The notes under the pieces: model-generated
What the model was told of the DNA's origin: nothing
The model's database searches: none
The model's input: the letters and a program-made list of their open reading frames with translations, nothing else
Shown: positions 1-64,000 of the stretch, piece by piece
Position numbering within the stretch: position 1 is the stretch's first letter
How the letters are laid out: the number at the start of each line of letters is the position of its first letter
Source of the DNA: a virus
IMG/VR virus record: IMGVR_UViG_3300009506_000011
Coordinates: 20,187 to 84,186 of that record
Length of the DNA stretch: 64,000 nt
Direction: 5' to 3' (one strand)
Translations under genes and position numbers: made by a program

Positions 1-2
1 AG

Positions 3-749
3 GCGGGCATAGACGGCGCCACACAGTATCCCGACAACCTCAACAGCTTCTGCGGCAGCTTCGACTCGCAGGAAACGGGGACCCTCACCCTCGTCACTCG
101 CGGCCCCATCCGCTGCAAGGCCGAGAGCTACGAGCGCACCGAGACCAAGGACCTCCGTGACTGCGCCGCCGTCACAGCCGTGTTTTTGGCCGACAACGAG
201 GACGACAGCTCCGTCGCCGACTTCCACGCCCCGAGCGCCAAGAGCATCGCGGAGTCCCTCGCCTACGCGGCGATAGCGGCCTGCGAGGACGCGGGCGTCA
301 CGAGCGCCAACCTCATCGGCATCGGCGAGCTGACGGCGCAGCTCGTCGGCTACGCCAACTTCCCGGGCAACTTCGTCGGGGAGTACGAGCAGCTCGGCAA
401 CCAGATCGTCTCCTCGATCGCCAAGGTGGAGGAGGAGTTCGCCAAGAGCGCGGCCGATGCGACGAACGACGGCGAGACGCTGCTCACGCAGCCGGAGAAG
501 AGCCGGGGCTTGCGAGCGCTGCGGCGGCTCGCCGACGTCATTCCCCGCATCGGCGCCGAGCAGACGGAGGACGCCGATCGCATTATCAGCGTCACATATG
601 ACGACGCCGTGACGATCTTCGATGTGGCCGTCCGCGTGAGCCAAGATGCGGGCGAGCTGCTGGCGCTCAACCGGCAGCTTCCGGATCCGCTGCTGATCCC
701 GCCGCGCACGCCGGTGTTCGTGCGGGATACTCAGGTGGCAGCGGCTTAG
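3..749 (+). CDS. Mu gpN-like DNA-circularisation/tail protein, 5' partial
   Basis: The frame is open from the left edge, so the start is missing; about 248 codons are visible. The early part (ETGTLTLVTRGP, then SYERTE and a hydrophobic TAVFLADNEDD stretch) resembles the N-terminal domain of the Mu gpN (DNA circularisation) family, which sits between tape measure and baseplate hub. The next forward gene is a hub protein, the order Mu uses (N then P). The rest is helical and alanine-rich. Its stop overlaps the stop of the convergent gene. The family call rests on a short motif plus synteny. Confidence 0.55.
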   Translation, partial: AGIDGATQYPDNLNSFCGSFDSQETGTLTLVTRGPIRCKAESYERTETKDLRDCAAVTAVFLADNEDDSSVADFHAPSAKSIAESLAYAAIAACEDAGVTSANLIGIGELTAQLVGYANFPGNFVGEYEQLGNQIVSSIAKVEEEFAKSAADATNDGETLLTQPEKSRGLRALRRLADVIPRIGAEQTEDADRIISVTYDDAVTIFDVAVRVSQDAGELLALNRQLPDPLLIPPRTPVFVRDTQVAAA

Positions 750-1182
750 CGCCGCTCGGACTCAAGTTGCTGGCACGCCTCGGCGAGCGCGGGCAAGTGC
801 TCGCCAAGCTTGCGCATTGCCTCAACCGTCTCTGGATTGGCGAATGCGTCCCGAGTGCGAAGGCGAGCGACTCCGGCGGCCCGAGCCGGCAAGCGCGCGC
901 GACGCGCTGGCACCAATCGTCCGAGTGCCGCCGCAGCAGATCCCTCAAGTCGGCGCCGCGTTGCGCGTAGACCGTCAGCACCTGCCGGACGATGACCGAG
1001 CCGAGCCGCTGCCGGCGGCCGTGGTCGGGATGCCAAGCCCACCAGGGCCAGCGGTGCCGGTCCTTCCCGGCCAGCGGCGCGTACCGCGCCCTCTCGTGCT
1101 CCGAGGCGAAGCGCCAGCTCTTCAGGTCGCCAGGCAGCGCCTCGACGACGCGCCGTGCGAGGTAGCTGTCGGGTGCTCCCAT
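746..1182 (-). CDS. small hypothetical protein, apparently split by a -1 frameshift near 862
   Basis: I read a start at 1182 because an AGGTG ribosome site lies 5 bases upstream and the preceding gene stops at 1188. The first ~105 codons (MGAPDSYLARRVVEALPGD..., ending near PPESLAFAL) look like a normal charged protein. Past 864 that frame turns into antisense of the neighbouring gene, while the -1 frame continues naturally as RDAFANPETVEAMRKLGE and stops exactly where the convergent gene stops. Whether this is an assembly indel beside a GGG run, a pseudogene or programmed slippage cannot be decided. Function unknown. Confidence 0.5.
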
Positions 1183-1187
1183 GGCGT

Positions 1188-1712
1188 TCACCTGCGAGCT
1201 GGTCGCTGGCAGCGTAGCAGCTGCTGCACGGCGTCCCATAGCTCACGCTCCGTTCCGGCTCGATCGGGTCTCTCGTGGTCGAACCACCATGACCACGCCT
1301 TGTCGACCACGTTCTGCTCCGCCGCCGCTTCTTCCGCCACGGAGGGCGTTGGTAATGCACGCGATGCAGCGCCGCCGAATTGGTTGATAAAAGCATGCCG
1401 TAAATTCTCGGCAGCCATAGCCGATGCCGTGGCCAAGGACGCAGCTTGCCTTGATCGCCGCCGCAGTCTGTAGCGCGTGGTTTCTCTTGAGCCAGGGCGA
1501 CCTGACTTGTAGGCGACGCGCTCCACCGCTCCAGCGTCCACGAGAGAATAAAGCACGCCTCGGACGGTGCCGCCGTGGCTAACCACTTTGCGATATAGCT
1601 CTGTGAGCACCAGGCCATCGGGGGCATCTCGGAGGGCCTGTTCGATGTCCCTCTTCACCCGGCTGATGGTGCTGGGCAGCGCTCTCGAAAATCTGGTCAT
1701 TTTGGGCATCAC
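1188..1712 (-). CDS. probable winged-helix DNA-binding protein
   Basis: 174 residues. Residues 17-60 (SRVKRDIEQALRDAPDGL, VLTELYRKV, VRGVLYSLVDAGAVERV) have the helix spacing of a winged helix-turn-helix that asks whether repeats or subunits are present before a wing; the tail is basic. Its start overlaps the stop of the upstream gene by four bases (ATGA), so it is the second gene of a reverse operon from the promoter at 2076-2104. Regulatory role is inferred. Confidence 0.55.
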   Translation of the reverse strand: MMPKMTRFSRALPSTISRVKRDIEQALRDAPDGLVLTELYRKVVSHGGTVRGVLYSLVDAGAVERVAYKSGRPGSRETTRYRLRRRSRQAASLATASAMAAENLRHAFINQFGGAASRALPTPSVAEEAAAEQNVVDKAWSWWFDHERPDRAGTERELWDAVQQLLRCQRPARR

Positions 1713-2068
1713 GCCACCTCGGTCTCGGCGATCCAGAAGTCGGGCGGGCCGAAGTCCTTGACGCCGGCGGCGGCGACCGCTGCAACAACGCGGCTCCAGC
1801 CGTCCACCGCCGCGTCGTAGCGCTCGCTGTAGGTCACCGGGATGGCGGACACCTGCACCGTTGCGAGGAACGGCACGCCGTCCCTGCCGCTCGCGCCCAC
1901 GGCCAGCCAGAAGCCGGCCAGGTGATACGGCTTTTCGGCATCGATGTAGGCGAGGTAGGCACCGATGCGACTCAGCTCGTCGTCGAGGTCGCTGTAAAGC
2001 TCGTCGTCCTCGTCGTTCAGGTTCTCGATCTTCGCTCCGAAGAGCACCCCATGCGTCATCTGTCCCAT
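1709..2068 (-). CDS. hypothetical protein, leaderless start
   Basis: 119 residues starting MGQMTHGVLFGAKIENL; acidic middle (NDEDDELYSDLDDEL), mixed alpha/beta. I chose the ATG at 2068 because a TTGACT/TAGCCA promoter ends 7 bases before it; the longer frame up to 2104 would be made of the CTAG operator repeats. No family recognised. First gene of a three-gene reverse operon wedged between the gpN-like and hub genes. Confidence 0.6.
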   Translation of the reverse strand: MGQMTHGVLFGAKIENLNDEDDELYSDLDDELSRIGAYLAYIDAEKPYHLAGFWLAVGASGRDGVPFLATVQVSAIPVTYSERYDAAVDGWSRVVAAVAAAGVKDFGPPDFWIAETEVA

Positions 2069-2075
2069 GGCTAGC

Positions 2076-2104
2076 TGGCTAGCAAAGGCTAGCTGGCTAG
2101 TCAA
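2076..2104 (-). promoter_or_regulatory. sigma-70-type promoter with CTAG operator repeats, leaderless
   Basis: Reading the reverse strand: TTGACT at 2104-2099, a 17-bp spacer, TAGCCA at 2081-2076, then 7 bases to the ATG at 2068. The spacer and flanks carry four GCTAGC/CTAG copies in 40 bp (2069-2100), an extreme density for a tetranucleotide that is normally scarce. Confidence 0.65.
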
Positions 2105-2135
2105 GCCTCGTGTGGGCCGCGACGCGCCGCCGCGC

Positions 2136-2141
2136 TACCAT
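2136..2141 (+). promoter_or_regulatory. -10 box (TACCAT) for leaderless hub gene
   Basis: TACCAT followed by GAGCC and then the ATG at 2147. No -35 hexamer is visible 17 bp upstream. Same geometry as the boxes before 4098, 8146, 26729 and 32383, all probable virion genes, so a late, activator-dependent class is likely. Confidence 0.5.
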
Positions 2142-2146
2142 GAGCC

Positions 2147-3277
2147 ATGGCAAGCCGCCGTCCCGATGTCATCCGCCTCCAGACGCCTGCCGGCTTCATC
2201 GCTGGCTTCGAGTCCCTCGAGGTGGTGAACGACATCGCTGGCATCTCTGAGGCGATCATCCGCTTCGGCGACGATCGCAGCTGGGGCTACCTCGTGCCGC
2301 TCATTTCTCCAGGGAACGAGATCACCGTTTTTTTGAACCAGCGGCCGCGGCTGAAGGGCCGCGTCGAGATCACGGAGCCGACCGCCGAGGTGGGCAGCGG
2401 CACCGTCTTTCAGCTGAACGTGCGGACCAAGAAGGCGGACGCCCACGTCGCCAGCGCCGAGCCGGTCACCGTACAGGACGTCAGCGTCGCCGACTTCGGG
2501 ATTTCGCTTTACGAGCAGATTGGTCTGACCAGGGCCAACTTTCGTTTCGCCGAGTTCGCCGACCGGGACCTGATGACCGGCAAGGCCGGCGGCGCCGCTC
2601 CGCCGCTCGACTTCGAGACGATCAAGCCCGACCAGGCGAAGGTTCAGCCGCCGGAGACGATCGCCGACTGCTTCGAGCGGCACCTCCGCCGCTTCCGCGC
2701 GACCCACTGGGACGGGCCGACGGGCGAGATCCTGGTCGGCCGTCCGGACGACACGCAGCCGCCGCTCTACCGGCTGCAGTGCAAGCGCGGGCCGACCGCC
2801 AAGGCGAACAACGTGCTCAGCTGCCGCCGGATCATCGACTGGTCCGAGGTCCCCAGCCAGGTCACCGTCTACGGCCAGACGCACGGCAGGGACGTGGCTA
2901 GCTCCCAGTTCAAGGCCGTCGCCGTCAACGACGTCGTGGCGGACGTGGCGGCGCGGACGGGGCACTTCCGGCGCAACGTCATCGTTCAGGACCAGCAGGC
3001 GAAGAGCATCGAGGAAGCGCAGCGGACGGCCACCCGCGAGCTCTCCGCCCGCCGCCGGCGGCAGGACGCCTGGGAGCTGACGGTGGACGGCTGGAGCTAC
3101 TGGAACGGCAACGAGCAGATCAACTGGGCAAACAACACCACCGTCGACATCGACGTCGAGCCGCTCGGCGGTCCCGTCGGCCGCTTCCTGATCGTCCGGG
3201 TACAGCTGCGGCTCACGCTTGACGGCGCTGCCGTGACGGTGATCACGGTGGTGGCGCCGGGGATCTGGGTGCTGTAG
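2147..3277 (+). CDS. baseplate hub protein, Mu gp44 (P)-like
   Basis: 376 residues. The N-terminal half (TPAGFIAGFESLEVVNDI, DRSWGYLVPLISPGNEITVFLN, RLKGRVEITEPTAEVG) is the paired beta-barrel arrangement of phage hub/late-control proteins of the gp27/gpD/Mu gp44 superfamily; the C-terminal part (HFRRNVIVQDQQAKS, DGWSYWNGNEQINWANNT) is typical too. The length matches the family. Follows a gpN-like gene and precedes a spike gene, as in Mu. Confidence 0.8.
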   Translation: MASRRPDVIRLQTPAGFIAGFESLEVVNDIAGISEAIIRFGDDRSWGYLVPLISPGNEITVFLNQRPRLKGRVEITEPTAEVGSGTVFQLNVRTKKADAHVASAEPVTVQDVSVADFGISLYEQIGLTRANFRFAEFADRDLMTGKAGGAAPPLDFETIKPDQAKVQPPETIADCFERHLRRFRATHWDGPTGEILVGRPDDTQPPLYRLQCKRGPTAKANNVLSCRRIIDWSEVPSQVTVYGQTHGRDVASSQFKAVAVNDVVADVAARTGHFRRNVIVQDQQAKSIEEAQRTATRELSARRRRQDAWELTVDGWSYWNGNEQINWANNTTVDIDVEPLGGPVGRFLIVRVQLRLTLDGAAVTVITVVAPGIWVL

Positions 3278-3363
3278 TCGCAGCCCGCGGAATCGAACCG
3301 CGACACTTCCCCACCTAAGAAGGACAGTGCCAAGCGCCAAATGCAGGCGCCTCCAGGACTGCG
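3278..3363 (-). tRNA. tRNA-like element, anticodon UAG (Leu), odd D region
   Basis: Reverse strand, 86 nt. A 7-bp acceptor stem (CGCAGTC with GGCTGCG, one G-U) encloses a perfect 5-bp T arm with loop TTCGATT, and an anticodon arm with stem TCCTT/GGGGA and loop CTTAGGT. U33, G37 and the loop sequence match Leu(UAG) tRNAs. Between acceptor and anticodon arm there are 32 nt, including a 7-bp hairpin with loop TGCATTT, instead of a normal D arm, and the variable loop is only 5 nt. A TTGACT/TACGGA promoter lies about 60 bp upstream. It could be a degenerate or structurally unusual tRNA, or a tRNA mimic. Confidence 0.4.
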
Positions 3364-3431
3364 TGTTGCGCGAGATGAAGGCCAGGCCCTGGTGCCGACA
3401 CTACTCGATGCCGTGTCCGTCGCGCAGATGA

Positions 3432-3460
3432 TCCGTAGCAGGACTCGGCCTGCTAGTCAA
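3432..3460 (-). promoter_or_regulatory. CTAG-type promoter reading towards the tRNA-like element
   Basis: Reverse strand: TTGACT (3460-3455) inside GCTAGTTGACTAGC, 17-bp spacer, TACGGA (3437-3432). Predicted start near 3425; no start codon follows, so the transcript is probably non-coding and would run through the element at 3363-3278. Confidence 0.5.
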
Positions 3461-3500
3461 CTAGCGTTGCCCGTGAAACGCTAGCGTGCTAGTCAGCCGT

Positions 3501-3950
3501 ATGGCATGCAGATACCCAAACCCCTGCGATTGCTTTATTTGCAGGCCCGACGGCCTACTTGCCGCGGCGCGGCGCCGGCCCACGCCAGGACAAGACCCCG
3601 TGGCGGATATGGCCGAGCCGGTGACGTTCGCCGCGCAACCGCCGGACTGGGCGAGTCAGAGCGACGACCCGCTCGCCGACCTTGCAGCGGCGGAGGGTCG
3701 GCTTGGCCCGGCACCGCGACCGATCATCGTGCCACGCGCCTTCGCCGACGAGCATGGCGCGGCGCTGCAGCGGCTCGGCGCCGAGCTGGTCAGCATCGAC
3801 GGGATGCCCTATCAGCCGCCCGCGAAAAGCGAGGAAGAGATCGCTGAGCAGATCGCTGGCTACGAGCGCGGCGTGCAAGCGACCACAGCGCAGCTGCTTG
3901 ACGTCTTCAGCCAGCTCGTCATCGCGGTCGCGCCAGCGCGGACCAGCTAG
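3501..3950 (+). CDS. small Cys-rich-start hypothetical protein
   Basis: 149 residues from ATG 3501 (MACRYPNPCDCFICRPDG); a GTG at 3486 is possible but lies inside the CTAG repeat. Four cysteines within 14 residues suggest a metal-binding head; the rest is acidic and helical (KSEEEIAEQIAGYERG). Sits alone between hub and spike genes, immediately downstream of a CTAG cluster (3449-3495). Function unknown. Confidence 0.5.
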   Translation: MACRYPNPCDCFICRPDGLLAAARRRPTPGQDPVADMAEPVTFAAQPPDWASQSDDPLADLAAAEGRLGPAPRPIIVPRAFADEHGAALQRLGAELVSIDGMPYQPPAKSEEEIAEQIAGYERGVQATTAQLLDVFSQLVIAVAPARTS

Positions 3951-4052
3951 CCTGTACCCGGCCTCGTAGCCTGGTGTGCTCATGCTAGCTGCACACCGGC
4001 CGAGTCGCGCCTCAGCGGACAGGCCGGCAGCGAGGCAGCTCCTAACATAGGT

Positions 4053-4091
4053 TGCTAGCAGGACGCTCCGCCGCCGTCAACGTGGTAGACT
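4053..4091 (+). promoter_or_regulatory. late-type promoter: GCTAGCAGG-N23-TAGACT
   Basis: GCTAGCAGG (4054-4062) is followed 23 bp later by TAGACT (4086-4091) and then, after 6 bases, the ATG at 4098. The same box and spacing recur before 8146. No TTGACA-like -35 is present. Confidence 0.55.
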
Positions 4092-4097
4092 CGGCGC

Positions 4098-4970
4098 ATG
4101 TCAGCAGGCAACCGGATGATCGAGCTGGGCCGCGTGCTCGCGACCAGCGTTACGCCCACGAACCGAGCGATCCTCGGCAACATCGGCTCCCTCGGCGACG
4201 ATAATACCGGCGATCAGGGCGATATTGGCAACGATGAGCGCTTTTTCACCCATCCCGTCTACTGCCGGCCGCTCGGCCACGTGAAGGAGGAGGACGCCAC
4301 GCCGCTCAACCCGGCGGGCGTCTGCGAGTCGGTCATCATCCGATCGGCGGACGAGGTCTATCCCATCGGCTACCGCGACCTGCGCCTCAGCCGGCTGGTG
4401 AACCCGATCGAAGGCGAGGTGGGGATCGTCGGCTACCAGGGCGGTTTCATCAGCCTGCGGCCGAACGCGGACGGCGACGGGACGAACTTCCTGCTCTACG
4501 GCGCCCGACGGGGAACTGACGGCGAGGTGGAGGCGGCCAGCTCGATCGCCATCGACTCGACCAGCTCTCAGAGGCAGATCCTGCTTCAGCACGAGCTCGG
4601 CCAGACGCTCACGCTGAACAAGGACGGGGGCGTCGTCATGGCCAACGCCGCCAACGACGCTTGGCTTGAGGTGAATCCGGACGGGATCTCGCTGAACGGC
4701 AACACCGCGATCACCGGCGCCGTCCGCGAGGTGACGGTGGGCGATCCGCTGTCGGCGCAGAACGTGGCGCTGGCGCCGGACCTGATCACCTTCGTCCAGA
4801 ACGCCGGCCCGACCTTGACGGCTCTCATGACGGCCGTCAACGTGCTGGCGCCGGGGACGTTTACCCCTGCGCAGATCACGGCCATGGCCAACGCCTTCGC
4901 GCCGTACGTGGCCGCGACAACCGTCCAGTCGACGATCCTCAAGGCATCGCCCTTCCTGCCATCGCCGTGA
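4098..4970 (+). CDS. baseplate spike protein, Mu gp45-like
   Basis: 290 residues. Starts with a short OB-like region (IELGRVLATSVTPTNRAILGN), a middle with GEVGIVGYQGGFISLRP, and a beta-rich C-terminal portion (LTLNKDGGVVMANAANDAWLEVNPDGISLNG) that suits a trimeric spike/needle. Position directly after the hub gene matches Mu gp45. Leaderless: TAGACT ends 6 bases before ATG. Confidence 0.7.
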   Translation: MSAGNRMIELGRVLATSVTPTNRAILGNIGSLGDDNTGDQGDIGNDERFFTHPVYCRPLGHVKEEDATPLNPAGVCESVIIRSADEVYPIGYRDLRLSRLVNPIEGEVGIVGYQGGFISLRPNADGDGTNFLLYGARRGTDGEVEAASSIAIDSTSSQRQILLQHELGQTLTLNKDGGVVMANAANDAWLEVNPDGISLNGNTAITGAVREVTVGDPLSAQNVALAPDLITFVQNAGPTLTALMTAVNVLAPGTFTPAQITAMANAFAPYVAATTVQSTILKASPFLPSP

Positions 4971-5182
4971 GCAGCTGCGCCTTCCCGCCGATCCAGCCGC
5001 CAGGCTTCGCGCCGCCGGGCTTGCCCGGCGTGCCGGCGCTTCCGCCGACGCCGACGCCGCCTGACTACCCCGGCCTGCCATTCCCACCGATCCAGCCGCC
5101 AGGCTTCGCGCCGCCGGGCTTGCCCGGCGTGCCGGCGCTTCCGCCGCAGCCGACGCTGGACTGTCCGCTTGACGCGCCGTGA
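4967..5182 (+). CDS. proline-rich two-repeat protein
   Basis: 71 residues starting with GTG that overlaps the spike stop (GTGA). Nearly the whole protein is two copies of a Pro/Gly/Phe-rich unit beginning FPPIQPPGFAPPGLPG, joined by TPTPPDYPGLP, and ending LDCPLDAP. Could be a PAAR-like tip accessory, linker or decoration; nothing decides it. Confidence 0.5.
   Translation: MSSCAFPPIQPPGFAPPGLPGVPALPPTPTPPDYPGLPFPPIQPPGFAPPGLPGVPALPPQPTLDCPLDAP
4988..5146 (+). repeat. 60-bp direct repeat, 99-bp period
   Basis: Bases 4988-5047 and 5087-5146 are identical over 60 bp, coding the repeated Pro-rich unit. Perfect identity at the DNA level implies recent duplication or ongoing slippage, so copy number may vary between isolates. 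Confidence 0.85.
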
Positions 5183-5203
5183 GAACGGCAGCACCTTCTC
5201 GCC

Positions 5204-5740
5204 ATGCGCAAGCTCGCTCCGTTCCTCCTCCTTGCTCTCCTCCTTCCGCTGATCGCCGCCTGGGACTTCGGCATCGAGCACCGGCACCAGCCGCTGCTGC
5301 TCGGCGACGCTACAGGCTGGGAGCACGACCGCGCTACCCTCGTCCAGACCGGGACGGGGCAGGTATGGCTCGAGCTGCCGCAGCTCTACGACGGCGAGAC
5401 GCTCGGCTACGTCGAGGTACGTTACCAGGGCGGCGCCGGCCACACGAGCAATCCGGTCGGTCTCGGGATCGTGACGCCGCGGCTCGACGTCTACCACGTC
5501 GACCGCGACGGCAAGGAGACGAAGCTCTGCTGGGGGCAGGACGATCCGCATCAGAGCCCGGCCGCCTACGAGCAGCCGCACAGCGTCTACGCCACCGGCT
5601 GCGAGCACGCCGTGGACCCCGCGAGCGGCCGCATCGTGGCGCGGTGGTCAGGCGAGTTTACGGAGGGGTGGTACGACGGTGGACCAGCTGACTTTCACCT
5701 CGGTGCTAAGGTACTGTCGATCACGACCGTGACATACTAG
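5204..5740 (+). CDS. secreted/virion protein sharing a domain with the 11334-12056 gene
   Basis: 178 residues. N-terminal signal-like segment (MRKLAPFLLLALLLPLIAAW). From about residue 50 it matches the fibre-region protein at 11334: ETLGYVEVRYQGGAGHTSNP, PRLDVYHVDRDGK, AAYEQPHSVYATGCEH and a final GEF block all have counterparts there in the same order. A beta-sandwich binding domain is likely. The signal peptide suggests an exported form of a tail domain. Overlaps tail-to-tail with the reverse gene at 5648. Confidence 0.6.
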   Translation: MRKLAPFLLLALLLPLIAAWDFGIEHRHQPLLLGDATGWEHDRATLVQTGTGQVWLELPQLYDGETLGYVEVRYQGGAGHTSNPVGLGIVTPRLDVYHVDRDGKETKLCWGQDDPHQSPAAYEQPHSVYATGCEHAVDPASGRIVARWSGEFTEGWYDGGPADFHLGAKVLSITTVTY

Positions 5741-6151
5741 CTCGAAGCCCATCATGAGGTACTCGACGCCGGGGACCGGGTAGCCACAGCACTGCGGTCG
5801 GTTGACGCCGCCCATCAGCATCCGCGCAGATTGCCGCAGAAGCTGGTCGTAGCTGGGTCCGCCGCCTGGCCGGTTGTCCTCCGCCGCGCGGGGACCTAGG
5901 ACGCGGTCGCACCGGCTGCACCGCCACGCCGGCGCCACCACGGAGGACGTCTCGCCTTCGCCGATTCCCCAGTCAGCGAAGAGCCACCACCGGTAGGGGT
6001 TTCTCAAGTCGGCGGGATAATGCTGCCGGGCCGCGTGTAGCTGCCGTGGCGATGGTCGCTTCGGATGCGTCTGAGCGTAGAGCTTCAGCGAATCCCGAGG
6101 CGATAGCACCGTGTACCGCGTGCCGCTCGGCGTCAGGACCTTGTAGCTCAT
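5648..6151 (-). CDS. hypothetical protein with Cys pairs
   Basis: 167 residues from MSYKVLTPSGTRYTVLSPRD. Contains WRCSRCDRVLGP and later QCCGYPVPG, a possible zinc site. ATG overlaps the stop of the upstream gene (ATGA at 6148-6151), so it is the last gene of the reverse 8057-5648 operon. Its 3' end overlaps the convergent gene by 93 bp. No family recognised. Confidence 0.55.
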   Translation of the reverse strand: MSYKVLTPSGTRYTVLSPRDSLKLYAQTHPKRPSPRQLHAARQHYPADLRNPYRWWLFADWGIGEGETSSVVAPAWRCSRCDRVLGPRAAEDNRPGGGPSYDQLLRQSARMLMGGVNRPQCCGYPVPGVEYLMMGFELVCHGRDRQYLSTEVKVSWSTVVPPLRKLA

Positions 6152-6597
6152 GGGTTTCGGATCCGGTTGTCGGCGCGGCCTGGCCGACTCGTGCGGAACG
6201 TCAGCTCGACGCACGGCTCCCGCCACTCGTCGCCGTGGCCGTTGTTGCCGAGCTTGACGAAGCGGCCGGTCTTAGGCCGGCGGAAGCCAAAGGCGCAGCT
6301 ATGTCGGGAGTGCCAGGACCAGAACAGCTCTAGGCCGAGCAGCTTGTGCTCGTGCATGTCGAACGCCCAGCGACGAAGCTCCTCGTGCCATACTTGCCAT
6401 GGCCAGCCGTCCCTGGTGGTAATCGCCAGATCCAGGAATGGCTCGCGCAGCAGGTCGCCCCGGTGGCCTAGCCTGACTCGCCGGATGCCGACGGCTCCGC
6501 CGTGGCCGTCATGCCAGAACCAGTACAGCTCATGAGGGCCAAGCTGGTACTCGTGATTGTCCCAGCCCCAACGGCGCAGCCGCTCACGCCAGCTCAT
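6148..6597 (-). CDS. Trp/His-rich protein with internal duplication
   Basis: 149 residues made of two similar halves: LRRWGWDNHEYQLGPHELYW with FLDLAITTR in the first, LRRWAFDMHEHKLLGLELFW with VELTFRTSR in the second. Each half ends in a WREP or LREP segment before a beta strand. High Trp/His content suggests a compact ligand- or metal-binding fold. Unknown family. Confidence 0.6.
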   Translation of the reverse strand: MSWRERLRRWGWDNHEYQLGPHELYWFWHDGHGGAVGIRRVRLGHRGDLLREPFLDLAITTRDGWPWQVWHEELRRWAFDMHEHKLLGLELFWSWHSRHSCAFGFRRPKTGRFVKLGNNGHGDEWREPCVELTFRTSRPGRADNRIRNP

Positions 6598-6688
6598 GGC
6601 ACCCGACTCTGTACTTTCGCAGCTCGGCCTTCTCCTCGTCTGTCAGATCCGGCAACTCAAAGCCCCATCGATCAAGCAACCGTTTCAT
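6584..6688 (-). CDS. 34-residue peptide gene
   Basis: MKRLLDRWGFELPDLTDEEK and a short tail ending CHELA. Start overlaps the stop of the DUF1643 gene (ATGA at 6685-6688) and its end overlaps the next start, so it is translationally embedded in the operon. A single amphipathic helix; function unknown. Confidence 0.5.
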   Translation of the reverse strand: MKRLLDRWGFELPDLTDEEKAELRKYRVGCHELA

Positions 6689-7239
6689 GGCCACCTCGTC
6701 AGCTGGACATCGTCCGGCACTCGTGCCTTGCTCCGGGCGAGCGGATGCTTCGGGCTTCCGTCGCTGTTCTTGCCGAGGCACCACAGCTCGCGGCGCTCGT
6801 CTCGGCGCAGCGGCGCGGCTAGCCGCTGGCGGATCGACTCGCCGCGCTCAAGCGTCCACGGCTGCAGCAGTGCGCCCCAGGCTGCCACCACAAGCTCGGC
6901 TGACTGCGCGGCTCGCAGGACGTGGTAGTCATTGTGGACGCCCACAGCGGCCAGCAGACCGCGCTGCTTGATGGTCCGCTCGACCACCGCCGGATCGGTG
7001 GCTCGGAGAGCGAAGAGATTGACGACGATCAGGCTGCCGAATCCCCACCGGCGGCTGAAGCGGATGCAACGGCGGATCGTTGGATCGTCTTGCTCCGCGT
7101 CCGCGGTGGATGGATTGCACATGATCCAGCAGACGACCGGCCCGCCGCCGCCGCACGGTCGCACGAGGGTCCAGCGGTAGCGTCCGCAGCCGCTGATCCC
7201 GGCACCGTAGCCGACGGCGAGCGTGAGCTGCTGTGTCAC
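6685..7239 (-). CDS. DUF1643 family protein
   Basis: 184 residues. The DUF1643 signature is clear: CWIMCNPSTADAEQDDPTIR, then FSRRWGFGSLIVVNLFALRA and TDPAVV. The family is common in phages and near nucleotide-metabolism genes, with no settled reaction. Coupled (ATGA) to a deoxyribosyltransferase-like gene upstream, consistent with a nucleotide or base-related role, which is inference. Confidence 0.85.
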   Translation of the reverse strand: MTQQLTLAVGYGAGISGCGRYRWTLVRPCGGGGPVVCWIMCNPSTADAEQDDPTIRRCIRFSRRWGFGSLIVVNLFALRATDPAVVERTIKQRGLLAAVGVHNDYHVLRAAQSAELVVAAWGALLQPWTLERGESIRQRLAAPLRRDERRELWCLGKNSDGSPKHPLARSKARVPDDVQLTRWP

Positions 7240-8057
7240 GACCGCCGCCGCTCCCGGAGAGCAAGTTCGATTTTGGCGTGTGCGGCGTCGGCATCATGTC
7301 GGCTTCGGATGCCACCTAGTAGCGTGGCGTAGTCAGCCTCTGCCGGCGCGGCGTGGCCGCTCGCGAGCACGTCCTCTGGCTTCAGCCGCACCAGCAGTTG
7401 GGCGCACAGCTCCGTCGCTCCTTCGCGTCCCAGCTCTGTGATGAGGCGCTGTGCGGTGGTCTCGGGGTCCGTGACGAGGTCCGTGGGCGTCTGGCCTTCG
7501 AGGTGGAGACTCACCTCGAAGGCTGCTAGGTGGCAGTCATCGCATGCATCTGACAAGCGCTCGTGACAGACCAGCTCGGAACGGATCTGCTCTATCCTCT
7601 CTGGCGTGCACTGGGATATGACATCGTTGCACGGTTCAGCGGGGGCCGTCTCTACTGTCAGCCAGGCGATGAGATCTCCCAGGTCAGCGCCGATCCAGTC
7701 GGCCGCCGCCCACATCGGCTCCGGCTCGCCAACTTCGAGTAGGACGGCCGTCGGCTTGTCTGCGCCGATGGCGTAGCCAAGCTCGAGGTGAGCGCTCCGG
7801 CCGCACGGCATGACGAGCACCAGCGCGTCGCAAGATTCGAGCGCCTGCATATCGCAGACGAAGCTCCGCTGGGCGATGGGGTGCTTCAGCGCCTCGACGA
7901 CCTCCTCTGCCGACCAGCTCTCCCAGGCTGGATCAATATCCGACCAGTGGAAGTCAGCGTGGGTGCGGAAGTCGTAGACATCGTTGCCGGCGGCGCGCAG
8001 CGCCTGAACGACGCCGGGCTGTCGCGGATTTCTCCAGCTGCTTGCAACATAGATCAT
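7236..8057 (-). CDS. nucleoside 2-deoxyribosyltransferase-like protein
   Basis: 273 residues. N-terminal ~115 residues have the NDT/DUF4406 layout: MIYVASSWRNPRQPGVV, a D/Y-rich region, then ALESCDALVLVMPCGRSAHL and ELGYAIGADKPTAVLL. Such enzymes move or hydrolyse bases on deoxynucleosides, and phages use them in nucleotide salvage or hypermodified-base supply. The C-terminal half (CHERLSDACDDCHLAAFEV, then a helical region) is not recognised. Head of a five-gene reverse operon. Confidence 0.7.
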   Translation of the reverse strand: MIYVASSWRNPRQPGVVQALRAAGNDVYDFRTHADFHWSDIDPAWESWSAEEVVEALKHPIAQRSFVCDMQALESCDALVLVMPCGRSAHLELGYAIGADKPTAVLLEVGEPEPMWAAADWIGADLGDLIAWLTVETAPAEPCNDVISQCTPERIEQIRSELVCHERLSDACDDCHLAAFEVSLHLEGQTPTDLVTDPETTAQRLITELGREGATELCAQLLVRLKPEDVLASGHAAPAEADYATLLGGIRSRHDADAAHAKIELALRERRRS

Positions 8058-8063
8058 GCCCCG

Positions 8064-8092
8064 ACACTACAGCACCTGCGCCGCCTAGTCAA
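8064..8092 (-). promoter_or_regulatory. CTAG-type leaderless promoter (TTGACT-N17-TAGTGT)
   Basis: Reverse strand: TTGACT 8092-8087 within ACTAGTTGACTAGG, 17-bp spacer, TAGTGT 8069-8064, 6 bases, ATG 8057. It shares the CTAG palindrome with the divergent late promoter for 8146, so one bound regulator could control both directions. Confidence 0.7.
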
Positions 8093-8101
8093 CTAGTAAC
8101 T

Positions 8102-8139
8102 GCTAGCAGGATAGCCCCGGCGGCGGCCGGCGGTAGAAT
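8102..8139 (+). promoter_or_regulatory. late-type promoter: GCTAGCAGG-N23-TAGAAT
   Basis: GCTAGCAGG at 8102-8110, TAGAAT at 8134-8139, 6 bases, ATG 8146. Same box-to-box distance as upstream of 4098. Confidence 0.6.
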
Positions 8140-8145
8140 TGGCTC

Positions 8146-8574
8146 ATGGTCTTCATCCCGCCGTGTGGCGTCTCGCCGCTGTCCGCCTACGTGCTCGGAG
8201 CGGCGGTGCCAGCGCCAGACAGCCCCCCGGTGTACCGCGCGGACGCCTTCGACCTGGCGACCGGTGAGCTGGCCAGCGTGGTCGGCGGGATCGACCCCAC
8301 AGACGCCGCCGTGCAGGACGCGTTCACGATCCGGCGCGGCTCGGGCGCAGTCACCGAGGGCGGCCACGCGTTCGACGCGATCAAGCACAACGAAGACCAG
8401 ACGCCCCGGCGGCTGCAGGATGAGGCCGGCGTCATCTTCAAGCCCTTCGTTGAGCGCCGGGACGTGGACCTCCTTCGGAGCAGCACGAAAAGCGGAGCAG
8501 CCGATCACCAGGAGCTGACGGTCGAGTACTACAACCGCGCCCGAGCCCAGAAGGAGACGGTGAGGCCGGCATGA
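8146..8574 (+). CDS. baseplate protein in the Mu gp46 (W) position
   Basis: 142 residues. Sits between spike-type genes and a gpJ-like gene with a 4-bp overlap, the slot held in Mu by gp46. VQDAFTIRRGSGAVTEGG and the late LLRSSTKSGAADHQ are compatible with a small baseplate wedge protein, but similarity to gp46 or gp25 is not strong by eye. Confidence 0.5.
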   Translation: MVFIPPCGVSPLSAYVLGAAVPAPDSPPVYRADAFDLATGELASVVGGIDPTDAAVQDAFTIRRGSGAVTEGGHAFDAIKHNEDQTPRRLQDEAGVIFKPFVERRDVDLLRSSTKSGAADHQELTVEYYNRARAQKETVRPA

Positions 8575-10127
8575 CGATCGAGGCTCGAGCGGTCGAGCGC
8601 GCCTTCCCGCTCTACGACCTCGGCGCGCTCGAGGCGGAGATGCTCGCCAACTTCAGGGTGGGACTCCGCGAGCTGCCGAACCCAGACACCGGCCTGCCGT
8701 TCACAGAGCGCGAGATCGCCACCACGACGGCGCGGCTGTCGCGCTACTGGCGCGAGGCGAGGGCGCTGGATCTGGCCCTCCAGGGCGGGCAGCAGCGTGC
8801 GCTGTACCTCGCCGATCAGAATCGCATCGATCGCTCATCCTCGCTCTATCTCACCTCCCACCACGGGTCGACGTGGGGCGAGGCGCCGCTCGCGGCGGTC
8901 GGCGGTAGCGGTCTCGTCTCCGCCGTGGCCGAGCCGGGTGCGATCTTTCTCGGCAGCACAACGATCCCAGACCCGGGAGCGACGCAGTGCACCCGAAACG
9001 GCCTGACCTACCAGGTCCTCTTCACCGTTGTGACGCCGTTCGGCGGCTCGGCGGAGCTCACGCTGAAAGGCGTGGACACAGGCCAGGAAACGAATCTCAG
9101 CCCCGGCGACGTGCTCCAGTGGTCGGCCAACAAGCCGGGCGGCGCGCAGGCAACGTGCACGGTGACGCAGCAGTTCAGGGGTGGGGCGCCGAAGGAGAGC
9201 GCCGGCCAGTTTGCCAAGCGGCTGCTCGCGCGCATCGCGCACAAGCCAGCAGCGGGCAACGATGCGCAGATGCGAGCCTGGGCGCGCGCCGCGACCGTCG
9301 CCGTAGAGGACGCCTTCGTCTACTCCTGCGCCTTGCATGCCGGAACGACGGTGGTGTGCGTGACACAGAAGCGCGGCGGAGTCCCGGGTCCGGATGGCAG
9401 GATCCCATCGATCGGAACGCTCACGGACGTGACGCTGTACCTCGTACCGCCGGGGTCACCGGTGGTGCCGGCAAACCCGCTGATTCTGGTCACGCTGCCC
9501 ACCAAAGAGCCGGCCGCGCTACAGATTGGCCTGTCGCTGCCGTTCGGGCAGGCAGCCGGCTGGAAGGACTTCGAGCCCTGGCCGCCGGCGCTGTGCACCG
9601 TGTCCTCGGTCGCCTCCCCGACGGAGTTTCAGGTGCAGACGCTTTCCTCGCCGCCGGCTGGCGTACCGGCGCTGATGGCCTGGGTGGAGTCCCTGTCCCG
9701 GTTTGAGCGGCTGCAGGTGCAGTCCGTCACCATCGACAGCTTCCCCTTTTTCGACGTGGTGCTGAATGCGGCGCCGACGTCTCCTATTGTCGAGAATCAG
9801 GTCATCTCGCCCGCGCTGTTCACGGACGCCAGGCAGCTGCTCCTGGGCGAGACGATAGAGGCGTACTTCGACAGCCTCGGGCCGGGCGAGGTGGTGAACC
9901 TGGCCACCGACACGCGAGCACACCGAGCCTACCGTTTCCCAGAGCCGAACGAGGAGTATCCCCAGCGCGCCGGCGCGGGCATCCTGGCCTGGCTTCAGGA
10001 CGCCTTCGGCGCCGCGCTTGCTGACAGCACAGCAAGCGGCGGCGGCACGCCGCCTATTCCCGCAGACCCCAGCCTCGGACCGGCAATGATGGTGCCGGGC
10101 TCCGTCTTTATCTACGCGTTGACCTGA
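8571..10127 (+). CDS. baseplate J-like protein (Mu gp47)
   Basis: 518 residues. Helical start (YDLGALEAEMLANFRVGLREL), then the hallmark jelly-roll/insert segments of baseplate J proteins: SVAEPGAIFLGSTTIPDPG-type strands, GVDTGQETNLSPGDVLQW, and the downstream ESAGQFAKRLLARIAHKPAAGN and VEDAFVYSC region matching the 'R...P...N..' core where J proteins choose among insertions. A wedge component that spreads during contraction. Confidence 0.8.
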   Translation: MTIEARAVERAFPLYDLGALEAEMLANFRVGLRELPNPDTGLPFTEREIATTTARLSRYWREARALDLALQGGQQRALYLADQNRIDRSSSLYLTSHHGSTWGEAPLAAVGGSGLVSAVAEPGAIFLGSTTIPDPGATQCTRNGLTYQVLFTVVTPFGGSAELTLKGVDTGQETNLSPGDVLQWSANKPGGAQATCTVTQQFRGGAPKESAGQFAKRLLARIAHKPAAGNDAQMRAWARAATVAVEDAFVYSCALHAGTTVVCVTQKRGGVPGPDGRIPSIGTLTDVTLYLVPPGSPVVPANPLILVTLPTKEPAALQIGLSLPFGQAAGWKDFEPWPPALCTVSSVASPTEFQVQTLSSPPAGVPALMAWVESLSRFERLQVQSVTIDSFPFFDVVLNAAPTSPIVENQVISPALFTDARQLLLGETIEAYFDSLGPGEVVNLATDTRAHRAYRFPEPNEEYPQRAGAGILAWLQDAFGAALADSTASGGGTPPIPADPSLGPAMMVPGSVFIYALT

Positions 10128-10609
10128 TGGCACTACCCCCCGCACGTCTCACGAAGGGCGATCTCGGCGGCGTCAAAGTCGACGAGGGAACACCGACCAA
10201 CAACCAGAAGTACCACCTCGGCAGGGAGATCAACCTGTCGAATGACCTTGTCGTGGGCATGAACCTCACCACGCCGCGCACTCTGGTGCTGACGGAGTGG
10301 GACGATCCGGACATGGTCGTGCTGTTCTCCGGCGAAACCTGGGATCCGGAGGAGGCGGCTGTGCCGACCGTCACGCGGCCGACCGGTGCGGGCAAGTACG
10401 TCATCGAGTACGCCGCCAGCTACACGGACTACGACGGCAACGAGATCGCGCCGGCGCTCATCGCCGCAGACGTCGCCATTCAGGATCTCAACACCGCGCT
10501 GCGCGCTCGGGCGAAGGTCCAGGCGGATGGCCGGACCGTCGATGTCTGGATCTGGGACAAGGACACGAACGTCTTCACCGACGCGCGGGTGCTGGTGACG
10601 GTGTACTGA
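10127..10609 (+). CDS. virion-associated hypothetical protein
   Basis: 160 residues, coupled to both neighbours by 1- to 4-bp overlaps. Beta-rich (YHLGREINLSNDLVVGMNLT, RTLVLTEWDDPDMVVLFSG, GKYVIEYAASYTDYDGNE), like small baseplate or fibre-attachment domains. Exact family unknown. Confidence 0.55.
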   Translation: MALPPARLTKGDLGGVKVDEGTPTNNQKYHLGREINLSNDLVVGMNLTTPRTLVLTEWDDPDMVVLFSGETWDPEEAAVPTVTRPTGAGKYVIEYAASYTDYDGNEIAPALIAADVAIQDLNTALRARAKVQADGRTVDVWIWDKDTNVFTDARVLVTVY

Positions 10610-11325
10610 TGGGCAGCCTCAACCCGCTCAACCCGCTGCCGATGCATCTCGGCGGCGATCCGGCCCCGGCTGAGAGGGTCTGGCGCATGCTTCGCAAAGC
10701 CCTCGGCCGCACGCGCCTCGGCCGCGGTCGTGAGGTGGCGGGGCCGGTCGGCGGTATCGAGGATCTCTGGCGGCAGTGCAAGGCCCGCGCGGTGGCCAAG
10801 GTCGAGCAGCTCGTCGAGCTGGCGAGCGAGCAAGCTTGGCCAGACCGCGCAACCGTTCATATCCCGGTCTACGAGGAGCAGCTCCACATCTCGCCCGTGG
10901 GCAACGAGGAGCAGCGCCGGCAGGTCGTCGCGGCGCGCGTGACGAAGCAGCTTTACGCCGTCATCCCGGATCTGCAGCGTGAGCTGCAGGAGATCGATCC
11001 GGGTCTCAGCGTGGTCGTGCCGCCGGCCGAGCAAGCGACGGTTTTCCACCACGGCAAAAGCTACGCCGGCCGGCCCTACAACGGGAGCTACGGCACGCGC
11101 TACGCCGCCTACGCCCCGAACTACAGCACCCACTTCAAGGTGTACGTGCTCTGGAGCGGGCTTCCGAGCGGCCTCCCGGACGAGTACACGCTCGACCGCG
11201 TGCGCCGGCACCTGAACGAGGTGCTGCCGAGCTGGTTCGACTTCGTCATTTCGAACGGCGCGGGCTTCTACCTCGATGGCGGCGTCGACGGGACGAGCCG
11301 GCTGGACTTCACCTCGTTCGACTAG
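10609..11325 (+). CDS. baseplate wedge/tail protein in the Mu gp48 position
   Basis: 238 residues from an ATG overlapping the previous TGA. IPVYEEQLHISPVGNEEQRR followed by VVAARVTKQLYAVIPDLQRE mirrors the way DUF2313/YmfQ-type proteins (Mu gp48) classify an entry angle and then R..V. C-terminal part HFKVYVLWSGLPSG and RRHLNEVLPSWFDFVI resembles the terminal domain. Placed after gpJ and before fibre genes, as expected. Confidence 0.55.
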   Translation: MGSLNPLNPLPMHLGGDPAPAERVWRMLRKALGRTRLGRGREVAGPVGGIEDLWRQCKARAVAKVEQLVELASEQAWPDRATVHIPVYEEQLHISPVGNEEQRRQVVAARVTKQLYAVIPDLQRELQEIDPGLSVVVPPAEQATVFHHGKSYAGRPYNGSYGTRYAAYAPNYSTHFKVYVLWSGLPSGLPDEYTLDRVRRHLNEVLPSWFDFVISNGAGFYLDGGVDGTSRLDFTSFD

Positions 11326-11333
11326 GAGCAGCG

Positions 11334-12056
11334 ATGGCCAACTTTTCACGCGTCAACCCGCTCGGCTGGGCGATCTACGAGAAGCTCCTCGCGGCGCAGA
11401 TGAACCAGCTGGACATCAACATGACGCTCGCCGTCAATGGCCAGGGCTCGACCCATACGCCGCTTGAGGACATTGTCCTAAAGGGACCGTTTGGTCTGAG
11501 GCTTGAGGACAGCCAGCTCAAGTACGAGGACGATCGAGTCGTGCCCCGGCGGCAGCCGATGAACGGCGCCATCTTCGACAGCGGCGAGTGGGAGTGGTCC
11601 GTTAATGGGGTGCAGCTGCGCCAAGGCAGCACGGCTGATAGCGGAGCATGGCTGCGGCTTTACCTCACCAATCTGCCGGACGGCGGCAAGCTCACGTCGG
11701 TCACGGTGTCTTGGGATGGCCCATCCGGTCACAGCGCCGATCCAATCCTCGGCCCAGGGCCCCCGCCGTTCCTGATCGATTTGCCGCGGCTCGAAGTGTA
11801 TCGCGCCGCGCAGGACGGCACTGTCTATTCTCTCGGTGTTGCGATCGACAACGTGGTCACGCGCGCTCTCTATCAGGAGTCACACGAGATCACGGTCACA
11901 TGCGGCGACCACGTCATCGACCTCGTCAACAACGCCTACTACATCCGCTTTCGGGGCGAGTATGATCCGAGCCCACCGTTTGGCGACTTCCTGCCGTTCG
12001 GTCTCCTAGAGGCCATCAAAACGAGCTGCAAGGTGTCAGCTCAAAGCGAGTACTGA
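11334..12056 (+). CDS. tail fibre/receptor-binding candidate
   Basis: 240 residues. N-terminal helical attachment region (SRVNPLGWAIYEKLLAAQMN, then LDINMTLAVNGQGSTH) and a C-terminal beta domain shared with the 5204-5740 product (KLTSVTVSWDGPSGHSADP, LPRLEVYRAAQDG, ALYQESHEITVTCGDHV, YIRFRGEY). The position after gp48-like gene fits a fibre. RBS GGAGC lies 5-6 bases before ATG. Confidence 0.6.
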   Translation: MANFSRVNPLGWAIYEKLLAAQMNQLDINMTLAVNGQGSTHTPLEDIVLKGPFGLRLEDSQLKYEDDRVVPRRQPMNGAIFDSGEWEWSVNGVQLRQGSTADSGAWLRLYLTNLPDGGKLTSVTVSWDGPSGHSADPILGPGPPPFLIDLPRLEVYRAAQDGTVYSLGVAIDNVVTRALYQESHEITVTCGDHVIDLVNNAYYIRFRGEYDPSPPFGDFLPFGLLEAIKTSCKVSAQSEY

Positions 12057-12427
12057 TGAGATATCTGCCGTTCATCCTGTTGGTCGGCTGCTTGGCCGAG
12101 CTGAGCGTGTCCGACGAGCGAGCGCTCGATTGGAGCGACTGCAAGCGGTCAGAAGAGCCATGCCCAGCGCACGGCATCGCCTACGAATGCGACGCTGCGG
12201 TGGAGATCCCGGAGCACTGCGACTGGCTCGGCCAGCTCGTCTGCTGCGAGTACCTGCCGCCCGTCGACGTGTCGCTGCCGGCGCCTCCGATCGAGTGCGA
12301 GCGGCTGGACGACCCGGAGCACAAGCTCTGCCCCGTCGGCATCGCTCACACGTGTCGCGTGCTGCCGCCGCACTGCCAGTGGTCCGAGTCGGGACCGCCG
12401 GTGGCGTGCTGCATGCCGCTGATCTAG
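12056..12427 (+). CDS. cysteine-rich lipoprotein with duplicated domain
   Basis: 123 residues. MRYLPFILLVGC is a compact signal with a lipobox (LLVGC), so the mature protein should be lipid-anchored at Cys12. The remainder is two copies of the pattern C-x(6-7)-CP-x-GIA-x2-C-x(6-9)-HC-x-W-x(5-7)-CC. A disulphide-rich surface lipoprotein encoded next to fibre genes may act in superinfection exclusion; that role is inferred. Start overlaps the fibre stop (TGATG). Confidence 0.65.
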   Translation: MRYLPFILLVGCLAELSVSDERALDWSDCKRSEEPCPAHGIAYECDAAVEIPEHCDWLGQLVCCEYLPPVDVSLPAPPIECERLDDPEHKLCPVGIAHTCRVLPPHCQWSESGPPVACCMPLI

Positions 12428-12738
12428 TCCACGGGCGCGACGTAGCAGAGCCGTCCGTGCACGCGGATCTCCCCGCTGCCGTCGCGGCGGTAGGCCGCGC
12501 TGGATGCCTCCTCTTGGCTCCGCGTCGCAGGACCAAGCGGCTCGTGCGTCGCGGCGTCGTAGAGGGTGCGCTCGATTCCAAGGCTGGCCGACAGCGCGCG
12601 GCGCAGCTCCGGGATGCTGAGCCGCCGGCCTGACATGTGGCGGATGGTGAGGTGCATCTCGGCGAGCACGGCCACCCACTGCTCGGCCTCCAGCACGGTC
12701 ACGTCCGCCATCTCGCGCTTCGTGACACGTGAGCTCAT
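12424..12738 (-). CDS. hypothetical protein
   Basis: 104 residues from MSSRVTKREMADVTVLEAEQ; helical first half, then GIERTLYDAATHEPLGPATR and a C-terminal GEIRVHGRLCYVAPVD. Last gene of the long reverse operon from 15843; ATGA overlap with the gene before it. No family recognised. Confidence 0.55.
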   Translation of the reverse strand: MSSRVTKREMADVTVLEAEQWVAVLAEMHLTIRHMSGRRLSIPELRRALSASLGIERTLYDAATHEPLGPATRSQEEASSAAYRRDGSGEIRVHGRLCYVAPVD

Positions 12739-12917
12739 TTCCCCACCTTGCTCGCCGGCAGGTTGTGCAACGGCAGCTCGAGGCCGCGCTCGGTCATCTC
12801 GGGACACAGCCGACGCTGGCAACACCAGCACGTGACCTCGTGCTTGGTCGCCTCGGCGGCCGACGCGCAGCCGACCGCCGAGGGTTCGATGGGGATCCGC
12901 GATCCTGGGCAGGTCAT
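12735..12917 (-). CDS. small CxxC protein
   Basis: 60 residues. EVTCWCCQRRLCPEM supplies four cysteines in ten residues, likely one metal site. ATGA overlaps on both sides make it part of the operon. Function unknown. Confidence 0.5.
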   Translation of the reverse strand: MTCPGSRIPIEPSAVGCASAAEATKHEVTCWCCQRRLCPEMTERGLELPLHNLPASKVGK

Positions 12918-13348
12918 CCGTCGACTCCGTGTAGTCGACCGTCGATCGTCTCGCCGAGGTAGTCGACGCGCTCCATGTTGCCATCGTCGTCATACCAGAC
13001 CAACTCGTGAGCGATATGGAAGCTCTTGCGCAGGATTTTCTGTCCTGCGGTCCTCATTGGGCCGCCGTAGATAATGGCGTGTCGCACCATCGCCGGTGTC
13101 ACTGTCTCGTAATGCGGCACCGTGAAATACCGGTGGCGTACCCTGGTTCGCGGGGCGCCGGTCGCCGAACGGCCCCGACGATGCCGGCCACACCGGAGCA
13201 TCCCCTTGCCGGGGCGATTCTCGCAGCCGCACATCCATTTGGCGGTCGGCCGCTCGCTTTCAGGGATCGTCCAATAGCCAGGCTCGTGCTCGTCCCACTC
13301 ATGGTGATCGCCGGGCTGGTGGGGCCGCTCCAGGCTGCAGCAGGTCAT
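12914..13348 (-). CDS. hypothetical protein with Cys/His cluster
   Basis: 144 residues. N-terminal MTCCSLERPHQPGDHHEW and KWMCGCENRPGKGMLRCGRH give a possible zinc site; C-terminal half is beta-rich (KILRKSFHIAHELVWYDDDG). ATGA-coupled within the operon. Unknown family. Confidence 0.55.
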   Translation of the reverse strand: MTCCSLERPHQPGDHHEWDEHEPGYWTIPESERPTAKWMCGCENRPGKGMLRCGRHRRGRSATGAPRTRVRHRYFTVPHYETVTPAMVRHAIIYGGPMRTAGQKILRKSFHIAHELVWYDDDGNMERVDYLGETIDGRLHGVDG

Positions 13349-13851
13349 TGGCCGGCCTCGGCCAGAGCGTCCACGATCAGGACGACGGCTCGCACGTAGG
13401 CGCCGCCGTCGCCAGCGAGTGCGAGCCGGCAGGTCTCCACCAGCGCAACGTCGCAGTGCTCGGCCGCCTCCTGCTGCAGCGCTGTGATGCGGTCGTGGTC
13501 AATCGCCTCGGGGTCGAAGTCTCCGGCGTACCAGAGCGAGTAGAGCGACGAGGCGCTGCGTCGCCGGGCGCTATCCGTGGGGAGGCGCCAGCCGAAATCG
13601 AGGTGAGCGGCGCCGAGCTCGGCGACCGTCTCCCCGGTGCTGAGGTACGCCTCCCCAGTCTCCTCGGCGTACCAGGCGTAGCGACCGTCGGCGCAGCGCT
13701 TCGCGGCGAGAACCTCGACGCCGCGAGCGAGCGCCGCCTCAAAGGGACCGGTCCACTCGGCGGTGAGCTCCGCGTCCGTGTCAGGATCGCAGTAGGCGTA
13801 GGTCAGGGTTACGACGCGGCTTGGCCGCAATGCCAGCTCGAGGGTCAGCAT
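13345..13851 (-). CDS. hypothetical protein
   Basis: 168 residues from MLTLELALRPSRVVTLTYAY. Mixed alpha/beta with no catalytic motif I recognise. Start at 13851 is preferred because it lies just inside the end of the upstream gene, as elsewhere in the operon; an upstream ATG at 13881 would add a basic decapeptide. Confidence 0.55.
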   Translation of the reverse strand: MLTLELALRPSRVVTLTYAYCDPDTDAELTAEWTGPFEAALARGVEVLAAKRCADGRYAWYAEETGEAYLSTGETVAELGAAHLDFGWRLPTDSARRRSASSLYSLWYAGDFDPEAIDHDRITALQQEAAEHCDVALVETCRLALAGDGGAYVRAVVLIVDALAEAGQ

Positions 13852-14306
13852 GACGTCCAACCTCCGTCGGCGTGAACCCATCCGCGCCGGCGCTCACCGT
13901 CGAAAACCTCGCCGTCGTAGCCGAGCTCAGCCGCGCGCGCGGCCGCGTCCTCGACGGAGCCAAAGCGCTCGTCGCTCACATCCGGCGGCGGCGCCTCGTC
14001 GTCCGGTGACGAGGTGAGCGTGAGCGCCAGGGGCAGGAGCACCACCCAGGCGTCCGGCTCACGCTGGTAGAGATCCTCGGCCATGGCATTGACCAGCTCG
14101 GCAATCTCATCGTTAGCAGCGACGCCGAAGCCATCGACCCAGCTGCGATCGGTTTCGCGGCCGACTTCAACGGTGACATCGGGCCAGCGCGCCTTGATGC
14201 GCCGCTCCAGCTCCACGCAAAAGCGCGTGTGCGACGCCTCCAGGTCGACGCCGTCCCAGCCGTCGCCGTAAAGTGAGTCTTGCAGCTGTCCGTAGAAAAT
14301 ATTCAT
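13845..14306 (-). CDS. hypothetical protein behind a hammerhead leader
   Basis: 153 residues, MNIFYGQLQDSLYGDGWDGV; middle VLLPLALTLTSSPDD, C-terminal FGSVEDAAARAAELGYDG, a segment reminiscent of small repeat-type domains that recognise modified residues but not diagnostic. An AGGAG site 6-7 bases before ATG, preceded by a 6-bp hairpin and a hammerhead ribozyme motif, separates it from the upstream cistron, unlike the tight overlaps elsewhere. Confidence 0.6.
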   Translation of the reverse strand: MNIFYGQLQDSLYGDGWDGVDLEASHTRFCVELERRIKARWPDVTVEVGRETDRSWVDGFGVAANDEIAELVNAMAEDLYQREPDAWVVLLPLALTLTSSPDDEAPPPDVSDERFGSVEDAAARAAELGYDGEVFDGERRRGWVHADGGWTSC

Positions 14307-14336
14307 CGTATTCTCCTGCGGAGGGCGGCTCCGCGT

Positions 14337-14385
14337 GCCTCGTCAGCGCCGGCGCGACCCGGCGGACGCCTCACGGCGTTTCGGC
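14337..14385 (-). ncRNA. hammerhead ribozyme motif (stem-II-open form), copy 1
   Basis: Reverse strand, 5' to 3': GCC (stem II), GAAA, stem III ACGCC-GTGA-GGCGT with a GNRA loop, the cleavage-site C at 14365, stem I CGCCGG-GTCGCG-CCGGCG, the core CTGACGA, and GGC closing stem II. Every core nucleotide of the hammerhead consensus (CUGANGA, GAAA, UH) is present. Lies between the cistrons ending at 14449 and starting at 14306. Confidence 0.8.
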
Positions 14386-14413
14386 TCTTTCGAGTGTCAC
14401 GGCTTTCGCCGGC

Positions 14414-14422
14414 CTATGGCAT
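14414..14422 (-). other. possible minigene Met-Pro-stop
   Basis: Reverse strand: a GAGGAGG ribosome site 6 bases before ATG CCA TAG. It sits in the intercistronic leader just upstream of the hammerhead. Could be chance, or a ribosome-loading or peptidyl-tRNA drop-off device. Confidence 0.2.
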
Positions 14423-14448
14423 GGCACACCTCCTCTCCTGTGTCCCCC

Positions 14449-14997
14449 TCACACAATGCGCTGCACGACGTCGTAGCTGACGCACGCCAGCGCGGCGATC
14501 TCGTAGCGCGTATAGCCTGCCTCGTGCAGGCAGCGGACCATCTTCTGTTGCCGAGCCGACAGCGTACCGGGGCGGCCGGTGCGCACGATCCGCCGGCCGT
14601 CCGGTCCGCGCAGCACTCGGATGTGCCGCCGGCCAGGCCGCGCCGGTCCGAGCTCCACGTAGCCGTGCCGCTCCAACGTTTGGAGGTGCGCCATGATCTG
14701 GCCATCTCCGGCTACCTGCAGCTGCTCGGCCAACTCACTCAGCGACGGCGAGCGACCGGCGCGCCGCTGGTACTCGATCACCAGCTCGAGCAGCTGCCGC
14801 CGGCGCTCACTCAGTGGCCGCTTCGGCGCGAAGGTGTCCGGCCGCACCAGGGTGATCGTGGAGCCGCACCGGCAGTTTCGCTGCTCGGCTACCTCGCCAG
14901 CATCGAGCAGCTCGGGGTCGACAGCGCCGACGAGCGGCAGCCGGCGCCACGCTGCGCGGCTGTAGGAGGCTCCGCAGGAGCACGTCACGGCGCTCAC
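14449..14997 (-). CDS. zinc-ribbon plus LexA-type winged-helix regulator
   Basis: 182 residues starting with GTG overlapping the previous TGA. N-terminal CSCG...CRCG makes a zinc ribbon; residues ~75-125 (LSERRRQLLELVIEYQRRAG, SPSLSELAEQLQV, HLQTLERHGYVEL) are a LexA-like wHTH; the C-terminus (LSARQQKMVRCLHEAGYTRY, EIAALACVSYDVVQRIV) is a second HTH of recombinase/sigma type. There is no protease domain. Likely transcription regulator of this module. Confidence 0.65.
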   Translation of the reverse strand: MSAVTCSCGASYSRAAWRRLPLVGAVDPELLDAGEVAEQRNCRCGSTITLVRPDTFAPKRPLSERRRQLLELVIEYQRRAGRSPSLSELAEQLQVAGDGQIMAHLQTLERHGYVELGPARPGRRHIRVLRGPDGRRIVRTGRPGTLSARQQKMVRCLHEAGYTRYEIAALACVSYDVVQRIV

Positions 14998-15239
14998 GCT
15001 GTCGCCTCGTAAATAGCTCGCACGCGGCGCCAAGTCCGCTGCGTGATGCGGCCGCCGTCGCCGTCGCGATAGAACCGACGGTAGCTACCGTCGGCACGCA
15101 GCACGCCAGCGTAGCCGTGCTCGCGCGCGTATCGGCGCGCATTCGACCACGGCGATCGGCCGCCGCCACGCCAGTCGGCCAGGACCCGGATCGCGCCGGT
15201 GCGTCGCACGGTGATGGTGATATCGATGTCGTCGCTCAT
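14994..15239 (-). CDS. small hypothetical protein
   Basis: 81 residues, MSDDIDITITVRRTGAIRVL then GYAGVLRADGSYRRFYRDGD. Two-strand start and a basic tail; similar in flavour to the 49-residue product at 15694. Follows the upstream stop by two bases. Confidence 0.55.
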   Translation of the reverse strand: MSDDIDITITVRRTGAIRVLADWRGGGRSPWSNARRYAREHGYAGVLRADGSYRRFYRDGDGGRITQRTWRRVRAIYEATA

Positions 15240-15241
15240 GC

Positions 15242-15697
15242 TCACTCCGCTGCGGCAGCTACGAGCTGCCGTGCAAAAGGCGCGTCCTGTGCGCCGAGGT
15301 AATCTCGCCAGGTGTCGTCCGCGGTGGGGTAGTCCTCGCTCGAATAGGCCAGGTCGTCGAGCAGGCGACCGTACTGCGCAGCGGCGGCGACCACGGCGCG
15401 CCAGGTAGCGCCGTCGGCAATCACGCGGTAGCCGGTCACGATCCACCGCACCGCGTACTCGTCGCGGTCCGGCTCGGGACTGAGGCGGCCGCTCAGCTCG
15501 ACCAGCTGGTCGCCGTCCTGCACCGCCATCGAGTAGTAGCGCGTGTAGCGCGCCAGCTCGAGCAGGCTGGTGCACGCGCTCACGCCGAGCGGCTGCGTGG
15601 CCGAGGACTCGTCGTCCGCGGTCCAGCCGTCAGGACGGTGCGGATCGAGCATCGTGGCGAGCGGCTCGCCAGCGGGGTGGATGCGATAGGCAATCAC
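15242..15697 (-). CDS. hypothetical protein
   Basis: 151 residues starting GTG (VIAYRIHPAGEPLATML) that overlaps the TGA of the small gene before it. Middle ARYTRYYSMAVQDGDQLVEL, C-terminal TWRDYLGAQDAPFARQLV. No family recognised. Confidence 0.55.
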   Translation of the reverse strand: MIAYRIHPAGEPLATMLDPHRPDGWTADDESSATQPLGVSACTSLLELARYTRYYSMAVQDGDQLVELSGRLSPEPDRDEYAVRWIVTGYRVIADGATWRAVVAAAAQYGRLLDDLAYSSEDYPTADDTWRDYLGAQDAPFARQLVAAAAE

Positions 15698-15843
15698 GAC
15701 TGCACCTGCCTGCGACCGATGAGCTTGCCGCTCGGACCTACCTCGGCGCGGTAGAGCTTGCCACCGCGACGATAGGTCACTACGGTGCCTACGCGCGCGG
15801 AGGAGTAGCGGTTGGAGCGGTCGGTTTTGCTGTTGTGTGCCAT
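15694..15843 (-). CDS. 49-residue basic protein, first gene of reverse operon
   Basis: MAHNSKTDRSNRYSSARVGT, then VVTYRRGGKLYRAEVGPSGK and a short tail. Beta-strand pattern with many Arg/Lys. It begins 2-3 bases after the predicted start of a sigma-54-like promoter (15871-15856), supporting the short frame as real. Confidence 0.6.
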   Translation of the reverse strand: MAHNSKTDRSNRYSSARVGTVVTYRRGGKLYRAEVGPSGKLIGRRQVQS

Positions 15844-15855
15844 GCCAGCCTAATG

Positions 15856-15871
15856 TGCACGATCTATGCCA
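15856..15871 (-). promoter_or_regulatory. sigma-54-like promoter, reverse
   Basis: Reverse strand TGGCATA-GATC-GTGCA: GG and GC are 10 bp apart as in -24/-12 elements. A start 12 bases on falls 2 bases before the ATG at 15843. Confidence 0.55.
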
Positions 15872-15885
15872 GATGTTCGAGTCGT

Positions 15886-15901
15886 TGGCATAGCACGTGC
15901 C
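15886..15901 (+). promoter_or_regulatory. sigma-54-like promoter, forward
   Basis: TGGCATA-GCAC-GTGCC, mirror image of the reverse promoter; together they form a 15-bp inverted repeat with a 14-bp centre. Predicted start about 15912, ATG at 15915. Confidence 0.5.
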
Positions 15902-15914
15902 CAAGGCCACCAAT

Positions 15915-16205
15915 ATGATTTTTGCAGCAGCCATTGAGGCGGCGCAGCGTGAGCTAGCGCTGCGATATTACGACGATCCTGGACGCGAACCTGCGCCGGT
16001 GGAGCTGGCGCTTGAGCAGCAGCTGCTCGGCCTGCAGCGGCTCGCGACACTGTACCGCCGGCACCGGCACGATCCGGAGGCTGTAACAGCGGCGCTCGGC
16101 CTCACGGCAGCGGCGCTGCAATTACACTCACAGTGTAGAGCGCAAATCCTGCACGCGGTTTGCGCAGTCCGGCAGCTGCTAAATGCGCGGAACCTGGCGA
16201 GCTAG
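15915..16205 (+). CDS. helical hypothetical protein
   Basis: 96 residues from MIFAAAIEAAQRELALRYYD. Almost entirely alpha-helical with Leu/Gln-rich coiled-coil spacing (LALEQQLLGLQRLATLYRRH). ATG chosen from the promoter geometry; a GTG at 15897 would start inside the -12 box. Function unknown. Confidence 0.55.
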   Translation: MIFAAAIEAAQRELALRYYDDPGREPAPVELALEQQLLGLQRLATLYRRHRHDPEAVTAALGLTAAALQLHSQCRAQILHAVCAVRQLLNARNLAS

Positions 16206-16235
16206 CCATGCCACGGTCGGCGTTCAAGCGGTCAA

Positions 16236-16301
16236 CGCGCAATTCTTGCACCTGAACGCGGCGCCGGTGCAGGAATTGCGCGCAGCTCATAGCGCGCTAT
16301 G
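16236..16301. repeat. long hairpin followed by a 14-bp perfect palindrome
   Basis: 16236-16252 and 16266-16282 pair over 17 bp with one G-U and a 13-nt loop. It has no T tract, so it is not a classic terminator. Next to it, 16288-16301 is CATAGCGCGCTATG, a perfect palindrome upstream of the sigma-54-like promoter, suitable as an activator or repressor site. The 156-bp gap 16206-16361 holds only these elements and the promoter. Confidence 0.7.
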
Positions 16302-16333
16302 CGACTTTCAGCAGGTTTTCGCAGCTGGATAGT

Positions 16334-16349
16334 TGGCACGGAACGTGCA
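16334..16349 (+). promoter_or_regulatory. sigma-54-like promoter
   Basis: TGGCACG-GAAC-GTGCA, differing from the textbook -24/-12 element at one position. GG-to-GC distance is 10 bp; predicted start ~16360, two bases before ATG 16362. GCACG-GAA-CGTGC is also an inverted repeat. Confidence 0.6.
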
Positions 16350-16361
16350 AAATCGCCTGGC

Positions 16362-16787
16362 ATGCGACTTTACCTCTACGACATCGATACCTGCGAAGAG
16401 CTGGCTTCCTACGCGCTGGACGGCACCAGCGAAGCTGGAATCTACAACGGCCGCCGCTACATGGACACGTGCCTCGGCTACACGATTCGCGAAGGCCGGA
16501 AGGTACGCGTCCTCCGCGCGGAGGACTTCAGCGGCCGCCGGATCGTCGCCAAGGATTGGTCGCCGTGCACTGGCGATGGCCGGCGGCGGCCTGGCGGCTG
16601 GAGCGAGTGGACGCTGCTCGTCAGCCGTGAGCGCGGCTGGCAAGGCAACGAGGCTGACGTGCCTGGCGGCACGCCGCACGCGGAGCTACCACCGCGCCTG
16701 CAGCAGCTGCTGGCTCGCGTGAAGCGCGAGAACGCCAAGCGCGGCCGAGCCTATCGGCGCGCCGTAGCCGAGGCGGTGGCGGCGTGA
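16362..16787 (+). CDS. hypothetical protein
   Basis: 141 residues from MRLYLYDIDTCEELASYALD. Beta-rich first half with GIYNGRRYMDTCLGYTIREG, basic helical end (LARVKRENAKRGRAYRRAV). Start set by the promoter. First gene of the forward operon that runs to 21456. No family recognised. Confidence 0.6.
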   Translation: MRLYLYDIDTCEELASYALDGTSEAGIYNGRRYMDTCLGYTIREGRKVRVLRAEDFSGRRIVAKDWSPCTGDGRRRPGGWSEWTLLVSRERGWQGNEADVPGGTPHAELPPRLQQLLARVKRENAKRGRAYRRAVAEAVAA

Positions 16788-17014
16788 GGACCGCCTACCT
16801 GAACGTGCTGGTGTCGCCAGCTGGCCAAGCTGTCGAAGCCAACGTGAGCCGGCATCCGGCGGCGGAGCTGCCGCCGGTGCGGTACCGCACCGGCATTCAC
16901 CGGCACCGGCTGGTGTTGGTGCTGGAAGGCCGGACGCTGCTCGACGCGCACGAGGCTGCCTTGCGCGCCTGCCAATCGACCGAGCTAGCGTGGCTGCTGC
17001 CACTGCTCGGATGA
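16784..17014 (+). CDS. small hypothetical protein
   Basis: 76 residues; GTG overlaps the previous TGA. MRTAYLNVLVSPAGQAVEAN, later HRLVLVLEGRTLLDAHEAAL. Its stop lies two bases before the hammerhead motif at 17016. Confidence 0.55.
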   Translation: MRTAYLNVLVSPAGQAVEANVSRHPAAELPPVRYRTGIHRHRLVLVLEGRTLLDAHEAALRACQSTELAWLLPLLG

Positions 17015-17015
17015 C

Positions 17016-17063
17016 GCCGAAACGCCGTGAGGCGTCCGCCGGTCGCGCCGGCGCTGACGAGGC
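17016..17063 (+). ncRNA. hammerhead ribozyme motif (stem-II-open form), copy 2
   Basis: GCC, GAAA (17019-17022), stem III ACGCC-GTGA-GGCGT, cleavage C at 17036, stem I CGCCGG-TCGCG-CCGGCG, CTGACGA (17054-17060), GGC. Same core as the copy at 14337 with loop differences that leave every stem intact. It is followed by hairpin GCGGAG-TCGCA-CTCCGC and lies between the genes ending 17014 and starting 17107. Confidence 0.8.
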
Positions 17064-17106
17064 ACGCGGAGTCGCACTCCGCACTCCGCCCACCGAAAGA
17101 AACACC

Positions 17107-18132
17107 ATGAAGATCCGAGTTATCGTAGACCAGAAAACCGCACTCCGAGAAGGCATCGACGCGCCGACGAGCGCCTGCCTGATCGATATCGATCCTGCCG
17201 AGCTGACGGAGGAGGAGCGCGAGGTGCTCGCGTCCCTGCTCGCGTCCAACCACGACACCACCGCGTCGACACTGCAGGCCGCGTACGGTCAGTACCGCCA
17301 TCTCGAGGTGGTGTCGCAGGACCTCGGCGGACTTCGGCGCGGCCTCGCCGATCTGATCGCCTGGCGTGACCAGGTGCAGGCCGAGTGCATCGAGAAGCGT
17401 CGCGAAGCGGACGATCGGATCGACGCCGCCATTGCAAACCCGCCGCCGCCGCGCCGGCAGCTGGTCCGGCTGTCCGGCGGCGGCGTCATCGACGCCTACA
17501 GCGAGGACGAGACCACGATGGCGCTGGAGCTGCCGAGCGCGCCGGCGCCCGGCTACCTGCCTCACGCCTCCGAGGAGGCGCAGGAGCGGCTGTCGGCCGC
17601 GCGGCGCGCTGTCGACTTGGAGGAGGCGCGGCTGCGCGAGGCTGCGCGACCGGAGCTTGAGCGGCTCGTCGCCGCTCGCGACGAGAAGCGCCGTCTCGCC
17701 GAGGAGGCGAAGCAGGCCGAGTACAACGCCGTCTACCAGCGCCTGCCGGTGATCCTGCGCGAGCGGCACAGAGCCGGCTACGCCTCTCCTGGCGAGGTCC
17801 GACTTGCCTTCCAGCAGCAGGTGCTGGCCGACACTGGCCAGGAGCTGGATCCTTGGTGCACGGCCGAAAATGCCAGCTCCGGAGAGCTGGCATGGCTGAG
17901 CAACGACGAGTTCCTCGCGCTCCAGCGCGCTCGCGCGGCTGCGCCTCCCGGCGCCACAGTGACGCCGGCGCTGATTTGGCTGAGCGAGCGGAGGCCAGCC
18001 ACCGAGGCGGAGCTCGACGACGACCTGGCCGACGAGGACGACGAGATCGAGGAGCGCATCGACGAGAGGCGCGTGTTTCTCGTGCGGTGGACGGTCGGCG
18101 GCGTGCCGATCACCGCCGTCGTGCCCATGTAG
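17107..18132 (+). CDS. coiled-coil hypothetical protein
   Basis: 341 residues from MKIRVIVDQKTALREGIDAP. Residues ~75-110 and ~150-205 are long charged helices (EAQERLSAARRAVDLEEARL, RLVAARDEKRRLAEEAKQAE). C-terminal acidic stretch (DDDLADEDDEIEERIDE) then a beta hairpin. Preceded by hammerhead and hairpin; followed directly by another hammerhead-like motif. Unknown function. Confidence 0.6.
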   Translation: MKIRVIVDQKTALREGIDAPTSACLIDIDPAELTEEEREVLASLLASNHDTTASTLQAAYGQYRHLEVVSQDLGGLRRGLADLIAWRDQVQAECIEKRREADDRIDAAIANPPPPRRQLVRLSGGGVIDAYSEDETTMALELPSAPAPGYLPHASEEAQERLSAARRAVDLEEARLREAARPELERLVAARDEKRRLAEEAKQAEYNAVYQRLPVILRERHRAGYASPGEVRLAFQQQVLADTGQELDPWCTAENASSGELAWLSNDEFLALQRARAAAPPGATVTPALIWLSERRPATEAELDDDLADEDDEIEERIDERRVFLVRWTVGGVPITAVVPM

Positions 18133-18191
18133 CCGAAACGTTGCCGCGCGAGCGGCGGCGTCCACCGGTAGCACCGTGTGCCGATGATGGC
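18132..18191 (+). ncRNA. hammerhead-like motif, degenerate copy 3
   Basis: GCC, GAAA (18135-18138), a 9-bp stem III with GCGA loop, UC at 18161-18162, a 6-bp stem I with one bulge, then CCGATGA instead of CTGANGA plus one extra base before GGC. It sits between the genes ending 18132 and starting 18224, and is followed by hairpin GCGAGG-TAGCT-CCTCGC like the other two copies. The U4-to-C change probably lowers or abolishes cleavage. Confidence 0.5.
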
Positions 18192-18223
18192 AGAGCGAGG
18201 TAGCTCCTCGCAGGAGGACAATC

Positions 18224-18757
18224 GTGATCATCACCACCTCGGCGGTCACCGCCGATCCCAACGACACCTATCAGCCGTACCGGATGCGGCTCGCTTTCGC
18301 GCCGTCAGGCCAGTATGCCGGCAGCTCCGCCACGCTGGATCTGATCGCCTATTACTCGGAGTACAGCGACACACACGAGCTGCACGGTCCCTACTGGCAG
18401 CTCGAATGCAACGCCCCGGCCTGCGAGCGGCCGGCGGTTTTCCGCGGTTCGCGAGACGAGCTGGCCGAGCTAGCCATGTGGTGGCTCGCTCGATTCGCCC
18501 CCGGACCCTACGAGGTGCCGGAGGAGCTCGAGGATCTCGCGGACGACGAATCTGCGGACGGCTGGGGATGGTACATCCGCGCTTCTCTCGCCGATCTCGT
18601 CGGCGTCCCAGCAGAGGATCAGTGGCTCGACCGGCGCGAGGCTGGCCGCGACGAAGAGTGTGACTGGCTCGCCGCGTCGGTCAACGACATGGCCGGCTGG
18701 CTACGCGGAGCCTACGACAGCGCTGGCATGAGCCGTGCCTATGAGGTGCGGTCATGA
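18224..18757 (+). CDS. hypothetical protein
   Basis: 177 residues, GTG start 6 bases after AGGAGG. Beta-rich N-terminus (PYRMRLAFAPSGQYAGSSAT), a CNAPACERPAVF Cys pair, an acidic Trp-rich middle (DGWGWYIRASLADLVG). No family recognised. Confidence 0.6.
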   Translation: MIITTSAVTADPNDTYQPYRMRLAFAPSGQYAGSSATLDLIAYYSEYSDTHELHGPYWQLECNAPACERPAVFRGSRDELAELAMWWLARFAPGPYEVPEELEDLADDESADGWGWYIRASLADLVGVPAEDQWLDRREAGRDEECDWLAASVNDMAGWLRGAYDSAGMSRAYEVRS

Positions 18758-18915
18758 GGCTCAGCATCATACGGCGGCGCCTGCTGCTGAGGCGCCTGCT
18801 AGAGAAAGGGTGCTCTGTGCGGCTACGCCGCATCGTCGAGCGCAACTGGAACCTGACTACGAGCTTGGCACCGTTGGTCAAACAGGATGAGCGAGGTGTG
18901 CCATGCGAGCGCTGA
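18754..18915 (+). CDS. 53-residue basic protein
   Basis: MRLSIIRRRLLLRRLLEKGC, then RLRRIVERNWNLTTSLAPLV and a tail. Starts with ATGA overlap to the previous stop and overlaps the ASCH gene start. Arg/Leu-rich amphipathic helix; could bind nucleic acid or membrane. Confidence 0.45.
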   Translation: MRLSIIRRRLLLRRLLEKGCSVRLRRIVERNWNLTTSLAPLVKQDERGVPCER

Positions 18916-19517
18916 GCATCCGCCAGCCCTGGCCAGAAGCGATCCTGCGGCCACCGTCGAGGGAATTCCCCTCGCCGAAGAGGATCGAGAATCGGACGTG
19001 CCGAGATGGCACGGCCGGCCAGCCGTGCTCTCACCGCGGTCCGGTGCTGCTCCACGCGAGCAGCGGCATGGCCGCCGCCGAGCTCAGCTCGGCGCTCGAC
19101 ATGTGGCGAGCCGCTCGGCTCATCACCGCCAGCGCGTCCCTCGGTGTCGTGACCGCGTTGCGGCGCGGTGGTATCGTCGGCTACTGCCGCGCGCTCGGTC
19201 ACCTCCGGCCAGACGGCACGGCCGCCGTGGTCGTCGATGGCGAGCCGCGGACCATGTCCGCCGCCGAAGTGCGGCGGCGCTTTGACCTGCGGTGGTGGAG
19301 TGGCGGCCACGGCCTGCTCCTGACCGACGTTGAGCAGCTGCCTTTCGTGCCATGCAGCGGCGCCCTCAACATGTGGCAGGTGCCTGCCGAGGTGCTCCAG
19401 CAGCTCGAAACGGCCGGCCGACGGTTCGACCGCTACGGCAACCTGCTCTACCGGACTCGCGTGCGCGGACACGAGCGATGGGTGACCATTCCGCGCGATG
19501 AAAGGATTGCGTCATGA
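18903..19517 (+). CDS. ASCH (PUA-like) domain protein
   Basis: 204 residues. MRALSIRQPWPEAIL and KRIENRTCRDG are the classic opening of ASCH domains (beta-barrel RNA/nucleotide binders); GPVLLHASSGM and VGYCRALGHL follow in order. ASCH proteins in phages often accompany RNA or nucleotide modification. C-terminal 60 residues are unassigned. Confidence 0.75.
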   Translation: MRALSIRQPWPEAILRPPSREFPSPKRIENRTCRDGTAGQPCSHRGPVLLHASSGMAAAELSSALDMWRAARLITASASLGVVTALRRGGIVGYCRALGHLRPDGTAAVVVDGEPRTMSAAEVRRRFDLRWWSGGHGLLLTDVEQLPFVPCSGALNMWQVPAEVLQQLETAGRRFDRYGNLLYRTRVRGHERWVTIPRDERIAS

Positions 19518-20203
19518 TCTGCGCCATTTGCTACTCCCCAACTTCCTACTCCCCAACTTCCTCACTCAACCCCCTGATCGTCGCGGCCGTGCGCGAGTGC
19601 GCCACGGTCGCCGAGGCTGCCCGGTGGCAGCGCCAGAGGACAGCGACGAACCCCGAGATCGTCAGCGGCTGCAATGCCTTGTGCGAGCTGCCAGGCGCCA
19701 AGCCCGGTGACCTGGTCGAGTGCTTCGGCGATGACTGGCTGCAGACCGGCGAGCTGACTGGCGTCGACGACGTGACGCAGTACCAGTGCCGTTGGCTCAT
19801 CGAGCCGCGTCTGCTCGACGCTCGCGACCTTTTGCTGCGAGGGACCGAGCGGACGAGGGATCAGCTCCCGGAGCAGTACGGCGACGTCAGCGCCGCGTTG
19901 ACGGTCGTCACGCACGCGATCCTCAGCGGCGCACTGCATGACCGGGAGGCGGAGCTGCGCGAGGCATGGTCCGTCGTCGAGGAGGCATACCGGTGCGCCT
20001 GCCGCAGCACCGGCATGGCCAACGAGGTCATGCGTGAGCAAACTCAGCCGCGCGACGAGGTGCGCTCGGCTATGGCTGCGCTGCCCCGTTTGCAGTCGAT
20101 GTCGGCGCTGCTGGAGCGCGCGCTCAAGTGCTGCACCGCGGCGCTACGCTTGGCACTCGGCCGCTCCGACGCCGGCCAGCTCATTGCGGAGGTGGCGTCG
20201 TGA
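19514..20203 (+). CDS. hypothetical helical protein
   Basis: 229 residues. The N-terminus carries a perfect repeat YSPTS-YSPTS from a 15-bp tandem duplication (19531-19560), with CAIC before it. The remainder is helical with Cys in MSALLERALKCCTAALRLAL. ATGA overlap with the ASCH gene. Confidence 0.55.
   Translation: MICAICYSPTSYSPTSSLNPLIVAAVRECATVAEAARWQRQRTATNPEIVSGCNALCELPGAKPGDLVECFGDDWLQTGELTGVDDVTQYQCRWLIEPRLLDARDLLLRGTERTRDQLPEQYGDVSAALTVVTHAILSGALHDREAELREAWSVVEEAYRCACRSTGMANEVMREQTQPRDEVRSAMAALPRLQSMSALLERALKCCTAALRLALGRSDAGQLIAEVAS
19531..19560 (+). repeat. 15-bp tandem duplication
   Basis: CTACTCCCCAACTTC occurs twice head to tail, in frame, giving a repeated pentapeptide. Likely slippage. 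Confidence 0.9.
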
Positions 20204-20358
20204 GCGCCTGGCGCGCCTTCCAAGGCGCAAATGGCTGGTATGTGGCCTGGGAGTCGGACGATGGTTTTCACCATCAGCCGTCGTTTCCGCGGTGGCTGAC
20301 GGAAGAGGAAGCGCGTCGCGAGGCGCGGCGTCGCAATGAGGAGGAGGACGAGATATGA
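20200..20358 (+). CDS. 52-residue protein
   Basis: GTG overlaps the previous TGA. AFQGANGWYVAWESDDGFHH then a charged helix (EEEARREARRRNEEED). Resembles small single-strand-wrap phage proteins; function unknown. Confidence 0.5.
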   Translation: MSAWRAFQGANGWYVAWESDDGFHHQPSFPRWLTEEEARREARRRNEEEDEI

Positions 20359-21314
20359 GCACGCGACTATACGCAGCCGCGCCCCGGCGCGGCGTTATCC
20401 CTGGCACTGGCTGCGAGCACGCGGCCGATCCGTTGCTCGGCTGGTGCGCCGAGTGTGGCTGGGCCTGGGAGCCAGACGAGAGCCGGCTGCCAAGAGGCAC
20501 AGCGGTAGGACCAGACGAGCTGATGGCAGCGATGCTCCGCGCGCCGCTCGACCGCTGCTCGCGATGTGGCGCGAACGCATGCGCTCGAACCGGACCGAGG
20601 GTTTGGGCCGAGTGGCTCTATGAGCGGCTGGACGGCGATCTGCTCGGCGCGGCCTACTACGGTCGCAGCCAGCTCCTGCCGGCGGAGGTCTACTCCGCCT
20701 GCGAAGCGCACGAGATGTCGGCCAGGCAGCTCGAGTGGTGGTGGCTCGAGGTCGGGGAGCGATGGCACGAGCTCGCCGACAACCCCCGAGCCCGGTGGCT
20801 CGACGATTGCCACGGTTACGGTCCGAGCTACGCGCCGCTTGGCGAGATGTACCCGGACATCGTCGCCGACGGCCACGATCCGAGCACCTGTCCGGCGTGC
20901 AGAGCGTACCTCGGCGTGCCAGAGCCGTACCTCGATCTACCGAGGTGGTGCCATGCGGCGATGGACGATGCGTATGTTGGCCACGGCCGCGCCCTGACCG
21001 CCATCGCTGCTCAGGCCGATGTGGCCGCCGCGGTCGCGGCGCGCGCCATGTCCGTCTGGCCGTACGTGCCGAAGGACCCCACGGACGGATTCTGGCTGCT
21101 CCGCGGAGAAACCGCCCGCGGCCCATACAAGGCGCGGGAGCAGGCCGAGCTGGCGGCGAAGCAGCTCGGCGGACGCGTGCGCGAAGTGCGGCACGGCTGC
21201 TGGCAGCCGGAGCCAGCGGACATGAGCGGCAGCGAGCCGCAGGTTCCGCCCGGCGCGAAGCTACCGGATGTCCCATTGGTATGCCACCGGCAAGCGGTCA
21301 GCGGGGGAGTATGA
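20355..21314 (+). CDS. Cys-rich hypothetical protein
   Basis: 319 residues. Several pairs: GWCAECGW, RCSRCGANAC, CPACR, plus CEH and CH, suggesting two or three zinc sites in the first 200 residues; C-terminal FWLLRGETARGPYKAREQAE is a short beta-alpha domain. ATGA overlap upstream. No family recognised. Confidence 0.55.
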   Translation: MSTRLYAAAPRRGVIPGTGCEHAADPLLGWCAECGWAWEPDESRLPRGTAVGPDELMAAMLRAPLDRCSRCGANACARTGPRVWAEWLYERLDGDLLGAAYYGRSQLLPAEVYSACEAHEMSARQLEWWWLEVGERWHELADNPRARWLDDCHGYGPSYAPLGEMYPDIVADGHDPSTCPACRAYLGVPEPYLDLPRWCHAAMDDAYVGHGRALTAIAAQADVAAAVAARAMSVWPYVPKDPTDGFWLLRGETARGPYKAREQAELAAKQLGGRVREVRHGCWQPEPADMSGSEPQVPPGAKLPDVPLVCHRQAVSGGV

Positions 21315-21456
21315 CCTGGACGACGAGCTGTGCGGCGTGCCAGGCGTCTATAATGTCACGTCGCAACCGCATGATGATGGGTGGCACTATATGGTGCTCT
21401 GCCTCCCGAGCACGGCGGCGGAGCACGGATGGGAGCTGACCGACACGCCAGACTAG
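21268..21456 (+). CDS. small hypothetical protein
   Basis: 62 residues, MSHWYATGKRSAGEYDLDDE, later DGWHYMVLCLPSTAAEHGWE. Overlaps the previous gene by 47 bp and converges on the reverse gene at 21453. Function unknown. Confidence 0.45.
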   Translation: MSHWYATGKRSAGEYDLDDELCGVPGVYNVTSQPHDDGWHYMVLCLPSTAAEHGWELTDTPD

Positions 21457-22586
21457 CTGGCGTGCCACAGCAGCCGCGCCTGCGCCACCTCCGCTGGCGG
21501 CACCGGCCCGCCGATGTATCGGAATGACGCGGTCATCTGGGCTAAGCGGGTTTGCGTCGTTTGGTGCCGCCAGTGTATCGCGCGCCGCACCTTGCGCTCG
21601 CGCACCATCTCCCAATTTGGCGAATGCATCCGCGACGCCACCTGCGCCGGATGGGTGGGGGTCGTGCGCAGGCCGAGCCCGTTGGTCGCGGCGATGGCGC
21701 CAATCTTGTCGCTCAGCGCTGTCCCGATGCCGATCCCCTGAAAGTCTGGCAGCACGACCGTCCGGCTCGTGCGCCAGGTGTTTTTGACGTATCGGTGGGG
21801 GAATGGCATCACGCCGCAGAAGGCTGACGGGGCCCCGTCAATGAGCCCCATGAAGCACTTGGCAGACTTGTTCAGCTCGTGCGTCAGGTAGTGATGCGGA
21901 GCGAACCACGGCCAAGCCGCATGCTCGCAGCGGACGATCTCCAGCTCGATCCGGGGCCGGGGTTGAACCGACCTCCACGTCACAAGGCCGACGTGAGGCG
22001 CTGGGCGAGGCTCTAGGATCCAATCGGGCTGCAGCCACTCGACGAGGTCATCGTGGCAGGAGACTGCCACGAATCGCCGGTTTGACCGGCGCACGTGCTT
22101 TGCGACCGCAGCGCTGCCGATCTGGGCCACCTTCCGGTGGACGACGCTGGTGTACTCGTCGATTGCCACAAGCGGCCGCGGGTCGACCAGTGCTCTGGCG
22201 AGGTTGCACCGGAAGCGCTCGCCGTTGGACAGGACCCGGAACGGACGGAGCCACGCCGGCGGCGACGAGAAGCCCACAGACGACAGAGCCCTGATGACGT
22301 TGTCGATGGGCAATGCCTCATCAAACTCAGTGACCACGGCGCCGTCGCCCCAGTCGTAACCCTCGATCAGTGCATCGCCGAAGAGGTGCCGGGCAATGCT
22401 TGTCTTGCCGCAGCCGCTCGGGCCGGTAATGAGCCCGATGCTCCACGGCCTCGCGTCGAGGTCCACGTCAGCGCGAATCTCCACCACGCTTTCAGCGGCA
22501 GACGGGATGTCGTACATTCCCTCCACTTGCTTCACCCGGGCCGTTCGCTCAACGCCCGTCGCAAGCCTCAGATCAACGCGCGGCAT
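21453..22586 (-). CDS. ABC-type ATPase fused to a GNAT-like domain
   Basis: 377 residues. N-terminal ABC ATPase: Walker A ITGPSGCGKTSIARHLFG, signature FRVLSNGERFRCNLARALVD (Q/S-loop region), Walker B PLVAIDEYTS, and an H-loop VSCHDD. From ~residue 215 a GNAT-like fold: FMGLIDGAPSAFCGVMPFP and VVLPDFQGIGIGTALSDKIG, the acetyl-CoA loop pattern. Phage ABC-GNAT fusions are suspected in nucleic-acid modification (Mom is GNAT-fold). Start at 22586 overlaps the ParB-like stop. Confidence 0.75.
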   Translation of the reverse strand: MPRVDLRLATGVERTARVKQVEGMYDIPSAAESVVEIRADVDLDARPWSIGLITGPSGCGKTSIARHLFGDALIEGYDWGDGAVVTEFDEALPIDNVIRALSSVGFSSPPAWLRPFRVLSNGERFRCNLARALVDPRPLVAIDEYTSVVHRKVAQIGSAAVAKHVRRSNRRFVAVSCHDDLVEWLQPDWILEPRPAPHVGLVTWRSVQPRPRIELEIVRCEHAAWPWFAPHHYLTHELNKSAKCFMGLIDGAPSAFCGVMPFPHRYVKNTWRTSRTVVLPDFQGIGIGTALSDKIGAIAATNGLGLRTTPTHPAQVASRMHSPNWEMVRERKVRRAIHWRHQTTQTRLAQMTASFRYIGGPVPPAEVAQARLLWHAS

Positions 22587-23191
22587 GGCCAGCCCAGCTC
22601 CTCCAGCTCGCGCAGCTTTTCGAGCTGGTCCTCTTCGCCCTCGCACTCGACGACGATCGCGAACTGCTTCTGAGCGTCGCCCTGCCTGCGTCGCTGCTTG
22701 TTTCGCTCCTGGCTCTTGTCTGGCTCAGGCTCGATCTCAAGGCTCAGCAGCTGAGCGAACTGCTCCTCCGCGAACCCCAGGTCGAGCGCGTCGCTGACGT
22801 CCAGCTCGATGGGGCGAAGCGCCTCTGCCAGCGCCTCGTCCGTCCAGCTGCCCCGGCGCGTGTAGAGCTGCACCGTCAGCCGGCGCGCCTCGGCCTCGGT
22901 GATCCCGTCGAGGTAGACCGCCGGGCCTTCGAGCAGTCCGACGTCCAGAGCGCAGGTCCAGCGCTGCTCGCCGTCGATGATGACGTTGCGCTCCTCACCC
23001 TTTTCGTCCGTGCGCCAGACGAGCAGCGCCTGCGAGCTGAGCCAGCCCTCCTTCATGAAGCCAGCCTTCATGCTCTCGCGCTCCAGCTCGGTCATGGTGT
23101 TGCCATTCCAGCCGTTGGGCCGGAGCTTCGTCAAATCAACGATCTCAGTCTTGCCGCGGACGTGCGGCTGTCGCTTGCGCTTCTTCGCCAT
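22568..23191 (-). CDS. ParB/Srx-fold protein
   Basis: 207 residues. TEIVDLTKLRPNGWNGNTM and NVIIDGEQRWTCALDVGLLE are the ParB N-domain motifs (including the GxxR nucleotide-binding box). No HTH; C-terminal half is an acidic/basic coiled region. Phage ParB-fold proteins can be nucleases, CTPases or adaptors for modification enzymes; flanking genes favour the latter. Confidence 0.75.
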   Translation of the reverse strand: MAKKRKRQPHVRGKTEIVDLTKLRPNGWNGNTMTELERESMKAGFMKEGWLSSQALLVWRTDEKGEERNVIIDGEQRWTCALDVGLLEGPAVYLDGITEAEARRLTVQLYTRRGSWTDEALAEALRPIELDVSDALDLGFAEEQFAQLLSLEIEPEPDKSQERNKQRRRQGDAQKQFAIVVECEGEEDQLEKLRELEELGWPCRALI

Positions 23192-23441
23192 CTCTCCTCC
23201 GTCGAGCCATTGCTCGTACCGCCGCCAGCCGACGCTCGCGGTCGAGCTGCCAGCGGATCGGCGGATACAGCCTCGCCCATCGCTGTACCGTGCTAGCTGG
23301 CCAAGCTAGCTTTGCCATGTCGCCCCCGGCGCGGCGGATGGCGGCCATGACGAGGCGCCTCGCCGCCGCCTCCCCACGCCTCAGCCGCGCGCCGAGGGAC
23401 CGGCCGCTGTCAGCCACTGGAGCTGGCCAGGACGGCATCAT
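23145..23441 (-). CDS. small Fis-type HTH protein
   Basis: 98 residues starting at the ATG overlapping the previous TGA. AAARRLVMAAIRRAGGDMAK followed by STVQRWARLYPPI is a Fis/terminase-like helix-turn-helix; the tail is basic. Overlaps the ParB start by 47 bp. Could be a DNA-recognition subunit of the cassette. Confidence 0.5.
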   Translation of the reverse strand: MMPSWPAPVADSGRSLGARLRRGEAAARRLVMAAIRRAGGDMAKLAWPASTVQRWARLYPPIRWQLDRERRLAAVRAMARRRRDGEEAQATAARPRQD

Positions 23442-24313
23442 GCCGCGCAGAGCCCCCACGCGACGCAGCTCGGCGTCCCCTCAAAAAACCAGTCGTGCTG
23501 CCGGCCGCCGCGGCTCGTCCGCGCCCAGCTCACCGCCTCGTCGATCGGCCGGTTGGTGCTCTTGATGTCGTCGTCGCGCCGGGCAAGCTCGGCCTTGGTC
23601 AGCTGCCGGGAGAACATCGTCGGCGGCGTCAACCCGAGGCTGTCGAAGGTCTCTCCCCGCGCCTCATAGCGAAGGCGCGCCGCCTCTTGGACGTCGGCCT
23701 CGAGCTGCCGGATCTCGTCGATGCGCGCGGGATCCAGGTCCGCTACCAGCCGGATCGCCGCCTTGCCAGAGCAGACACAGGGCCAGCAGCCGACACGCTC
23801 GGCGCCTTGCAGGTAGAGAGGGTTGGGCGCCAAACCGTGCCGGCGGTGGATCGCGATGACCTCGTCCTTCGTCCAGTCGATGATCGGCCGCCATACCTCG
23901 ACATCTCCCCACGCCAAACGACCGCGTGGCACGTCACGCTCCGGCAGCTTCGCGCGGCGGCGGGACTCCTCGCGACGCACGCCTACCGCGTTGACGACGT
24001 GATCATCAAACCGTGCCATCCAGGCCGCCATCGGCTCAAGCTTGAGTGTGCGCGTACACCATCTCATGCGGGGCGTACGGCTGGGAAACATGCCTTTCTT
24101 GCGGCACCAGTCGGCAAAGCCGCCGCCGGGCGAGCGCACCACGTCGATCTGGCCGAGCTTGTCCTGCAGCGGTCCCAGCACGTACTCGACGGTGGACGGG
24201 TGCTCCCATCCCGTGTCGGCGAAAACCCGCAGGTGCTCGATGCCTTGCTCCAGCAGGTAGAGGCACGCAGCGGCGCTGTCCTTGCCGCCGCTCACGCTCA
24301 CAATCGTGGTCAC
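23438..24313 (-). CDS. PAPS-reductase/DndC-type PP-loop protein
   Basis: 291 residues. PP-loop VSVSGGKDSAAACLYLL, FADTGWEHPSTVEYV, RWCTRTLKLEPM and a C-terminal CWPCVCSGK Cys set are the phage PAPS-reductase-like family related to DndC. Such proteins activate a substrate with ATP for sulphur transfer or other modification. Coupled to the ParB and ABC-GNAT genes downstream. Confidence 0.85.
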   Translation of the reverse strand: MTTIVSVSGGKDSAAACLYLLEQGIEHLRVFADTGWEHPSTVEYVLGPLQDKLGQIDVVRSPGGGFADWCRKKGMFPSRTPRMRWCTRTLKLEPMAAWMARFDDHVVNAVGVRREESRRRAKLPERDVPRGRLAWGDVEVWRPIIDWTKDEVIAIHRRHGLAPNPLYLQGAERVGCWPCVCSGKAAIRLVADLDPARIDEIRQLEADVQEAARLRYEARGETFDSLGLTPPTMFSRQLTKAELARRDDDIKSTNRPIDEAVSWARTSRGGRQHDWFFEGTPSCVAWGLCAA

Positions 24314-24597
24314 TGCACCCCCGGCAGATGAAGCAGCAGCCGCAGCCAGGCCGGGGTTCGGCGCGCTTCCCGCGCCATCCGCGCTCGTCTGGCTGGACTG
24401 CTGTCCGTCAACGCCTCATGCCAGCACTGTCGCCGCCGTTGCAGCTCCTGGCGGACCTTGAAGGTAAGCCACGCTTCTAGCCACTTGAGCAGCGCGCCAG
24501 CACGCGGTCCGCGGTTTTCTAGACGCGGGCGGGAATCGAACCCGCCCCCGGGACTGGAACCCGGGGCCCGCCATCGGGCCGCGTGCTGGCGCTTCAT
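24310..24597 (-). CDS. hypothetical protein, leaderless; reads through the tRNA-like element
   Basis: 95 residues if the ATG at 24597 is used, exactly 6 bases after the -10 box. Residues ~36-95 (LLKWLEAWLTFKVRQELQRR...) look like a true basic helical protein and the stop is ATGA-coupled to the PP-loop gene. Residues ~5-30, however, are a translation of the tRNA-like structure at 24521-24585 (GSSPGGGFDSRP). The true start may be internal (CTG ~24490) or the RNA may be mRNA structure. Confidence 0.45.
   Translation of the reverse strand: MKRQHAARWRAPGSSPGGGFDSRPRLENRGPRAGALLKWLEAWLTFKVRQELQRRRQCWHEALTDSSPARRARMAREARRTPAWLRLLLHLPGVQ
24521..24585 (-). tRNA. minimal tRNA-like cloverleaf, anticodon CCA (Trp)
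   Basis: 65 nt on the reverse strand: acceptor CACGCGG/CCGCGTC with a C-C mismatch at the first pair, short D stem CCC/GGG, anticodon stem CCGGG/CCCGG with loop TTCCAGT (U33, CCA), and a perfect T arm GCGGG-TTCGATT-CCCGC. The variable loop is 2 nt and bases 8-9 are missing, so it is too short for a standard tRNA. It begins 12 nt after a strong predicted start site. Confidence 0.35.
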
Positions 24598-24603
24598 TCT
24601 GCC

Positions 24604-24632
24604 ATGCTAGCGTGCTAGGCGGCAGACGTCAA
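24604..24632 (-). promoter_or_regulatory. leaderless promoter TTGACG-N17-TAGCAT
   Basis: Reverse strand: TTGACG 24632-24627, spacer containing CTAGCACGCTAGC, TAGCAT 24609-24604, 6 bases, ATG 24597. The -35 overlaps the end of the upstream gene. Confidence 0.65.
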
Positions 24633-24946
24633 GCCTTCCAGGCGCGGGCCGAGATCTCGCAGCTGTCGCCGCCGGGCCACACGGTGGCGGTGCCGTGGTA
24701 GGTCGCCGAGATCTGCTCGTCGCCCAGCCGGTGCGTCAGGACCAGGGTGCCGTCCACCGGGATCTCGTCTGCGCACGGCGGTCCCTCGGTGACGTCGCAG
24801 CGGACCGTGGCCGAGCCGTCGGAGTGGTCGAGTGTGACCGCCGCGTCCAGCGACAGCGCCGGCGGAAGCTCGTCTCGCCACCGACGGCGGATCTGCACCA
24901 TGGCCTCCAGCGCCAGCCAGAGCGCCACAGCGAAGGCCGATCCCAT
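24629..24946 (-). CDS. membrane-anchored hypothetical protein
   Basis: 105 residues. N-terminal segment SAFAVALWLALEAMVQI is one hydrophobic helix, then a soluble beta-rich domain (AAVTLDHSDGSATVRCDVTE, GTLVLTHRLGD). Start overlaps the stop of the polytopic membrane gene (TGATG). Confidence 0.55.
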   Translation of the reverse strand: MGSAFAVALWLALEAMVQIRRRWRDELPPALSLDAAVTLDHSDGSATVRCDVTEGPPCADEIPVDGTLVLTHRLGDEQISATYHGTATVWPGGDSCEISARAWKA

Positions 24947-25680
24947 CAGGCTCTCGACCTCCGGCGGATCAGCACCTGGAGCAGCTGAAGGAGAACGGCG
25001 CCCGTCATGCAGGCGTTGATCGCGACGACCTCGGACCAGACCTCGAGCAGCGTTCTGCCGGTCGCCCACGGAAGCGCGGCGGTCGCGATCGAGCCGGCCA
25101 AGAGAGCAATCGCGCAACCGGCCGCCGGCGATGGCGCCGGCCGGCCGCTGTCAAAAAGCCAGCGGCGCAGGTAGAGCAGGGACACGAGCAGGCCGCCCAG
25201 CTCAACGGCGTAGTAGAGCGAGAGCAGGTCATCGCCTCGAAGCTCCGGGTAGGCGACGACTACGAACAGCCACAGGCCGAGTCCAGCCGCGGCGACAGAC
25301 CACCACGAATAATTTGTGATTTTGAGCCACATTGTGACAGGGTTCGGGCCACTTGTGCTCATGGTTTTCGCGGAATCATTGGAGTTGCACCGCGAATATT
25401 TCGGAGCAGAAAAGACACACACTGCCAGCGCCGGCAGCGCGAGGATCGAAGCGAGGTACAGGCCCGCTTCGCCATGGCGAGCTGCCAGCCCCCAGCCGCT
25501 GCGGACGTCGTCCGTCGGCGGCTGCGCCGCGCTCAACGCAAGCCTCAGAAGGTCGAGGACGACGACGATCCAGAGGTACCACGCCACCGGCCTGACGCGG
25601 CTGTCCCGCCGAGCGGCCGCCACAGCGGCAACGCCCGCGACGCCAGACAGCGCCAGCAGGCTGACGTGGAGCACGGTCAT
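24946..25680 (-). CDS. polytopic membrane protein
   Basis: 244 residues with about six hydrophobic segments (e.g. LLALSGVAGVAAVAA, WYLWIVVVLDLLRLAL, LYLASILALPALAVCVF, WWSVAAAGLGLWLFVVVAY). No holin-like size or family recognised. Paired with the membrane-anchored protein downstream; a superinfection-exclusion or envelope role is conceivable. Confidence 0.55.
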   Translation of the reverse strand: MTVLHVSLLALSGVAGVAAVAAARRDSRVRPVAWYLWIVVVLDLLRLALSAAQPPTDDVRSGWGLAARHGEAGLYLASILALPALAVCVFSAPKYSRCNSNDSAKTMSTSGPNPVTMWLKITNYSWWSVAAAGLGLWLFVVVAYPELRGDDLLSLYYAVELGGLLVSLLYLRRWLFDSGRPAPSPAAGCAIALLAGSIATAALPWATGRTLLEVWSEVVAINACMTGAVLLQLLQVLIRRRSRA

Positions 25681-25683
25681 GGC

Positions 25684-25890
25684 TCAGCCGCGAAGCTTCC
25701 AGAGCGCCAGCGCCGCGTCCGGGTGGACGATAACGCCGGCGAAGTCGGCGGAGTCGTAGGTGACCTGGCGGCCCTCGACGTCGCACGGCAGCTGCTCGCC
25801 CCGGTGAAGCTCGGGATCCTGGTAGATGACGAGCTCACCTCCGTCGATCGTGGGCTTCCAAGGGTTGGGTGGTGTTCCTCCTGCTGGCAT
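25684..25890 (-). CDS. small hypothetical protein
   Basis: 68 residues from MPAGGTPPNPWKPTIDGGEL. TATCTT followed by 6 bases precedes this ATG; an earlier ATG (25917) lies in an inverted repeat ATGACCGG...CCGGTCAT (25890-25913 region), which looks regulatory. Function unknown. Confidence 0.5.
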   Translation of the reverse strand: MPAGGTPPNPWKPTIDGGELVIYQDPELHRGEQLPCDVEGRQVTYDSADFAGVIVHPDAALALWKLRG

Positions 25891-25956
25891 GACCGGAAGA
25901 TAGCCGGTCATGAGCACCGGGGCTAGCTGGCGGCCGCCTCATATCCACGAGCCGGT

Positions 25957-26190
25957 TCATGGGCTGATCGTCCAATTGCAGAACGGATCGAAGCGATCAC
26001 CCTTTGGGCCGCGGAAGAAGCAAAACCAGTGACCGATGCCGTGGCGGCCATAGCGCACCTTCTCGGCACGCTCGTAGCACTTGAGCGCGTCACCATCGCG
26101 CCCGAGCCGTGCGAGTCGGCTAGCCTCGCGATAAAGGCCATCGCAGCGAAATTGCTGCGTGACGATGTGCAGCTTGGTCCGCCTCCGCAT
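25957..26190 (-). CDS. 77-residue hypothetical protein
   Basis: MRRRTKLHIVTQQFRCDGLY then REASRLARLGRDGDALKCYE, which has a TPR-like helix pattern, and GHWFCFFRGPKGDRF. Leaderless: ATG 6 bases after TAGGCA. Confidence 0.6.
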   Translation of the reverse strand: MRRRTKLHIVTQQFRCDGLYREASRLARLGRDGDALKCYERAEKVRYGRHGIGHWFCFFRGPKGDRFDPFCNWTISP

Positions 26191-26196
26191 CCCACT

Positions 26197-26225
26197 TGCC
26201 TACCACGGTCGGCTCTGCTAGTCAA
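26197..26225 (-). promoter_or_regulatory. CTAG-type leaderless promoter (TTGACT-N17-TAGGCA)
   Basis: Reverse strand: TTGACT 26225-26220 in the perfect palindrome GCTAGTTGACTAGC core, 17-bp spacer, TAGGCA 26202-26197, 6 bases, ATG 26190. The same palindrome abuts the start of the divergent gene at 26231. Confidence 0.7.
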
Positions 26226-26230
26226 CTAGC

Positions 26231-26725
26231 ATGCGATGCCCAAAATGCGGCGAAGCCGCCGAGCTGCTCAAGAAACCGTGCTGCGAGGACGCGTGGTCTG
26301 ACCACGTGGTCGACCACCCAAACGAGGCCGTCGCGGCGCTCCAACGGGGAGACTACGGAGGCGCCGCCAAGGCCGCAACCGAGCAGCTGGCGGTGGCCTT
26401 CGCCGTCATCACCGCAGCTGACCTCGCCAGCGGCGCTTCGCATCTGAGCGAGTTTCTTGTCTCGGGACGGGGCATCGCTCAAGTAACCTCTGCCGGACCG
26501 GTGGAGGCGCGGCTCGTGGCGAAGCTCAGAGCGAGCATCGGGCGTACCGCCGGCTCCGTCGTTTCCCGCGACGAGCAGCACACCGTCATGGCTGTGCTGC
26601 GGGTCAAGCTCGACTGGCGGACCAGGCTCCGCGCGCTTTGGCGTGGTCGGCTCGCCATCGAGACGTCTGTCATGACGGAGCGCCTGCCCGGTCGCGCCTC
26701 CTGGAGCTGTCGCGTGGTAGGCTGA
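26231..26725 (+). CDS. zinc-finger-headed hypothetical protein
   Basis: 164 residues. MRCPKCGEAAELLKKPCCED gives a CxxC...CC site; the middle has helices and a beta region (TVMAVLRVKLDWRTRLRAL). The ATG lies directly on the CTAG palindrome. Unknown family. Confidence 0.55.
   Translation: MRCPKCGEAAELLKKPCCEDAWSDHVVDHPNEAVAALQRGDYGGAAKAATEQLAVAFAVITAADLASGASHLSEFLVSGRGIAQVTSAGPVEARLVAKLRASIGRTAGSVVSRDEQHTVMAVLRVKLDWRTRLRALWRGRLAIETSVMTERLPGRASWSCRVVG
26718..26723 (+). promoter_or_regulatory. -10 box (TAGGCT) for leaderless gene 26729
   Basis: TAGGCT, then GAGCC, then ATG; identical GAGCC-ATG junction to the hub gene at 2147. Confidence 0.45.
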
Positions 26726-26728
26726 GCC

Positions 26729-27115
26729 ATGCCGGATTTTCAGCTCAAGCCCATCGGCTCCGAGGTGGTCGACTGGGACGATCCCGCGACGACGGACACG
26801 CCGAGCCGGCTCAACCCGGTGGTGCGCCACCCGCACAAGTATCACCGGATCTTCCGAAACTTTCCTCTCACGATCAAGGCCATCGTGGACGGCATCGAGG
26901 GACCCGCGGATGGCGCACTCGGTGGCCGGCTCTTCGCTTGGAGCTGGGTGGTCACGCGGGAGTCTGGCTACGCGCCGCCGATTCCGACGTCTGCCGGCTT
27001 CAGCAGCACGGTGGTTTTCCCGGCCTTCCACTTCCTCACCGGCCACTACGAGCTGCTGTGCTCGCGGCCTGACGGTGGCGCCGTAGGCGTCACCTTCGAG
27101 ATCGAGGACACCTGA
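26729..27115 (+). CDS. probable virion-associated beta-sandwich protein
   Basis: 128 residues, MPDFQLKPIGSEVVDWDDPA; RIFRNFPLTIKAIVDGIEGP and FLTGHYELLCSRPDGGAVGV suggest a beta-sandwich. It carries the late-type leaderless box, hence the virion guess. Its end overlaps the convergent operon by 70 bp. Confidence 0.45.
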   Translation: MPDFQLKPIGSEVVDWDDPATTDTPSRLNPVVRHPHKYHRIFRNFPLTIKAIVDGIEGPADGALGGRLFAWSWVVTRESGYAPPIPTSAGFSSTVVFPAFHFLTGHYELLCSRPDGGAVGVTFEIEDT

Positions 27116-27804
27116 GACGGCCGGCCCCACTCATAGAGCGCAATGGCCAACGCCCCTTCAACGGTCAAGCCCGAAACGCGCCCCTGCATCGGAATGGTCG
27201 CGTAGCGAACCGGTAGTCCCCTGGGAAGCCCAGAGCTTTCCCCGCCGAGCAACAGCGTGTCAACTGTCTCGAAATCAACGCCATCGAGCGAGTTCAGGGT
27301 GCCGGTTTCCAACGCTAGCACCCCGTTACCGACTGGCAGTTTATCGATGCCAGCGACATCAACGCGCCCCTTCGCGCCGTAGAGGTTGCCGCTCAACCCA
27401 CCAGCGCACCTGTGGGTAAGCAAGCTGCGCACGCCGAACGCCTCACAGGTCCGAACGGCGCGGTTGAGGTTGCGGCCGACGCGGTGCAGCACAACGCGTC
27501 CCACGGTGCACATGGTCAGCAAGCGGACCAGCAAGCCGGTACGGTCACGGCCGTGAAAGCAGTGCACGAGCAGCGGCCTGCCAGCCGACAGGGCGACGCT
27601 AAGCGCTGCTTGGGCTCCAGCGCCGCTGTAGCTTACTGGACTCTTCCGGTAGCCAATGCCGGCGCTGAGGCAGGCGCGCTCGACGACTGGCCTTGGTCGT
27701 TGCGTCAGGTCCAGTACGGCCTGCCCACCGGCGGCAGCAAAAGCAACGATATCTCTGCGCCTTGGCAGAGCTGAGCGCCAGATCCCTGGTAGAAACTCCT
27801 TCAT
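27046..27804 (-). CDS. tyrosine-phosphatase / SpoU-type methyltransferase fusion
   Basis: 252 residues. Residues ~1-95 form a small dual-specificity phosphatase with the active loop LLVHCFHGRDRTGLLV (HCx5R). Residues ~100-230 follow SpoU/TrmH RNA 2'-O-methyltransferases: NRAVRTCEAFGVRSLLT (motif 1), DTLLLGGESSGLP (motif 2), IPMQGRVSGLTVEGALAIAL (motif 3) and YEWGRP. I know of no standard protein with this fusion. ATGA-coupled as the last gene of the csf operon. Confidence 0.7.
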   Translation of the reverse strand: MKEFLPGIWRSALPRRRDIVAFAAAGGQAVLDLTQRPRPVVERACLSAGIGYRKSPVSYSGAGAQAALSVALSAGRPLLVHCFHGRDRTGLLVRLLTMCTVGRVVLHRVGRNLNRAVRTCEAFGVRSLLTHRCAGGLSGNLYGAKGRVDVAGIDKLPVGNGVLALETGTLNSLDGVDFETVDTLLLGGESSGLPRGLPVRYATIPMQGRVSGLTVEGALAIALYEWGRPSQVSSISKVTPTAPPSGREHSSS

Positions 27805-28562
27805 GTCGTTCCGTCTATGACTTCGCGATCTCCGCAGATTTCACGTAGCAGGTCTGGGTAATAAGCCAGCTCCCACTCAACACGCCCGAAGCCGGCACCT
27901 CGCTTGCCGCCTAGGCTCGCAACCCTGATCTTGCGGCGGTCAAAGAGTCCGCCTCGGGTCATAGCATAGGCAGGGTGGACAGGAAGCTTGTGCTTGTAGA
28001 GGTACGCGAAGACGTCTTCTGGCTGCCACCATCCAATCGGAGCGCAAGTGTGGGCCGTGGCGATGCCGTAGAACTTCATCCGCATGTTCCGGCCGCTGCT
28101 CTCCTCCCCTCGAATGCCGGATACGTGGCGCTCGCCGTAGCGTTCGCGAGCCAGCGCGAAGCCGCGTTCAAGCGTCCCCTTTGCATGCCAGCCGTCGGAA
28201 TCGCGTAAGCAATGCACGACGATCTCATCATACGGTAGCGGATACTTGCGCAGGAATCGGTCTCGGACCTCGCCACACTCCGGCGAGCATATGGGCTCAA
28301 CGCGCACCCAAACAAGGGGCAGCCGCACCGTCTCACGATAGAACAGGCGCCACGCCAGGTGCGCCGCTACCGTTGAGTCCTTGCCCCAGCTCACACCGAC
28401 GTAGCAGGGGCCTGACTGTGCGAACTTGTGCAGCTCCCGGATGGCCTTCTGCTCCTTGCGCTCCAGTGCCCTGAGCCGAGCGCGCAGGTGGTCCTCACGC
28501 TCGCACGTCTTCCAATGCGCGATGTCGTCTGAGCGATGTCGTGGCGAGGGAACAAGGGTCAT
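27801..28562 (-). CDS. cysH: CysH-like PP-loop protein of a type IV-B-like locus
   Basis: 253 residues. PP-loop YVGVSWGKDSTVAAHLAW, then VWVRVEPICSPECG, DEIVVHCLRDSDGWHAKGTL, GIRGEESSGRNMRM and CAPIGWWQPEDVFAYLYKHK. A CysH-like ATP-pyrophosphatase is the standard accessory of type IV-B CRISPR-like loci; its reaction there is unknown. Coupled (ATGA at 28559-28562) to the RAMP gene upstream and to the phosphatase-SpoU gene downstream. Confidence 0.8.
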   Translation of the reverse strand: MTLVPSPRHRSDDIAHWKTCEREDHLRARLRALERKEQKAIRELHKFAQSGPCYVGVSWGKDSTVAAHLAWRLFYRETVRLPLVWVRVEPICSPECGEVRDRFLRKYPLPYDEIVVHCLRDSDGWHAKGTLERGFALARERYGERHVSGIRGEESSGRNMRMKFYGIATAHTCAPIGWWQPEDVFAYLYKHKLPVHPAYAMTRGGLFDRRKIRVASLGGKRGAGFGRVEWELAYYPDLLREICGDREVIDGTT

Positions 28563-28975
28563 GCCGCGCTAACCACAATCCGACCAAAGCCGAAGGCCGT
28601 GCGTCCACCGAGCCCCGGCCCATTGGCAGCGCACCTCAGCAGAAACTCGCCCACGGCGTTTGTGTCCACCACCACGTGCCCAACCCAACCGGAGATCAGG
28701 CCATACTTACCGCCCATGTCGACGACCTCCTTGCGGCTGTCGTGTGAGATCACTTTGAGCATGAGGCTGTCCCGGTCGAAGCTGTCCACGCCGACGCGCT
28801 CGGGCAGCTCGGTGGCTAGGGCCGCGGTCAGGGACGTCTGCGTCGGCTGGATTCTCAGTGTGGCCCTGCCGGTGGACTGGATGACGACAGGCGTCAGGGC
28901 GTCGATCCGCAGCTTGCGATGACCTCGTTTGGAGACGCGCGGGTACCGCGGTCGCCAGCAGGCGCCGAACCCCAC
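28559..28975 (-). CDS. Cas6-like RAMP, C-terminal part (split gene)
   Basis: 139 codons from GTG 28975; the same frame reads APVEVGFGACWRPRYPRVSK before and after it. KLRIDALTPVVIQSTGRATL and the final NGPGLGGRTAFGFGRIVV, a glycine-rich loop, are the C-terminal half of Cas6/RAMP endonucleases. The N-terminal half is in the other frame (28894-29517); a -1 shift near 28985 joins them into one ~310-residue protein. Confidence 0.6.
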   Translation of the reverse strand: MGFGACWRPRYPRVSKRGHRKLRIDALTPVVIQSTGRATLRIQPTQTSLTAALATELPERVGVDSFDRDSLMLKVISHDSRKEVVDMGGKYGLISGWVGHVVVDTNAVGEFLLRCAANGPGLGGRTAFGFGRIVVSAA

Positions 28976-29517
28976 CTCGACGGGCGCCTGAACAGCTCCG
29001 CTCCGACGCGCCGCTGCTCGTACAGGGCCCGTGCGGCCTCGGCATCACGAACGTAGATTGCCCAGCCGATGCCGCGCCTGTGGGGCAGCAACGCCCATTC
29101 TGGCCAGCGCTGGTGCTGCAATCCGAGCAGCGTGGTCATGAGCCCATGAAGGGCGCGTGTGTTGCGGTGGTCAACCGGCCAGCGCGGCTCTGGCTCGATG
29201 AACAGCTCGAAGCCCAGGCCCGGCATGTAACCGGCATACGGCGGAGCTCCGAGCAGCCAAGGCTGACGCTTGCTGCAGCCTCGCTTCGCTGCGCACCATC
29301 TGGCATTGCGCGCCCGAGCACTTGCCACAGACCGCGGCGTCGCCAGCTTGGAACGCTGCCGGCGCTTCCCTTGGCAAACCGGGGCGCCGCAGGTCTTCTG
29401 GTGCTTGCCCCTGGGCACGAATGGGGCCTCGCAGACTGCGCATCGGTACGTTGTGGAGATGCCGTCGGCGGTAGTGTAAACCTCAGCTTGGGACTGCACA
29501 GAGCTGCTCCTTGGCAT
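28894..29517 (-). CDS. Cas6-like RAMP, N-terminal part with zinc finger (split gene)
   Basis: Useful coding spans 29517 to about 28985. Residues ~22-50 are a zinc finger (CAVCEAPFVPRGKHQKTCGA, then VCQGKRRQRSK); residues ~85-170 (GLGFELFIEPEPRWPVDHRN, RALHGLMTTLLGLQHQ, IGWAIYVRDAEAARALYEQ) look like the first ferredoxin fold of Cas6. The last ~30 codons are out of frame with the C-terminal part. Overlaps csf3 by 35 bp. Confidence 0.55.
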   Translation of the reverse strand: MPRSSSVQSQAEVYTTADGISTTYRCAVCEAPFVPRGKHQKTCGAPVCQGKRRQRSKLATPRSVASARARNARWCAAKRGCSKRQPWLLGAPPYAGYMPGLGFELFIEPEPRWPVDHRNTRALHGLMTTLLGLQHQRWPEWALLPHRRGIGWAIYVRDAEAARALYEQRRVGAELFRRPSRWGSAPAGDRGTRASPNEVIASCGSTP

Positions 29518-30133
29518 GTGCCCAGTAGGGGTACGTCAACGTGCGGTAGGCCATCTGCGGGTCAGCTAGGCCCGGCCAGTCGGGTGGCAGTGAGCGAAGC
29601 GGGCGCCCGTCGCGCACCACCGGGAAGCCGTCCCACGGCTCGCATGGCTCGACCGACCAGCGGCGGACCTTGCCCAGTCCAACGCCGCGCTTCTTGCCGA
29701 GATAGCTGATGATGGCGAGCAGCTGCGCAATCTCGACGCGCTCGCCGATACACCACCAGCACATGGCGTCGTTCACCATGTGCTGCCCCTCGAGCGGCAA
29801 ACGATAGCTCTTGCAGGGGCCAGCGCTGATGAGGACCCGCCGAAGCTTCGCGTCGCCCATGGCCTGCGCCTCGGCGAGTGGAAAACGGCGGTTGACCCAC
29901 CGGCGCTCCACGCACTCGACCTCGGAGACGCTGAACGACGCGAGGTGAAAGCGGCCGTCTGGCTCGCGCTCAATCGGGATCTCGATAGGCTGCACATCGG
30001 CAGCGCTGAGCGGCGGCGGCATCCCGTCCCGACGCGCCACCGCAGCGGCAAGCAAGGCGTCGATGGCCAGCGGTCCGCCGGGGAGCGCGATGGGGCCCAG
30101 CAGCTCGGCGGTGATGATGAGCGGCTCAGGCAT
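29483..30133 (-). CDS. csf3: Csf3 (Cas5-like) type IV effector subunit
   Basis: 216 residues. Opening IDALLAAAVARRDGMPPPLS then PIEIPIE, the middle CKSYRLPLEGQHMVNDAMCW, and especially LLAIISYLGKKRGVGLGKVR followed by VEPCEPWDGFPVVRDGRPLR match type IV Csf3. The G-rich loop is the RAMP hallmark. In type IV complexes it caps the 5' end of the guide RNA. Overlaps csf2 by 8 bp. Confidence 0.75.
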   Translation of the reverse strand: MPEPLIITAELLGPIALPGGPLAIDALLAAAVARRDGMPPPLSAADVQPIEIPIEREPDGRFHLASFSVSEVECVERRWVNRRFPLAEAQAMGDAKLRRVLISAGPCKSYRLPLEGQHMVNDAMCWWCIGERVEIAQLLAIISYLGKKRGVGLGKVRRWSVEPCEPWDGFPVVRDGRPLRSLPPDWPGLADPQMAYRTLTYPYWAHAKEQLCAVPS

Positions 30134-31112
30134 TGACCGACCGGAGGAACTCGGCGATGCGGTCCTTCCGCTTCGCCACGTGGCTCCTGAACAGCGAGCC
30201 TACCTGCTCAGCGAGCGCGGTTACGTCTACCGGGGTCAGCTCGGCGGTCGTCACGAAACGGACGTCCTGCCCGGCTACGACGCGGAGCAAGCCGTGTCCG
30301 GTGCCGCGTTTGCCGCCCACCCGAGCGTTGGTCAAAAAGGCCGCCATGGCCACCTGAAACGTATCGAACTGCAGGTCGTCGTAAACGGTTGCCTCGCATG
30401 CCCAGGAAAAGCAGCTCCCTTGTGCGACACGCTCAAAGCGGCGCGGCATCATGCTGGACTTCTCGCGCTCCCTCCCGACTGCGTCGCCCTCGGCGCTGGC
30501 TTGCTCTGAGGCGGTGAGCCGGCGGTTGATCTCGACCTGATCTCCGACCGGAAGCAGCCGACGCTTTTGCGGGCTGAGGGTCGGATCCATGCGGGTGCGC
30601 TGGACCTCCTCGACGTGGGCCCGGCAGGTGTCCAGCTCACCGAAGTGCTCGGCCGCGAATGCCAGGGCCCAGCTTGGGACGTAGCGAACCGACTCCTCGC
30701 AGATGAGCGTCGCGTCCTCGACGACGAGCTGGCCGGGAATGACGCGGTTGTCTGAGCAGCCACCGAACAGCGTCATGCTGGGCACGAGCTCGCACAGCTC
30801 CCGGTAGCGGTCCAGGTTGATGGTGCCAGCGGAGCCGCGGCCTGTGACCATGCCGCCGGCGAAAAGCAGGCGCAGCGCCGCCTCTGAGAGCTTCTCTTCG
30901 CCCAGCAGCTCAGCGGCCTCGAGAAGGGCATAGGCCGCTGCCTCGCGCATCCCGTGGCGCATCGTGTCGCCGGTGATGATCGGCACGTGGGCCCAGCCGC
31001 CGTTGTGCCGGAGCTTCCGGCGCATGATGACCGCCTCGTTGCCGATTGTTTCCTCGTGATGAGCAATCGGCAGCGCCGCCTCAAGCACGCACTCATATCG
31101 CTTCAGTCGCAT
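30126..31112 (-). CDS. csf2: Csf2 (Cas7-like) type IV backbone subunit
   Basis: 328 residues from MRLKRYECVLEAALPIAHHE with AGAGG ahead of the ATG. VPIITGDTMRHGMREAAAYA is the Cas7 'thumb/pocket' entry, MTLFGGCSDNRVIPGQLVVE the next conserved block, and FLTNARVGGKRGTGHGLLRV the Cas7 G-rich loop. Expected to polymerise along RNA as the filament backbone. The ~60-residue charged stretch (residues 210-250) may be an insertion. Confidence 0.78.
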   Translation of the reverse strand: MRLKRYECVLEAALPIAHHEETIGNEAVIMRRKLRHNGGWAHVPIITGDTMRHGMREAAAYALLEAAELLGEEKLSEAALRLLFAGGMVTGRGSAGTINLDRYRELCELVPSMTLFGGCSDNRVIPGQLVVEDATLICEESVRYVPSWALAFAAEHFGELDTCRAHVEEVQRTRMDPTLSPQKRRLLPVGDQVEINRRLTASEQASAEGDAVGREREKSSMMPRRFERVAQGSCFSWACEATVYDDLQFDTFQVAMAAFLTNARVGGKRGTGHGLLRVVAGQDVRFVTTAELTPVDVTALAEQVGSLFRSHVAKRKDRIAEFLRSVNA

Positions 31113-31554
31113 CTCTACCTCTCTTATCCCAGCACTGCAGACATTGTCCCATCGGCGGAAGATCATAGGACATGACCAATCCGCACGTTTTGCATGTACG
31201 TTTCCTGCTTTCGGCAGCAAGCCGAGCCATGGCCATCAGCAGGCCGTACTCCCGCTCAACTAGGTCGAGCCATTCACCGGCAGCTCCCAGCTCCCCGACA
31301 GCGGCGCCGAGGTCAACCAAAGCCCGGCAGCCATCCTTGCCGAGCGTCGGAAGCTGCAGCCCCCGCTGCATCGCCGTCGCCCACTCGTCCGGGCTGGCCG
31401 TCCGTCTGGCGGCGCTCAGCATCCTGTTCTGGATTTGCTCCCAGTGCTTCAGCGGGCTGCCGCCGGCGGCAAGGTAGGCCCTTCGCAGCTCGAGCAGCAG
31501 CTCCACGGTCTTGGTTCGCAGGCTTTCGCGCTGCTTTTCGTCCAGCCTTGGCAC
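31093..31554 (-). CDS. Cas11-like small helical subunit, nested start
   Basis: 153 residues from GTG 31554, with AAGGAGG six bases upstream. Mostly alpha-helical (LDEKQRESLRTKTVELLLEL, ALVDLGAAVGELGAAGEWLD), as Cas11 small subunits are, with a C-terminal CKTCG...CLQC zinc pair. It starts inside the csf1 frame, in a different phase, and overlaps it by 242 bp. Type IV-B operons carry a cas11 at this place; the zinc tail is unusual. Confidence 0.55.
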   Translation of the reverse strand: MPRLDEKQRESLRTKTVELLLELRRAYLAAGGSPLKHWEQIQNRMLSAARRTASPDEWATAMQRGLQLPTLGKDGCRALVDLGAAVGELGAAGEWLDLVEREYGLLMAMARLAAESRKRTCKTCGLVMSYDLPPMGQCLQCWDKRGRDATEAI

Positions 31555-32299
31555 GCTTCGCCTCCTTTTCTGCGGCCATGCGCCGCTTGACTTGGTCCTC
31601 GTCGCGCTGCGCCAGCCACAGCGCCAGCGCGAACCATCCGCCGCCGCGCAGCTGTCCGCCTTTGGCCTCGAAGCGCTGCAACGTCTCGCTGCACAGCTGC
31701 CAGGCGCGCGCCTCGTAGCGCCCCGTTTCAAGCTCGGCTTTGGTGGCGCCAGCAGTCAGCAAAGACGCCAGCTCGTCAACAAGCGCCCATCCAGCCTCGT
31801 CGCCGGGAAGCCGGATCCTGGTCTCGTCGAACAGCACCCAGCCGCCGGGACCAGGAGGGTTCACCGGGGTCCACGGCAACACGTGTTTCTGGCCGCTGTC
31901 GGCGATGGCCGCAAACCAAACGCCACGGTGTGGCCGCCGGAGAAACTCAAGCACGACGGGCTTCTCGCCCTTGCTCGCGTTCAGGTACCGCGGCTCAGCC
32001 GCCGCGTCGTACAGGTGGGAGTAGTTGCGGTAGTTGCCGCCGAGCTTCTTACCGGGGGCTGGGGGGCGCCCGGGGACCGGGGAAAGCCTGGCACAGAAGT
32101 AGACGCACGGCTCGCAGACCCATTTGCTCTCTGGACAGCGAACGCGGTTTTGGCCTGTGAAGGTTGAGCCGTTCCACAAGCTGACTGGCTGGCCCCGTGT
32201 CAGCGAGGCGGCGCAAAGCCAGCAGCGACCATCGGCCGGCGCGCAATCGGTGTGCATCGGAGCGCCGAGGTGGTGGTGCAGCAGGCGCGTGGCGCTCAT
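31313..32299 (-). CDS. csf1: Csf1 (large-subunit) type IV protein
   Basis: 328 residues. Zinc module CWLCAASLTRGQPVSLWNGS with FTGQNRVRCPES and VCEPCVYFCA, then a central beta region (KGEKPVVLEFLRRPHRGVWF) and a helical end. This Cys4-headed layout is typical of Csf1. Past ~residue 245 the sequence becomes Ala/Arg/Lys-rich because it overlaps the cas11-like frame, so Csf1 may really end earlier or be affected by an indel. Start set by the leaderless promoter. Confidence 0.7.
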   Translation of the reverse strand: MSATRLLHHHLGAPMHTDCAPADGRCWLCAASLTRGQPVSLWNGSTFTGQNRVRCPESKWVCEPCVYFCARLSPVPGRPPAPGKKLGGNYRNYSHLYDAAAEPRYLNASKGEKPVVLEFLRRPHRGVWFAAIADSGQKHVLPWTPVNPPGPGGWVLFDETRIRLPGDEAGWALVDELASLLTAGATKAELETGRYEARAWQLCSETLQRFEAKGGQLRGGGWFALALWLAQRDEDQVKRRMAAEKEAKRAKAGRKAARKPANQDRGAAARAAKGLPCRRRQPAEALGANPEQDAERRQTDGQPGRVGDGDAAGAAASDARQGWLPGFG

Positions 32300-32306
32300 G
32301 ACGGGC

Positions 32307-32335
32307 ATCCTGCCAGCCGCTAGCGTGCTAGTCAA
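32307..32335 (-). promoter_or_regulatory. csf operon promoter (TTGACT-N17-CAGGAT)
   Basis: Reverse strand: TTGACT 32335-32330, spacer AGCACGCTAGCGGCTGG, CAGGAT 32312-32307, 7 bases, ATG 32299. Carries the CTAG operator like the phage's other promoters, so the csf locus is wired to phage regulation. Confidence 0.65.
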
Positions 32336-32370
32336 GGAAAACCGACAGAGCCTGACGCGGCTGTCTGGCC

Positions 32371-32376
32371 TACTCT
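32371..32376 (+). promoter_or_regulatory. -10 box (TACTCT) for leaderless gene 32383
   Basis: TACTCT, 6 bases, GTG 32383. No clear -35; late-type geometry. Confidence 0.45.
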
Positions 32377-32382
32377 GTCCAG

Positions 32383-32745
32383 GTGCCAGATCCGCGCTAC
32401 ACGCCCTACGATGAGCTGTCGGCCCATTGGGTCGGCGCTGAGGCTCTCAAGCTCTCGCTTGTCGACCCCCTCTCACCGCTGCGGGCCAACGTCCCGATCG
32501 ATCTGGCAGTCGACTACAGCGGCGCCGGGGAGGAGGGCGTGACGCTGCCGCTCGAGCAGCTGGTCGTCGGTCCCTCACCGGAGAGCTTCCGGCGCCACGT
32601 TCACCGCCGGCAGACGCCGAGCATCATCACGTTCACGCCGCCGCAGGGCGGACGCCACATCGTCACGCTCCGCCAGATTGGCGGCGACAAGCTCTTCGGC
32701 AAGCTGGCCGTAGAGGTGGAAGGAGAGCTTCTGGATGGGAGCTGA
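32383..32745 (+). CDS. small virion-associated protein
   Basis: 120 residues starting GTG (PDPRYTPYDELSAHWVGAEA). Contains PIDLAVDYSGAGEEGVTLPL and QGGRHIVTLRQIGGDKLFGK, beta-sandwich-like segments. Overlaps the fibre gene start by 11 bp and probably attaches or precedes it. Confidence 0.5.
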   Translation: MPDPRYTPYDELSAHWVGAEALKLSLVDPLSPLRANVPIDLAVDYSGAGEEGVTLPLEQLVVGPSPESFRRHVHRRQTPSIITFTPPQGGRHIVTLRQIGGDKLFGKLAVEVEGELLDGS

Positions 32746-34516
32746 GTTCAGCATCGAAGGCAGCGTCTCGGGCTTTTCACCGTACAGCGACGTCGGCAAG
32801 GACATCGAGCCGGGCGAAACCGTCACGCTCAAGCTCGAGAACCCCGGGACCGTATCGCAGGTCCGCTTCGATATCGAGTTCAAGTCGACGAGCTACGTCC
32901 CGAGCATCACGCTCTCCCCGCCGAGCGGCATGCCCGCCAAGCCGAGCGACGACGTCACCTTCGTGGCGCCGGTGGACGTCGTGGCCAGCTACAAGATCCG
33001 GTGCATCACCGGCGACGGGACGGCTGACGGCGCGGTCAAGAGCCGCATCGTGGCCATCCGGAGCGCCATCGGGCTGCGGCACGTCATCGTCACGGAAAGG
33101 GACGAGTACCAGCGGCCTTACGGATGGGCGGAAGCCATCAACGAAACGGTCGACCAGACGGTGGCAGCGGTCGGTGGCGACATCACAGGCCCCGGCGCGT
33201 CGACGGATGGCGCTATCGCCACCTGGAACGGCGCCAGCGGCAACCAGCTGCGCAACAACTCGCTGGCGATCATCCCGCCCGGCACCGGCCGGCTGCAGCT
33301 CACCGAGCGGATCGAGCTAGGTGACAGCCCCACGGACAATGGTCTCAACTTGGAGCAGCTGTACGGCGTGAGCTGGAACACCGAGCTTGGAGCGGCTCGC
33401 GCCATCGGGATCGAGAACGGCACCGATCTGACCATCGGCGACGTGACCAACATCGACTACGTTCTGCTGCAGGCGAAAGCCTCGAAGGCGGTGAACGTGG
33501 ACATCGGCGGCACCACCGAGCTGGCGGTGGAGACGGGCCGCGCTCGAGTGTCGAACGAGCTGAAGCTGACGGGCAAGCTCAAGATGGGGCCGACGCCCCC
33601 GGACGGCACCGGGATCAACCTCTCGACCACGCAGCCGATCACCGGGGAAACGGTGGCGCCGGATGCTGGCCAGGCGCACATGATGAGCGTCGATGCGAGC
33701 AACCGGCTGCTGCTCGGCGAAAATGGCAACCTCGGCGATGTGTACATCCGGACAAGGACCGGCAACAACGTTTATGTCGAGATCGGCGGCGCCAACAAGC
33801 TCACCGTCGGAAGCTCGCTTGTCAGCGTGTCGTCAAGCCTGAGCATCGGCGCTGTTCCGGCTCCGAGTGGCACCCTTGCTCTGCCCAAGACCGCTTCGGT
33901 GCGCGCGTCGAATCAGGGTGAGGATGACTACGTGCCGATGATTGCCACAGACGCGGGAGATCAGCTGCTCCTTGGTGGCAACTACGTCGGCAACAAGGGC
34001 ATGCGGCTCGACGTCCAAACCGGCTACATCATCGCTGCAGCTATCGCCGGGACAACAGAGCTGTCTGTTGAAGCTGGCAAGGTGGTCGTGGTCCACAATC
34101 TGGAGGTGCAGGGGGGCGAGGCGTGGGTGCCGCTTGAGCCTATCTACTACGAGATGCTCACGACGCGGATCACGACAAACGATGTCGACTTGGAAGATAT
34201 CACCGGCGCATCCGTGGCCGTTACGTTGCCAGCGGAATGCCGCCTCATCTGCGAGATGCACTGCCAGACCTCGGCGGGCACCACCTCGTGCACCGGTCTC
34301 TGGGCAATCAACATCAATGGCGTGGACAAGACGACGATGGGGCGCACCATGTCCGGCGTCAGCGACATCGGCTCTGTGAGCGTGATGGCATCGGCTGATC
34401 TGGCCGCTGGCGGACCGTATACGGTCAAGGGTCGCCACCGACGCGCCGGTGGAGCTGGCACTGTGCAAACCGAGAAGGTCCAGCTCATCGTCCGAGTTTA
34501 CGTCAAGCCAGTCTGA
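32735..34516 (+). CDS. tail fibre-like protein
   Basis: 593 residues. N-terminal Ig-like beta domain (ETVTLKLENPGTVSQVRFDI, YKIRCITGDGTADGAV), an AIATWNGASGNQLRNNSLAI linker, then repeated beta-helix-type strands: VNVDIGGTTELAVETGRARV, VYVEIGGANKLTVGSSLV, ITAAAIAGTTELSVE-like repeats, and a C-terminal jelly-roll-like domain (VTLPAECRLICEMHCQTSAG). Fits a trimeric fibre. Confidence 0.7.
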   Translation: MGAEFSIEGSVSGFSPYSDVGKDIEPGETVTLKLENPGTVSQVRFDIEFKSTSYVPSITLSPPSGMPAKPSDDVTFVAPVDVVASYKIRCITGDGTADGAVKSRIVAIRSAIGLRHVIVTERDEYQRPYGWAEAINETVDQTVAAVGGDITGPGASTDGAIATWNGASGNQLRNNSLAIIPPGTGRLQLTERIELGDSPTDNGLNLEQLYGVSWNTELGAARAIGIENGTDLTIGDVTNIDYVLLQAKASKAVNVDIGGTTELAVETGRARVSNELKLTGKLKMGPTPPDGTGINLSTTQPITGETVAPDAGQAHMMSVDASNRLLLGENGNLGDVYIRTRTGNNVYVEIGGANKLTVGSSLVSVSSSLSIGAVPAPSGTLALPKTASVRASNQGEDDYVPMIATDAGDQLLLGGNYVGNKGMRLDVQTGYIIAAAIAGTTELSVEAGKVVVVHNLEVQGGEAWVPLEPIYYEMLTTRITTNDVDLEDITGASVAVTLPAECRLICEMHCQTSAGTTSCTGLWAININGVDKTTMGRTMSGVSDIGSVSVMASADLAAGGPYTVKGRHRRAGGAGTVQTEKVQLIVRVYVKPV

Positions 34517-35781
34517 GCGCCGCTCGCGCGCTCCAGGTCCCTCTTGACGGCCTGCAGAAGGTTGTGTAGCGCGCGCTTCGTCCACCGCCTCGGGGGCGTG
34601 CTGATAACACCATCGAGGTTGGCTATGATGCGCTCAATCTGCTCGATGAGCTGGCTCATTCTCAGGGGCTGGAAGCCGTGCAGCGCTTGCTTTGCGCGCC
34701 GATAGGCGCGGGTGAGGGCGGGGTCAATGCCTTGGGTGGTGATCGGCCACTGCGCGACAGCTCCGACGAGCGGCGAGAGCGCGGCGAAGCGGTCGGAAAT
34801 GCTCTCAGCTTGCGCTTTGAGGCTTGCGCTGCCGAGGCCAGGCGCAAGCCCGGCCAGGACGACGGACGCCTCCTCAATGGCCTTGTGCTCAGCGCTGCGG
34901 ATGTGCTCCCAGGCCGGTTGGCGCTTGTCGAAGACGGCCGCCTCGAGCGCGACGAGGCGGCCCACTACCTGCGCGATGTCCGTGCGAGCAAAGAGCTGCT
35001 CGGGCTCGGCGTGCTCACGGATCTGGCGGATGACGGTCGCGAGATCCATCGTCATCCGTTTCTCAAGGCCGCCGTCGCGAGGGTGAGCCGGGCGGGCCAG
35101 CGCTTTCTCCCAGGCGTCGCAGGCGCGCCAGAGCTGCTCAGCAAGCGTGCCTCTTGCCGCGGCCCGGATCTCGGCGCCTTGCATGCCGGGGCCGCCTGGC
35201 AGTCGCTCGTCCGCGCAGCCGTCGCAATCGCCGCCACCGGCAGCGCATTCCGCCAGCGGTTGGTTCCTGTAGCAAAGCTCCGGCCTTTTCGGAGCGACCT
35301 TCGCGGCAGGCATGACGTCCCGGCGAGTCACCTCGATCAGGTCGATGCCTTCTGTCTTTCCGGTCAGCTCTCGCAAGCGTCGACCAGCGGTCAGCAGCTC
35401 CCCACGTTCACGCTCGCGTGCGGTTATGTGCCTGGTGATGGCTGCAATGGCGCCGATGGCGTCCAGCGGGATTTCGGACAAGCCAACGGCCTCCTCCAGC
35501 TGGCGGATCCACCATGCGTCGCCGTGCATCCCGGTCATTCGCACCGTGAGGCGGCCGAGCACGTCCTCGATTGGGCTGGTTGCTGAGACGTCCTTGAAAT
35601 CACAGGCGCCGACAATCTGGCTGCACCACCAGGCATCGCGGTCGTGCAGCTCGCCAGCTGGTGGCTGCAGGCTCTGATATAGCGCCTGCACCACCGAAAG
35701 AGGCAGCGTCACCAGGAGGTCATGCGTGCCTGCCGCTTTGATTGCTTGGTGGAGTCGCTCGGAGAGATCCAGAAAATTCAC
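34498..35781 (-). CDS. hypothetical protein of the early operon
   Basis: 427 residues starting GTG that overlaps the previous TGA. Contains a Cys group (ELCYRNQPLAECAAGGGDCD, then GCADERLPGG) and long helices. Last gene of the recombination operon; no family recognised. Converges with the fibre gene (19-bp overlap). Confidence 0.55.
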   Translation of the reverse strand: MNFLDLSERLHQAIKAAGTHDLLVTLPLSVVQALYQSLQPPAGELHDRDAWWCSQIVGACDFKDVSATSPIEDVLGRLTVRMTGMHGDAWWIRQLEEAVGLSEIPLDAIGAIAAITRHITARERERGELLTAGRRLRELTGKTEGIDLIEVTRRDVMPAAKVAPKRPELCYRNQPLAECAAGGGDCDGCADERLPGGPGMQGAEIRAAARGTLAEQLWRACDAWEKALARPAHPRDGGLEKRMTMDLATVIRQIREHAEPEQLFARTDIAQVVGRLVALEAAVFDKRQPAWEHIRSAEHKAIEEASVVLAGLAPGLGSASLKAQAESISDRFAALSPLVGAVAQWPITTQGIDPALTRAYRRAKQALHGFQPLRMSQLIEQIERIIANLDGVISTPPRRWTKRALHNLLQAVKRDLERASGAQTGLT

Positions 35782-37307
35782 GACACCACCTCCGCGGTCC
35801 CGTCGTCCACGTAAATGGTGCACGTCTCCTCGGGGGTCCGAGCGACGCGCTCGATGATCACGACAACGCCGCGATCTTCTGCACGCTGTCGCAGTGCGGC
35901 GAGCGCCTCGGCGTCGAAGCGGTCGTCGCGCATGATGACGAGCCCGATGTGCGTCGCCTGCTTGAAGGCCACAGTGAGAGCCGCCTCCCATTGCTCACGG
36001 TGGCTGGCCACCTCGATCGGTCGGCCGTGGATGGTGATGCCGTTCTCGTCGAAGCCGAGGCCGTCGGGCAGGTCCGCCTCGGCAAGCTGCTCGTCCTTCT
36101 CGGCCTGGATCTCTTTGAGGCGTTGTTTCAGCCGGGCCACCTCCTGGCGTCGAGCCTCGAGCTTCTTCTTGGTGGCGAGATAGCTCGCGCGCCCGTCCAC
36201 CTTGCAATTGATTGCCTCGGCGCCGCTGATGTCTGCGAGCGTGGCGGTATCGTCCTCCCGCACGAAGGCGGCGATGGCGTCTCGCGTTGCAGCGAGCTGC
36301 TGCGCAGCAGCCTCGGAGGCGGGTGCCAGGGCCGCCTTCAGCTGCTTCTCGTGCCAGGCCAGCTGCTGGTTTAAGCCAGCCTCGCCGACGCACCGAAGCA
36401 GCACCCGGTGGGCGTCATTGGCAGCCGCAACGGCCTGCTGCGCTACGTGTTTGGCGTCGGACAGCTGCTGCTTCGCCTCGGCCAGCTGCTGCTCCAGCTC
36501 CGCCACGCGCTGCTCCAGCGGCGCAACCGGCGCTCGCGCGTCTGTGAGGGTCACGCGAGCCTCGGCCAGCACGCCGAGCTGAGCCTCGCAGGCATCGAGC
36601 GCAGTTTTCCGCTGCTCGGCCGCCTTGAGGGCAGCGGACAGATCGGTCTCCTTTCGGTTGTGCGCCAGCTGCCGCTGAAGCTTCTCGGTGAGCGCCTTGA
36701 CGTCACGGCGATCCGCCGGCGCGTCCTCGAGCGGCGGCAGCGCTCGGAGCTGGCCCTCGAGGTCCGATACGACCTTGTTGACCTCGGCGCGGTGGGCATA
36801 GACCTCGTCCCTCTCCCGGTCCAGCTTGTCCCAGTCGAGCTTCGCGACCTTGCGCAGAATAGCGCCTTGCTCGCGCCGGCCGGCGGGCGTCTTGCCGAGG
36901 TCCAAGAAGGCGGCGGGATCCACGGCGCCACACTTCGCCCAAAGGCTCTGCAGGAGCGTCTCGGCCGACTTCGTGACGCGCTCGCCGGGGGAATGACCTG
37001 GCGCACCGATGACCTTGAGGGTGCGCTTCAGGGTACCATTGCGCTCCAGCTTCCAGGTCCGCTCTACGACCATGTCTTGGTCGGTGTAGATGGTGACGCT
37101 GGCGAAGCTCGCGTCGCCGTGTAGCAGGTCTGGCGGCTCGGCAGCCTTGCCCGCGAGGCAGGTCTCGATCGCTCGGGTAAGCGAGGTCTTGCCTTGCTTG
37201 TTGCGACCCGCGACGATCTCGAGCGCGCCGCCCTTGAAGGTCAGGTCGCAGCCCCTAAGCCGCATGAAGTTTTCGATCTGGACGCCGGTGATGAGCATGG
37301 GCTTCAT
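35778..37307 (-). CDS. SbcC/RecF-like coiled-coil ATPase
   Basis: 509 residues. N-terminal LITGVQIENFMRLRGCDLTF and Walker A EIVAGRNKQGKTSLTRAIET are the RecF/SbcC/RecN head; residues ~165-410 are coiled coil; the C-terminal head has GLGFDENGITIHGRPIEVAS, QWEAALTVAFKQA (signature-like), and a degenerate Walker B IGLVIMRDDRFDAEAL. Likely works with RecT and the exonuclease in phage recombination. Confidence 0.75.
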   Translation of the reverse strand: MKPMLITGVQIENFMRLRGCDLTFKGGALEIVAGRNKQGKTSLTRAIETCLAGKAAEPPDLLHGDASFASVTIYTDQDMVVERTWKLERNGTLKRTLKVIGAPGHSPGERVTKSAETLLQSLWAKCGAVDPAAFLDLGKTPAGRREQGAILRKVAKLDWDKLDRERDEVYAHRAEVNKVVSDLEGQLRALPPLEDAPADRRDVKALTEKLQRQLAHNRKETDLSAALKAAEQRKTALDACEAQLGVLAEARVTLTDARAPVAPLEQRVAELEQQLAEAKQQLSDAKHVAQQAVAAANDAHRVLLRCVGEAGLNQQLAWHEKQLKAALAPASEAAAQQLAATRDAIAAFVREDDTATLADISGAEAINCKVDGRASYLATKKKLEARRQEVARLKQRLKEIQAEKDEQLAEADLPDGLGFDENGITIHGRPIEVASHREQWEAALTVAFKQATHIGLVIMRDDRFDAEALAALRQRAEDRGVVVIIERVARTPEETCTIYVDDGTAEVVS

Positions 37308-38233
37308 GCTGCACCGCCTTCCTTGGCCGGCGGCGGAATCATCTCACCGTCCGGGCTCAGCTCCCAGCCGGCGGCGATCTCCTCCGGCGTCAGGCCGCTC
37401 GTAGGAGTGGACGGCTCCGCCGGAGTGTCTGGCTCGCTCACCTCGATGCCGTGCCGCTGGATAGCATCGGCGATTTGCGCGTCGATCAGCTCGACGGGCC
37501 GGCGCGCGTCCTCGACAGCCATGGCGCGGGTCAGCAGCTGGTCTTCGGTGTCTGCCGGCGCCAGCTTGAGCACCTGCCGAACGGCCGTCTTTTTGAACAT
37601 TTCCTCTTCCCAGTTCTTCCACGGGGAAAAGTCGCTGTCGCTGCCGCGGTTTACGTCGCGGCGCTTAATGACCTCGGCCCGGGACAGGACCCTGAACATC
37701 GGCGTCGTATCGCCCCTTACCTGCGCCGTGCCATAAGCCCACGATATGGGCCGGGTGTGACGCTCGGGGTTAGTCAGGTCGGGAATGTGCCGTATGTGCC
37801 GGTTGGTGCCTAGCTCGTAGTAAAAGTCGTCGCCAGCGTACACCACCTCGCCGGCGATGTCGGTGACCAGGCCGGAGCGACGCGCCAGCACGCACAGGCC
37901 CCGATAGTCGATGATGGCAGTGCATTCCAGCACGCGGCCCTTCTTGAAAGGCACGAGCCAGACTCCGCCAGCCATGCTCGGCATCAGGCCAAGCTGTGCC
38001 GTGGTGAGCAAGCAGATGAAGAAGCTGCCGGGAGTGCATAGTGCCAGCTTTGGCTCCTTGGTCACTGCCGTCATGGTGGCGCGGAGAAACCGCTCTACGC
38101 CCATCTGCCGCGGGACGGCGTTTTTGATCTGCGGCTCCATCCGCTTGATGAGGCCCCGTAGCTCGGTCGCGGGGTCCTTATCTCGCTTTTGAATCTGTCC
38201 GTTTGGGGCCGTTTGGGGCGTTCTGCTAGCCAT
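37304..38233 (-). CDS. recT: RecT-family single-strand annealing protein
   Basis: 309 residues. VERFLRATMTAVTKEPKLAL, SFFICLLTTAQLGLMPSMAG and VWLVPFKKGRVLECTAIIDY with RGLCVLARRSG are the RecT core in order; SPWKNWEEEMFKKTAVRQVL is the conserved later helix. Anneals single strands made by the exonuclease next door. C-terminal tail acidic and proline-rich. Confidence 0.92.
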   Translation of the reverse strand: MASRTPQTAPNGQIQKRDKDPATELRGLIKRMEPQIKNAVPRQMGVERFLRATMTAVTKEPKLALCTPGSFFICLLTTAQLGLMPSMAGGVWLVPFKKGRVLECTAIIDYRGLCVLARRSGLVTDIAGEVVYAGDDFYYELGTNRHIRHIPDLTNPERHTRPISWAYGTAQVRGDTTPMFRVLSRAEVIKRRDVNRGSDSDFSPWKNWEEEMFKKTAVRQVLKLAPADTEDQLLTRAMAVEDARRPVELIDAQIADAIQRHGIEVSEPDTPAEPSTPTSGLTPEEIAAGWELSPDGEMIPPPAKEGGAA

Positions 38234-39233
38234 GCTTCTTTATCCTCAATGGTCTACTGGTTGACGGCTTCACCACCTGGGCGACAATGTGCTGCCGGCC
38301 AAGCTCTTTGGCGAAGTCGTGATGGTTCCCCGGCGGCGTCACCTTGACGTAACCGGAGCGCTCCTGCGTTCGCAGGGTGATCTGAAAGTCGGCGACGAAG
38401 CCGCGTTCAGCGGCGCCCATCGCAAGCCGAATGCGCGCCTCGCTTGCTCGGAGTGCTGCCTCGGTGGTCCGCGCCTCGGCGCGGAGCCGCACAATCTCGT
38501 CGGCGTAGCAGGCGAGGTCCTCGGACAAGACGACCTCGCTGCCATCGTCCTCGGGGTAGTGGCGCGCGATGGCACGGGCGGCCGACTCGCTGCCGTCTGG
38601 CTCCGGCGGGTCCCGGTCGATGACGCGCTGCCAGAAACGCTCACCGTGCCAGATGATGCGGCGGATCATCCGCTCGTCCCGTGGGATGTCCTGCCAGACG
38701 AAGCGCGCGCCGCCGATGAGGCAGGCGATGGCGCCGCGGCTGGCCCCCGTAACGAGCAGCTGGTGCTGGACCTGGATGAAGTACGGCTCCGGCGCACCAT
38801 CCGCCCAGTCGGCAATCTGGTAGGCGGAGTGCGTCTTGGCTTCGAGGGGTTGCCATCTGGCCTTGTTCGCTGCTACTTCCTCGATGCTCAAAAGCTCGAC
38901 TTCGCTCGGCTCCAGCGTCCAAGCATCCAGCGTGCATTGCGCCCAGGGATGCTCACGGCTCCGCAGCAGCTGGCCGCTCGGCCGCACGAGCCGCCCGGTG
39001 CGCTCGCCGAAGGTTTGGATGATGATGGGCTCAAGCTTGTGGCCCCACTCGATCGCCTCGACGTCCGACGGGTCGACCGGCGGGATCTCGCCCATCTTTT
39101 CGAGCGCGAGCTCGTAGGCGCTGCGCCACTTGCTCAGGCCCATGACCGCCGCCATCTCGGAGGCGCCAATGCCGGCGGTGCGCTTCTCGAGCCAGTCCTC
39201 GCGGTCGTCGCAGGGGATGACGTCGTAGGTCAT
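38226..39233 (-). CDS. YqaJ-type exonuclease
   Basis: 335 residues. RTAGIGASEMAAVMGLSKWR and SAYELALEKMGEI open the YqaJ/lambda-Exo fold; EWGHKLEPIIIQTFGERTGR, LDAWT, WQPLEAKTHSAY (Asp/Glu-x-Lys) and YFIQVQHQLLVTGA follow. Provides 5'-3' resection for RecT. 8-bp overlap with recT. Confidence 0.9.
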   Translation of the reverse strand: MTYDVIPCDDREDWLEKRTAGIGASEMAAVMGLSKWRSAYELALEKMGEIPPVDPSDVEAIEWGHKLEPIIIQTFGERTGRLVRPSGQLLRSREHPWAQCTLDAWTLEPSEVELLSIEEVAANKARWQPLEAKTHSAYQIADWADGAPEPYFIQVQHQLLVTGASRGAIACLIGGARFVWQDIPRDERMIRRIIWHGERFWQRVIDRDPPEPDGSESAARAIARHYPEDDGSEVVLSEDLACYADEIVRLRAEARTTEAALRASEARIRLAMGAAERGFVADFQITLRTQERSGYVKVTPPGNHHDFAKELGRQHIVAQVVKPSTSRPLRIKKHG

Positions 39234-39571
39234 GGCTGCCCCATGAGGCGGGGCTCGCGCTCGGCGAGCAGGTCCCTATCGCTAAGCCCCATGAGGCGCC
39301 GCTGATCGTCTTCGGTGACGGGTCCTGAGAAAGGTATGGGGTCGGCTGCGACAAATCCCAGCTGCTCCATTGCTCGAGCGGCGCGTGGCGCCAATGGCAG
39401 GTCGGCGCCACACTGCAGCGCCGCATAGCCGGAGCCGCCGCACCAGCCGCACCGACCAGCCTGCGGCTGCCAGCCTTTGGCGGTGAAGACGACCGGGTAC
39501 GCCTTGTGACGCTTGCGCCAGCCTCGTCGCCACCGCCGGAAGGAAAGACCGGTTAGAACGAGGCTGATCAT
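39230..39571 (-). CDS. small CxxC hypothetical protein
   Basis: 113 residues. AGRCGWCGGSGYAALQC has a CxxCxGxG-type zinc motif; C-terminal DDQRRLMGLSDRDLLAERE. ATGA overlaps both sides in the early operon. Confidence 0.5.
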   Translation of the reverse strand: MISLVLTGLSFRRWRRGWRKRHKAYPVVFTAKGWQPQAGRCGWCGGSGYAALQCGADLPLAPRAARAMEQLGFVAADPIPFSGPVTEDDQRRLMGLSDRDLLAEREPRLMGQP

Positions 39572-39906
39572 GGCGCCTCCAGTGGAGGCATGTTCGGCCC
39601 CGGTAGCGGCGGCTCAGCCGGCTCTTCTCCGACCGACATCGTAAGGCCCCGGTTCCACGCTCGGCCGGCTTGCCTGCGGACGATGGCGCGCCGTTTCGCC
39701 TCCCGCGCTGCCTCGGAATCGGTCTCGCGCAGAGCCACGATGGCCGCGTCGGCGACGAGCCGGGCGGTTGCGCACGAGTCATCGTGCAGAGCGAACGACG
39801 GAGACGACGGCCGCAGCTCGGTGTCCTCGAATGGCCACAGGCAACCGAGGAAAAGAATCACCAGACCGCCAGGCCCGGCGCGCTTGCACAGCTCATCCAG
39901 CGTCAT
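39568..39906 (-). CDS. hypothetical early protein
   Basis: 112 residues, MTLDELCKRAGPGGLVILFL then acidic/helical sequence (AAREAKRRAIVRRQAGRAWN). No family recognised; overlaps the Cro-like gene by 14 bp. Confidence 0.5.
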   Translation of the reverse strand: MTLDELCKRAGPGGLVILFLGCLWPFEDTELRPSSPSFALHDDSCATARLVADAAIVALRETDSEAAREAKRRAIVRRQAGRAWNRGLTMSVGEEPAEPPLPGPNMPPLEAP

Positions 39907-40081
39907 CGCTCACCTCGTTCGGATCCCTGAAGCCCAGCGTCGCCAGCGCCTCGCGGATCCTCGTCTTGCTGTTGTCGTTCACGGCGTCGCCCGAGAGGTA
40001 CCGCCGCACCGTCTGCGGCGACACAACCGCCTTGGCGGCGACTCGGACCACGTCATGGCTAGATGTCACATCGGGTTGCAT
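39893..40081 (-). CDS. Cro-like HTH regulator
   Basis: 62 residues. SHDVVRVAAKAVVSPQTVRR with YLSGDAVNDNSKTRIREAL is a LacI/Cro-type HTH. Leaderless: ATG 6 bases after TCAATT. Heads the reverse recombination operon and faces the repressor gene at 40168, a lambda-like switch layout. Confidence 0.75.
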   Translation of the reverse strand: MQPDVTSSHDVVRVAAKAVVSPQTVRRYLSGDAVNDNSKTRIREALATLGFRDPNEVSDDAG

Positions 40082-40087
40082 GGTGCC

Positions 40088-40161
40088 AATTGAGCACAGC
40101 CGGTTAGGGTTGTCAACAGAAAAGTGACTAGTTGACCGCTTGTCCAGTAGTTTGCTAGTAT
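40088..40161. promoter_or_regulatory. divergent early/repressor promoters and operators
   Basis: Reverse: TTGACA 40116-40111, 17-bp spacer, TCAATT 40093-40088, leaderless start 40081. Forward: TTGACC 40132-40137, 18-bp spacer, TAGTAT 40156-40161, leaderless start 40168. Between them lie GTTGTCAAC and GACTAGTTGAC, dyad elements probably bound by the two regulators. Confidence 0.75.
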
Positions 40162-40167
40162 CTGGAC

Positions 40168-40512
40168 ATGCCTACCCCCACTCCCCTCGGCCGGCGTCTG
40201 AAGCTGGCTCGGCTGATGACCTTCCCGCCGGTGCCGGAGGCCGGACCGGAGCCGGCGGCTGGCTGGCAACGTGTCAGCCAGCGGGAGCTGAGCCTGATGG
40301 CCGGTCGGTCTGACGGCCTCGTCGGTCACCTCGAAGGGGGCCGGACGAAGGACTCGACGGTTGAAACCACGACGCGGCTCTGCGCGATCCTGGGCATCAC
40401 CACCGACTGGCTCGCCACCGGCAAGCAGCCGGCGCATCCTGGCGGCGGCGAGCTGAACGCCGAAATCGTCAACCACGCCGTGCGAGCCACACGAACGACG
40501 GAGGCGGCGTGA
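40168..40512 (+). CDS. XRE-family (CI-like) repressor
   Basis: 114 residues. LGRRLKLARL, RVSQRELSLMAGRSDGLVGH, LEGGRTKDSTVETTTRLCAI and GITTDWLATGKQP form a complete XRE helix-turn-helix domain. No peptidase domain, so not LexA-cleavage regulated. Divergent from the Cro-like gene; leaderless. Confidence 0.8.
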   Translation: MPTPTPLGRRLKLARLMTFPPVPEAGPEPAAGWQRVSQRELSLMAGRSDGLVGHLEGGRTKDSTVETTTRLCAILGITTDWLATGKQPAHPGGGELNAEIVNHAVRATRTTEAA

Positions 40513-40589
40513 TGCCCGGGGAACTGCCGGATGACGTGATGCGCCGGCTCTGTGAGGCAGATCCGCTGGCGGACTTGAAGAGTCGGTGA
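40512..40589 (+). CDS. 25-residue peptide
   Basis: MPGELPDDVMRRLCEADPLA and DLKSR, ATG overlapping the repressor stop. Helical; could be a real minigene or chance. Confidence 0.3.
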   Translation: MPGELPDDVMRRLCEADPLADLKSR

Positions 40590-40613
40590 TCGAGCAGGCG
40601 GTAAGCTTACTAG

Positions 40614-40642
40614 TTGACTAGCGATGCGCGCCGCGGTAGTCT
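40614..40642 (+). promoter_or_regulatory. CTAG-type promoter (TTGACT-N17-TAGTCT) of the replication operon
   Basis: TTGACT 40614-40619 in ACTAGTTGACTAGC, 17-bp spacer, TAGTCT 40637-40642. Unlike the others it leaves a short leader with GGAGGTG before ATG 40660. Confidence 0.7.
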
Positions 40643-40659
40643 GTCGTCGGAGGTGACCG

Positions 40660-40947
40660 ATGGCGACGATGAGCGAGCTGGGCTTTACCTGGTACGGACG
40701 CGAGAATAACGGCGGCTGGCGCTTCGATGTGCGGCTGCGGGATCCGGCGGTTCGAGCTGCGCAGCTGGAGCGCTGGAGCGAGGAACGAAAGGAGCGTTGC
40801 CGGGCCCTGATCCGCCGGCCGCACTGCAAGCGGCCGCGCAAGCTGAAGCTCCTTCGGCGGATATATGGCGGGCGACAGCAGCTGCCACCCGACGTGCAGC
40901 AGCTGGACGGCCAGCTCATGAACCGGCATGCACGGCGTGCGCTATGA
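40660..40947 (+). CDS. hypothetical basic protein
   Basis: 95 residues, MATMSELGFTWYGRENNGGW then Arg-rich helices (RWSEERKERCRALIRRPHC). First gene of the forward operon; GGAGGTG ribosome site. Function unknown. Confidence 0.6.
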   Translation: MATMSELGFTWYGRENNGGWRFDVRLRDPAVRAAQLERWSEERKERCRALIRRPHCKRPRKLKLLRRIYGGRQQLPPDVQQLDGQLMNRHARRAL

Positions 40948-41063
40948 GCTGGCTACGAGACGAGTACGGCGAGGTCAGCTGGCTATTCGCCGGGATCGTC
41001 GCTCTGGCGCTGCTGATCACCGAGGAAGGCGTAGCCGTTTGCCGGTGCAGAAGGCAGCCGTGA
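40944..41063 (+). CDS. 39-residue single-pass membrane peptide
   Basis: MSWLRDEYGEVSWLFAGIVA then LALLITEEGVAVCRCRRQP: one hydrophobic helix and a Cys/Arg tail. ATGA overlap upstream, GTGA downstream. Confidence 0.5.
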   Translation: MSWLRDEYGEVSWLFAGIVALALLITEEGVAVCRCRRQP

Positions 41064-41158
41064 TCTGCCTACGTTGCCAGGAGACGGGTGTGCTCGTCCC
41101 GCGCCTGCGCGAGCGGCTGCTCGCCGTCATCATCGCAGCGGCCTGGAGGGGATGCTGA
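41060..41158 (+). CDS. 32-residue peptide with CxxC
   Basis: GTG overlaps the previous TGA; VICLRCQETGVLVPRLRERL and a hydrophobic end. Its TGA overlaps the next ATG (TGATG). Tightly embedded, so probably translated. Confidence 0.4.
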   Translation: MICLRCQETGVLVPRLRERLLAVIIAAAWRGC

Positions 41159-41529
41159 TGAAGCTCATCTACGTGGCCGGCCCCTACCGGGCCGCAAACC
41201 ACTGGCTCATCGAGCAGAACATCCACCGCGCGCGTGAGCTTGGCGCTCGCCTCGCCCAGCTCGGCGCAGCGCCCCTGATCCCGCACGCAAACACGGCACA
41301 CTGGGACGGCCTTTGCTCGGACGAGTTCTGGCTCAAGGCTGGCATCGAGATGCTCCGGCGCTGCGATGGTGTCGTGCTTGTCAAGGGGTGGTCGGAGTCC
41401 CGGGGCACGTTGGCCGAGGTTGATGAGGCTCACCGGCGCGGACTACCGGTGCTTGGAAAGCCGAGCCCGCCAGACGATATCCTCGCGGAGTGGCTGGCAC
41501 GCGTCCGCAAGCGAGCGATGCGACCATGA
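41158..41529 (+). CDS. DUF4406/deoxyribosyltransferase-like protein
   Basis: 123 residues. MKLIYVAGPYRAANHW, ARELGARLAQLGAAPLIPHA, CDGVVLVKGWSESRGTLAEV are the DUF4406/NDT-fold blocks. GGAGGGG lies 6 bases before the ATG. A second family member in the phage beside the one at 7236, pointing to nucleotide salvage or base supply. Confidence 0.75.
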   Translation: MKLIYVAGPYRAANHWLIEQNIHRARELGARLAQLGAAPLIPHANTAHWDGLCSDEFWLKAGIEMLRRCDGVVLVKGWSESRGTLAEVDEAHRRGLPVLGKPSPPDDILAEWLARVRKRAMRP

Positions 41530-41795
41530 GCGCCACAGACGCCATCCTTCAGCAGCACCTGCTCGACGCGCCGGCGGGCCTCGAGCTGTCCTGCTCGCGG
41601 CTGCTCGAAGGTCGCTACCACGCTTGCTGGGTCGGCTCCCTCCAGAATGGCATGCGGATCGCCGCGCTCGGGATGGGGCCGACTCGCGAGGCCGCCATCG
41701 TCGCGGCGTCGCTCACGCTTGAGCGAGCGCTGCTCTGCGATGCCGCCTCCGACCTCGGCAACCTTGGCGTCTGGCTACCGCGGGGACAAGCATGA
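41526..41795 (+). CDS. hypothetical protein
   Basis: 89 residues, MSATDAILQQHLLDAPAGLE; beta region RYHACWVGSLQNGMRIAALG then helix TREAAIVAASLTLERAL, reminiscent of small phage DUF2591-type proteins, not certain. ATGA/4-bp overlaps on both sides. Confidence 0.5.
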   Translation: MSATDAILQQHLLDAPAGLELSCSRLLEGRYHACWVGSLQNGMRIAALGMGPTREAAIVAASLTLERALLCDAASDLGNLGVWLPRGQA

Positions 41796-42562
41796 GCCTC
41801 TTCGACCAGGGGCCGGGGCGGGAAGCGCTGCTCGCCGCTGTCGAGGGTGTCCACCAGGCTGACGCGGTGGAGTGGCTCGCGGGCCTGCCGCCGGAGTCTG
41901 TCGACCTGGTCATCACGGACCCGGCCTACGAGAGCCTCGAGAGGCATCGGGCGCACGGCACGACCACGCGGCTGAAGCACTGGTTCCCCATCTTCCCCAA
42001 CGCGCGCTTCGCGGAGCTGCTGGCGCAGGTCTACCGCGTCCTGCGGCCGGACAGCCACTTCTACTTTCAGTGCGACGAGGAGACGGCGGACGTGGTCAAG
42101 CCGCTCGGGCGCGCCGCCGGCTTCAGGTTCTGGAAGTCGCTCATCTGGGACAAGGTGGATCTCGGGATGGGGTATCACTACCGGTGCCGGTGCGAGCGCA
42201 TCCTGTTCTTCGAGAAGGGCAAGCGGAAGCTCAACGACCTCAGCGTGCCAGACGTGCTGCAGTTCCGGCGCGTGCGCAACGGCTCCCCCACCGAGAAGCC
42301 CGTGGAGCTGTACGAGGTGCTGGTCCGGCAGAGCTCCGAGCGAGGTGAGGTCGTGGCGGATCCGTTTCTCGGCTCCGGCGCCTGCGGCGAGGCCGCGCTG
42401 CGGCTCGGCCGGCGCTTCGGTGGCTGCGACATCTCGGAAGCGGCGGTCGGCTGCGCCACGGTCCGGCTTGCCCCGTGGTTCGTCGCTAGCCGATTTCGCC
42501 AGCCGGTCCACATCTCCGGGGCATTGGCGAGCGCCGGTTTGCTGCCAGACGAAAAGGCTTGA
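41792..42562 (+). CDS. DNA methyltransferase, beta-type N4/N6
   Basis: 256 residues. Catalytic motif VDLVITDPAYESLERHRAHG (DPAY, a variant of DPPY) precedes the AdoMet motif VVADPFLGSGACGEAALRLG, the beta-class order. VELYEVLVRQSSERGEVV is the usual linker. Probably protects phage DNA or regulates; DPAY suggests N6-A or N4-C activity. Confidence 0.85.
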   Translation: MSLFDQGPGREALLAAVEGVHQADAVEWLAGLPPESVDLVITDPAYESLERHRAHGTTTRLKHWFPIFPNARFAELLAQVYRVLRPDSHFYFQCDEETADVVKPLGRAAGFRFWKSLIWDKVDLGMGYHYRCRCERILFFEKGKRKLNDLSVPDVLQFRRVRNGSPTEKPVELYEVLVRQSSERGEVVADPFLGSGACGEAALRLGRRFGGCDISEAAVGCATVRLAPWFVASRFRQPVHISGALASAGLLPDEKA

Positions 42563-42587
42563 CGGCACTGGACGAGTTGTTCACGAT
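42559..42587 (+). promoter_or_regulatory. leaderless promoter (TTGACG-N17-CACGAT)
   Basis: TTGACG 42559-42564 overlapping the methyltransferase stop, 17-bp spacer, CACGAT 42582-42587, 6 bases, GTG 42594. Confidence 0.55.
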
Positions 42588-42593
42588 GTCCTC

Positions 42594-42803
42594 GTGAAAA
42601 CTACGAGCAACGCGCGTCACGTTGACGTCCCGATGACGGGCACTTTTTGGCGGTACCTGAAGGAGCTACGTCAGCGGCTCGGTACATCGAGCTGGGCGGA
42701 GACATTTCGAGCCGCTGTCCGTGAAGCGGTTGATCGGCGGCGAAGAGAGGACGCTGAGGCAGGTCGTCACCTATCCTTGGTAGGGGAGCCAGAGCAAGAC
42801 TGA
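42594..42803 (+). CDS. ribbon-helix-helix-like small protein
   Basis: 69 residues, GTG start. KTTSNARHVDVPMTGTFWRY then LKELRQRLGTSSWAETFRAA and VREAVDRRRR have the strand-helix-helix plan of an RHH repressor. Located just before the replication initiator. Confidence 0.5.
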   Translation: MKTTSNARHVDVPMTGTFWRYLKELRQRLGTSSWAETFRAAVREAVDRRRREDAEAGRHLSLVGEPEQD

Positions 42804-43999
42804 TGGCCCGCGGCCGCATGCTTCTCAAGTCGCTGAGCCTTTGTGGCCAGCTTGCCGATCTGTCAGACGACACGGCACGACTGCTCTTCTGCATGTGCGT
42901 CCCACACCTTGATCGGGAGGGACGTTTGCAGGGCGATCCCCGGCGTCTCGCGGCGACCGTGTGGCCGCTGCTGCACGGTCCGCAGCCGACCGCACGAGCG
43001 CTGGCGGAGCTCGTTGAGCAGCGACTCGTCGCCGTCTACGACGATGAGCGCGGTCAGACTGTCGTTTGGTTCCCGGCCTTCGAGCGCTCACAGCCTGGGC
43101 TCCGACGGGACAGAGAGGCGGAGAGCAGCTACGGTCCGCCGCCTTCGTGCGAGCCCTCTGGTTTGGTGCCTGCGTGGCTGCGGGAGTACTCCGGACCTAC
43201 TCCGGAGCAATCCCGCGGTGGTCCGGAGTACTCCGGAGTTTTCCCGGAGTACTCCGGACCTACTCCGGAGCAACCCGAGCTAAGTGTTCGAAAGGTGGAA
43301 ACTCCGGAGTTTTCCCGGAGTACTCCGGGAGTGCTCCCGCCTAAATCAAAGGAAAGTAAAGGAAGGGAGGTTGCCGCGCGTGCGCGCGTAGCAACCGCCG
43401 CGCCACCACCACAACAGGAGCAGGCGGTCTGCGAAGGGTGCGACGATATCGCCGAGTGCGGTGCCGATGGTGTGCCAGTGGGATGGGCGGATGGGCTCTG
43501 CCCCGAGTGCCAGCGCCACGACGTGAGCCAAACCGCCGGCTACCTCCAAAGCATCAAGAACCAAGGAGCCAAGCCAGCGCCACCGTCCAAGCTCGGAACG
43601 GCACCCATGAACCCGGTGGCGCGCCAGCTGGCGGAGCATATTAGGACTCACCGGCGCTTCGATGGCATCGACGCTGGCGAGATCGGCAACAGCAACGCTC
43701 ACCTCGTCGAGACGGGTGGCAAGTCGCTAACCTGGCTGAAGGAGGCGATCGACGAGTGCAACCGGGACGCCGGCTCAGCCGCCGCCGCCAGGCGGCCCTG
43801 GTCCGACGATGTCCTCGCGCAGAAGCTTGGTCGCTACCTCTGGAAGGCAAGGCGCCCGGAGCCGAGCGATGCGGGAGAGGAGATCCACCATCACCCCCCG
43901 CTCTTCGTGGACAACGGACCGCGCCCGACCCCGGAGCAAACGCGGCAGTTTGCGGCCGAGGCGCTGGCGAAGTTCCGCGCCGGCAGGAAGGTGCCATGA
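42803..43999 (+). CDS. replication initiator (lambda O-like, ori inside gene)
   Basis: 398 residues. N-terminal LLKSLSLCGQLADLSDDTAR, LLFCMCVPHLDREGRLQGDP and RRLAATVWPLL form the winged-helix 'replisome organiser' head. The middle (residues ~127-180) is low complexity because the DNA is an iteron array (EYSGPTPEQ repeats). Then a Cys cluster (CEGCDDIAECGADG, LCPECQ) and a helical C-terminal domain for helicase loading. Upstream of dnaB-like gene. Confidence 0.75.
   Translation: MARGRMLLKSLSLCGQLADLSDDTARLLFCMCVPHLDREGRLQGDPRRLAATVWPLLHGPQPTARALAELVEQRLVAVYDDERGQTVVWFPAFERSQPGLRRDREAESSYGPPPSCEPSGLVPAWLREYSGPTPEQSRGGPEYSGVFPEYSGPTPEQPELSVRKVETPEFSRSTPGVLPPKSKESKGREVAARARVATAAPPPQQEQAVCEGCDDIAECGADGVPVGWADGLCPECQRHDVSQTAGYLQSIKNQGAKPAPPSKLGTAPMNPVARQLAEHIRTHRRFDGIDAGEIGNSNAHLVETGGKSLTWLKEAIDECNRDAGSAAAARRPWSDDVLAQKLGRYLWKARRPEPSDAGEEIHHHPPLFVDNGPRPTPEQTRQFAAEALAKFRAGRKVP
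43181..43370 (+). other. probable replication origin: iterons plus A-rich unwinding stretch
   Basis: Four GGAGTACTCC-centred palindromes (43183, 43225, 43246 and 43317 regions), CCTACTCCGGAGCAA twice, and a 28-bp perfect repeat (43230-43257 and 43301-43328). Directly downstream (43341-43370) comes an A-rich, one-strand-purine stretch, rare in this GC-rich DNA. Iterons inside the initiator gene followed by an AT-rich element is the lambda ori plan. Confidence 0.75.
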
Positions 44000-44778
44000 C
44001 GCTAGCCCCCTTCTTCCCCTACTACGGCAGCTGTTGGACCATGGCGCGGCTGTACCCTCGGCCGCGCCACGACCGCCTGATCGAGCCCTTCGCTGGCTCG
44101 GCCTGCTACAGCCTGCACCACCCCGAGCGCGACGTGGTGCTCGTCGAGCGGGACCCCGTCATCGCCGAGCTGTGGCGGTGGCTGCTACGGGTGACGCCGG
44201 CGGAGGTGCTCGCCCTGCCTGATCTCGAGGCGGGGCAGTCGACAGACGATCTGCCACTCGAGTGGGCCGCCCGTTCGCTGATCGGTTTTTGGACGAATCA
44301 GGGCAGCGCTCAGCCGCGCATGACGGCCACGACGTGGACCAAGGAAGCCATGAGCGAAAATCCCGCTGTGAACCGCGGGCGCACGTTCTGGGGGCGCCGC
44401 GCCCGCCACCGCGTCGCCCGGCAGCTCGAGGCGATCCGGCACTGGACGGTGGTTGAGGGCGACGCGATGGATCAAGAGCGCTTCCCTCCAGCCGGCGCTT
44501 GCGAAACCCGGTGCACGTGGTTTGTCGATCCGCCCTACTTCGGGCGGCCCGGCAGCCATTACCGTTTCGGCTCAAAGCTGATCGACTATCGCGAGCTAGG
44601 CGCCTGGTGCCAGATGCTACCGGGGCAGGTCATGGTGCGCGAGCAGCTCGGCGCCGACTGGCTGCCCTTCGAGGAGCTGGGCACCGTCAACGGGCAGCGG
44701 GGCAAGTCGACGGAGGTGGTGTGGTTTAGCGACGAAGGGGACCGCCCAGGGTGGCGGCAGCCGGAGCTGTTCGGATGA
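43996..44778 (+). CDS. Dam-like (D12 class) adenine methyltransferase
   Basis: 260 residues. YGSCWTMARLYPRPRHDRLI, AdoMet motif EPFAGSACYSLHHPERDVVL, and catalytic TWFVDPPYFGRPGSHYRFGS (DPPY) in alpha-class order. Phage Dam-like enzymes guard against restriction or time packaging. ATGA overlap with the initiator. Confidence 0.85.
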   Translation: MTLAPFFPYYGSCWTMARLYPRPRHDRLIEPFAGSACYSLHHPERDVVLVERDPVIAELWRWLLRVTPAEVLALPDLEAGQSTDDLPLEWAARSLIGFWTNQGSAQPRMTATTWTKEAMSENPAVNRGRTFWGRRARHRVARQLEAIRHWTVVEGDAMDQERFPPAGACETRCTWFVDPPYFGRPGSHYRFGSKLIDYRELGAWCQMLPGQVMVREQLGADWLPFEELGTVNGQRGKSTEVVWFSDEGDRPGWRQPELFG

Positions 44779-45458
44779 CGGTCGCCGCGCTCTTCGTGGA
44801 TCCTCGTCCCGGCGGCGCCTACGTCGGGATCCCCGGCGTAGAGGTGTGGGGCGCCAGGCGCTGTCCGGAACGTCCAGAGGATGTGCGTCCTGACGAGCGC
44901 GACGCGCGGCTGTATGCCGGGCCGCACCCGGTTGTGGCGCACTCGCCTTGCGCACGGTGGGGCCGCTACTGGTCGGGCAATCCGCTGCAGCCGGGCCGGT
45001 TCAAGCTCGGCGACGACGGCGGTTGCTTCGCGGCGGCGCTGGCGGCGCTCTACCGGTGGCACGGCGTGCTCGAGCATCCGGAGGCATCGCACGCCTGGCG
45101 GCACTTCGGTCTGGCGCCGCCTCATCGTTGGGGTGGCTGGACAGTCGCTGGCTGGACACCAGCCGGGGAGCTGGTGTGGACGTGCTGCGTCGAGCAAGGT
45201 CACTACGGCCATCGCGCTCGCAAGGCGACGTGGCTGCTGATGGTGGGCGCCGAGCCGCCGCAGCTGATCTGGGGGCCGAGCAAAGCCGATCCGACGCTGC
45301 GGATCGACGAGGGATACCATTCGACGGACGAGCGCCGGCGCAAGCACCGCCGATCTTCTCCGGCTGGTCGGCTCGGTCCCCGTGAACGCGCCGCCACCCC
45401 ACCGGCCTTTCGCGACGTCCTGCTAGCAATAGCTAGGTCCGCCGGGAGGTCCTCATGA
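44775..45458 (+). CDS. conserved phage protein, possible nucleotide/DNA-modification role
   Basis: 228 residues. VVAHSPCARWGRYWSGNPLQ, GGCFAAALAALYRWHGVLEH, PEASHAWRHFGL and VEQGHYGHRARKATWLL are strongly patterned and familiar from phage genomes next to methyltransferases, but the reaction is not known to me. SPC and VEQGHYGH could be catalytic. ATGA-coupled to the dam-like gene. Confidence 0.55.
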   Translation: MTVAALFVDPRPGGAYVGIPGVEVWGARRCPERPEDVRPDERDARLYAGPHPVVAHSPCARWGRYWSGNPLQPGRFKLGDDGGCFAAALAALYRWHGVLEHPEASHAWRHFGLAPPHRWGGWTVAGWTPAGELVWTCCVEQGHYGHRARKATWLLMVGAEPPQLIWGPSKADPTLRIDEGYHSTDERRRKHRRSSPAGRLGPRERAATPPAFRDVLLAIARSAGRSS

Positions 45459-46834
45459 GCGACGCCGTGGCCAACCTGCCGCGGACTCCCTCGATTGCCG
45501 GTCGAGTGCCGCCCCATAACCTCGACGCCGAGGCGGCCGTGCTGTCAGCCTGCATGCTGTCTGGTGGCGCGCTTGACGATGTCATCCAGCTCGGCCTCAC
45601 CGGCAAGTTCTACTCGATCCCGAACGGCCTCATATGGGATGCCATCGTCGCCTGCTACGAGAAGGGGCAAGCCGTCGACATAGTGAACGTTGCCGCACGG
45701 CTCCGGGATCAGGAGGCGCTCGCCAAGGTGGGCGGCTCCAGGTATCTCGCGCAGCTCGTGGATGCGACGCCAGCGGTTACGCACATTGAGGACCACGCGC
45801 AGATCGTCCTGAAGAAAGCGCGCGTTCGGGACCTCATCCTGCATTGCCACCGGACGGCAGCGGAGGGTTACGGCACCCGAGACGAGGACGCCTTCTTTGA
45901 GGAGGCGGAAGCCGGCTTCGTCGCCACAGCTCGGGACCGCGAGCGCACCACCGTGAGACTCGGCGAATCGCTCAAAGACGCCTTCGACGAGCTGAGCGCG
46001 GCAGCTGAGCGCGGCGACAAGCTGACAGGTCTGCCCACCGGCTACCCGGACCTTGACAGGCTTCTAGCCGGATTGCACGCAGGCGATCACGTCGTCATTG
46101 CCGCCCGCCCCGGCATGGGCAAAACCGCGCTCGCGCTGAACATCGCCACCAACGTGGCATGGGGTCGCGGCCAGGGCAAAGCCGTCGCGCTTTTCTCGCT
46201 GGAGATGCCGCACAAGCAGATCTCAAAGCGGATGCTCTGCACCGAGGCTCGCGTGGACCTCAGCAAAGTCAGGTCAATGAACCTGTTTCAGGACGACTGG
46301 CAGGCGCTAACTGAGGCGTCGGCTTTGGTCGCACCACTGCCCATTTGGATCGACGACAAGCCTGGCATCACACTGCTCGACCTCCGGGCGAAGAGCCGCG
46401 CTATCAGACGAAAAGCGGAGCGCGAGGGATTCGAGCTGGCGCTCATCATTGTGGACTACCTCCAGCTCATGCGCGGCCGCGGTCACAACCGCGAGAATGA
46501 GATAAGCGAGATCTCGCGTGGCATGAAGGAGCTGGCGAAGGAGATGGGGCTGCCCGTCATCAGCCTGTCCCAGCTCAACCGCGAATGCGAAAAGCGCGGC
46601 AAGGACAAGCGGCCCATTCTGGCCGACCTCCGTGAATCCGGCGCCATCGAGCAGGATGCCGACGTCATCATCTTCATCTACCGGGACGAGTACTACAACC
46701 CCGAGACGACGGACGCCAGGGGTCTCGCGGAGCTTATCATAGCAAAGCAGCGCAACGGTCCTACGGGCAAGGTGCTGCTCCGCTACACCGGCGCCTACAC
46801 GCGCTTTGACACCCTCGCGCATGGTGGCATATGA
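45455..46834 (+). CDS. dnaB: DnaB-like replicative helicase
   Basis: 459 residues. N-terminal domain (PPHNLDAEAAVLSACMLSGG), linker, then RecA-like motor: HVVIAARPGMGKTALALNIA (Walker A), VALFSLEMPHKQISKRML, LALIIVDYLQLMRGRGHNRE (Walker B), LSQLNRECEKRGKDKRP and DADVIIFIYRDEYY. Full length for DnaB. Downstream of the initiator, completing the replication module. Confidence 0.93.
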   Translation: MSDAVANLPRTPSIAGRVPPHNLDAEAAVLSACMLSGGALDDVIQLGLTGKFYSIPNGLIWDAIVACYEKGQAVDIVNVAARLRDQEALAKVGGSRYLAQLVDATPAVTHIEDHAQIVLKKARVRDLILHCHRTAAEGYGTRDEDAFFEEAEAGFVATARDRERTTVRLGESLKDAFDELSAAAERGDKLTGLPTGYPDLDRLLAGLHAGDHVVIAARPGMGKTALALNIATNVAWGRGQGKAVALFSLEMPHKQISKRMLCTEARVDLSKVRSMNLFQDDWQALTEASALVAPLPIWIDDKPGITLLDLRAKSRAIRRKAEREGFELALIIVDYLQLMRGRGHNRENEISEISRGMKELAKEMGLPVISLSQLNRECEKRGKDKRPILADLRESGAIEQDADVIIFIYRDEYYNPETTDARGLAELIIAKQRNGPTGKVLLRYTGAYTRFDTLAHGGI

Positions 46835-47417
46835 CGCAGCTAACGCTTTTCAGGGAGTACCGCCGCGAAGTCGCATTGATGGCGCCGCCGCGGCTGCGCC
46901 GGCTCGATAAGCCTCGCTTCGGTGTGGACGAGGCACAAGCTGCCGCTGACGCGTGGCGCTTCAACTGCGGCCCCGGCGCGCTATGCGGGGTGCTTGGCAT
47001 GACGCCGGATGAGCTGCGTCCGTACCTCGGGGACTTCGAGCGTCACGGCTACATGTCACCGACGCACATGTGGCAGGCGCTACGGCGGCTCCGCGCGCGG
47101 CACACGCGCCACATAGCCGGCCTGACCGAGCACTGGAAGCTGTCCCGGCTGCCGGTTTACGGCCTGGCTCGGGTGCAGTGGGGCGGACCGTGGTGCTTGC
47201 CAAGCGTCCCCGTGAAGGCGCGCACACCGAGACGCATTGGATCGGCTGCCGGCGTGAAGGCCCGGGCGTCGAGGTTTTTGACATCAACGCCATCTGCGAA
47301 GGCGGCTGGCTGCCGGCGCGGGAATGGTCCGAGCTGCTCGTGCCGTGGCTGCTGCAGGACAAGCCGCGCGCCGATGGGACGTGGTGGCTCAATGAAACGG
47401 CGGAGGTGAGGCTGTGA
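46831..47417 (+). CDS. papain/C39-like fold protein split by a -1 shift near 47185
   Basis: The first frame gives RFNCGPGALCGVLGMTPDEL, RRLRARHTRHIAGL and GLARVQWGGPW, then degenerates; the -1 frame continues TVVLAKRPREGAHTETHWIG with VEVFDINAICEGG and ends LLQDKPRADGTWWLNETAEV, coupled by GTGA to the next gene. Cys in NCGPGALC and His in THW would be the catalytic pair of a C39/papain-like fold. A missing base in the GGGG run near 47182 would explain the break. Confidence 0.55.
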
Positions 47418-47491
47418 TTATCCTCGAAGAGAAGGACGCTGAAGCGGCACAAGGCATGCACGGCGGCGAGGTCTGTGAGGTGCGGCGGTGA
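47414..47491 (+). CDS. 25-residue peptide
   Basis: GTG start overlapping the previous stop: VIILEEKDAEAAQGMHGGEV and CEVRR, with GTGA coupling to the next gene. Probably a translated minigene; function unknown. Confidence 0.35.
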   Translation: MIILEEKDAEAAQGMHGGEVCEVRR

Positions 47492-47646
47492 GCGCAGACC
47501 TAGCAAGACGGATTGAGGAGCTGTCGCCACCGGACCAGCTCCGGCTGGCGGCTGAGCTGCTCGAAGAGCGGCGAGCAGATCTCGCTCTCCCCATCGTCCG
47601 GCGGATCGCGGAGGAGTTAGCGGTGGTGCTGCGGAGGCGCCGGTGA
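47488..47646 (+). CDS. 52-residue helical protein
   Basis: GTG start. DLARRIEELSPPDQLRLAAE then LLEERRADLALPIVRRIAEE, a two-helix antiparallel pattern. GTGA overlaps both sides. Confidence 0.45.
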   Translation: MSADLARRIEELSPPDQLRLAAELLEERRADLALPIVRRIAEELAVVLRRRR

Positions 47647-47945
47647 GCCGTCGTCGGCCGCTGCGAAAGCTGCCTTTGCGTCAGGCGTCGAGCTACCACC
47701 GGTGCATCGTCTGCCTGTGCGAGATCGGTGATGGGGTCGAGTACCGCGATGGTGGCTACCCGAGGCGAGCACATGTCGAGTGCGCCGAGCTGGTCGTCCT
47801 CGGGCAGAAACGCGAGCTGAGCAGAGACGACCTACGAGAGCTTGAGGAAGCTGAGGACGCCGTCAGCGAAGCCAAGGCCCAGGTGCATCGGGCAGAGCAG
47901 AACCTCCGCGCCGTCCGCGCCAAGCTGCTAGGCGCAACGCCATGA
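47643..47945 (+). CDS. zinc-finger/coiled-coil small protein
   Basis: 100 residues, GTG start. YHRCIVCLCEIGDGVEYRDG with HVEC forms a Cys3His-type site; then ELEEAEDAVSEAKAQVHRAE coiled coil. Function unknown. Confidence 0.5.
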   Translation: MSRRRPLRKLPLRQASSYHRCIVCLCEIGDGVEYRDGGYPRRAHVECAELVVLGQKRELSRDDLRELEEAEDAVSEAKAQVHRAEQNLRAVRAKLLGATP

Positions 47946-48133
47946 ACCGCCGCCAAGCCAAGCGGCTCGCCCACCACATCGCAGCCGAGATCCTCTTCGC
48001 CCAGCTCGAGTCAGGCGAGCCTGATACCGACCGGTGGCCAGAGCTGTCGGAACGCGATATCGAGCGCGTGCGGGACGCGCTTGCTGAGCTGCACCGCTAC
48101 CACGGCGAGCTGTCGGACGGCGAGCTGCCATGA
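47942..48133 (+). CDS. 63-residue helical protein
   Basis: MNRRQAKRLAHHIAAEILFA then LSERDIERVRDALAELHRYH. ATGA overlaps both sides. Unknown family, of a type often seen in phage replication operons. Confidence 0.5.
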   Translation: MNRRQAKRLAHHIAAEILFAQLESGEPDTDRWPELSERDIERVRDALAELHRYHGELSDGELP

Positions 48134-48459
48134 ACGCCGAGACGCAGCTGCAGCTCGCCATCCAGAAGGCGCTCGAGTGGCTGCCGGGCGTCAGGGTCTG
48201 GCGCTGCAACACCGGCGCCAGGAAGGGCGGGCGTCTCAAGTTCGGCCTCCGAGATCTGAGCGGCAACGTGGCAGGGACGCCGGACCTGATCGGCATCGCT
48301 TACGGCCGGCCGCTCGCGATCGAGGTGAAGCAGCCGGGGAACGAGCCCGAGCCTCATCAGGCCGTCTGGCTCGCTAGCTGGCGAGCTCTCGGCGGCATCG
48401 GCCTCGTCGTCCACAGCGTCTCGGGGGCGGTGAGGCTGGTGCAGGAGCAACGCCGTTGA
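48130..48459 (+). CDS. VRR-NUC domain nuclease
   Basis: 109 residues. MNAETQLQLAIQKALEWLPG, GTPDLIGIAYGRPLAIEVKQ (PD...E-x-K) and HQAVWLASWRALGGIGLVV are the VRR-NUC signature. Single-domain phage VRR-NUCs act on branched DNA. Confidence 0.88.
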   Translation: MNAETQLQLAIQKALEWLPGVRVWRCNTGARKGGRLKFGLRDLSGNVAGTPDLIGIAYGRPLAIEVKQPGNEPEPHQAVWLASWRALGGIGLVVHSVSGAVRLVQEQRR

Positions 48460-48484
48460 CTCGTAGGCTAGCAGCTGCTAGGAT
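48456..48484 (+). promoter_or_regulatory. CTAG-type leaderless promoter (TTGACT-N17-TAGGAT)
   Basis: TTGACT 48456-48461 on the VRR-NUC stop, spacer with GGCTAGC, TAGGAT 48479-48484, 7 bases (GCTAGCC), ATG 48492. Confidence 0.7.
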
Positions 48485-48491
48485 GCTAGCC

Positions 48492-48824
48492 ATGATGGTC
48501 CACGAGGATGAGGATGACGAACCGGCGCGGCTCTGCAGCGGCTATTTTCAGAAGCCATATCCTCCGGAGGTGCCGAGATTGGGACCCTGGACAGTCGGTC
48601 AGCGCGTCGTCAACCTGCGTCCGCTGGGTGACATAGTGGCGTTCAAGGGTGCCGTGGGCACGGTGCAGACCATCCTGGACCTCGGAGACGGCATGCTGCG
48701 GCTCTTCGTCGCCTACCCGAAGCTGTACGAGGGCCAGCCCCAGATTGACTACCTGCTCCGGGTGAACGAGCGTTCGACTTTCGTGGCACCGGTCGGAGGT
48801 TGGCCGGCGGAGCTTGAAACGTGA
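48492..48824 (+). CDS. hypothetical beta-barrel protein
   Basis: 110 residues from MMVHEDEDDEPARL. PWTVGQRVVNLRPLGDIVAF and GAVGTVQTILDLGDGMLRLF are KOW/SH3-like strands. Start from promoter geometry. Confidence 0.6.
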   Translation: MMVHEDEDDEPARLCSGYFQKPYPPEVPRLGPWTVGQRVVNLRPLGDIVAFKGAVGTVQTILDLGDGMLRLFVAYPKLYEGQPQIDYLLRVNERSTFVAPVGGWPAELET

Positions 48825-49039
48825 GCGATCTGCCTCATCCCAGGGGATACATCGTCGTCCGTCCGCTGCCCGGTGAGCGGCGGCAGCGCCTGGTCAAGGT
48901 TCGCTGCGAGGTCTGCCAGGAAGCAGCGCCGGCGCCGGATGGTCGGCTGCCCGAGGGTTGGGTGCGGGGGTCGCGGCGCGCCGCGGCGCGCTGTCCAACC
49001 TGTGAGCAGCGCGGTTTGCTGCTGGGGAGGAAGCCGTGA
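48821..49039 (+). CDS. zinc-ribbon small protein
   Basis: 72 residues. KVRCEVCQEAAPAPDGRLPE ... ARCPTCEQRG: a two-knuckle zinc ribbon with 29 residues between pairs. ATGA-coupled. Confidence 0.55.
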   Translation: MSDLPHPRGYIVVRPLPGERRQRLVKVRCEVCQEAAPAPDGRLPEGWVRGSRRAAARCPTCEQRGLLLGRKP

Positions 49040-49674
49040 CCGAGCGGCCCCAAGTGTTTTGGCGCATCAACGGCTTGCCGCCGGTCCACGAGGCGGCGAT
49101 GCTTCGGCTATTGCGAGGTGAAGGCACAGTGCCGCTCGATGTGCCGCTCGATGTGCTGTCCCACGACTTCGACATGCTCGTTGAGCCAGAGGAGTGCGTC
49201 GACTGCGGCGTCCAGCTCCTCCGAGGCGAGCTGGTCTACCAGCGGCCGCTCGAGGGCTGGATCCCCATCCGCGTTGGTCGCGGCGTTGCGCTGAGGCGGC
49301 CCCGCGCGTGGCTTGGCGGGGTGGCCTTCCCAGGCGTCACAGAGACGGTCTGCGGCTCATGCGCCGCTGCCGAGCTGCTGCCGCGGTACGACGAGCAGGA
49401 GCGCCAGCGCATCGTCGCCAGCGCGCGAGCGACCCTTTCCCGGTCGTGTTGCAATGCGCGAGTCGTGGTCAACGGTATCACCTGGAAAGCGACCGTGCGG
49501 CTTGACCAGGCGGAGTGGCTGATTGCCGCCGTCAGCCAGACCGAGGTGCTGCCGGGTTGCCACCTGTTCGGCTTCGCGCGGTGGACGCCGGACGGTGCTG
49601 AGCTGGACGTAGCAGGCTTGTCTCAGCCGGTGCGGCTCGCACTTGAGCGGGAGCTTGGCTCGAGCTGGAGGTGA
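49036..49674 (+). CDS. Cys-paired hypothetical protein
   Basis: 212 residues. EECVDCGVQLLRGELVYQRP and TVCGSCAAAELLPRYDEQER supply one zinc site; the C-terminal half (CCNARVVVNGITWKATVRLD) is beta-rich. A 12-bp tandem (GTGCCGCTCGAT twice near 49129-49152) repeats PLDV. Confidence 0.55.
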   Translation: MTERPQVFWRINGLPPVHEAAMLRLLRGEGTVPLDVPLDVLSHDFDMLVEPEECVDCGVQLLRGELVYQRPLEGWIPIRVGRGVALRRPRAWLGGVAFPGVTETVCGSCAAAELLPRYDEQERQRIVASARATLSRSCCNARVVVNGITWKATVRLDQAEWLIAAVSQTEVLPGCHLFGFARWTPDGAELDVAGLSQPVRLALERELGSSWR

Positions 49675-49675
49675 G

Positions 49676-49957
49676 GTGATAAGCGGCTCACGAGCTTGGT
49701 GTGACGGTTGCCGATGCCAGGGCGCTGTGCCGGAGAGCGCGACCGAACCTGATGGCTGGACATGGGCGGACCTAGGCGGCTTCCTACAGGCGCTCTTTTG
49801 CCGATCGTGCTCCAAGGACGGCCGGCTGGGCATGCAGCTGCTGCGCGAAACCGACGCGTGCAAGCGCTGCGGCGGCAGCGGATATCAGCACGCGGTCCTG
49901 TCCACGAATAGCCACCGGTGCGGCTCGTGCGACGGCTCGGGCAGGAAAGCGGCATGA
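49676..49957 (+). CDS. DnaJ-type zinc-finger protein
   Basis: 93 residues, GTG start just after the previous stop. Ends with CKRCGGSGYQHAVL ... RCGSCDGSGRK, a DnaJ-like pair of CxxCxGxG motifs, plus earlier CDGCRCQ and CRSC. Probably metal-stabilised adaptor. Confidence 0.55.
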   Translation: MISGSRAWCDGCRCQGAVPESATEPDGWTWADLGGFLQALFCRSCSKDGRLGMQLLRETDACKRCGGSGYQHAVLSTNSHRCGSCDGSGRKAA

Positions 49958-50400
49958 ACCAGGACACGGACTTTGCCGCACTCGGAGTCGCGGCCGCGCT
50001 GCTCAGCTTGGTCGGGGATTTGCCGCAAGAGACGGACGAGGAGAAGCGGCTCAAGGCCGTGGCAGCTGACGCGCTCGAGGTCTTCGGCCTAGATCGCGAG
50101 CCGTCCGTCAGCCTCGGCGCGCTCATCGCCCGGGACATCCGCATCGCCCAGGCCAACGTAGCTGGCGTCGAGTGGCACGTCGCCGTGCTCACAGGCGACG
50201 CGGCTCGCGAGCTGGACGCCTGCGGCATCGTCGCGATCGACCGAGCCTATGCGGAGATCACCAAGGGACGGCTGCAGGTCGACGTGTCTCGGTCGAGCGG
50301 CTGTCCGATTGCTCTTGTGGCGGAGGGCGTGCCAGCGGTCGTGCTGCGCGCTCTGGCCAAGGCACTGCGTGGGGAGATCAATGCCAAGACCCAGACGTAG
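49954..50400 (+). CDS. hypothetical protein
   Basis: 148 residues, MNQDTDFAALGVAAALLSLV; acidic helical start, then VAGVEWHVAVLTGDAARELD and CPIALVAEGVPAVVLRALAK. No family recognised. ATGA overlap upstream, 20-bp overlap with TerS candidate. Confidence 0.5.
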   Translation: MNQDTDFAALGVAAALLSLVGDLPQETDEEKRLKAVAADALEVFGLDREPSVSLGALIARDIRIAQANVAGVEWHVAVLTGDAARELDACGIVAIDRAYAEITKGRLQVDVSRSSGCPIALVAEGVPAVVLRALAKALRGEINAKTQT

Positions 50401-51118
50401 GCGTTGCGGGGAGTGCAAGAAGCCGCTGCCGGTGGACGCGCACTGGAACCGGAAGTTCTGCCCGCCGTGCCGAAAGCAGCGAGACCGCCGACACAAGCGC
50501 CTGCCACCGGCAGTCCGCCCATCCGGGTTTCACACCCTCTGCACTGAATCGCGGATCGCTCAGCTGGAGTACGCCGCGTCCCTCGGTGGCTACCTGCGGA
50601 CCTGCGCCGGCAAGGTGGGGATCAGCGAGCGAGCGCTTCAGCGATGGCTGCAGCGTGGCTACGATGCGATGGTAGACGCCGGCATCGACCCCGACGAGCC
50701 CCCGGACGATGCGGAGAAGCTGGTGAAGGAGACGGAGCGTCCCTTCGTACGCCTCCGCCGTCGCTTCATGCGCGCGCGCGAGCAGGGTGCTCTCGTCTTG
50801 CTGCAGTCGCTCAACAAGTGCGGCATCGGCGGCCCCGTCTACGCTCCGGATCCCAACGCGCCGAAGCCCGAGGAGTACGAGGAGATCGTCCAGACGCTGG
50901 CCGCCGCCGGCCGCTCCGACCTCATCCCTATCCTCCGCCGTCCGGAGCAGAAGCAGGTCGGCTTCGTCGAGCCGGACGCACGCGCGGCGGCGAAGGCGCT
51001 GGCGCTCAGCCACGGCTACACCGAGAAGCAGCAGGTAGAGCTCTCAGGGAAGGTCGAAGGGACGGCCGCGCCGTCGCTCATGATCTTCTACCCCCCCGAA
51101 GACACCGACGACGAGTGA
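50381..51118 (+). CDS. terminase small-subunit candidate
   Basis: 245 residues. N-terminal zinc knuckle (CGECKKPLPVDAHWNRKFCP, PCRKQ), then an HTH (YLRTCAGKVGISERALQRWL) followed by helices (ERPFVRLRRRFMRAREQGAL) and an acidic tail (FYPPEDTDDE), the plan of many TerS proteins. TerL lies 3 kb downstream rather than adjacent, which lowers certainty. Confidence 0.6.
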   Translation: MPRPRRRRCGECKKPLPVDAHWNRKFCPPCRKQRDRRHKRLPPAVRPSGFHTLCTESRIAQLEYAASLGGYLRTCAGKVGISERALQRWLQRGYDAMVDAGIDPDEPPDDAEKLVKETERPFVRLRRRFMRAREQGALVLLQSLNKCGIGGPVYAPDPNAPKPEEYEEIVQTLAAAGRSDLIPILRRPEQKQVGFVEPDARAAAKALALSHGYTEKQQVELSGKVEGTAAPSLMIFYPPEDTDDE

Positions 51119-51144
51119 GGCTGTCAATAGCGGAGTTTTGCGAC

Positions 51145-51909
51145 ATGAGCGATGGTGACGATATCGCAGGAGAAAAAACGACAGGTATGACATTGTCTGG
51201 CAGCGAGCTGCTGCAAACCGCCCAGAACGCTGGCATCGACGTGGACAGCTACCGCGTGCCGCCGCCGGCCTTGAGGACGGTGCCGACGGACCGCCTCGAC
51301 GAGCTACGCGCTTTCGCCGCGGCGCTGGAGCAGAATGGCGACCGCACGCTGGTGACGCCCGTGGCGTGCGAGGAGCACGGCGTCTACATGACAGGTTGGG
51401 GGTGGCATGGCAGCTGTCCGCGCTGCAGCGAGCAGCCGGAGCCGCTGATGGAGCTGCTGGAGGATCCCCTGTGCTGGCCCGGCCATGGCTTCTACTGGGT
51501 GGACTGGCGCGGACCTCGCGGCCAGTGGGTTTTCGGCGAGAGCTACCCGGTCCGCCGGCAGTACTTCGCGCGCCTCGCGGAGCTGCTCCCTGACATGGAT
51601 CCCGGAGAGGTGATCTTGGAGGCTGCAGCGAAGGAGATCGAGCGACTGCGCGCAGGCACGGACAACCTCCGCCAGCTGCTCCGCCTCGCCGTGCTGCGGA
51701 TGCGTGAGGCGGCGGACCAGTGGGATCGCTGGGAGCGTGACTCCGCGCTGGCGCCGCTAGCGCTCGACCAGGAGGTGGACGACGCGATGAACGAGCTGAT
51801 CCGCGCCGTCCGCTTCCAGCTGCCCGCCGCGGACGACTTGCTGCCGGCGCGCAGTGTCGAGCTGCCGGTTCGCAAGGCACTTCCGGAGGAGGCTTGCAGG
51901 CCAGCCTAG
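51145..51909 (+). CDS. hypothetical protein with coiled coil
   Basis: 254 residues from MSDGDDIAGEKTTG; a GTG at 51115 overlapping the previous TGA is an alternative. CEEHGVYMTGWGWHGSCPRC gives a zinc site; residues ~150-215 are coiled coil (ILEAAAKEIERLRAGTDNLR). Unknown. Confidence 0.55.
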   Translation: MSDGDDIAGEKTTGMTLSGSELLQTAQNAGIDVDSYRVPPPALRTVPTDRLDELRAFAAALEQNGDRTLVTPVACEEHGVYMTGWGWHGSCPRCSEQPEPLMELLEDPLCWPGHGFYWVDWRGPRGQWVFGESYPVRRQYFARLAELLPDMDPGEVILEAAAKEIERLRAGTDNLRQLLRLAVLRMREAADQWDRWERDSALAPLALDQEVDDAMNELIRAVRFQLPAADDLLPARSVELPVRKALPEEACRPA

Positions 51910-53048
51910 CCAACGACCGGCTCGGCTCGGCCAACAGCGACCACGTGCCGCTGCCGGTGCCTACGCAGCCGCGCGAGCACCGCAACCGCCGCGTCCACCG
52001 AATCCCGCACAAGACCATCTCCGTCGCGGAGCTACGCCGCTGGCGCGAGCTGGGCATCGGCTGGGCGACCATCGCCACGAGCCGCGGCCGCCGGCTCGCT
52101 CAACCCCGTGCCTGGGTCTGGGTCGACGAGGTGGAGCCAGACGACTACCAGCTGCTCGAGGACCACCGGCCAAAGTGCCGCGCCGACTGCCGGGACAACG
52201 GTTTGCGTCCTTGCCCCTTCGTCAGCTGCCGGCACAACCTCTACCTCGACGTCTGCGAGGACGGAGCCATCGAGCTGACGCGGCCGGAGCTTGAGCCGGG
52301 CGAGATGGAGTACAGCTGCGTGCTCGACCTCGTAGACGGCCTCGTTGGCGGGCTGGACGCGAAGCGGTCCGAGGACGCGGACGGCCCCGTCTGGAGCTTC
52401 ACGCTCGAGCCCGTGGGCGTGGCGATCAACCTGACCCGGGAGCGAGCGCGTCAGATCGAGAAGGAGGCAGAGGCAAAACTGTTCGTGATGCGTGGCCTGC
52501 CCCGGCCCGAGGGTGACGAGTGGCAGGAGGAAAGGAGCGTCTGTAAGTTGGCAAGGCTACAGCTGTTTATGTCGGAAACTGGGGCGAAGGCGCAGATCGT
52601 CCACGCGCCCGGTCAAGGCACGGGTCCGCGTCTGGACATGACCTGCAGCAAGTGCGGTAAGAGCGGCACACGGTGGTTCCAGGGCTGGACGCTGCTTGAG
52701 ATCCGCGTCATGGCAGGCGTCATCTGCAGCCAGCCGTCGGAGTGCTGCGGCGCACCCATCACCAGCCGGCTGGATGGCATGCCGGCAGCGCTCAACCGGC
52801 GGTACGTCTGCCGGGACCGGGACCGGCGCACGCAGATCACCGAAGCGCTCCGGCAGGCCGGCGCTGACGGTCTCAGCCTGCGGCAGCTGTGCAAGCGGGT
52901 TCCCGGCCGCTGGGCGGAGATCGCGAAGCAGGCGAACAAGCTGGCGGCAGATCGCAAGAGCCACGTCCAGCGCCGCTCGCGAGCGCCGGGCGAGCCGGAG
53001 AGATTTTTCTGCACGTTGCCGGCAACGGCGGCAGCGCTTGCTACTTGA
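51894..53048 (+). CDS. sigma-region-4-like regulator with zinc ribbon
   Basis: 384 residues. GLRPCPFVSCRHNLYLDVCE followed by an acidic strand and SCVLDLVDGLVGGLDA, then GVAINLTRERARQIEKEAEA: the last is a sigma-70 region 4.2-type HTH. This architecture matches a DNA-binding family I associate with deltaproteobacteria/Myxococcota. A C-terminal zinc ribbon (CSKCGKSGTRW ... CCGAP) and another helical domain follow. Candidate late-gene activator. Confidence 0.6.
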   Translation: MQASLANDRLGSANSDHVPLPVPTQPREHRNRRVHRIPHKTISVAELRRWRELGIGWATIATSRGRRLAQPRAWVWVDEVEPDDYQLLEDHRPKCRADCRDNGLRPCPFVSCRHNLYLDVCEDGAIELTRPELEPGEMEYSCVLDLVDGLVGGLDAKRSEDADGPVWSFTLEPVGVAINLTRERARQIEKEAEAKLFVMRGLPRPEGDEWQEERSVCKLARLQLFMSETGAKAQIVHAPGQGTGPRLDMTCSKCGKSGTRWFQGWTLLEIRVMAGVICSQPSECCGAPITSRLDGMPAALNRRYVCRDRDRRTQITEALRQAGADGLSLRQLCKRVPGRWAEIAKQANKLAADRKSHVQRRSRAPGEPERFFCTLPATAAALAT

Positions 53049-53073
53049 CTAGTGGACGGCGTTGAGCGAGGAT
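53045..53073 (+). promoter_or_regulatory. leaderless promoter (TTGACT-N17-GAGGAT)
   Basis: TTGACT 53045-53050 followed by AGTGG, 17-bp spacer, GAGGAT 53068-53073, 5 bases, ATG 53079. Confidence 0.6.
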
Positions 53074-53078
53074 AGGTC

Positions 53079-53376
53079 ATGCACGAAGATCTCAAAGCCA
53101 ACGCTGCGGCCATGCGGTCGTGGCTCAAAGTACCAGAAGGCGACCGCGAGGCCATCGCTGCCGCCTTGCCGGGCGATACCGACGCCCAGCATCGTCGAGG
53201 TGCTGGAGTCGAACGAACTGCACGACATTGGCACCCTGCACCCGAGCGTGCGGGGACCGCTCCTGCGGCAGGTCCGTGATGAGGCGCGGGTGCCAGACAG
53301 CTGGCGCGAGAGACCCCCCTATCGCCACCCGGCTGGACGCGAGGCTAGCGAAAGCCCTGCTAGCGTGCTAGCATGA
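53079..53376 (+). CDS. small protein split by a +1 shift near 53190
   Basis: Frame 1: MHEDLKANAAAMRSWLKVPE and GDREAIAAALPGDTDAQ, then nonsense. The +1 frame resumes IVEVLESNELHDIGTLHPSV, RGPLLRQVRDEARVPDSW and stops at 53376. Joined length about 98 residues. One extra base in the GCCC run near 53187 would account for it. Function unknown. Confidence 0.5.
53369..53374 (+). promoter_or_regulatory. -10 box (TAGCAT) with CTAG repeats for leaderless 53380
   Basis: GCTAGCGTGCTAGCAT ends 5 bases before ATG 53380; the same GCTAGCAT block precedes 24597. No good -35. Confidence 0.5.
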
Positions 53377-53379
53377 GGC

Positions 53380-53784
53380 ATGTTCCTGCACGAGATGACG
53401 GTCCCGGAGCGGCTCGAGAGCATCGTCCGCATTGCCAGACGCCTAGCCAGGGCGCCGGCGCATGCCGCTTTCGTGACTGAGCGGCCGGATCTGGTGGTCG
53501 GTTGCCGAGGTAAGCCGGTCAAAGCACGCGGCACCTACATCGTCCTGGAAGTGACAGCGCCAGAGGGACGCTCATCGCCGGACGGCAGCCCCAACATGTG
53601 GAAGCTGGGGTTCGATGGTGAGCGGAAACACGCCGAGGACGTGCTGACCTACACGATGCTGCTGAGCCTCGCGCATGACGCCAACGTGTGCCCCCGGTGC
53701 CATGCGTGTTTGACGCGGCGGAAAGGCCCCGGGCTGCAGCGCTACAGCTGCGGCTGCGGCATGCAGGTCGTCGAGCGGACGTGA
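53380..53784 (+). CDS. hypothetical zinc-binding protein
   Basis: 134 residues. FLHEMTVPERLESIVRIARR, beta segment GTYIVLEVTAPEGRSS, and a C-terminal CPRCHACLTRRKGPG ... SCGCGM zinc site. Leaderless start. Confidence 0.55.
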   Translation: MFLHEMTVPERLESIVRIARRLARAPAHAAFVTERPDLVVGCRGKPVKARGTYIVLEVTAPEGRSSPDGSPNMWKLGFDGERKHAEDVLTYTMLLSLAHDANVCPRCHACLTRRKGPGLQRYSCGCGMQVVERT

Positions 53785-54032
53785 GACAAGCCATGATCAA
53801 CACTGCCTGGGCCTCGCCGTCGGCCTTATGTGGTCGCCGAGTTCAAGAACGGTACCGTTGTCTTGGACGACGGCTCGCTGGTCCCGGCTGGTTGCTCCTG
53901 GGAACCGCCACCCTCACCACCGCTGCCGCCACTACCGCCGGGTCCGCGGTGGTGGGAGCAAATTCGTGGGACGAGACGCCGTCGGTCGCCGAGCCGCCAG
54001 GTAGGCTTGGAGGCAACGCCGAGGGTACGTGA
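53781..54032 (+). CDS. small protein before TerL (reading frame uncertain)
   Basis: GTG at 53781 overlaps the previous stop and the TGA at 54030-54032 overlaps the TerL start, so this 83-residue frame is coupled at both ends. But from ~53830 to 53955 another frame is far more protein-like (EFKNGTVVLDDGSLVPAGCS, then a Pro-rich run), so a base may be missing near 53950. Function unknown. Confidence 0.4.
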   Translation: MRQAMINTAWASPSALCGRRVQERYRCLGRRLAGPGWLLLGTATLTTAAATTAGSAVVGANSWDETPSVAEPPGRLGGNAEGT

Positions 54033-55540
54033 TGGCCGCGCCGGCGCAAGCCGACTTCGGCGCCTGGCGCAAGGAGCCGCCCCGGAGCAAGCAGCTCGTA
54101 GAGGTCGGCCAGGAGCAGTTTCAGGCGTGGGTGCCACATCCCGGCCCGCAGCGGATGTTCCTTGCCTGCACGGCGGACGAGGCGCTTTTCGGCGGCGCTG
54201 CCGGCCCCGGAAAAAGCGAGTGTCTTCTGATAGATGCGCTCAAGCACACCCATCATCCGCGCTACCAGGCGCTGCTGCTGCGCCGGACCTACGACGAGCT
54301 CAAGAAGAGCCTCATCCGGCAAAGCGAGGCGCTCTACGACAGGCTGCCAGAAGCGAACCGGCCCACCTACAACAAGAGCGATTACTCGTGGACCTTTCCG
54401 AGCGGAGCCCGGATCGACTTCGCCCACGTCGAGCACGAGAAGGACATCGAGCGCTTCAAGTCGGCGGCCTACCAGTACGTGGCGCTCGACGAGCTGACGA
54501 CCTTCACGCGCCGCCAGTGGGACTACATCAGGAGCCGTCTGCGCTCCGCCGAGGGCATCCCGTGCCGGCTCCGAGCCGGCAGCAACCCAGACGGCCCTGG
54601 ACAGGAGTGGGTGCGGAAGCGATTCGCCCCCTGGATCTACAAGCCAGGCGAGCGGACGGACGAGTACCGCGGCCCCTACGCCAAGCCGGGGCAGAAGCTC
54701 TGGCTCATCCGCGGCGAGGACGACGAGGACGTCGTCGTCCCGAAGGGCACGCCGCACGCCATGAGCCGGACCTACATCCCGGCGCTGCTCACCGACAACC
54801 CAAGCCTCACAGAGAACGACCCTGACTACATCAGCCGCCTCATGCAGCTGGACCGGCCTACACGCGAGGCGCTGCTCAAGGGCAACTGGTTCGCCCGCGC
54901 CGACGCCGGCGACCTCTTCGACCGTGACTGGTTCGAGATCGTGCCGCGCGGCCCTGAGAGCCTCGCCGTCGCTCGCGTCCGCTGGTGGGACCGCGCCGCC
55001 ACCGAGGGTGAGAAGAAGACCAAGAACGACCCAACGAAGGCCGGCGGGCCAGACTGGACGGCGGGGGTGCTGCTCTCCAAGGACCTGTTCGGCATCTGCT
55101 ATGTCGAGGACGTGGAGCGCTTCCAGGGGCCGCCCCACGTTGTGGAGAGGCGCATCGCTGAGGTTGCCGCCGCAGACAAGAAGCGCTACGGCCACGTCAC
55201 CATCGTGCTGGCTGAGGACCCCGGTTCGTCGGGCAAGTTCGAGATCTCCCACTACATGCGCAAGGTGCTCAACCAGTACGAGGCGAGGTCGATCAAGGAG
55301 TCAGGGGACAAGGTGACGCGCGCCAAGCCCGTCTCGGCGCAGGCTGAGCAAGGCAACGTCAAGGTGGTCCAGGGGCCCTGGAATGAAGTATTCCTGCGAG
55401 AAGTGAACAGCTTCCCCCTCGGCAAGAAGGACCAGGTTGACGGTCTCAGCGGCGCCTACTCCGTGGTCGCGCCGGTCGAAGGCAGCTTCGGCGGTGGCAC
55501 GGGCGGCAGCTACGCCTCCGGCCAGACGGGAGGCTACTGA
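54032..55540 (+). CDS. terminase large subunit
   Basis: 502 residues (GTG 54029 also possible). ATPase: ADEALFGGAAGPGKSECLLI (Walker A), YQALLLRRTYDELKKSLI, YQYVALDELTTFTRRQWDYI (Walker B) and RLRAGSNPDGPG (motif III). Nuclease: VARVRWWDRAATEG, then DPGSSGKFEISHY. Drives packaging and cuts DNA. Confidence 0.93.
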   Translation: MAAPAQADFGAWRKEPPRSKQLVEVGQEQFQAWVPHPGPQRMFLACTADEALFGGAAGPGKSECLLIDALKHTHHPRYQALLLRRTYDELKKSLIRQSEALYDRLPEANRPTYNKSDYSWTFPSGARIDFAHVEHEKDIERFKSAAYQYVALDELTTFTRRQWDYIRSRLRSAEGIPCRLRAGSNPDGPGQEWVRKRFAPWIYKPGERTDEYRGPYAKPGQKLWLIRGEDDEDVVVPKGTPHAMSRTYIPALLTDNPSLTENDPDYISRLMQLDRPTREALLKGNWFARADAGDLFDRDWFEIVPRGPESLAVARVRWWDRAATEGEKKTKNDPTKAGGPDWTAGVLLSKDLFGICYVEDVERFQGPPHVVERRIAEVAAADKKRYGHVTIVLAEDPGSSGKFEISHYMRKVLNQYEARSIKESGDKVTRAKPVSAQAEQGNVKVVQGPWNEVFLREVNSFPLGKKDQVDGLSGAYSVVAPVEGSFGGGTGGSYASGQTGGY

Positions 55541-55541
55541 G

Positions 55542-55856
55542 ATGATGGTCTTCGACGCGGCCAGAGGCACGATGGGCGCGATGGTGCCAGCGAAGGAGCT
55601 TCTCGCTCGCCGGACGCGCGACCTCTTCGCTTTCTGTGTCCTCTACGGCCGAGCCGCGGCTGGCGTCGCGCGCGATGAGCTGCGCGAGCTGCGCCGGTGT
55701 GCCAGGGGTCTCGGCTCCGCTCAAGCAGCGGCCAAGCTGGCAAGTCTGCGAGCGGACGCCGCTCTGCAGGCCGAGGCGCGCAGGTTCGACCACGCGGTCG
55801 ACTTCGACGTGGCTTTTGAGCGTCACGCGAACCGACGCGCGATCATGGGGTTGTGA
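55542..55856 (+). CDS. hypothetical helical protein
   Basis: 104 residues, MMVFDAARGTMGAMVPAKEL; helical and Ala/Arg-rich. GGGAGG 9 bases upstream. Lies between TerL and portal; no family recognised. Confidence 0.5.
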   Translation: MMVFDAARGTMGAMVPAKELLARRTRDLFAFCVLYGRAAAGVARDELRELRRCARGLGSAQAAAKLASLRADAALQAEARRFDHAVDFDVAFERHANRRAIMGL

Positions 55857-56170
55857 TGGTCACCGTGGACGAAGCCGTCTCGGCGCTGAACACGATGCTT
55901 GAGGCCGATCCCGATGCGATATCGGCACTCGTGCACAAGCGAGTGCCTTGCAACGAGCGGCTCGCCGACCACCCCACCTGCCAGGTGGGCGGTGGCGACG
56001 ATGGGCCATGGATCGTTGGCTTGCTCGGCGTCCTGAACGGGATTTTCGGACGCGCGAACGGCGCCGGTCACATCGCTGCCCTAGTCGACCCCGATGTCCT
56101 AACGCAACGCCTCGGCGAAGAGCCGAAGCCGTCGATAGGTCGCGTAATCCGCTTCGTGAGGAATGGCTGA
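55856..56170 (+). CDS. conserved phage protein before portal
   Basis: 104 residues, MVTVDEAVSALNTMLEADPD; VPCNERLADHPTCQVGG and LLGVLNGIFGRANGAGHIAA. A small helical protein that I have seen placed near Mu-like or other phage structural genes. ATGA-type overlaps. Confidence 0.5.
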   Translation: MVTVDEAVSALNTMLEADPDAISALVHKRVPCNERLADHPTCQVGGGDDGPWIVGLLGVLNGIFGRANGAGHIAALVDPDVLTQRLGEEPKPSIGRVIRFVRNG

Positions 56171-57834
56171 TGGCTCCTCTGTCCTGGGCCGAGCTGCAGA
56201 AGATCATCGTGCCGCGGGAGGTCCCGACCTCCGAGGAGTACCGCTGGTATGCCGGCGCGAATGTCACGCCGCAGCGCATCCAGGAGGTGCTTCGGCAGGC
56301 CGAGTGCGGCTACATGGCGCCCCTCACCGACCTCGAAGACGAGATGCTCATGCTCGACGCGCATGGTGCAGCCGTCGCGCAGAAGCGCATGGCGGCGCTG
56401 CAGTCCCTGCCGTGGTCGGTAACCGCGGCCAAGGGCGAGGGCATCGACGACGGCCTGGCTGAGGAGATCGCCGACGCTACCCGGCGCATGTACGAAGGCA
56501 TCCCGGCTTTTGACGATGCCATCTACAACCAGGCATGGGGCACTTTCCACGCCCGCGCCTGCCACGAAATCCACTGGGACACCTATCCGCGCCGGCCGCA
56601 CTTCCGGCCGCGTGAGCTGCAATGGATCAAGGCGCGCCGTCTGAGCTTCGGCCCCGCGCGGCAGCTGCTCATCGTCGAGCCGTGGTTGGCCCCGAGCGGC
56701 TTCCAGAGCCGAGGCATAGACACTACCGCCTGGCCCTGCCACTTCTGGACCTTCACGCCGAAGCTCTTTGGTGAGTACCCCGAGAAGGAGGGGATCGGCC
56801 CGCGGATGCTCTACTGGATGCTTTTCAAGCGGCTCAGCTGGCGCTGGCGCTTGCTGCTGCTTGAGATCTTCGCGTTGCCGTGGCGAATCGTCAAAGCGCG
56901 ATACGACGCCAATGGCAACCCGATGGCGAGCGCCGACCAGATCAAGGCAGCCGCCGAGATAGTGCAGCGGCTCGGTCTCGACTCGACCGCGTGGCTCGGA
57001 CCCGGCATCGACATCGAAGTGGTCACGGTGGACGCCGCCTCTTCGGACCTCTTCCAGACGACGGGCGCGGACGCCGACCTCCAGCTGAGCAAGATCGCCC
57101 TCGGCAACACCGCCACCACCGAGGGGAACGAGAGCAACCGCTCAAACAGCATCATTCAGCTCGGCTCTGAGGAGCTGCTTAACGCCAAGGACGCGAGCGG
57201 CATGTCGGGGTCAATCAACCGCGACATCGGCATCCCGTTCACCGGCCTCAACTACGGTTGGGACAAGCTCGACCATGCCGCCGTCTTCAAGATCAAGGCC
57301 GAGCCGGCGCGCGATACGACGAAAGAGCTAGAGCATGCAGACAAGCTGCTCAGCATGGGCGCACCCATAGCGCTTAACCAGCTCTACGAGGTTTCCGGTT
57401 GGCGCGCGCCGAACGAGGAACCTTACGTCGTTCGCGGCGGCGATGGCATCGCTCGCGTCGTCGATCCGAGCGCGCCTGCAGCGCCAGAGCCAGAGCGTAA
57501 CCCGGACGATGCCGTGGCCGTCGCCGGTGACCTCGAAGACAGCGGCACCGGTCAAGCCGCGGAGAACGCCGAGGCCGACCTCGAAGCGCTGGAGCGAGCG
57601 AAGGCTCACCCGCAATGCAACGTAGCTCGGGACTGGCTTCGCGAAGAGGGTCTCGATGGGCAGGATATCGAGCGCGCCATTGAGCTGTGCTTGACGGGAC
57701 AAATCCGGCGGCTCGATACCGTACCGATGCTCACGGACGCGGCGGCGAGGCGGCTGAGCATGACGATCATCCCGCCTTTCCGCATCGTGCCGGCGCCAGG
57801 AGAGCCGGCTCGCCCCTTTCTCGGCTGGACATGA
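56170..57834 (+). CDS. portal protein, DUF935/Mu gp29-like
   Basis: 554 residues. QRIQEVLRQAECGYMAPLTD, EDEMLMLDAHGAAVAQKRMA, LQSLPWSVTA and later WPCHFWTFTPKLFGEYPEKE, EIFALPWRIVKARYDANGNP, FTGLNYGWDKLDHAAVFKIK are the DUF935 blocks. Forms the vertex ring through which DNA passes. Confidence 0.88.
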   Translation: MAPLSWAELQKIIVPREVPTSEEYRWYAGANVTPQRIQEVLRQAECGYMAPLTDLEDEMLMLDAHGAAVAQKRMAALQSLPWSVTAAKGEGIDDGLAEEIADATRRMYEGIPAFDDAIYNQAWGTFHARACHEIHWDTYPRRPHFRPRELQWIKARRLSFGPARQLLIVEPWLAPSGFQSRGIDTTAWPCHFWTFTPKLFGEYPEKEGIGPRMLYWMLFKRLSWRWRLLLLEIFALPWRIVKARYDANGNPMASADQIKAAAEIVQRLGLDSTAWLGPGIDIEVVTVDAASSDLFQTTGADADLQLSKIALGNTATTEGNESNRSNSIIQLGSEELLNAKDASGMSGSINRDIGIPFTGLNYGWDKLDHAAVFKIKAEPARDTTKELEHADKLLSMGAPIALNQLYEVSGWRAPNEEPYVVRGGDGIARVVDPSAPAAPEPERNPDDAVAVAGDLEDSGTGQAAENAEADLEALERAKAHPQCNVARDWLREEGLDGQDIERAIELCLTGQIRRLDTVPMLTDAAARRLSMTIIPPFRIVPAPGEPARPFLGWT

Positions 57835-58073
57835 CCTACGAGCGCCGGCCAGATCGCCGCTGGCGGAAGGCGGCGCGCAACGCGGTTCGATCGGCGCTTC
57901 GCAGCGGGACGATGAAGCCGGAGCCGTGCAAGCACGCGAGCAGTCTGTGCAGCGGGCGAGTGACGGCGCACCATCACAGCGGCTACAGCCGGCCCCATTG
58001 GCTGGACGTGGTCTGGCTCTGCCGCTACCACCACGCGCTGCAGCACCGACTGGAGCGAGCCACCGGCAGATAG
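57831..58073 (+). CDS. HNH-like zinc-binding protein
   Basis: 80 residues. CKHASSLCSGRVTAHHHSGY and SRPHWLDVVWLCRYHHALQH keep the 'aHH.sGY.kPldVvWLC..HH' pattern of small phage HNH-type domains, but lack an obvious full CxxC at the N-side. Possibly inserted between portal and head genes as a homing-type element. Confidence 0.6.
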   Translation: MTYERRPDRRWRKAARNAVRSALRSGTMKPEPCKHASSLCSGRVTAHHHSGYSRPHWLDVVWLCRYHHALQHRLERATGR

Positions 58074-58078
58074 AAATT

Positions 58079-58117
58079 CGACAGACGGCTGCGGGGGTTT
58101 TTGACGATCTGTCGACC
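58079..58117. repeat. 8-bp inverted repeat upstream of head gene
   Basis: TCGACAGA and TCTGTCGA flank a 22-bp centre with a GGGGGTTTTT run. Could be an operator or the footprint of an insertion; the 58074-58192 gap holds nothing else. Confidence 0.4.
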
Positions 58118-58192
58118 TATAAGCCGGCTGGCGCTACAACCGCTCAGAAAGAAAAGCGTCTCGTAGCGCCGCCAAGCGGCGCTCCGTCCGAC

Positions 58193-61100
58193 GTGGTGGA
58201 CGAGCAGCTTGTCGCCGGTGAGCTGGCCGCGCTGCGCATGACGAACCAGCTCCTGATCGCCGTCGGCCGCGCCGGGATCCTCGGCGACGTGGCAGACATC
58301 GTGAACCAGGCCGCCGGTTTGGTGGACGAGGCGCCGCTCGTTGATGCCATCTACCTCGCCACCGCGAAGGCCGCGATGCTCGGCGCCGACGACTCGGACG
58401 TTGAAGCAGAGGACGAGACGGTCATCGCGCCGGATCGCTTCGCACGGTGGGGCGGCGGCGCCGGTTGCGGCTGCGGCTGTGCCACCACGGCGGCCGCCCG
58501 TGCACCATCGTGTACCGGATCCAGAACCGCAGCACCGCCTGCTCAGCCGCGCTCAGCCCAGCCTCCCGAGCCCACTTCCTCGCTAGCTCACTTGCCGTCA
58601 TACTCCCTTGATCGCCAGAACGACGCCAACCCGGAAAGCCATCTTGACAGCGCCGGCGTTTTGGCGGATGCTCCCGCTGAAGGGGCGCAAGCCTCTGTCG
58701 TGAACTGCGTAGAAGGAACGGCTCCCCTTGCCAGCGAGCCACCGAACCCGGCAACCGCGCCGGGTTTGGCATTTGTGCTTGACGCGGCGCCGGAGCCGTG
58801 CTCAGCTGACGCTCGCAGCTCGGGGGCCTCTCGCGCTGCGGCCACCGAGCCCAGCCAAAAGCTCGTTGGCGCTGACTCAGAGCTTGAACCCGTAACCGGG
58901 AGCAAACGGGACCCGGCGGCAGGCGCCCCTGCTGAGGTTGCAGCCCCGTCGGGCGTAGACGGAGGCTGCGTCAATTTGGCCCTTGACAGCGCGGAGCCGT
59001 TGTGCTCTTCTACAAGCACGCCTCATGGAGCCATAGCTCGGGGCCGAGAAGCCGGCTTTGCCGGCTTTGCCATTATGGGGGCCTCACCGCCGGTGAGGGT
59101 TGACAGCGCGGCCGAGCCGTGCTGTAATGAGTCGAGCCTTGCCTGTTCGTTGAGCGCCGTTAGCCGTGAGTCTAGCGGCGTTTTTTTTGCTGGCCCCGCC
59201 GGCCGCCCCGGCTCCAAGTCGTTCACCGACGCCGTCCGGGAGTTCCGCAGCCGCGGCGCGGTGACGAGAGACGTCTTCGATGCGATGACCGCGGAGGAGC
59301 GCGCGCGGAGCTTCACGGTCGCTCGCCTCCTCACGAAGGAGAGCGTCGCCGTCGTCCAGGACGAGCTGGCGCGCGCCATCGAAGCCGGGGAGTCACTCCG
59401 CAAATTCCGCGTGAACCTCCGTCAGCGGATGCAGTCGAGCGGGATCGCCATCGCGCCGAAGTGGCGGTCAAAAGGCGACGCCGCGAGCCTCGACGCGCTG
59501 GACGCCAGCCACGTCGAGACGGTCTACCGCAACAGCGTGATGAGCGCCTACAGCGCCGGCCGGGCGAAGCACATGACGCAGCCGCACATCGTGGCGGCGC
59601 GGCCGTACTGGCAGAACATGACGGTGAACGACGGCCCGCCCCGGCAGCGGCCGACTCACCGCGCGGTGCACGGCTGGGTGATGCGCGCAGACGATCCTGG
59701 GTGGCAAGTCACATATGCCCCGCATGGCCACAATTGCCGCTGTAGAACTATCGTTAGATCGGCCGCCTGGGTCGAGCGCAACGGCCCCCGAATGCACTCC
59801 GGTCCGCTGCCGGACCTGCCTGATCCCGGCTGGACCTGCCGTCCACCGCCGGCGGTGGTGATCCCGCCCGAGCCGGTGCCGAAGCCAGACACCAAGGCGG
59901 AGCCGCCGCTGGCGCCACGTCCCTCCCGGGGTTCGAGCCTGCTGCGCGAAGGCGACGAGCAGCTCGACAACGAGACGCGCGCCGCACTCGAGCGGCTCGA
60001 CAGCTACGACAAGGACGAGCAGGGCCAGATCAGCATGCGAGCGCTCGGCTTCATCGAGCCGAAACCGACGGAGCTGGAGCGCATCAAGGAGCTGCTCGGC
60101 GCCCGAGGCGCCGCGCTCGAGCAGCGCTTCGGCCGCGCCATCGCCGAGCCGATGGCCGGCTACGAGATCGCCGCCGGCGCGAAGGTGGACGGCGCTGCCG
60201 CCGCCGAGGCGGCCAGGGCCTGGGATACCGTGCCGTTGCCCCGAGTGCTGCGCATCGGCAACAGCTACCACCTCCTCGACGGTGACGCAGCCGCCGCTGC
60301 CCAGGTGTCCAGCGAGCGGGGTCTGAGCGGCCTCGGCGCCTTGCGAGCGCGCGTTGTCGAGGCGCCCATCAACCGCCTCCCCAAGGCGCCTGCGAGCCGC
60401 GCTGACGCCGTCCGAGAGCTCGGCGAGGCGGCAACCGGCCTGCGGTCCGACCGCGCCTCACAGGCACGCATGCGGCTAGCTCTGCAGGACATACTCCACG
60501 GGGAGGGGATGGCGAGCCGGGACAACCTCGAGACCCGCGAGATGGCTGAACGGATCAGCGTGCTTCGCTCCAACGTCGTCCGCGCTGGCCACGCCTGGAA
60601 CGGCCAGGTGGAGATCGCCGCCTCGGTCCTGGACGAGGCGCAAGCCGGTCTCACCGCCGCGCGCGCCGGCCGGGAGCTGTCGGCGGGTCAGCAGCGCGCC
60701 ATCTCGACCCTTTTCCACGAGGAGATCCACGGCACCTCGCCCATCGCCAGGTCCGCTTACGAGGCGCATGGCGCGGCGCTTGAGGAGGCCGGCGCCGAGA
60801 TCCTCGCCCGACGGCAAGCGCGCAAGCTGCTCGGCTTGCGGAGCGCCGCCGCTGATGAGGCGCTCGGCCTGCCGACGAAGCCGATCACAAGCAAGGTCGG
60901 CGGCGGTGAGATGGCGTACGTCCGCGCCTATGAGGGGCCTGTGTCCAGGCTGCTGGTCACCGTCGGCCGCTACGACGTGAGCGCGGCAGACGTCGAGGCG
61001 GCGCTCGTCCGGATGCGCGCCGCGAGCGCTGCTCGGTTCGAGACGGCGGATGCGTACCTCTCGGGCTTCGTGGCCGAGCTGCCGGTGGCTGAAGCGCAGC

Positions 61101-61705
61101 GGCCGCTGCTAACCCGCCAGCTCAAGCAGGCGCTGCGGTCGACCACGCTGGAGCTGGGTTACTGGCGCGGACACGAGATCCGCAGAGTCGCCGCAGACGC
61201 ATGGGCCTACTCGGACACAGGCGAGTCGGTGTCGTCGCAGCCCGCCCGCGCTTGCGGCCGCTGCGGTGGCGCGGTCACAAGCGAAGGCCACGATGCCTGC
61301 CTCGGCACGCTCCCCGGGGTCATGAACGCGTGCTGCGGCCACGGTCGCATGGCTGACGCCTACGTCCAGCTGAACGATGGGCGCATCCTTCAGGGACAAG
61401 AGGCGGCAAAGTGGATCGCTGGCCATACGGCCACGTCAAAACGCGTACTTAGCGCATGGAGCAAACGCAAAAGACCCATTTCGTGCCAGGCGCGGTCAGC
61501 AGTCTACGAGCTGGAGCGCAACGACACCGCGGGAGCCGTCAGCGTGTTCGAGGCGGCTCTGAGCAAGGCTGAGCCGGCGGAGCTACAGGACCTCGCCCGG
61601 ATGCTGCTCCGGCTGCAGGACAACCCCGAGGCGGCCGCGGAGCTGCTCGACTACTTTGGCGAGCTAGCAGCAGTGCACCAAAGCGACCCCGCGGCTCGCC
61701 TGTGA
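58193..61705 (+). CDS. Mu F-like minor head protein with protease-like extension; frame spans an RNA-gene array
   Basis: One frame is open throughout, but not all is likely coding. 58193-58480 encodes helices (MTNQLLIAVGRAGILGDVAD). 58600-59200 has mixed third-position bases and carries promoters and terminators. From ~59210: KSFTDAVREFRSRGAVTRDV, then the Mu F core (VYRNSVMSAYSAGRAKHMTQ, WQNMTVNDGPPRQRPTHRAV, APHGHNCRCRTIV). Residues beyond ~800 include HEEIHGTSPIARSAYEAHGA, an HExxH zinc-peptidase motif, and PGVMNACCGHG. The head gene may really begin at GTG 59261 or nearby. Confidence 0.65.
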   Translation: MVDEQLVAGELAALRMTNQLLIAVGRAGILGDVADIVNQAAGLVDEAPLVDAIYLATAKAAMLGADDSDVEAEDETVIAPDRFARWGGGAGCGCGCATTAAARAPSCTGSRTAAPPAQPRSAQPPEPTSSLAHLPSYSLDRQNDANPESHLDSAGVLADAPAEGAQASVVNCVEGTAPLASEPPNPATAPGLAFVLDAAPEPCSADARSSGASRAAATEPSQKLVGADSELEPVTGSKRDPAAGAPAEVAAPSGVDGGCVNLALDSAEPLCSSTSTPHGAIARGREAGFAGFAIMGASPPVRVDSAAEPCCNESSLACSLSAVSRESSGVFFAGPAGRPGSKSFTDAVREFRSRGAVTRDVFDAMTAEERARSFTVARLLTKESVAVVQDELARAIEAGESLRKFRVNLRQRMQSSGIAIAPKWRSKGDAASLDALDASHVETVYRNSVMSAYSAGRAKHMTQPHIVAARPYWQNMTVNDGPPRQRPTHRAVHGWVMRADDPGWQVTYAPHGHNCRCRTIVRSAAWVERNGPRMHSGPLPDLPDPGWTCRPPPAVVIPPEPVPKPDTKAEPPLAPRPSRGSSLLREGDEQLDNETRAALERLDSYDKDEQGQISMRALGFIEPKPTELERIKELLGARGAALEQRFGRAIAEPMAGYEIAAGAKVDGAAAAEAARAWDTVPLPRVLRIGNSYHLLDGDAAAAAQVSSERGLSGLGALRARVVEAPINRLPKAPASRADAVRELGEAATGLRSDRASQARMRLALQDILHGEGMASRDNLETREMAERISVLRSNVVRAGHAWNGQVEIAASVLDEAQAGLTAARAGRELSAGQQRAISTLFHEEIHGTSPIARSAYEAHGAALEEAGAEILARRQARKLLGLRSAAADEALGLPTKPITSKVGGGEMAYVRAYEGPVSRLLVTVGRYDVSAADVEAALVRMRAASAARFETADAYLSGFVAELPVAEAQRPLLTRQLKQALRSTTLELGYWRGHEIRRVAADAWAYSDTGESVSSQPARACGRCGGAVTSEGHDACLGTLPGVMNACCGHGRMADAYVQLNDGRILQGQEAAKWIAGHTATSKRVLSAWSKRKRPISCQARSAVYELERNDTAGAVSVFEAALSKAEPAELQDLARMLLRLQDNPEAAAELLDYFGELAAVHQSDPAARL
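58422..58601 (-). CDS. possible small reverse gene inside the head-gene frame
   Basis: 59 residues, MTASELARKWAREAGLSAAE then QAVLRFWIRYTMVHGRPPWW and a basic tail. Looks like a real helical DNA-binding-type protein opposite the least protein-like part of the forward frame. No clear promoter; ribosome site AGGGAG is too close to the ATG. Confidence 0.3.
   Translation of the reverse strand: MTASELARKWAREAGLSAAEQAVLRFWIRYTMVHGRPPWWHSRSRNRRRRPTVRSDPAR
58644..58776 (+). ncRNA. RNA unit a: promoter plus terminator-like hairpin
   Basis: TTGACA 58644-58649, 17-bp spacer, GATGCT 58667-58672; predicted RNA ~58679 to ~58775 ends at hairpin AACCCGGC-AACCGC-GCCGGGTT followed by a T-rich stretch. Confidence 0.5.
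58779..58978 (+). ncRNA. RNA unit b: promoter plus hairpin
   Basis: TTGACG 58779-58784, 17-bp spacer ending GAGCCGTGC, TCAGCT 58802-58807; predicted RNA ~58814-58978 ends in an 11-bp hairpin (58940-58969, one bulged A) then TCAATTT. Confidence 0.45.
58983..59076 (+). ncRNA. RNA unit c: promoter plus hairpin
   Basis: TTGACA 58983-58988, 17-bp spacer ending TTGTGC, TCTTCT 59006-59011; predicted RNA ~59018-59076 ends at AAGCCGGC-TTT-GCCGGCTT followed by TGCCATTAT. Confidence 0.5.
59100..59188 (+). ncRNA. RNA unit d: near-consensus promoter and strong terminator
   Basis: TTGACA 59100-59105, 17-bp spacer ending in TGC (extended -10), TGTAAT 59123-59128; predicted RNA ~59135 to 59188, about 54 nt, ending at the terminator with eight Ts. 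Confidence 0.65.
59155..59188 (+). terminator. Rho-independent terminator
   Basis: CGCCGTTAG pairs with CTAGCGGCG (one G-U) around an 8-nt loop and is followed by TTTTTTTT. The clearest terminator in the window, lying in the middle of a long open frame. Confidence 0.8.
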
Positions 61706-62625
61706 TGCAAATTGCGCGGCTGATACCGTGCGCCTACCCAGTCCTTCCAGGAAACGGTACGATCGAGGCCGCTTGCCACCCAGCGACAAAAGCCTAGCAG
61801 CTCGGGCGTGCGGCGATATGGCATGGGATACGGCGTGACACCGAGGTCCCGCAAGCGCGCACGGCGATAGTCCCTGTCTTCGTGGCTTTCTGCTTGGTCG
61901 TATCCGATCAGCATGTAGGCCATGACGTGACTCGGGCGCACGCCGGCGTCGAGCAGTCGACAAATGCCGCGCGTAACAACAAGCTCATCCTCGCGCCGAT
62001 CCCAAGCCACATAGAGCCGCTTGTCGCGCATGTTGATGGCACGGTAATCAACGCCTGCGATGGCGGCCGCTTGTTCCGCTGCCAGGCTCCTCACGTTGAT
62101 GCCTTGACAGAAGCTGACTCTGAAACCGGCCAGCTCAGCAACACGTTCACGCCAGGCCGACTGCCCGAAAAAATCTGCGTCTAGCAGTATCAAGTGGCGC
62201 GGATGGCATGAACCGCGCCACAGTTCAGGAATGGTGGCAACGGAGCGCGGCTGGCCCTCGGTCCGCGGAACGACGCAGAAGGAGCAGCGTTGGCGGCAAC
62301 CGCGAGATGTGAAGCCCATGGACGGCCCGAACCCCGGATACAGACTCCAGTCGTACCTGGCCTCAAGCTGCTCGAGATTCGCTTGCTCGTCTGCTCCCGG
62401 TCCACCGATTGCTGCATGCGGCCATTGCCGGCGCACTGCCGCTACCAGGGCCCTACTCGTGCTGAAGAGCGATGAGGCGTAGACTCGATCCCACCGACCG
62501 AAAAGCTCTCCGGGAATGCGCCCCCTAACCAAGGTCACCTCGTCGCCACGGTGATGTGCGGCGAGCCGCATCAAAGCGAGGTTCGGGAGTTTCCCATCGA
62601 GCTGCAACAAGAGCACGCGCATCAC
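61651..62625 (-). CDS. radical SAM protein with B12-type N-domain
   Basis: 324 residues. N-terminal ~100 residues have the cobalamin-binding-like layout (LMRLAAHHRGDEVTLVRG, AAIGGPGADEQANLEQLE). GFTSRGCRQRCSFCVVPRTE carries the CxxxCxxC cluster motif. LDADFFGQSAWRERVAEL and GVRPSHVMAYMLIGYDQAES follow the barrel. Product unknown. Ends tail-to-tail over the head-gene end. Confidence 0.8.
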   Translation of the reverse strand: MMRVLLLQLDGKLPNLALMRLAAHHRGDEVTLVRGRIPGELFGRWDRVYASSLFSTSRALVAAVRRQWPHAAIGGPGADEQANLEQLEARYDWSLYPGFGPSMGFTSRGCRQRCSFCVVPRTEGQPRSVATIPELWRGSCHPRHLILLDADFFGQSAWRERVAELAGFRVSFCQGINVRSLAAEQAAAIAGVDYRAINMRDKRLYVAWDRREDELVVTRGICRLLDAGVRPSHVMAYMLIGYDQAESHEDRDYRRARLRDLGVTPYPMPYRRTPELLGFCRWVASGLDRTVSWKDWVGARYQPRNLHHRRAAGSLWCTAASSPK

Positions 62626-62837
62626 GCTCCAGAGCCGCGTTTCGGCACGCGGCCGTGCTCGTCGGTATACCCCGGCTGTGCCTTGTCGCCGAATTTGTCT
62701 GCCCCCGGCTCGATCTCAAGCACGTCGAAGATGATGACGGTGCCGTCCGACAGCGTGACAGGCTTGCGGACGCGCTTGCCCGGCGGACGCTCGTCGAGCC
62801 GCTCCTTTGGCACGAAGCCACGGCGCCGGCGCATCAT
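62622..62837 (-). CDS. small basic protein
   Basis: 71 residues. MMRRRRGFVPKERLDERPPG, TLSDGTVIIFDVLEIEPGAD; overlaps both neighbours by four bases. Function unknown. Confidence 0.5.
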   Translation of the reverse strand: MMRRRRGFVPKERLDERPPGKRVRKPVTLSDGTVIIFDVLEIEPGADKFGDKAQPGYTDEHGRVPKRGSGA

Positions 62838-63055
62838 GAGCTGAGCTTGACTAGGCCGCCGAACGCCTCAAAGACCTTGTCGGCGCGCTCGATTGCGTCA
62901 TCCCGTTGGTCGATCATGTCGAGCAGCAGCTCAATCTGCCACCTCGGGATTGGGATCTCCGTGCTTGAGCAGGCGCCGCCGGGATCATTGGCGCAGCGCT
63001 TGCGAATCTCGACGATCAGCCTGTCAACGAACGGACTGTACACACGTGTGCTCAT
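62834..63055 (-). CDS. small hypothetical protein
   Basis: 73 residues from MSTRVYSPFVDRLIVEIRKR; CANDPGGACSSTEIPIPRWQ then a helical end (LLLDMIDQRDDAIERADKVF). ATGA overlap upstream. Confidence 0.5.
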   Translation of the reverse strand: MSTRVYSPFVDRLIVEIRKRCANDPGGACSSTEIPIPRWQIELLLDMIDQRDDAIERADKVFEAFGGLVKLSS

Positions 63056-63405
63056 CTGCCTTGCTCCTTTGGCACGACCGCGGCGGCGCCATGCGCCGCC
63101 TCTGGCCATGGCCCATACATCGGCTCAAGCTGCATAGGCCCGCTCCAGGTGAGCCGAGCCGACTTGATGCGCGGAGTGTCGACGATCGGGAAGTGCGTTT
63201 CGTAGCTTCGCTCGACGATGAGACCATCCCCGAATGCAGCAAAGCGCTTACCGCGCAAGGCGCAGGTCGCCGGCTCCGGCACATTGACCACTTCGCCAAG
63301 GCTGAACCACTCCGGCTTCAGCGAGATGGTGACATTGACGTAGCCATCGCGACCGAGAGACGGCTCACCAGCCCCAACCTCGATGCCACCCAAGTAGGCG
63401 ATCAT
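63052..63405 (-). CDS. hypothetical beta-rich protein
   Basis: 117 residues. MIAYLGGIEVGAGEPSLGRD, VNVTISLKPEWFSLGEVVNV, and SARLTWSGPMQLEP. ATGA-coupled to the helicase gene. Unknown family. Confidence 0.5.
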   Translation of the reverse strand: MIAYLGGIEVGAGEPSLGRDGYVNVTISLKPEWFSLGEVVNVPEPATCALRGKRFAAFGDGLIVERSYETHFPIVDTPRIKSARLTWSGPMQLEPMYGPWPEAAHGAAAVVPKEQGR

Positions 63406-63998
63406 GCTCTGCCTCGCTCCTTCAGGTACTCCTCCGCCAGCCGCCGAATGTGGCCGGGGTCGACCTGCTGAATCGCTTCAACCAACGGCGCGTCGGGGTC
63501 GGTGATCCCGTCCGCCTGCTGGCGCTTCACCTCGAGCACGTCCAGCATGATCGGATCGCTGCCGTGGTCGGCGTAGAGGTAGTAGGAGACAACCGGCTCC
63601 GTCTGCCCGTCGCGGTGGATACGGCCGTCACACTGGTGATGCACCCTGGGGCTCCAGTCCAGCTCGCCGTGCACCACCGTTCGGCAAGCATGCTGCAGCC
63701 CATCCACGCCGGCGCCGGAACGCAGGGACATTATGAGCACGCGGCATTCGTCGCGCACGAACGCGTCGATCGCGTGCTCCTTCTGCCGAGGCGATTCGGT
63801 CCCGGTGTACATGGCGGGCGAAAGGTTGGCTAGCTCCTGCTGCCATATGCCGTAGACCTCGCGGTGCCAGCCATAGAGCAGCACCTTCTCGCCAGACTCG
63901 ACGAGCATGCGAACGAAGGCTGCCACGCATGGCGCCTTGGCGATGCCGGTTGCCTGCCGTAGCTTGATATCGAGCTGGCCGGCGGCGAGCATACGGTC
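63402..63998 (-). CDS. SNF2/DEAD helicase C-terminal part, 5' partial
   Basis: Frame open at the right edge; about 198 residues. VRMLVESGEKVLLYGWHREV (motif IV), CRVLIMSLRSGAGVDGLQHA (motif V), LDWSPRVHHQCDGRIHRDGQ (motif VI) are the SNF2-family second RecA domain. The ATPase half lies outside the window. Confidence 0.85.
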   Translation of the reverse strand, partial: DRMLAAGQLDIKLRQATGIAKAPCVAAFVRMLVESGEKVLLYGWHREVYGIWQQELANLSPAMYTGTESPRQKEHAIDAFVRDECRVLIMSLRSGAGVDGLQHACRTVVHGELDWSPRVHHQCDGRIHRDGQTEPVVSYYLYADHGSDPIMLDVLEVKRQQADGITDPDAPLVEAIQQVDPGHIRRLAEEYLKERGRA

Positions 63999-64000
63999 GC

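Follow-up and report, generated by a model that had tools for sequence, protein, structure and literature searches.

The question raised by this locus is whether a row of promoter-like boxes inside a phage head gene serves to make small RNAs or is simply part of the protein. The window, which is the whole stretch of DNA analysed here, comprises 64,000 nt (positions 20187 to 84186 in a virus record 84,186 bases long), and the four TTGAC boxes lie within the ORF of the F minor head protein, upstream of its Phage_Mu_F domain (Pfam PF04233, E 2e-18, 67.6 bits against a cut-off of 29.6). The first-pass annotation had taken these boxes for four tiny RNA genes standing in place of protein, and had suggested them as a possible source of guide RNAs for a type IV-B-like operon. 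The F gene belongs to a head module with the order portal (Portal_Mu, Pfam E 3e-47), one small HNH-like gene, F. The HNH-like gene (57831-58073, phrog_2340) has an ATG that overlaps the portal stop codon; in a relative, L090, portal and F are fused in a single 896-aa frame that has no HNH-like gene. The HNH-like gene may be an insertion between portal and F. The parts of the F gene are as follows.

GTG at 58193 or 58196, plus strand: start codon of F.
58193..58462, plus strand: conserved N-terminal helical part of F (GC3 0.88), aligned with L008, L090, L091 and L095; its helices are predicted by a low-confidence structure model.
58463..59197, plus strand: linker expansion of 245 codons, present in the window only (boundaries within about 30 nt either way).
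59216..59860, plus strand: conserved Mu-F domain region of F (PF04233; GC3 0.865), aligned with relatives.

Searches for relatives of F with the single protein or with broad profiles gave none; narrower alignments did, and narrow profile searches yielded five related records (L008/L089, L090, L091/L009/L088, L095 and L097). All keep the N-terminal motif ..GADDS..E....F, altered in L095 and L097, together with the F domain. The linker between these parts measures 9 residues in L095, 26 in L091, 29 in L008 and 56 in L090 (alignment A7), against 260 in the window, and that of L097 is short too. Since both linker flanks are conserved and the linkers of the relatives are short, the claimed array coincides with a linker expansion that is seen only in the window. 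Indeed, the five relatives have neither a TTGAC box in the linker nor the linker sequence of the window, and none of the records found carries an expanded linker. Among 274 genomes from the class of the L088 MAG, the F-domain matches were distant, started at query residue 302 at the earliest (at least 302) and reached at most the end of the segment. Searches of phage and plasmid DNA with the segment returned only chance-level matches of 22-50 nt, the exact repeat and terminator patterns occurred in none of the viral contigs searched, and the 84-kb record held no further copy by blastn or by 12-mer sharing, which was below average. Compared with Mu-type minor head protein F (PF04233, PHROG 220), the window shares the F domain and the adjacency to the portal gene, and differs in that the short, variable pre-domain linker of the relatives is replaced by one of about 260 residues, with a peptide repeat and a different codon usage unseen in the relatives found. 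Judged from these alignments, the minor head protein of this phage thus apparently has, at about 58463 to 59197, a large expansion of its linker that is so far unique to the window.

Codon phase, periodicity and an open frame together give a clear test between a peptide repeat and a promoter array. In keeping with the stop-free forward frame noted at first pass, the F frame runs uninterrupted through 373 codons, against 6-20 stops in the other frames. Within the 245 codons of the segment, the F frame has 0 stops, the other plus-strand frames 8 and 15, and the minus-strand frames 6, 3 and 5; simulation or shuffling yields so open a frame in 0.3-0.5% of sequences. The three-base periodicity of the segment is strong (chi2 45.7 versus 5.9 in shuffles, with 0 of 2000 as high) and stays strong at 35.7 when the repeat cores are taken out. 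Of the five blocks into which the segment was divided, four show an excess of G at the first codon position. Moreover, the boxes are spaced 135, 204 and 117 nt apart, each distance being divisible by three, and the four share one codon phase because each, written as CTT or GTT followed by GAC, spells the start of (L/V)-D-(S/A)-A. Codon phase would be kept by a peptide repeat, whereas nothing would make a promoter array keep it. This analysis suggests that the segment 58463-59197 is translated, and the open frame, the periodicity, the codon phase and the conserved linker ends contradict the proposal of RNA genes instead of protein. An intron was rejected, there being no Rfam intron match and no stop in frame, as was an intein, for which no domain was found in the Pfam search.

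The repeats and their promoter-like boxes, ranked with a simple sigma-70 matrix, are listed below.

58643..58672, plus strand: repeat 1, LDSAGVLADA; TTGACA-17-GATGCT, matrix rank 14.
58778..58807, plus strand: repeat 2, LDAAPEPCSA; TTGACG-17-TCAGCT, matrix rank 252.
58982..59011, plus strand: repeat 3, LDSAEPLCSS; TTGACA-17-TCTTCT, matrix rank 9.
59099..59128, plus strand: repeat 4, VDSAAEPCCN; TTGACA-17-TGTAAT, matrix rank 1 of 127,930.

The boxes are real, with TTGACA at 58644, 58983 and 59100, TTGACG at 58779 and exact 17-nt spacers, as first described; the GAGCCGT reported for three units is likewise present, in the last three. Of just 7 plus-strand copies of TTGACA in the 64 kb, 3 fall in the segment. 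The repeats, 12-24 nt long, are 71-100% alike. At the peptide level the segment would hold four degenerate copies of (L/V)-D-(S/A)-A, three of which continue with E-P and Cys, and the promoter-like boxes would be the peptide codons CTT or GTT, GAC, then AGC or GCG. The boxes share their phase and their neighbouring letters because they are codons of the repeated peptide. The -10-like hexamers of the earlier reading held up in part for the last unit and not for the others: agreement with TATAAT is 3/6 for GATGCT, 2/6 for TCAGCT, 3/6 for TCTTCT and 5/6 for TGTAAT, and only GATGCT combines A at position 2 with T at position 6, the key A being absent from TGTAAT. A rule-based promoter scan called no promoter at any of the four boxes. 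The matrix, with generally known sigma-70 base frequencies, was scored at 127,930 positions and may not suit the sigma factors of the host. The boxes of units 1-3 are largely one internal repeat.

Promoters are found in each repeat of the type II-C CRISPR arrays of Neisseria, and the segment is similar in that a repeated promoter-like motif is followed by differing sequence. It differs in the uneven spacing given above, in its degenerate repeats and codon phase, and in that no targets were found; the near-identical repeats and regular spacing of a CRISPR array were absent from it.

Four hairpins lie among the units.

58742..58769, plus strand: hairpin of 11 pairs with a weak T tail; perfect stem at 58745-58766.
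59049..59067, plus strand: hairpin AAGCCGGC-TTT-GCCGGCTT, perfect stem, no T tract.
59082..59098, plus strand: hairpin CCTCACC-GCC-GGTGAGG, perfect stem, no T tract.
59152..59188, plus strand: terminator-like hairpin followed by T8; 12-pair stem at 59152-59183, dG -18 kcal/mol.

A GC hairpin in each unit had been claimed, and hairpins are indeed present, but units 2-3 lack a T tract after theirs, and only in unit 4 does such a tract reach six or more. The description of the last unit as ending in a textbook terminator with eight Ts was accurate, with its T8 and dG of -18 kcal/mol. No other T8 occurs on either strand of the window, and the hairpin at 59152..59188 scores z -2.9 against shuffles. 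At the other end of the unit, no sigma-70-like match in the window outranks the box at 59100, which has an extended -10 TGC. A promoter scoring at least 15 followed by a terminator was found in 0 of 60 Markov-simulated windows, a figure that is not a clean probability, the pair having been noticed before testing; a looser pair (promoter at least 10, plus terminator) was found in 2 of 60. Among 3000 codon-order shuffles, T8 appeared in 1% and a promoter as good as that at 59100 in none. The promoter and terminator of unit 4, side by side, exceed what chance would usually give, and this last unit, 59100-59188, is what survives of the original model. Unit 4 resembles a minimal sigma-70 small-RNA gene with an intrinsic terminator in its TTGACA, 17-nt spacer, TGTAAT, hairpin and T8, and differs from one in lying within a translated frame and in a -10 whose second position lacks the A. 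A hypothetical RNA from it could start near 59135 and end at T8, a length of about 54 nt.

The strongest alternative to a plain coding function is that the segment is translated while unit 4 also works as a minigene, its RNA of that length acting as a small RNA or as an attenuator of the head operon. The matrix rank and extended -10 of the 59100 box, the unique T8 behind its stable hairpin, the simulated windows and the codon-order shuffles all favour such dual use. Against it, the -10 lacks its A at position 2, the -35 is accounted for by the peptide repeat, the statistics are post hoc and come from a search for oddities, no Rfam family or homologue matches, and the sigma factors of the host may differ from the matrix. 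On balance dual use is rather unlikely, though worth weighing. A more specific version, in which a discrete RNA, about 54 nt long, arises from unit 4 within the F frame, possibly late in infection, for regulation or for use by the type IV-B-like complex, with the same bases encoding linker, is somewhat less likely again.

The codon usage of the segment sets it apart from the remainder of the gene. Its GC3 is 0.637, against 0.864 predicted from the codon preference of the rest of the gene, so that the unusual third-base use pointed out earlier is confirmed (about 0.87 in the remaining gene). Almost all Leu codons are CTT or TTG, and GC is flat by codon position. Compared with synonymous shuffles, the RNA folds more tightly at 58556-58915 (z -1.7 and -2.0), 58916-59155 (z -3.0, an excess that again favours dual use) and 59036-59275 (z -1.7); values elsewhere in the F gene, the N-terminal part included, scatter around zero (z -0.3 to +2.1). 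Some DNA-level features of the segment are unexplained by coding alone. The minus strand at the start of the segment carries a further feature.

58422..58601, minus strand: ORF of 59 aa (MTASELARKWAREAGLSAAEQAVLRFWIRYTMVHGRPPWW...), with gene-like codon use over the first 46 codons.

In that 46-codon block the minus frame has a GC3 of 0.87 and a log-odds of +0.09, versus -0.49 for the plus frame. Such codon use suggests that the first 46 codons of the segment could be an inverted piece of another gene. Searches of phages, plasmids and the relatives gave no homologue for the minus-strand peptide at 58425-58601, and the minus-strand ORFs of the segment gave no significant family match.

These features invite a second alternative, namely that the segment is captured DNA with no function, a composite of foreign pieces, among them part of an inverted gene and a one-time regulatory region with its promoter and terminator, that came to sit in the linker and persists there only for being stop-free by chance. 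The flat GC across codon positions and the gene-like minus strand would fit such an origin, as would hairpins and a terminator, which are typical of intergenic DNA. The G enrichment at codon position 1 and the periodicity in the F frame do not, nor do repeats in codon phase; an open frame of this length is unlikely by chance, and no source was found in phage and plasmid DNA or in the rest of the record. Capture without function is accordingly improbable, more so than either form of RNA production from unit 4. Palindromic elements of the RPE-like and REP-like types insert in frame within protein genes. The segment is likewise hairpin-rich DNA in an open frame, and differs from them in that the 84-kb record holds no other copy of it and its units have no palindrome in common.

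The likely explanation is that the segment is a translated, lineage-specific expansion of a flexible linker with an internal peptide repeat. The expansion would join the N-terminal helical part of the F protein to the Mu-F domain, at a position that should tolerate change in length, as the relatives already show, and the linker may have grown by uptake and duplication of DNA with foreign codon usage. It is probably an evolutionarily young and disordered linker. It is rich in A, S, P and G, has 11 Cys in 245 residues (an example peptide encoded within 58463-59197 is LVGADSELEPVTGSK), and is predicted to have no helix or strand by a structure model (five aligned sequences) whose pLDDT of 39.8 is too poor for use beyond the missing predicted linker helices. 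The promoter and terminator of unit 4 would then be silent, with translating ribosomes normally holding the terminator-like hairpin open. Ribosomes are described as stopping intrinsic terminator hairpins from forming (PMC5021804), and because of this blockage a terminator within a translated frame is no contradiction. Counting against the translated linker are the GC3 and Leu codon use, the gene-like minus strand, the excess folding, the promoter-terminator pair and the lack of a relative with the expansion.

The type IV-B-like operon noted at first pass is well supported by profile matches, and, in line with the lack of an array noted there, repeat searches found no CRISPR-like array. The region, carried by the phage, spans 26222-32335 on the minus strand.

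About 31313-32335, minus strand: csf1 (E 2e-23).
31093-31731, minus strand: cas11, weak match.
30126-31220, minus strand: csf2 (E 8e-40).
29483-30133, minus strand: csf3 (E 2e-34).
28559-28975, minus strand: Cas6-like gene, weak match.
27801-28562, minus strand: PAPS-reductase/CysH-type gene near the operon.

A Cas6-like gene beside no array is odd. In one type IV-B complex that has been studied, the bound RNA is heterogeneous and about 55-60 nt long (PMC7937560), so that no dedicated guide source is required. The only tie of the segment to the type IV-B-like complex is the similar length of the hypothetical RNA, and the guide-RNA proposal is unsupported, the units having no array-like spacing and no significant or protospacer-like match among phages or plasmids. 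The weakest alternative, that of four independent tiny RNA genes replacing protein and possibly serving as guides, draws on the repeated -35-like boxes, the csf1-cas11-csf2-csf3 operon without a visible array and the RNA size bound by the studied complex, and is highly improbable in the face of the coding signals, the failure of three of the four -10 boxes, the differing unit lengths and hairpins, and the heterogeneous RNA of that complex. Two further candidates were rejected: antisense action on the phage's own sequence, as no unit pairs with its own genome over more than 12 nt, and a known RNA family, as the four Rfam matches were all far below the gathering score (best E 0.58).

The locus illustrates how, in a GC-rich gene, the codons of a repeated peptide can mimic a promoter array. 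Transcription of unit 4 would make it a case of a functional RNA gene within a structural gene, in a phage with an array-less type IV-B-like operon.

Elsewhere in the window, a cluster of palindromic ACTCCGG repeats at 43167-43348, which includes a hairpin with a 17-bp stem (43220-43260), lies in or beside the ORF 42803-43999, near a DnaB helicase gene, and resembles iterons or an origin of replication. At 4982-5156 a 76-nt sequence occurs twice, 99 nt apart and with 96% identity. The minus strand at 34498-39233 carries RecT (37304-38233), a YqaJ-type exonuclease (38226-39233) and an SMC/Rad50-like ATPase (35778-37307), which together make a phage recombination module in a genome whose head genes are Mu-type.
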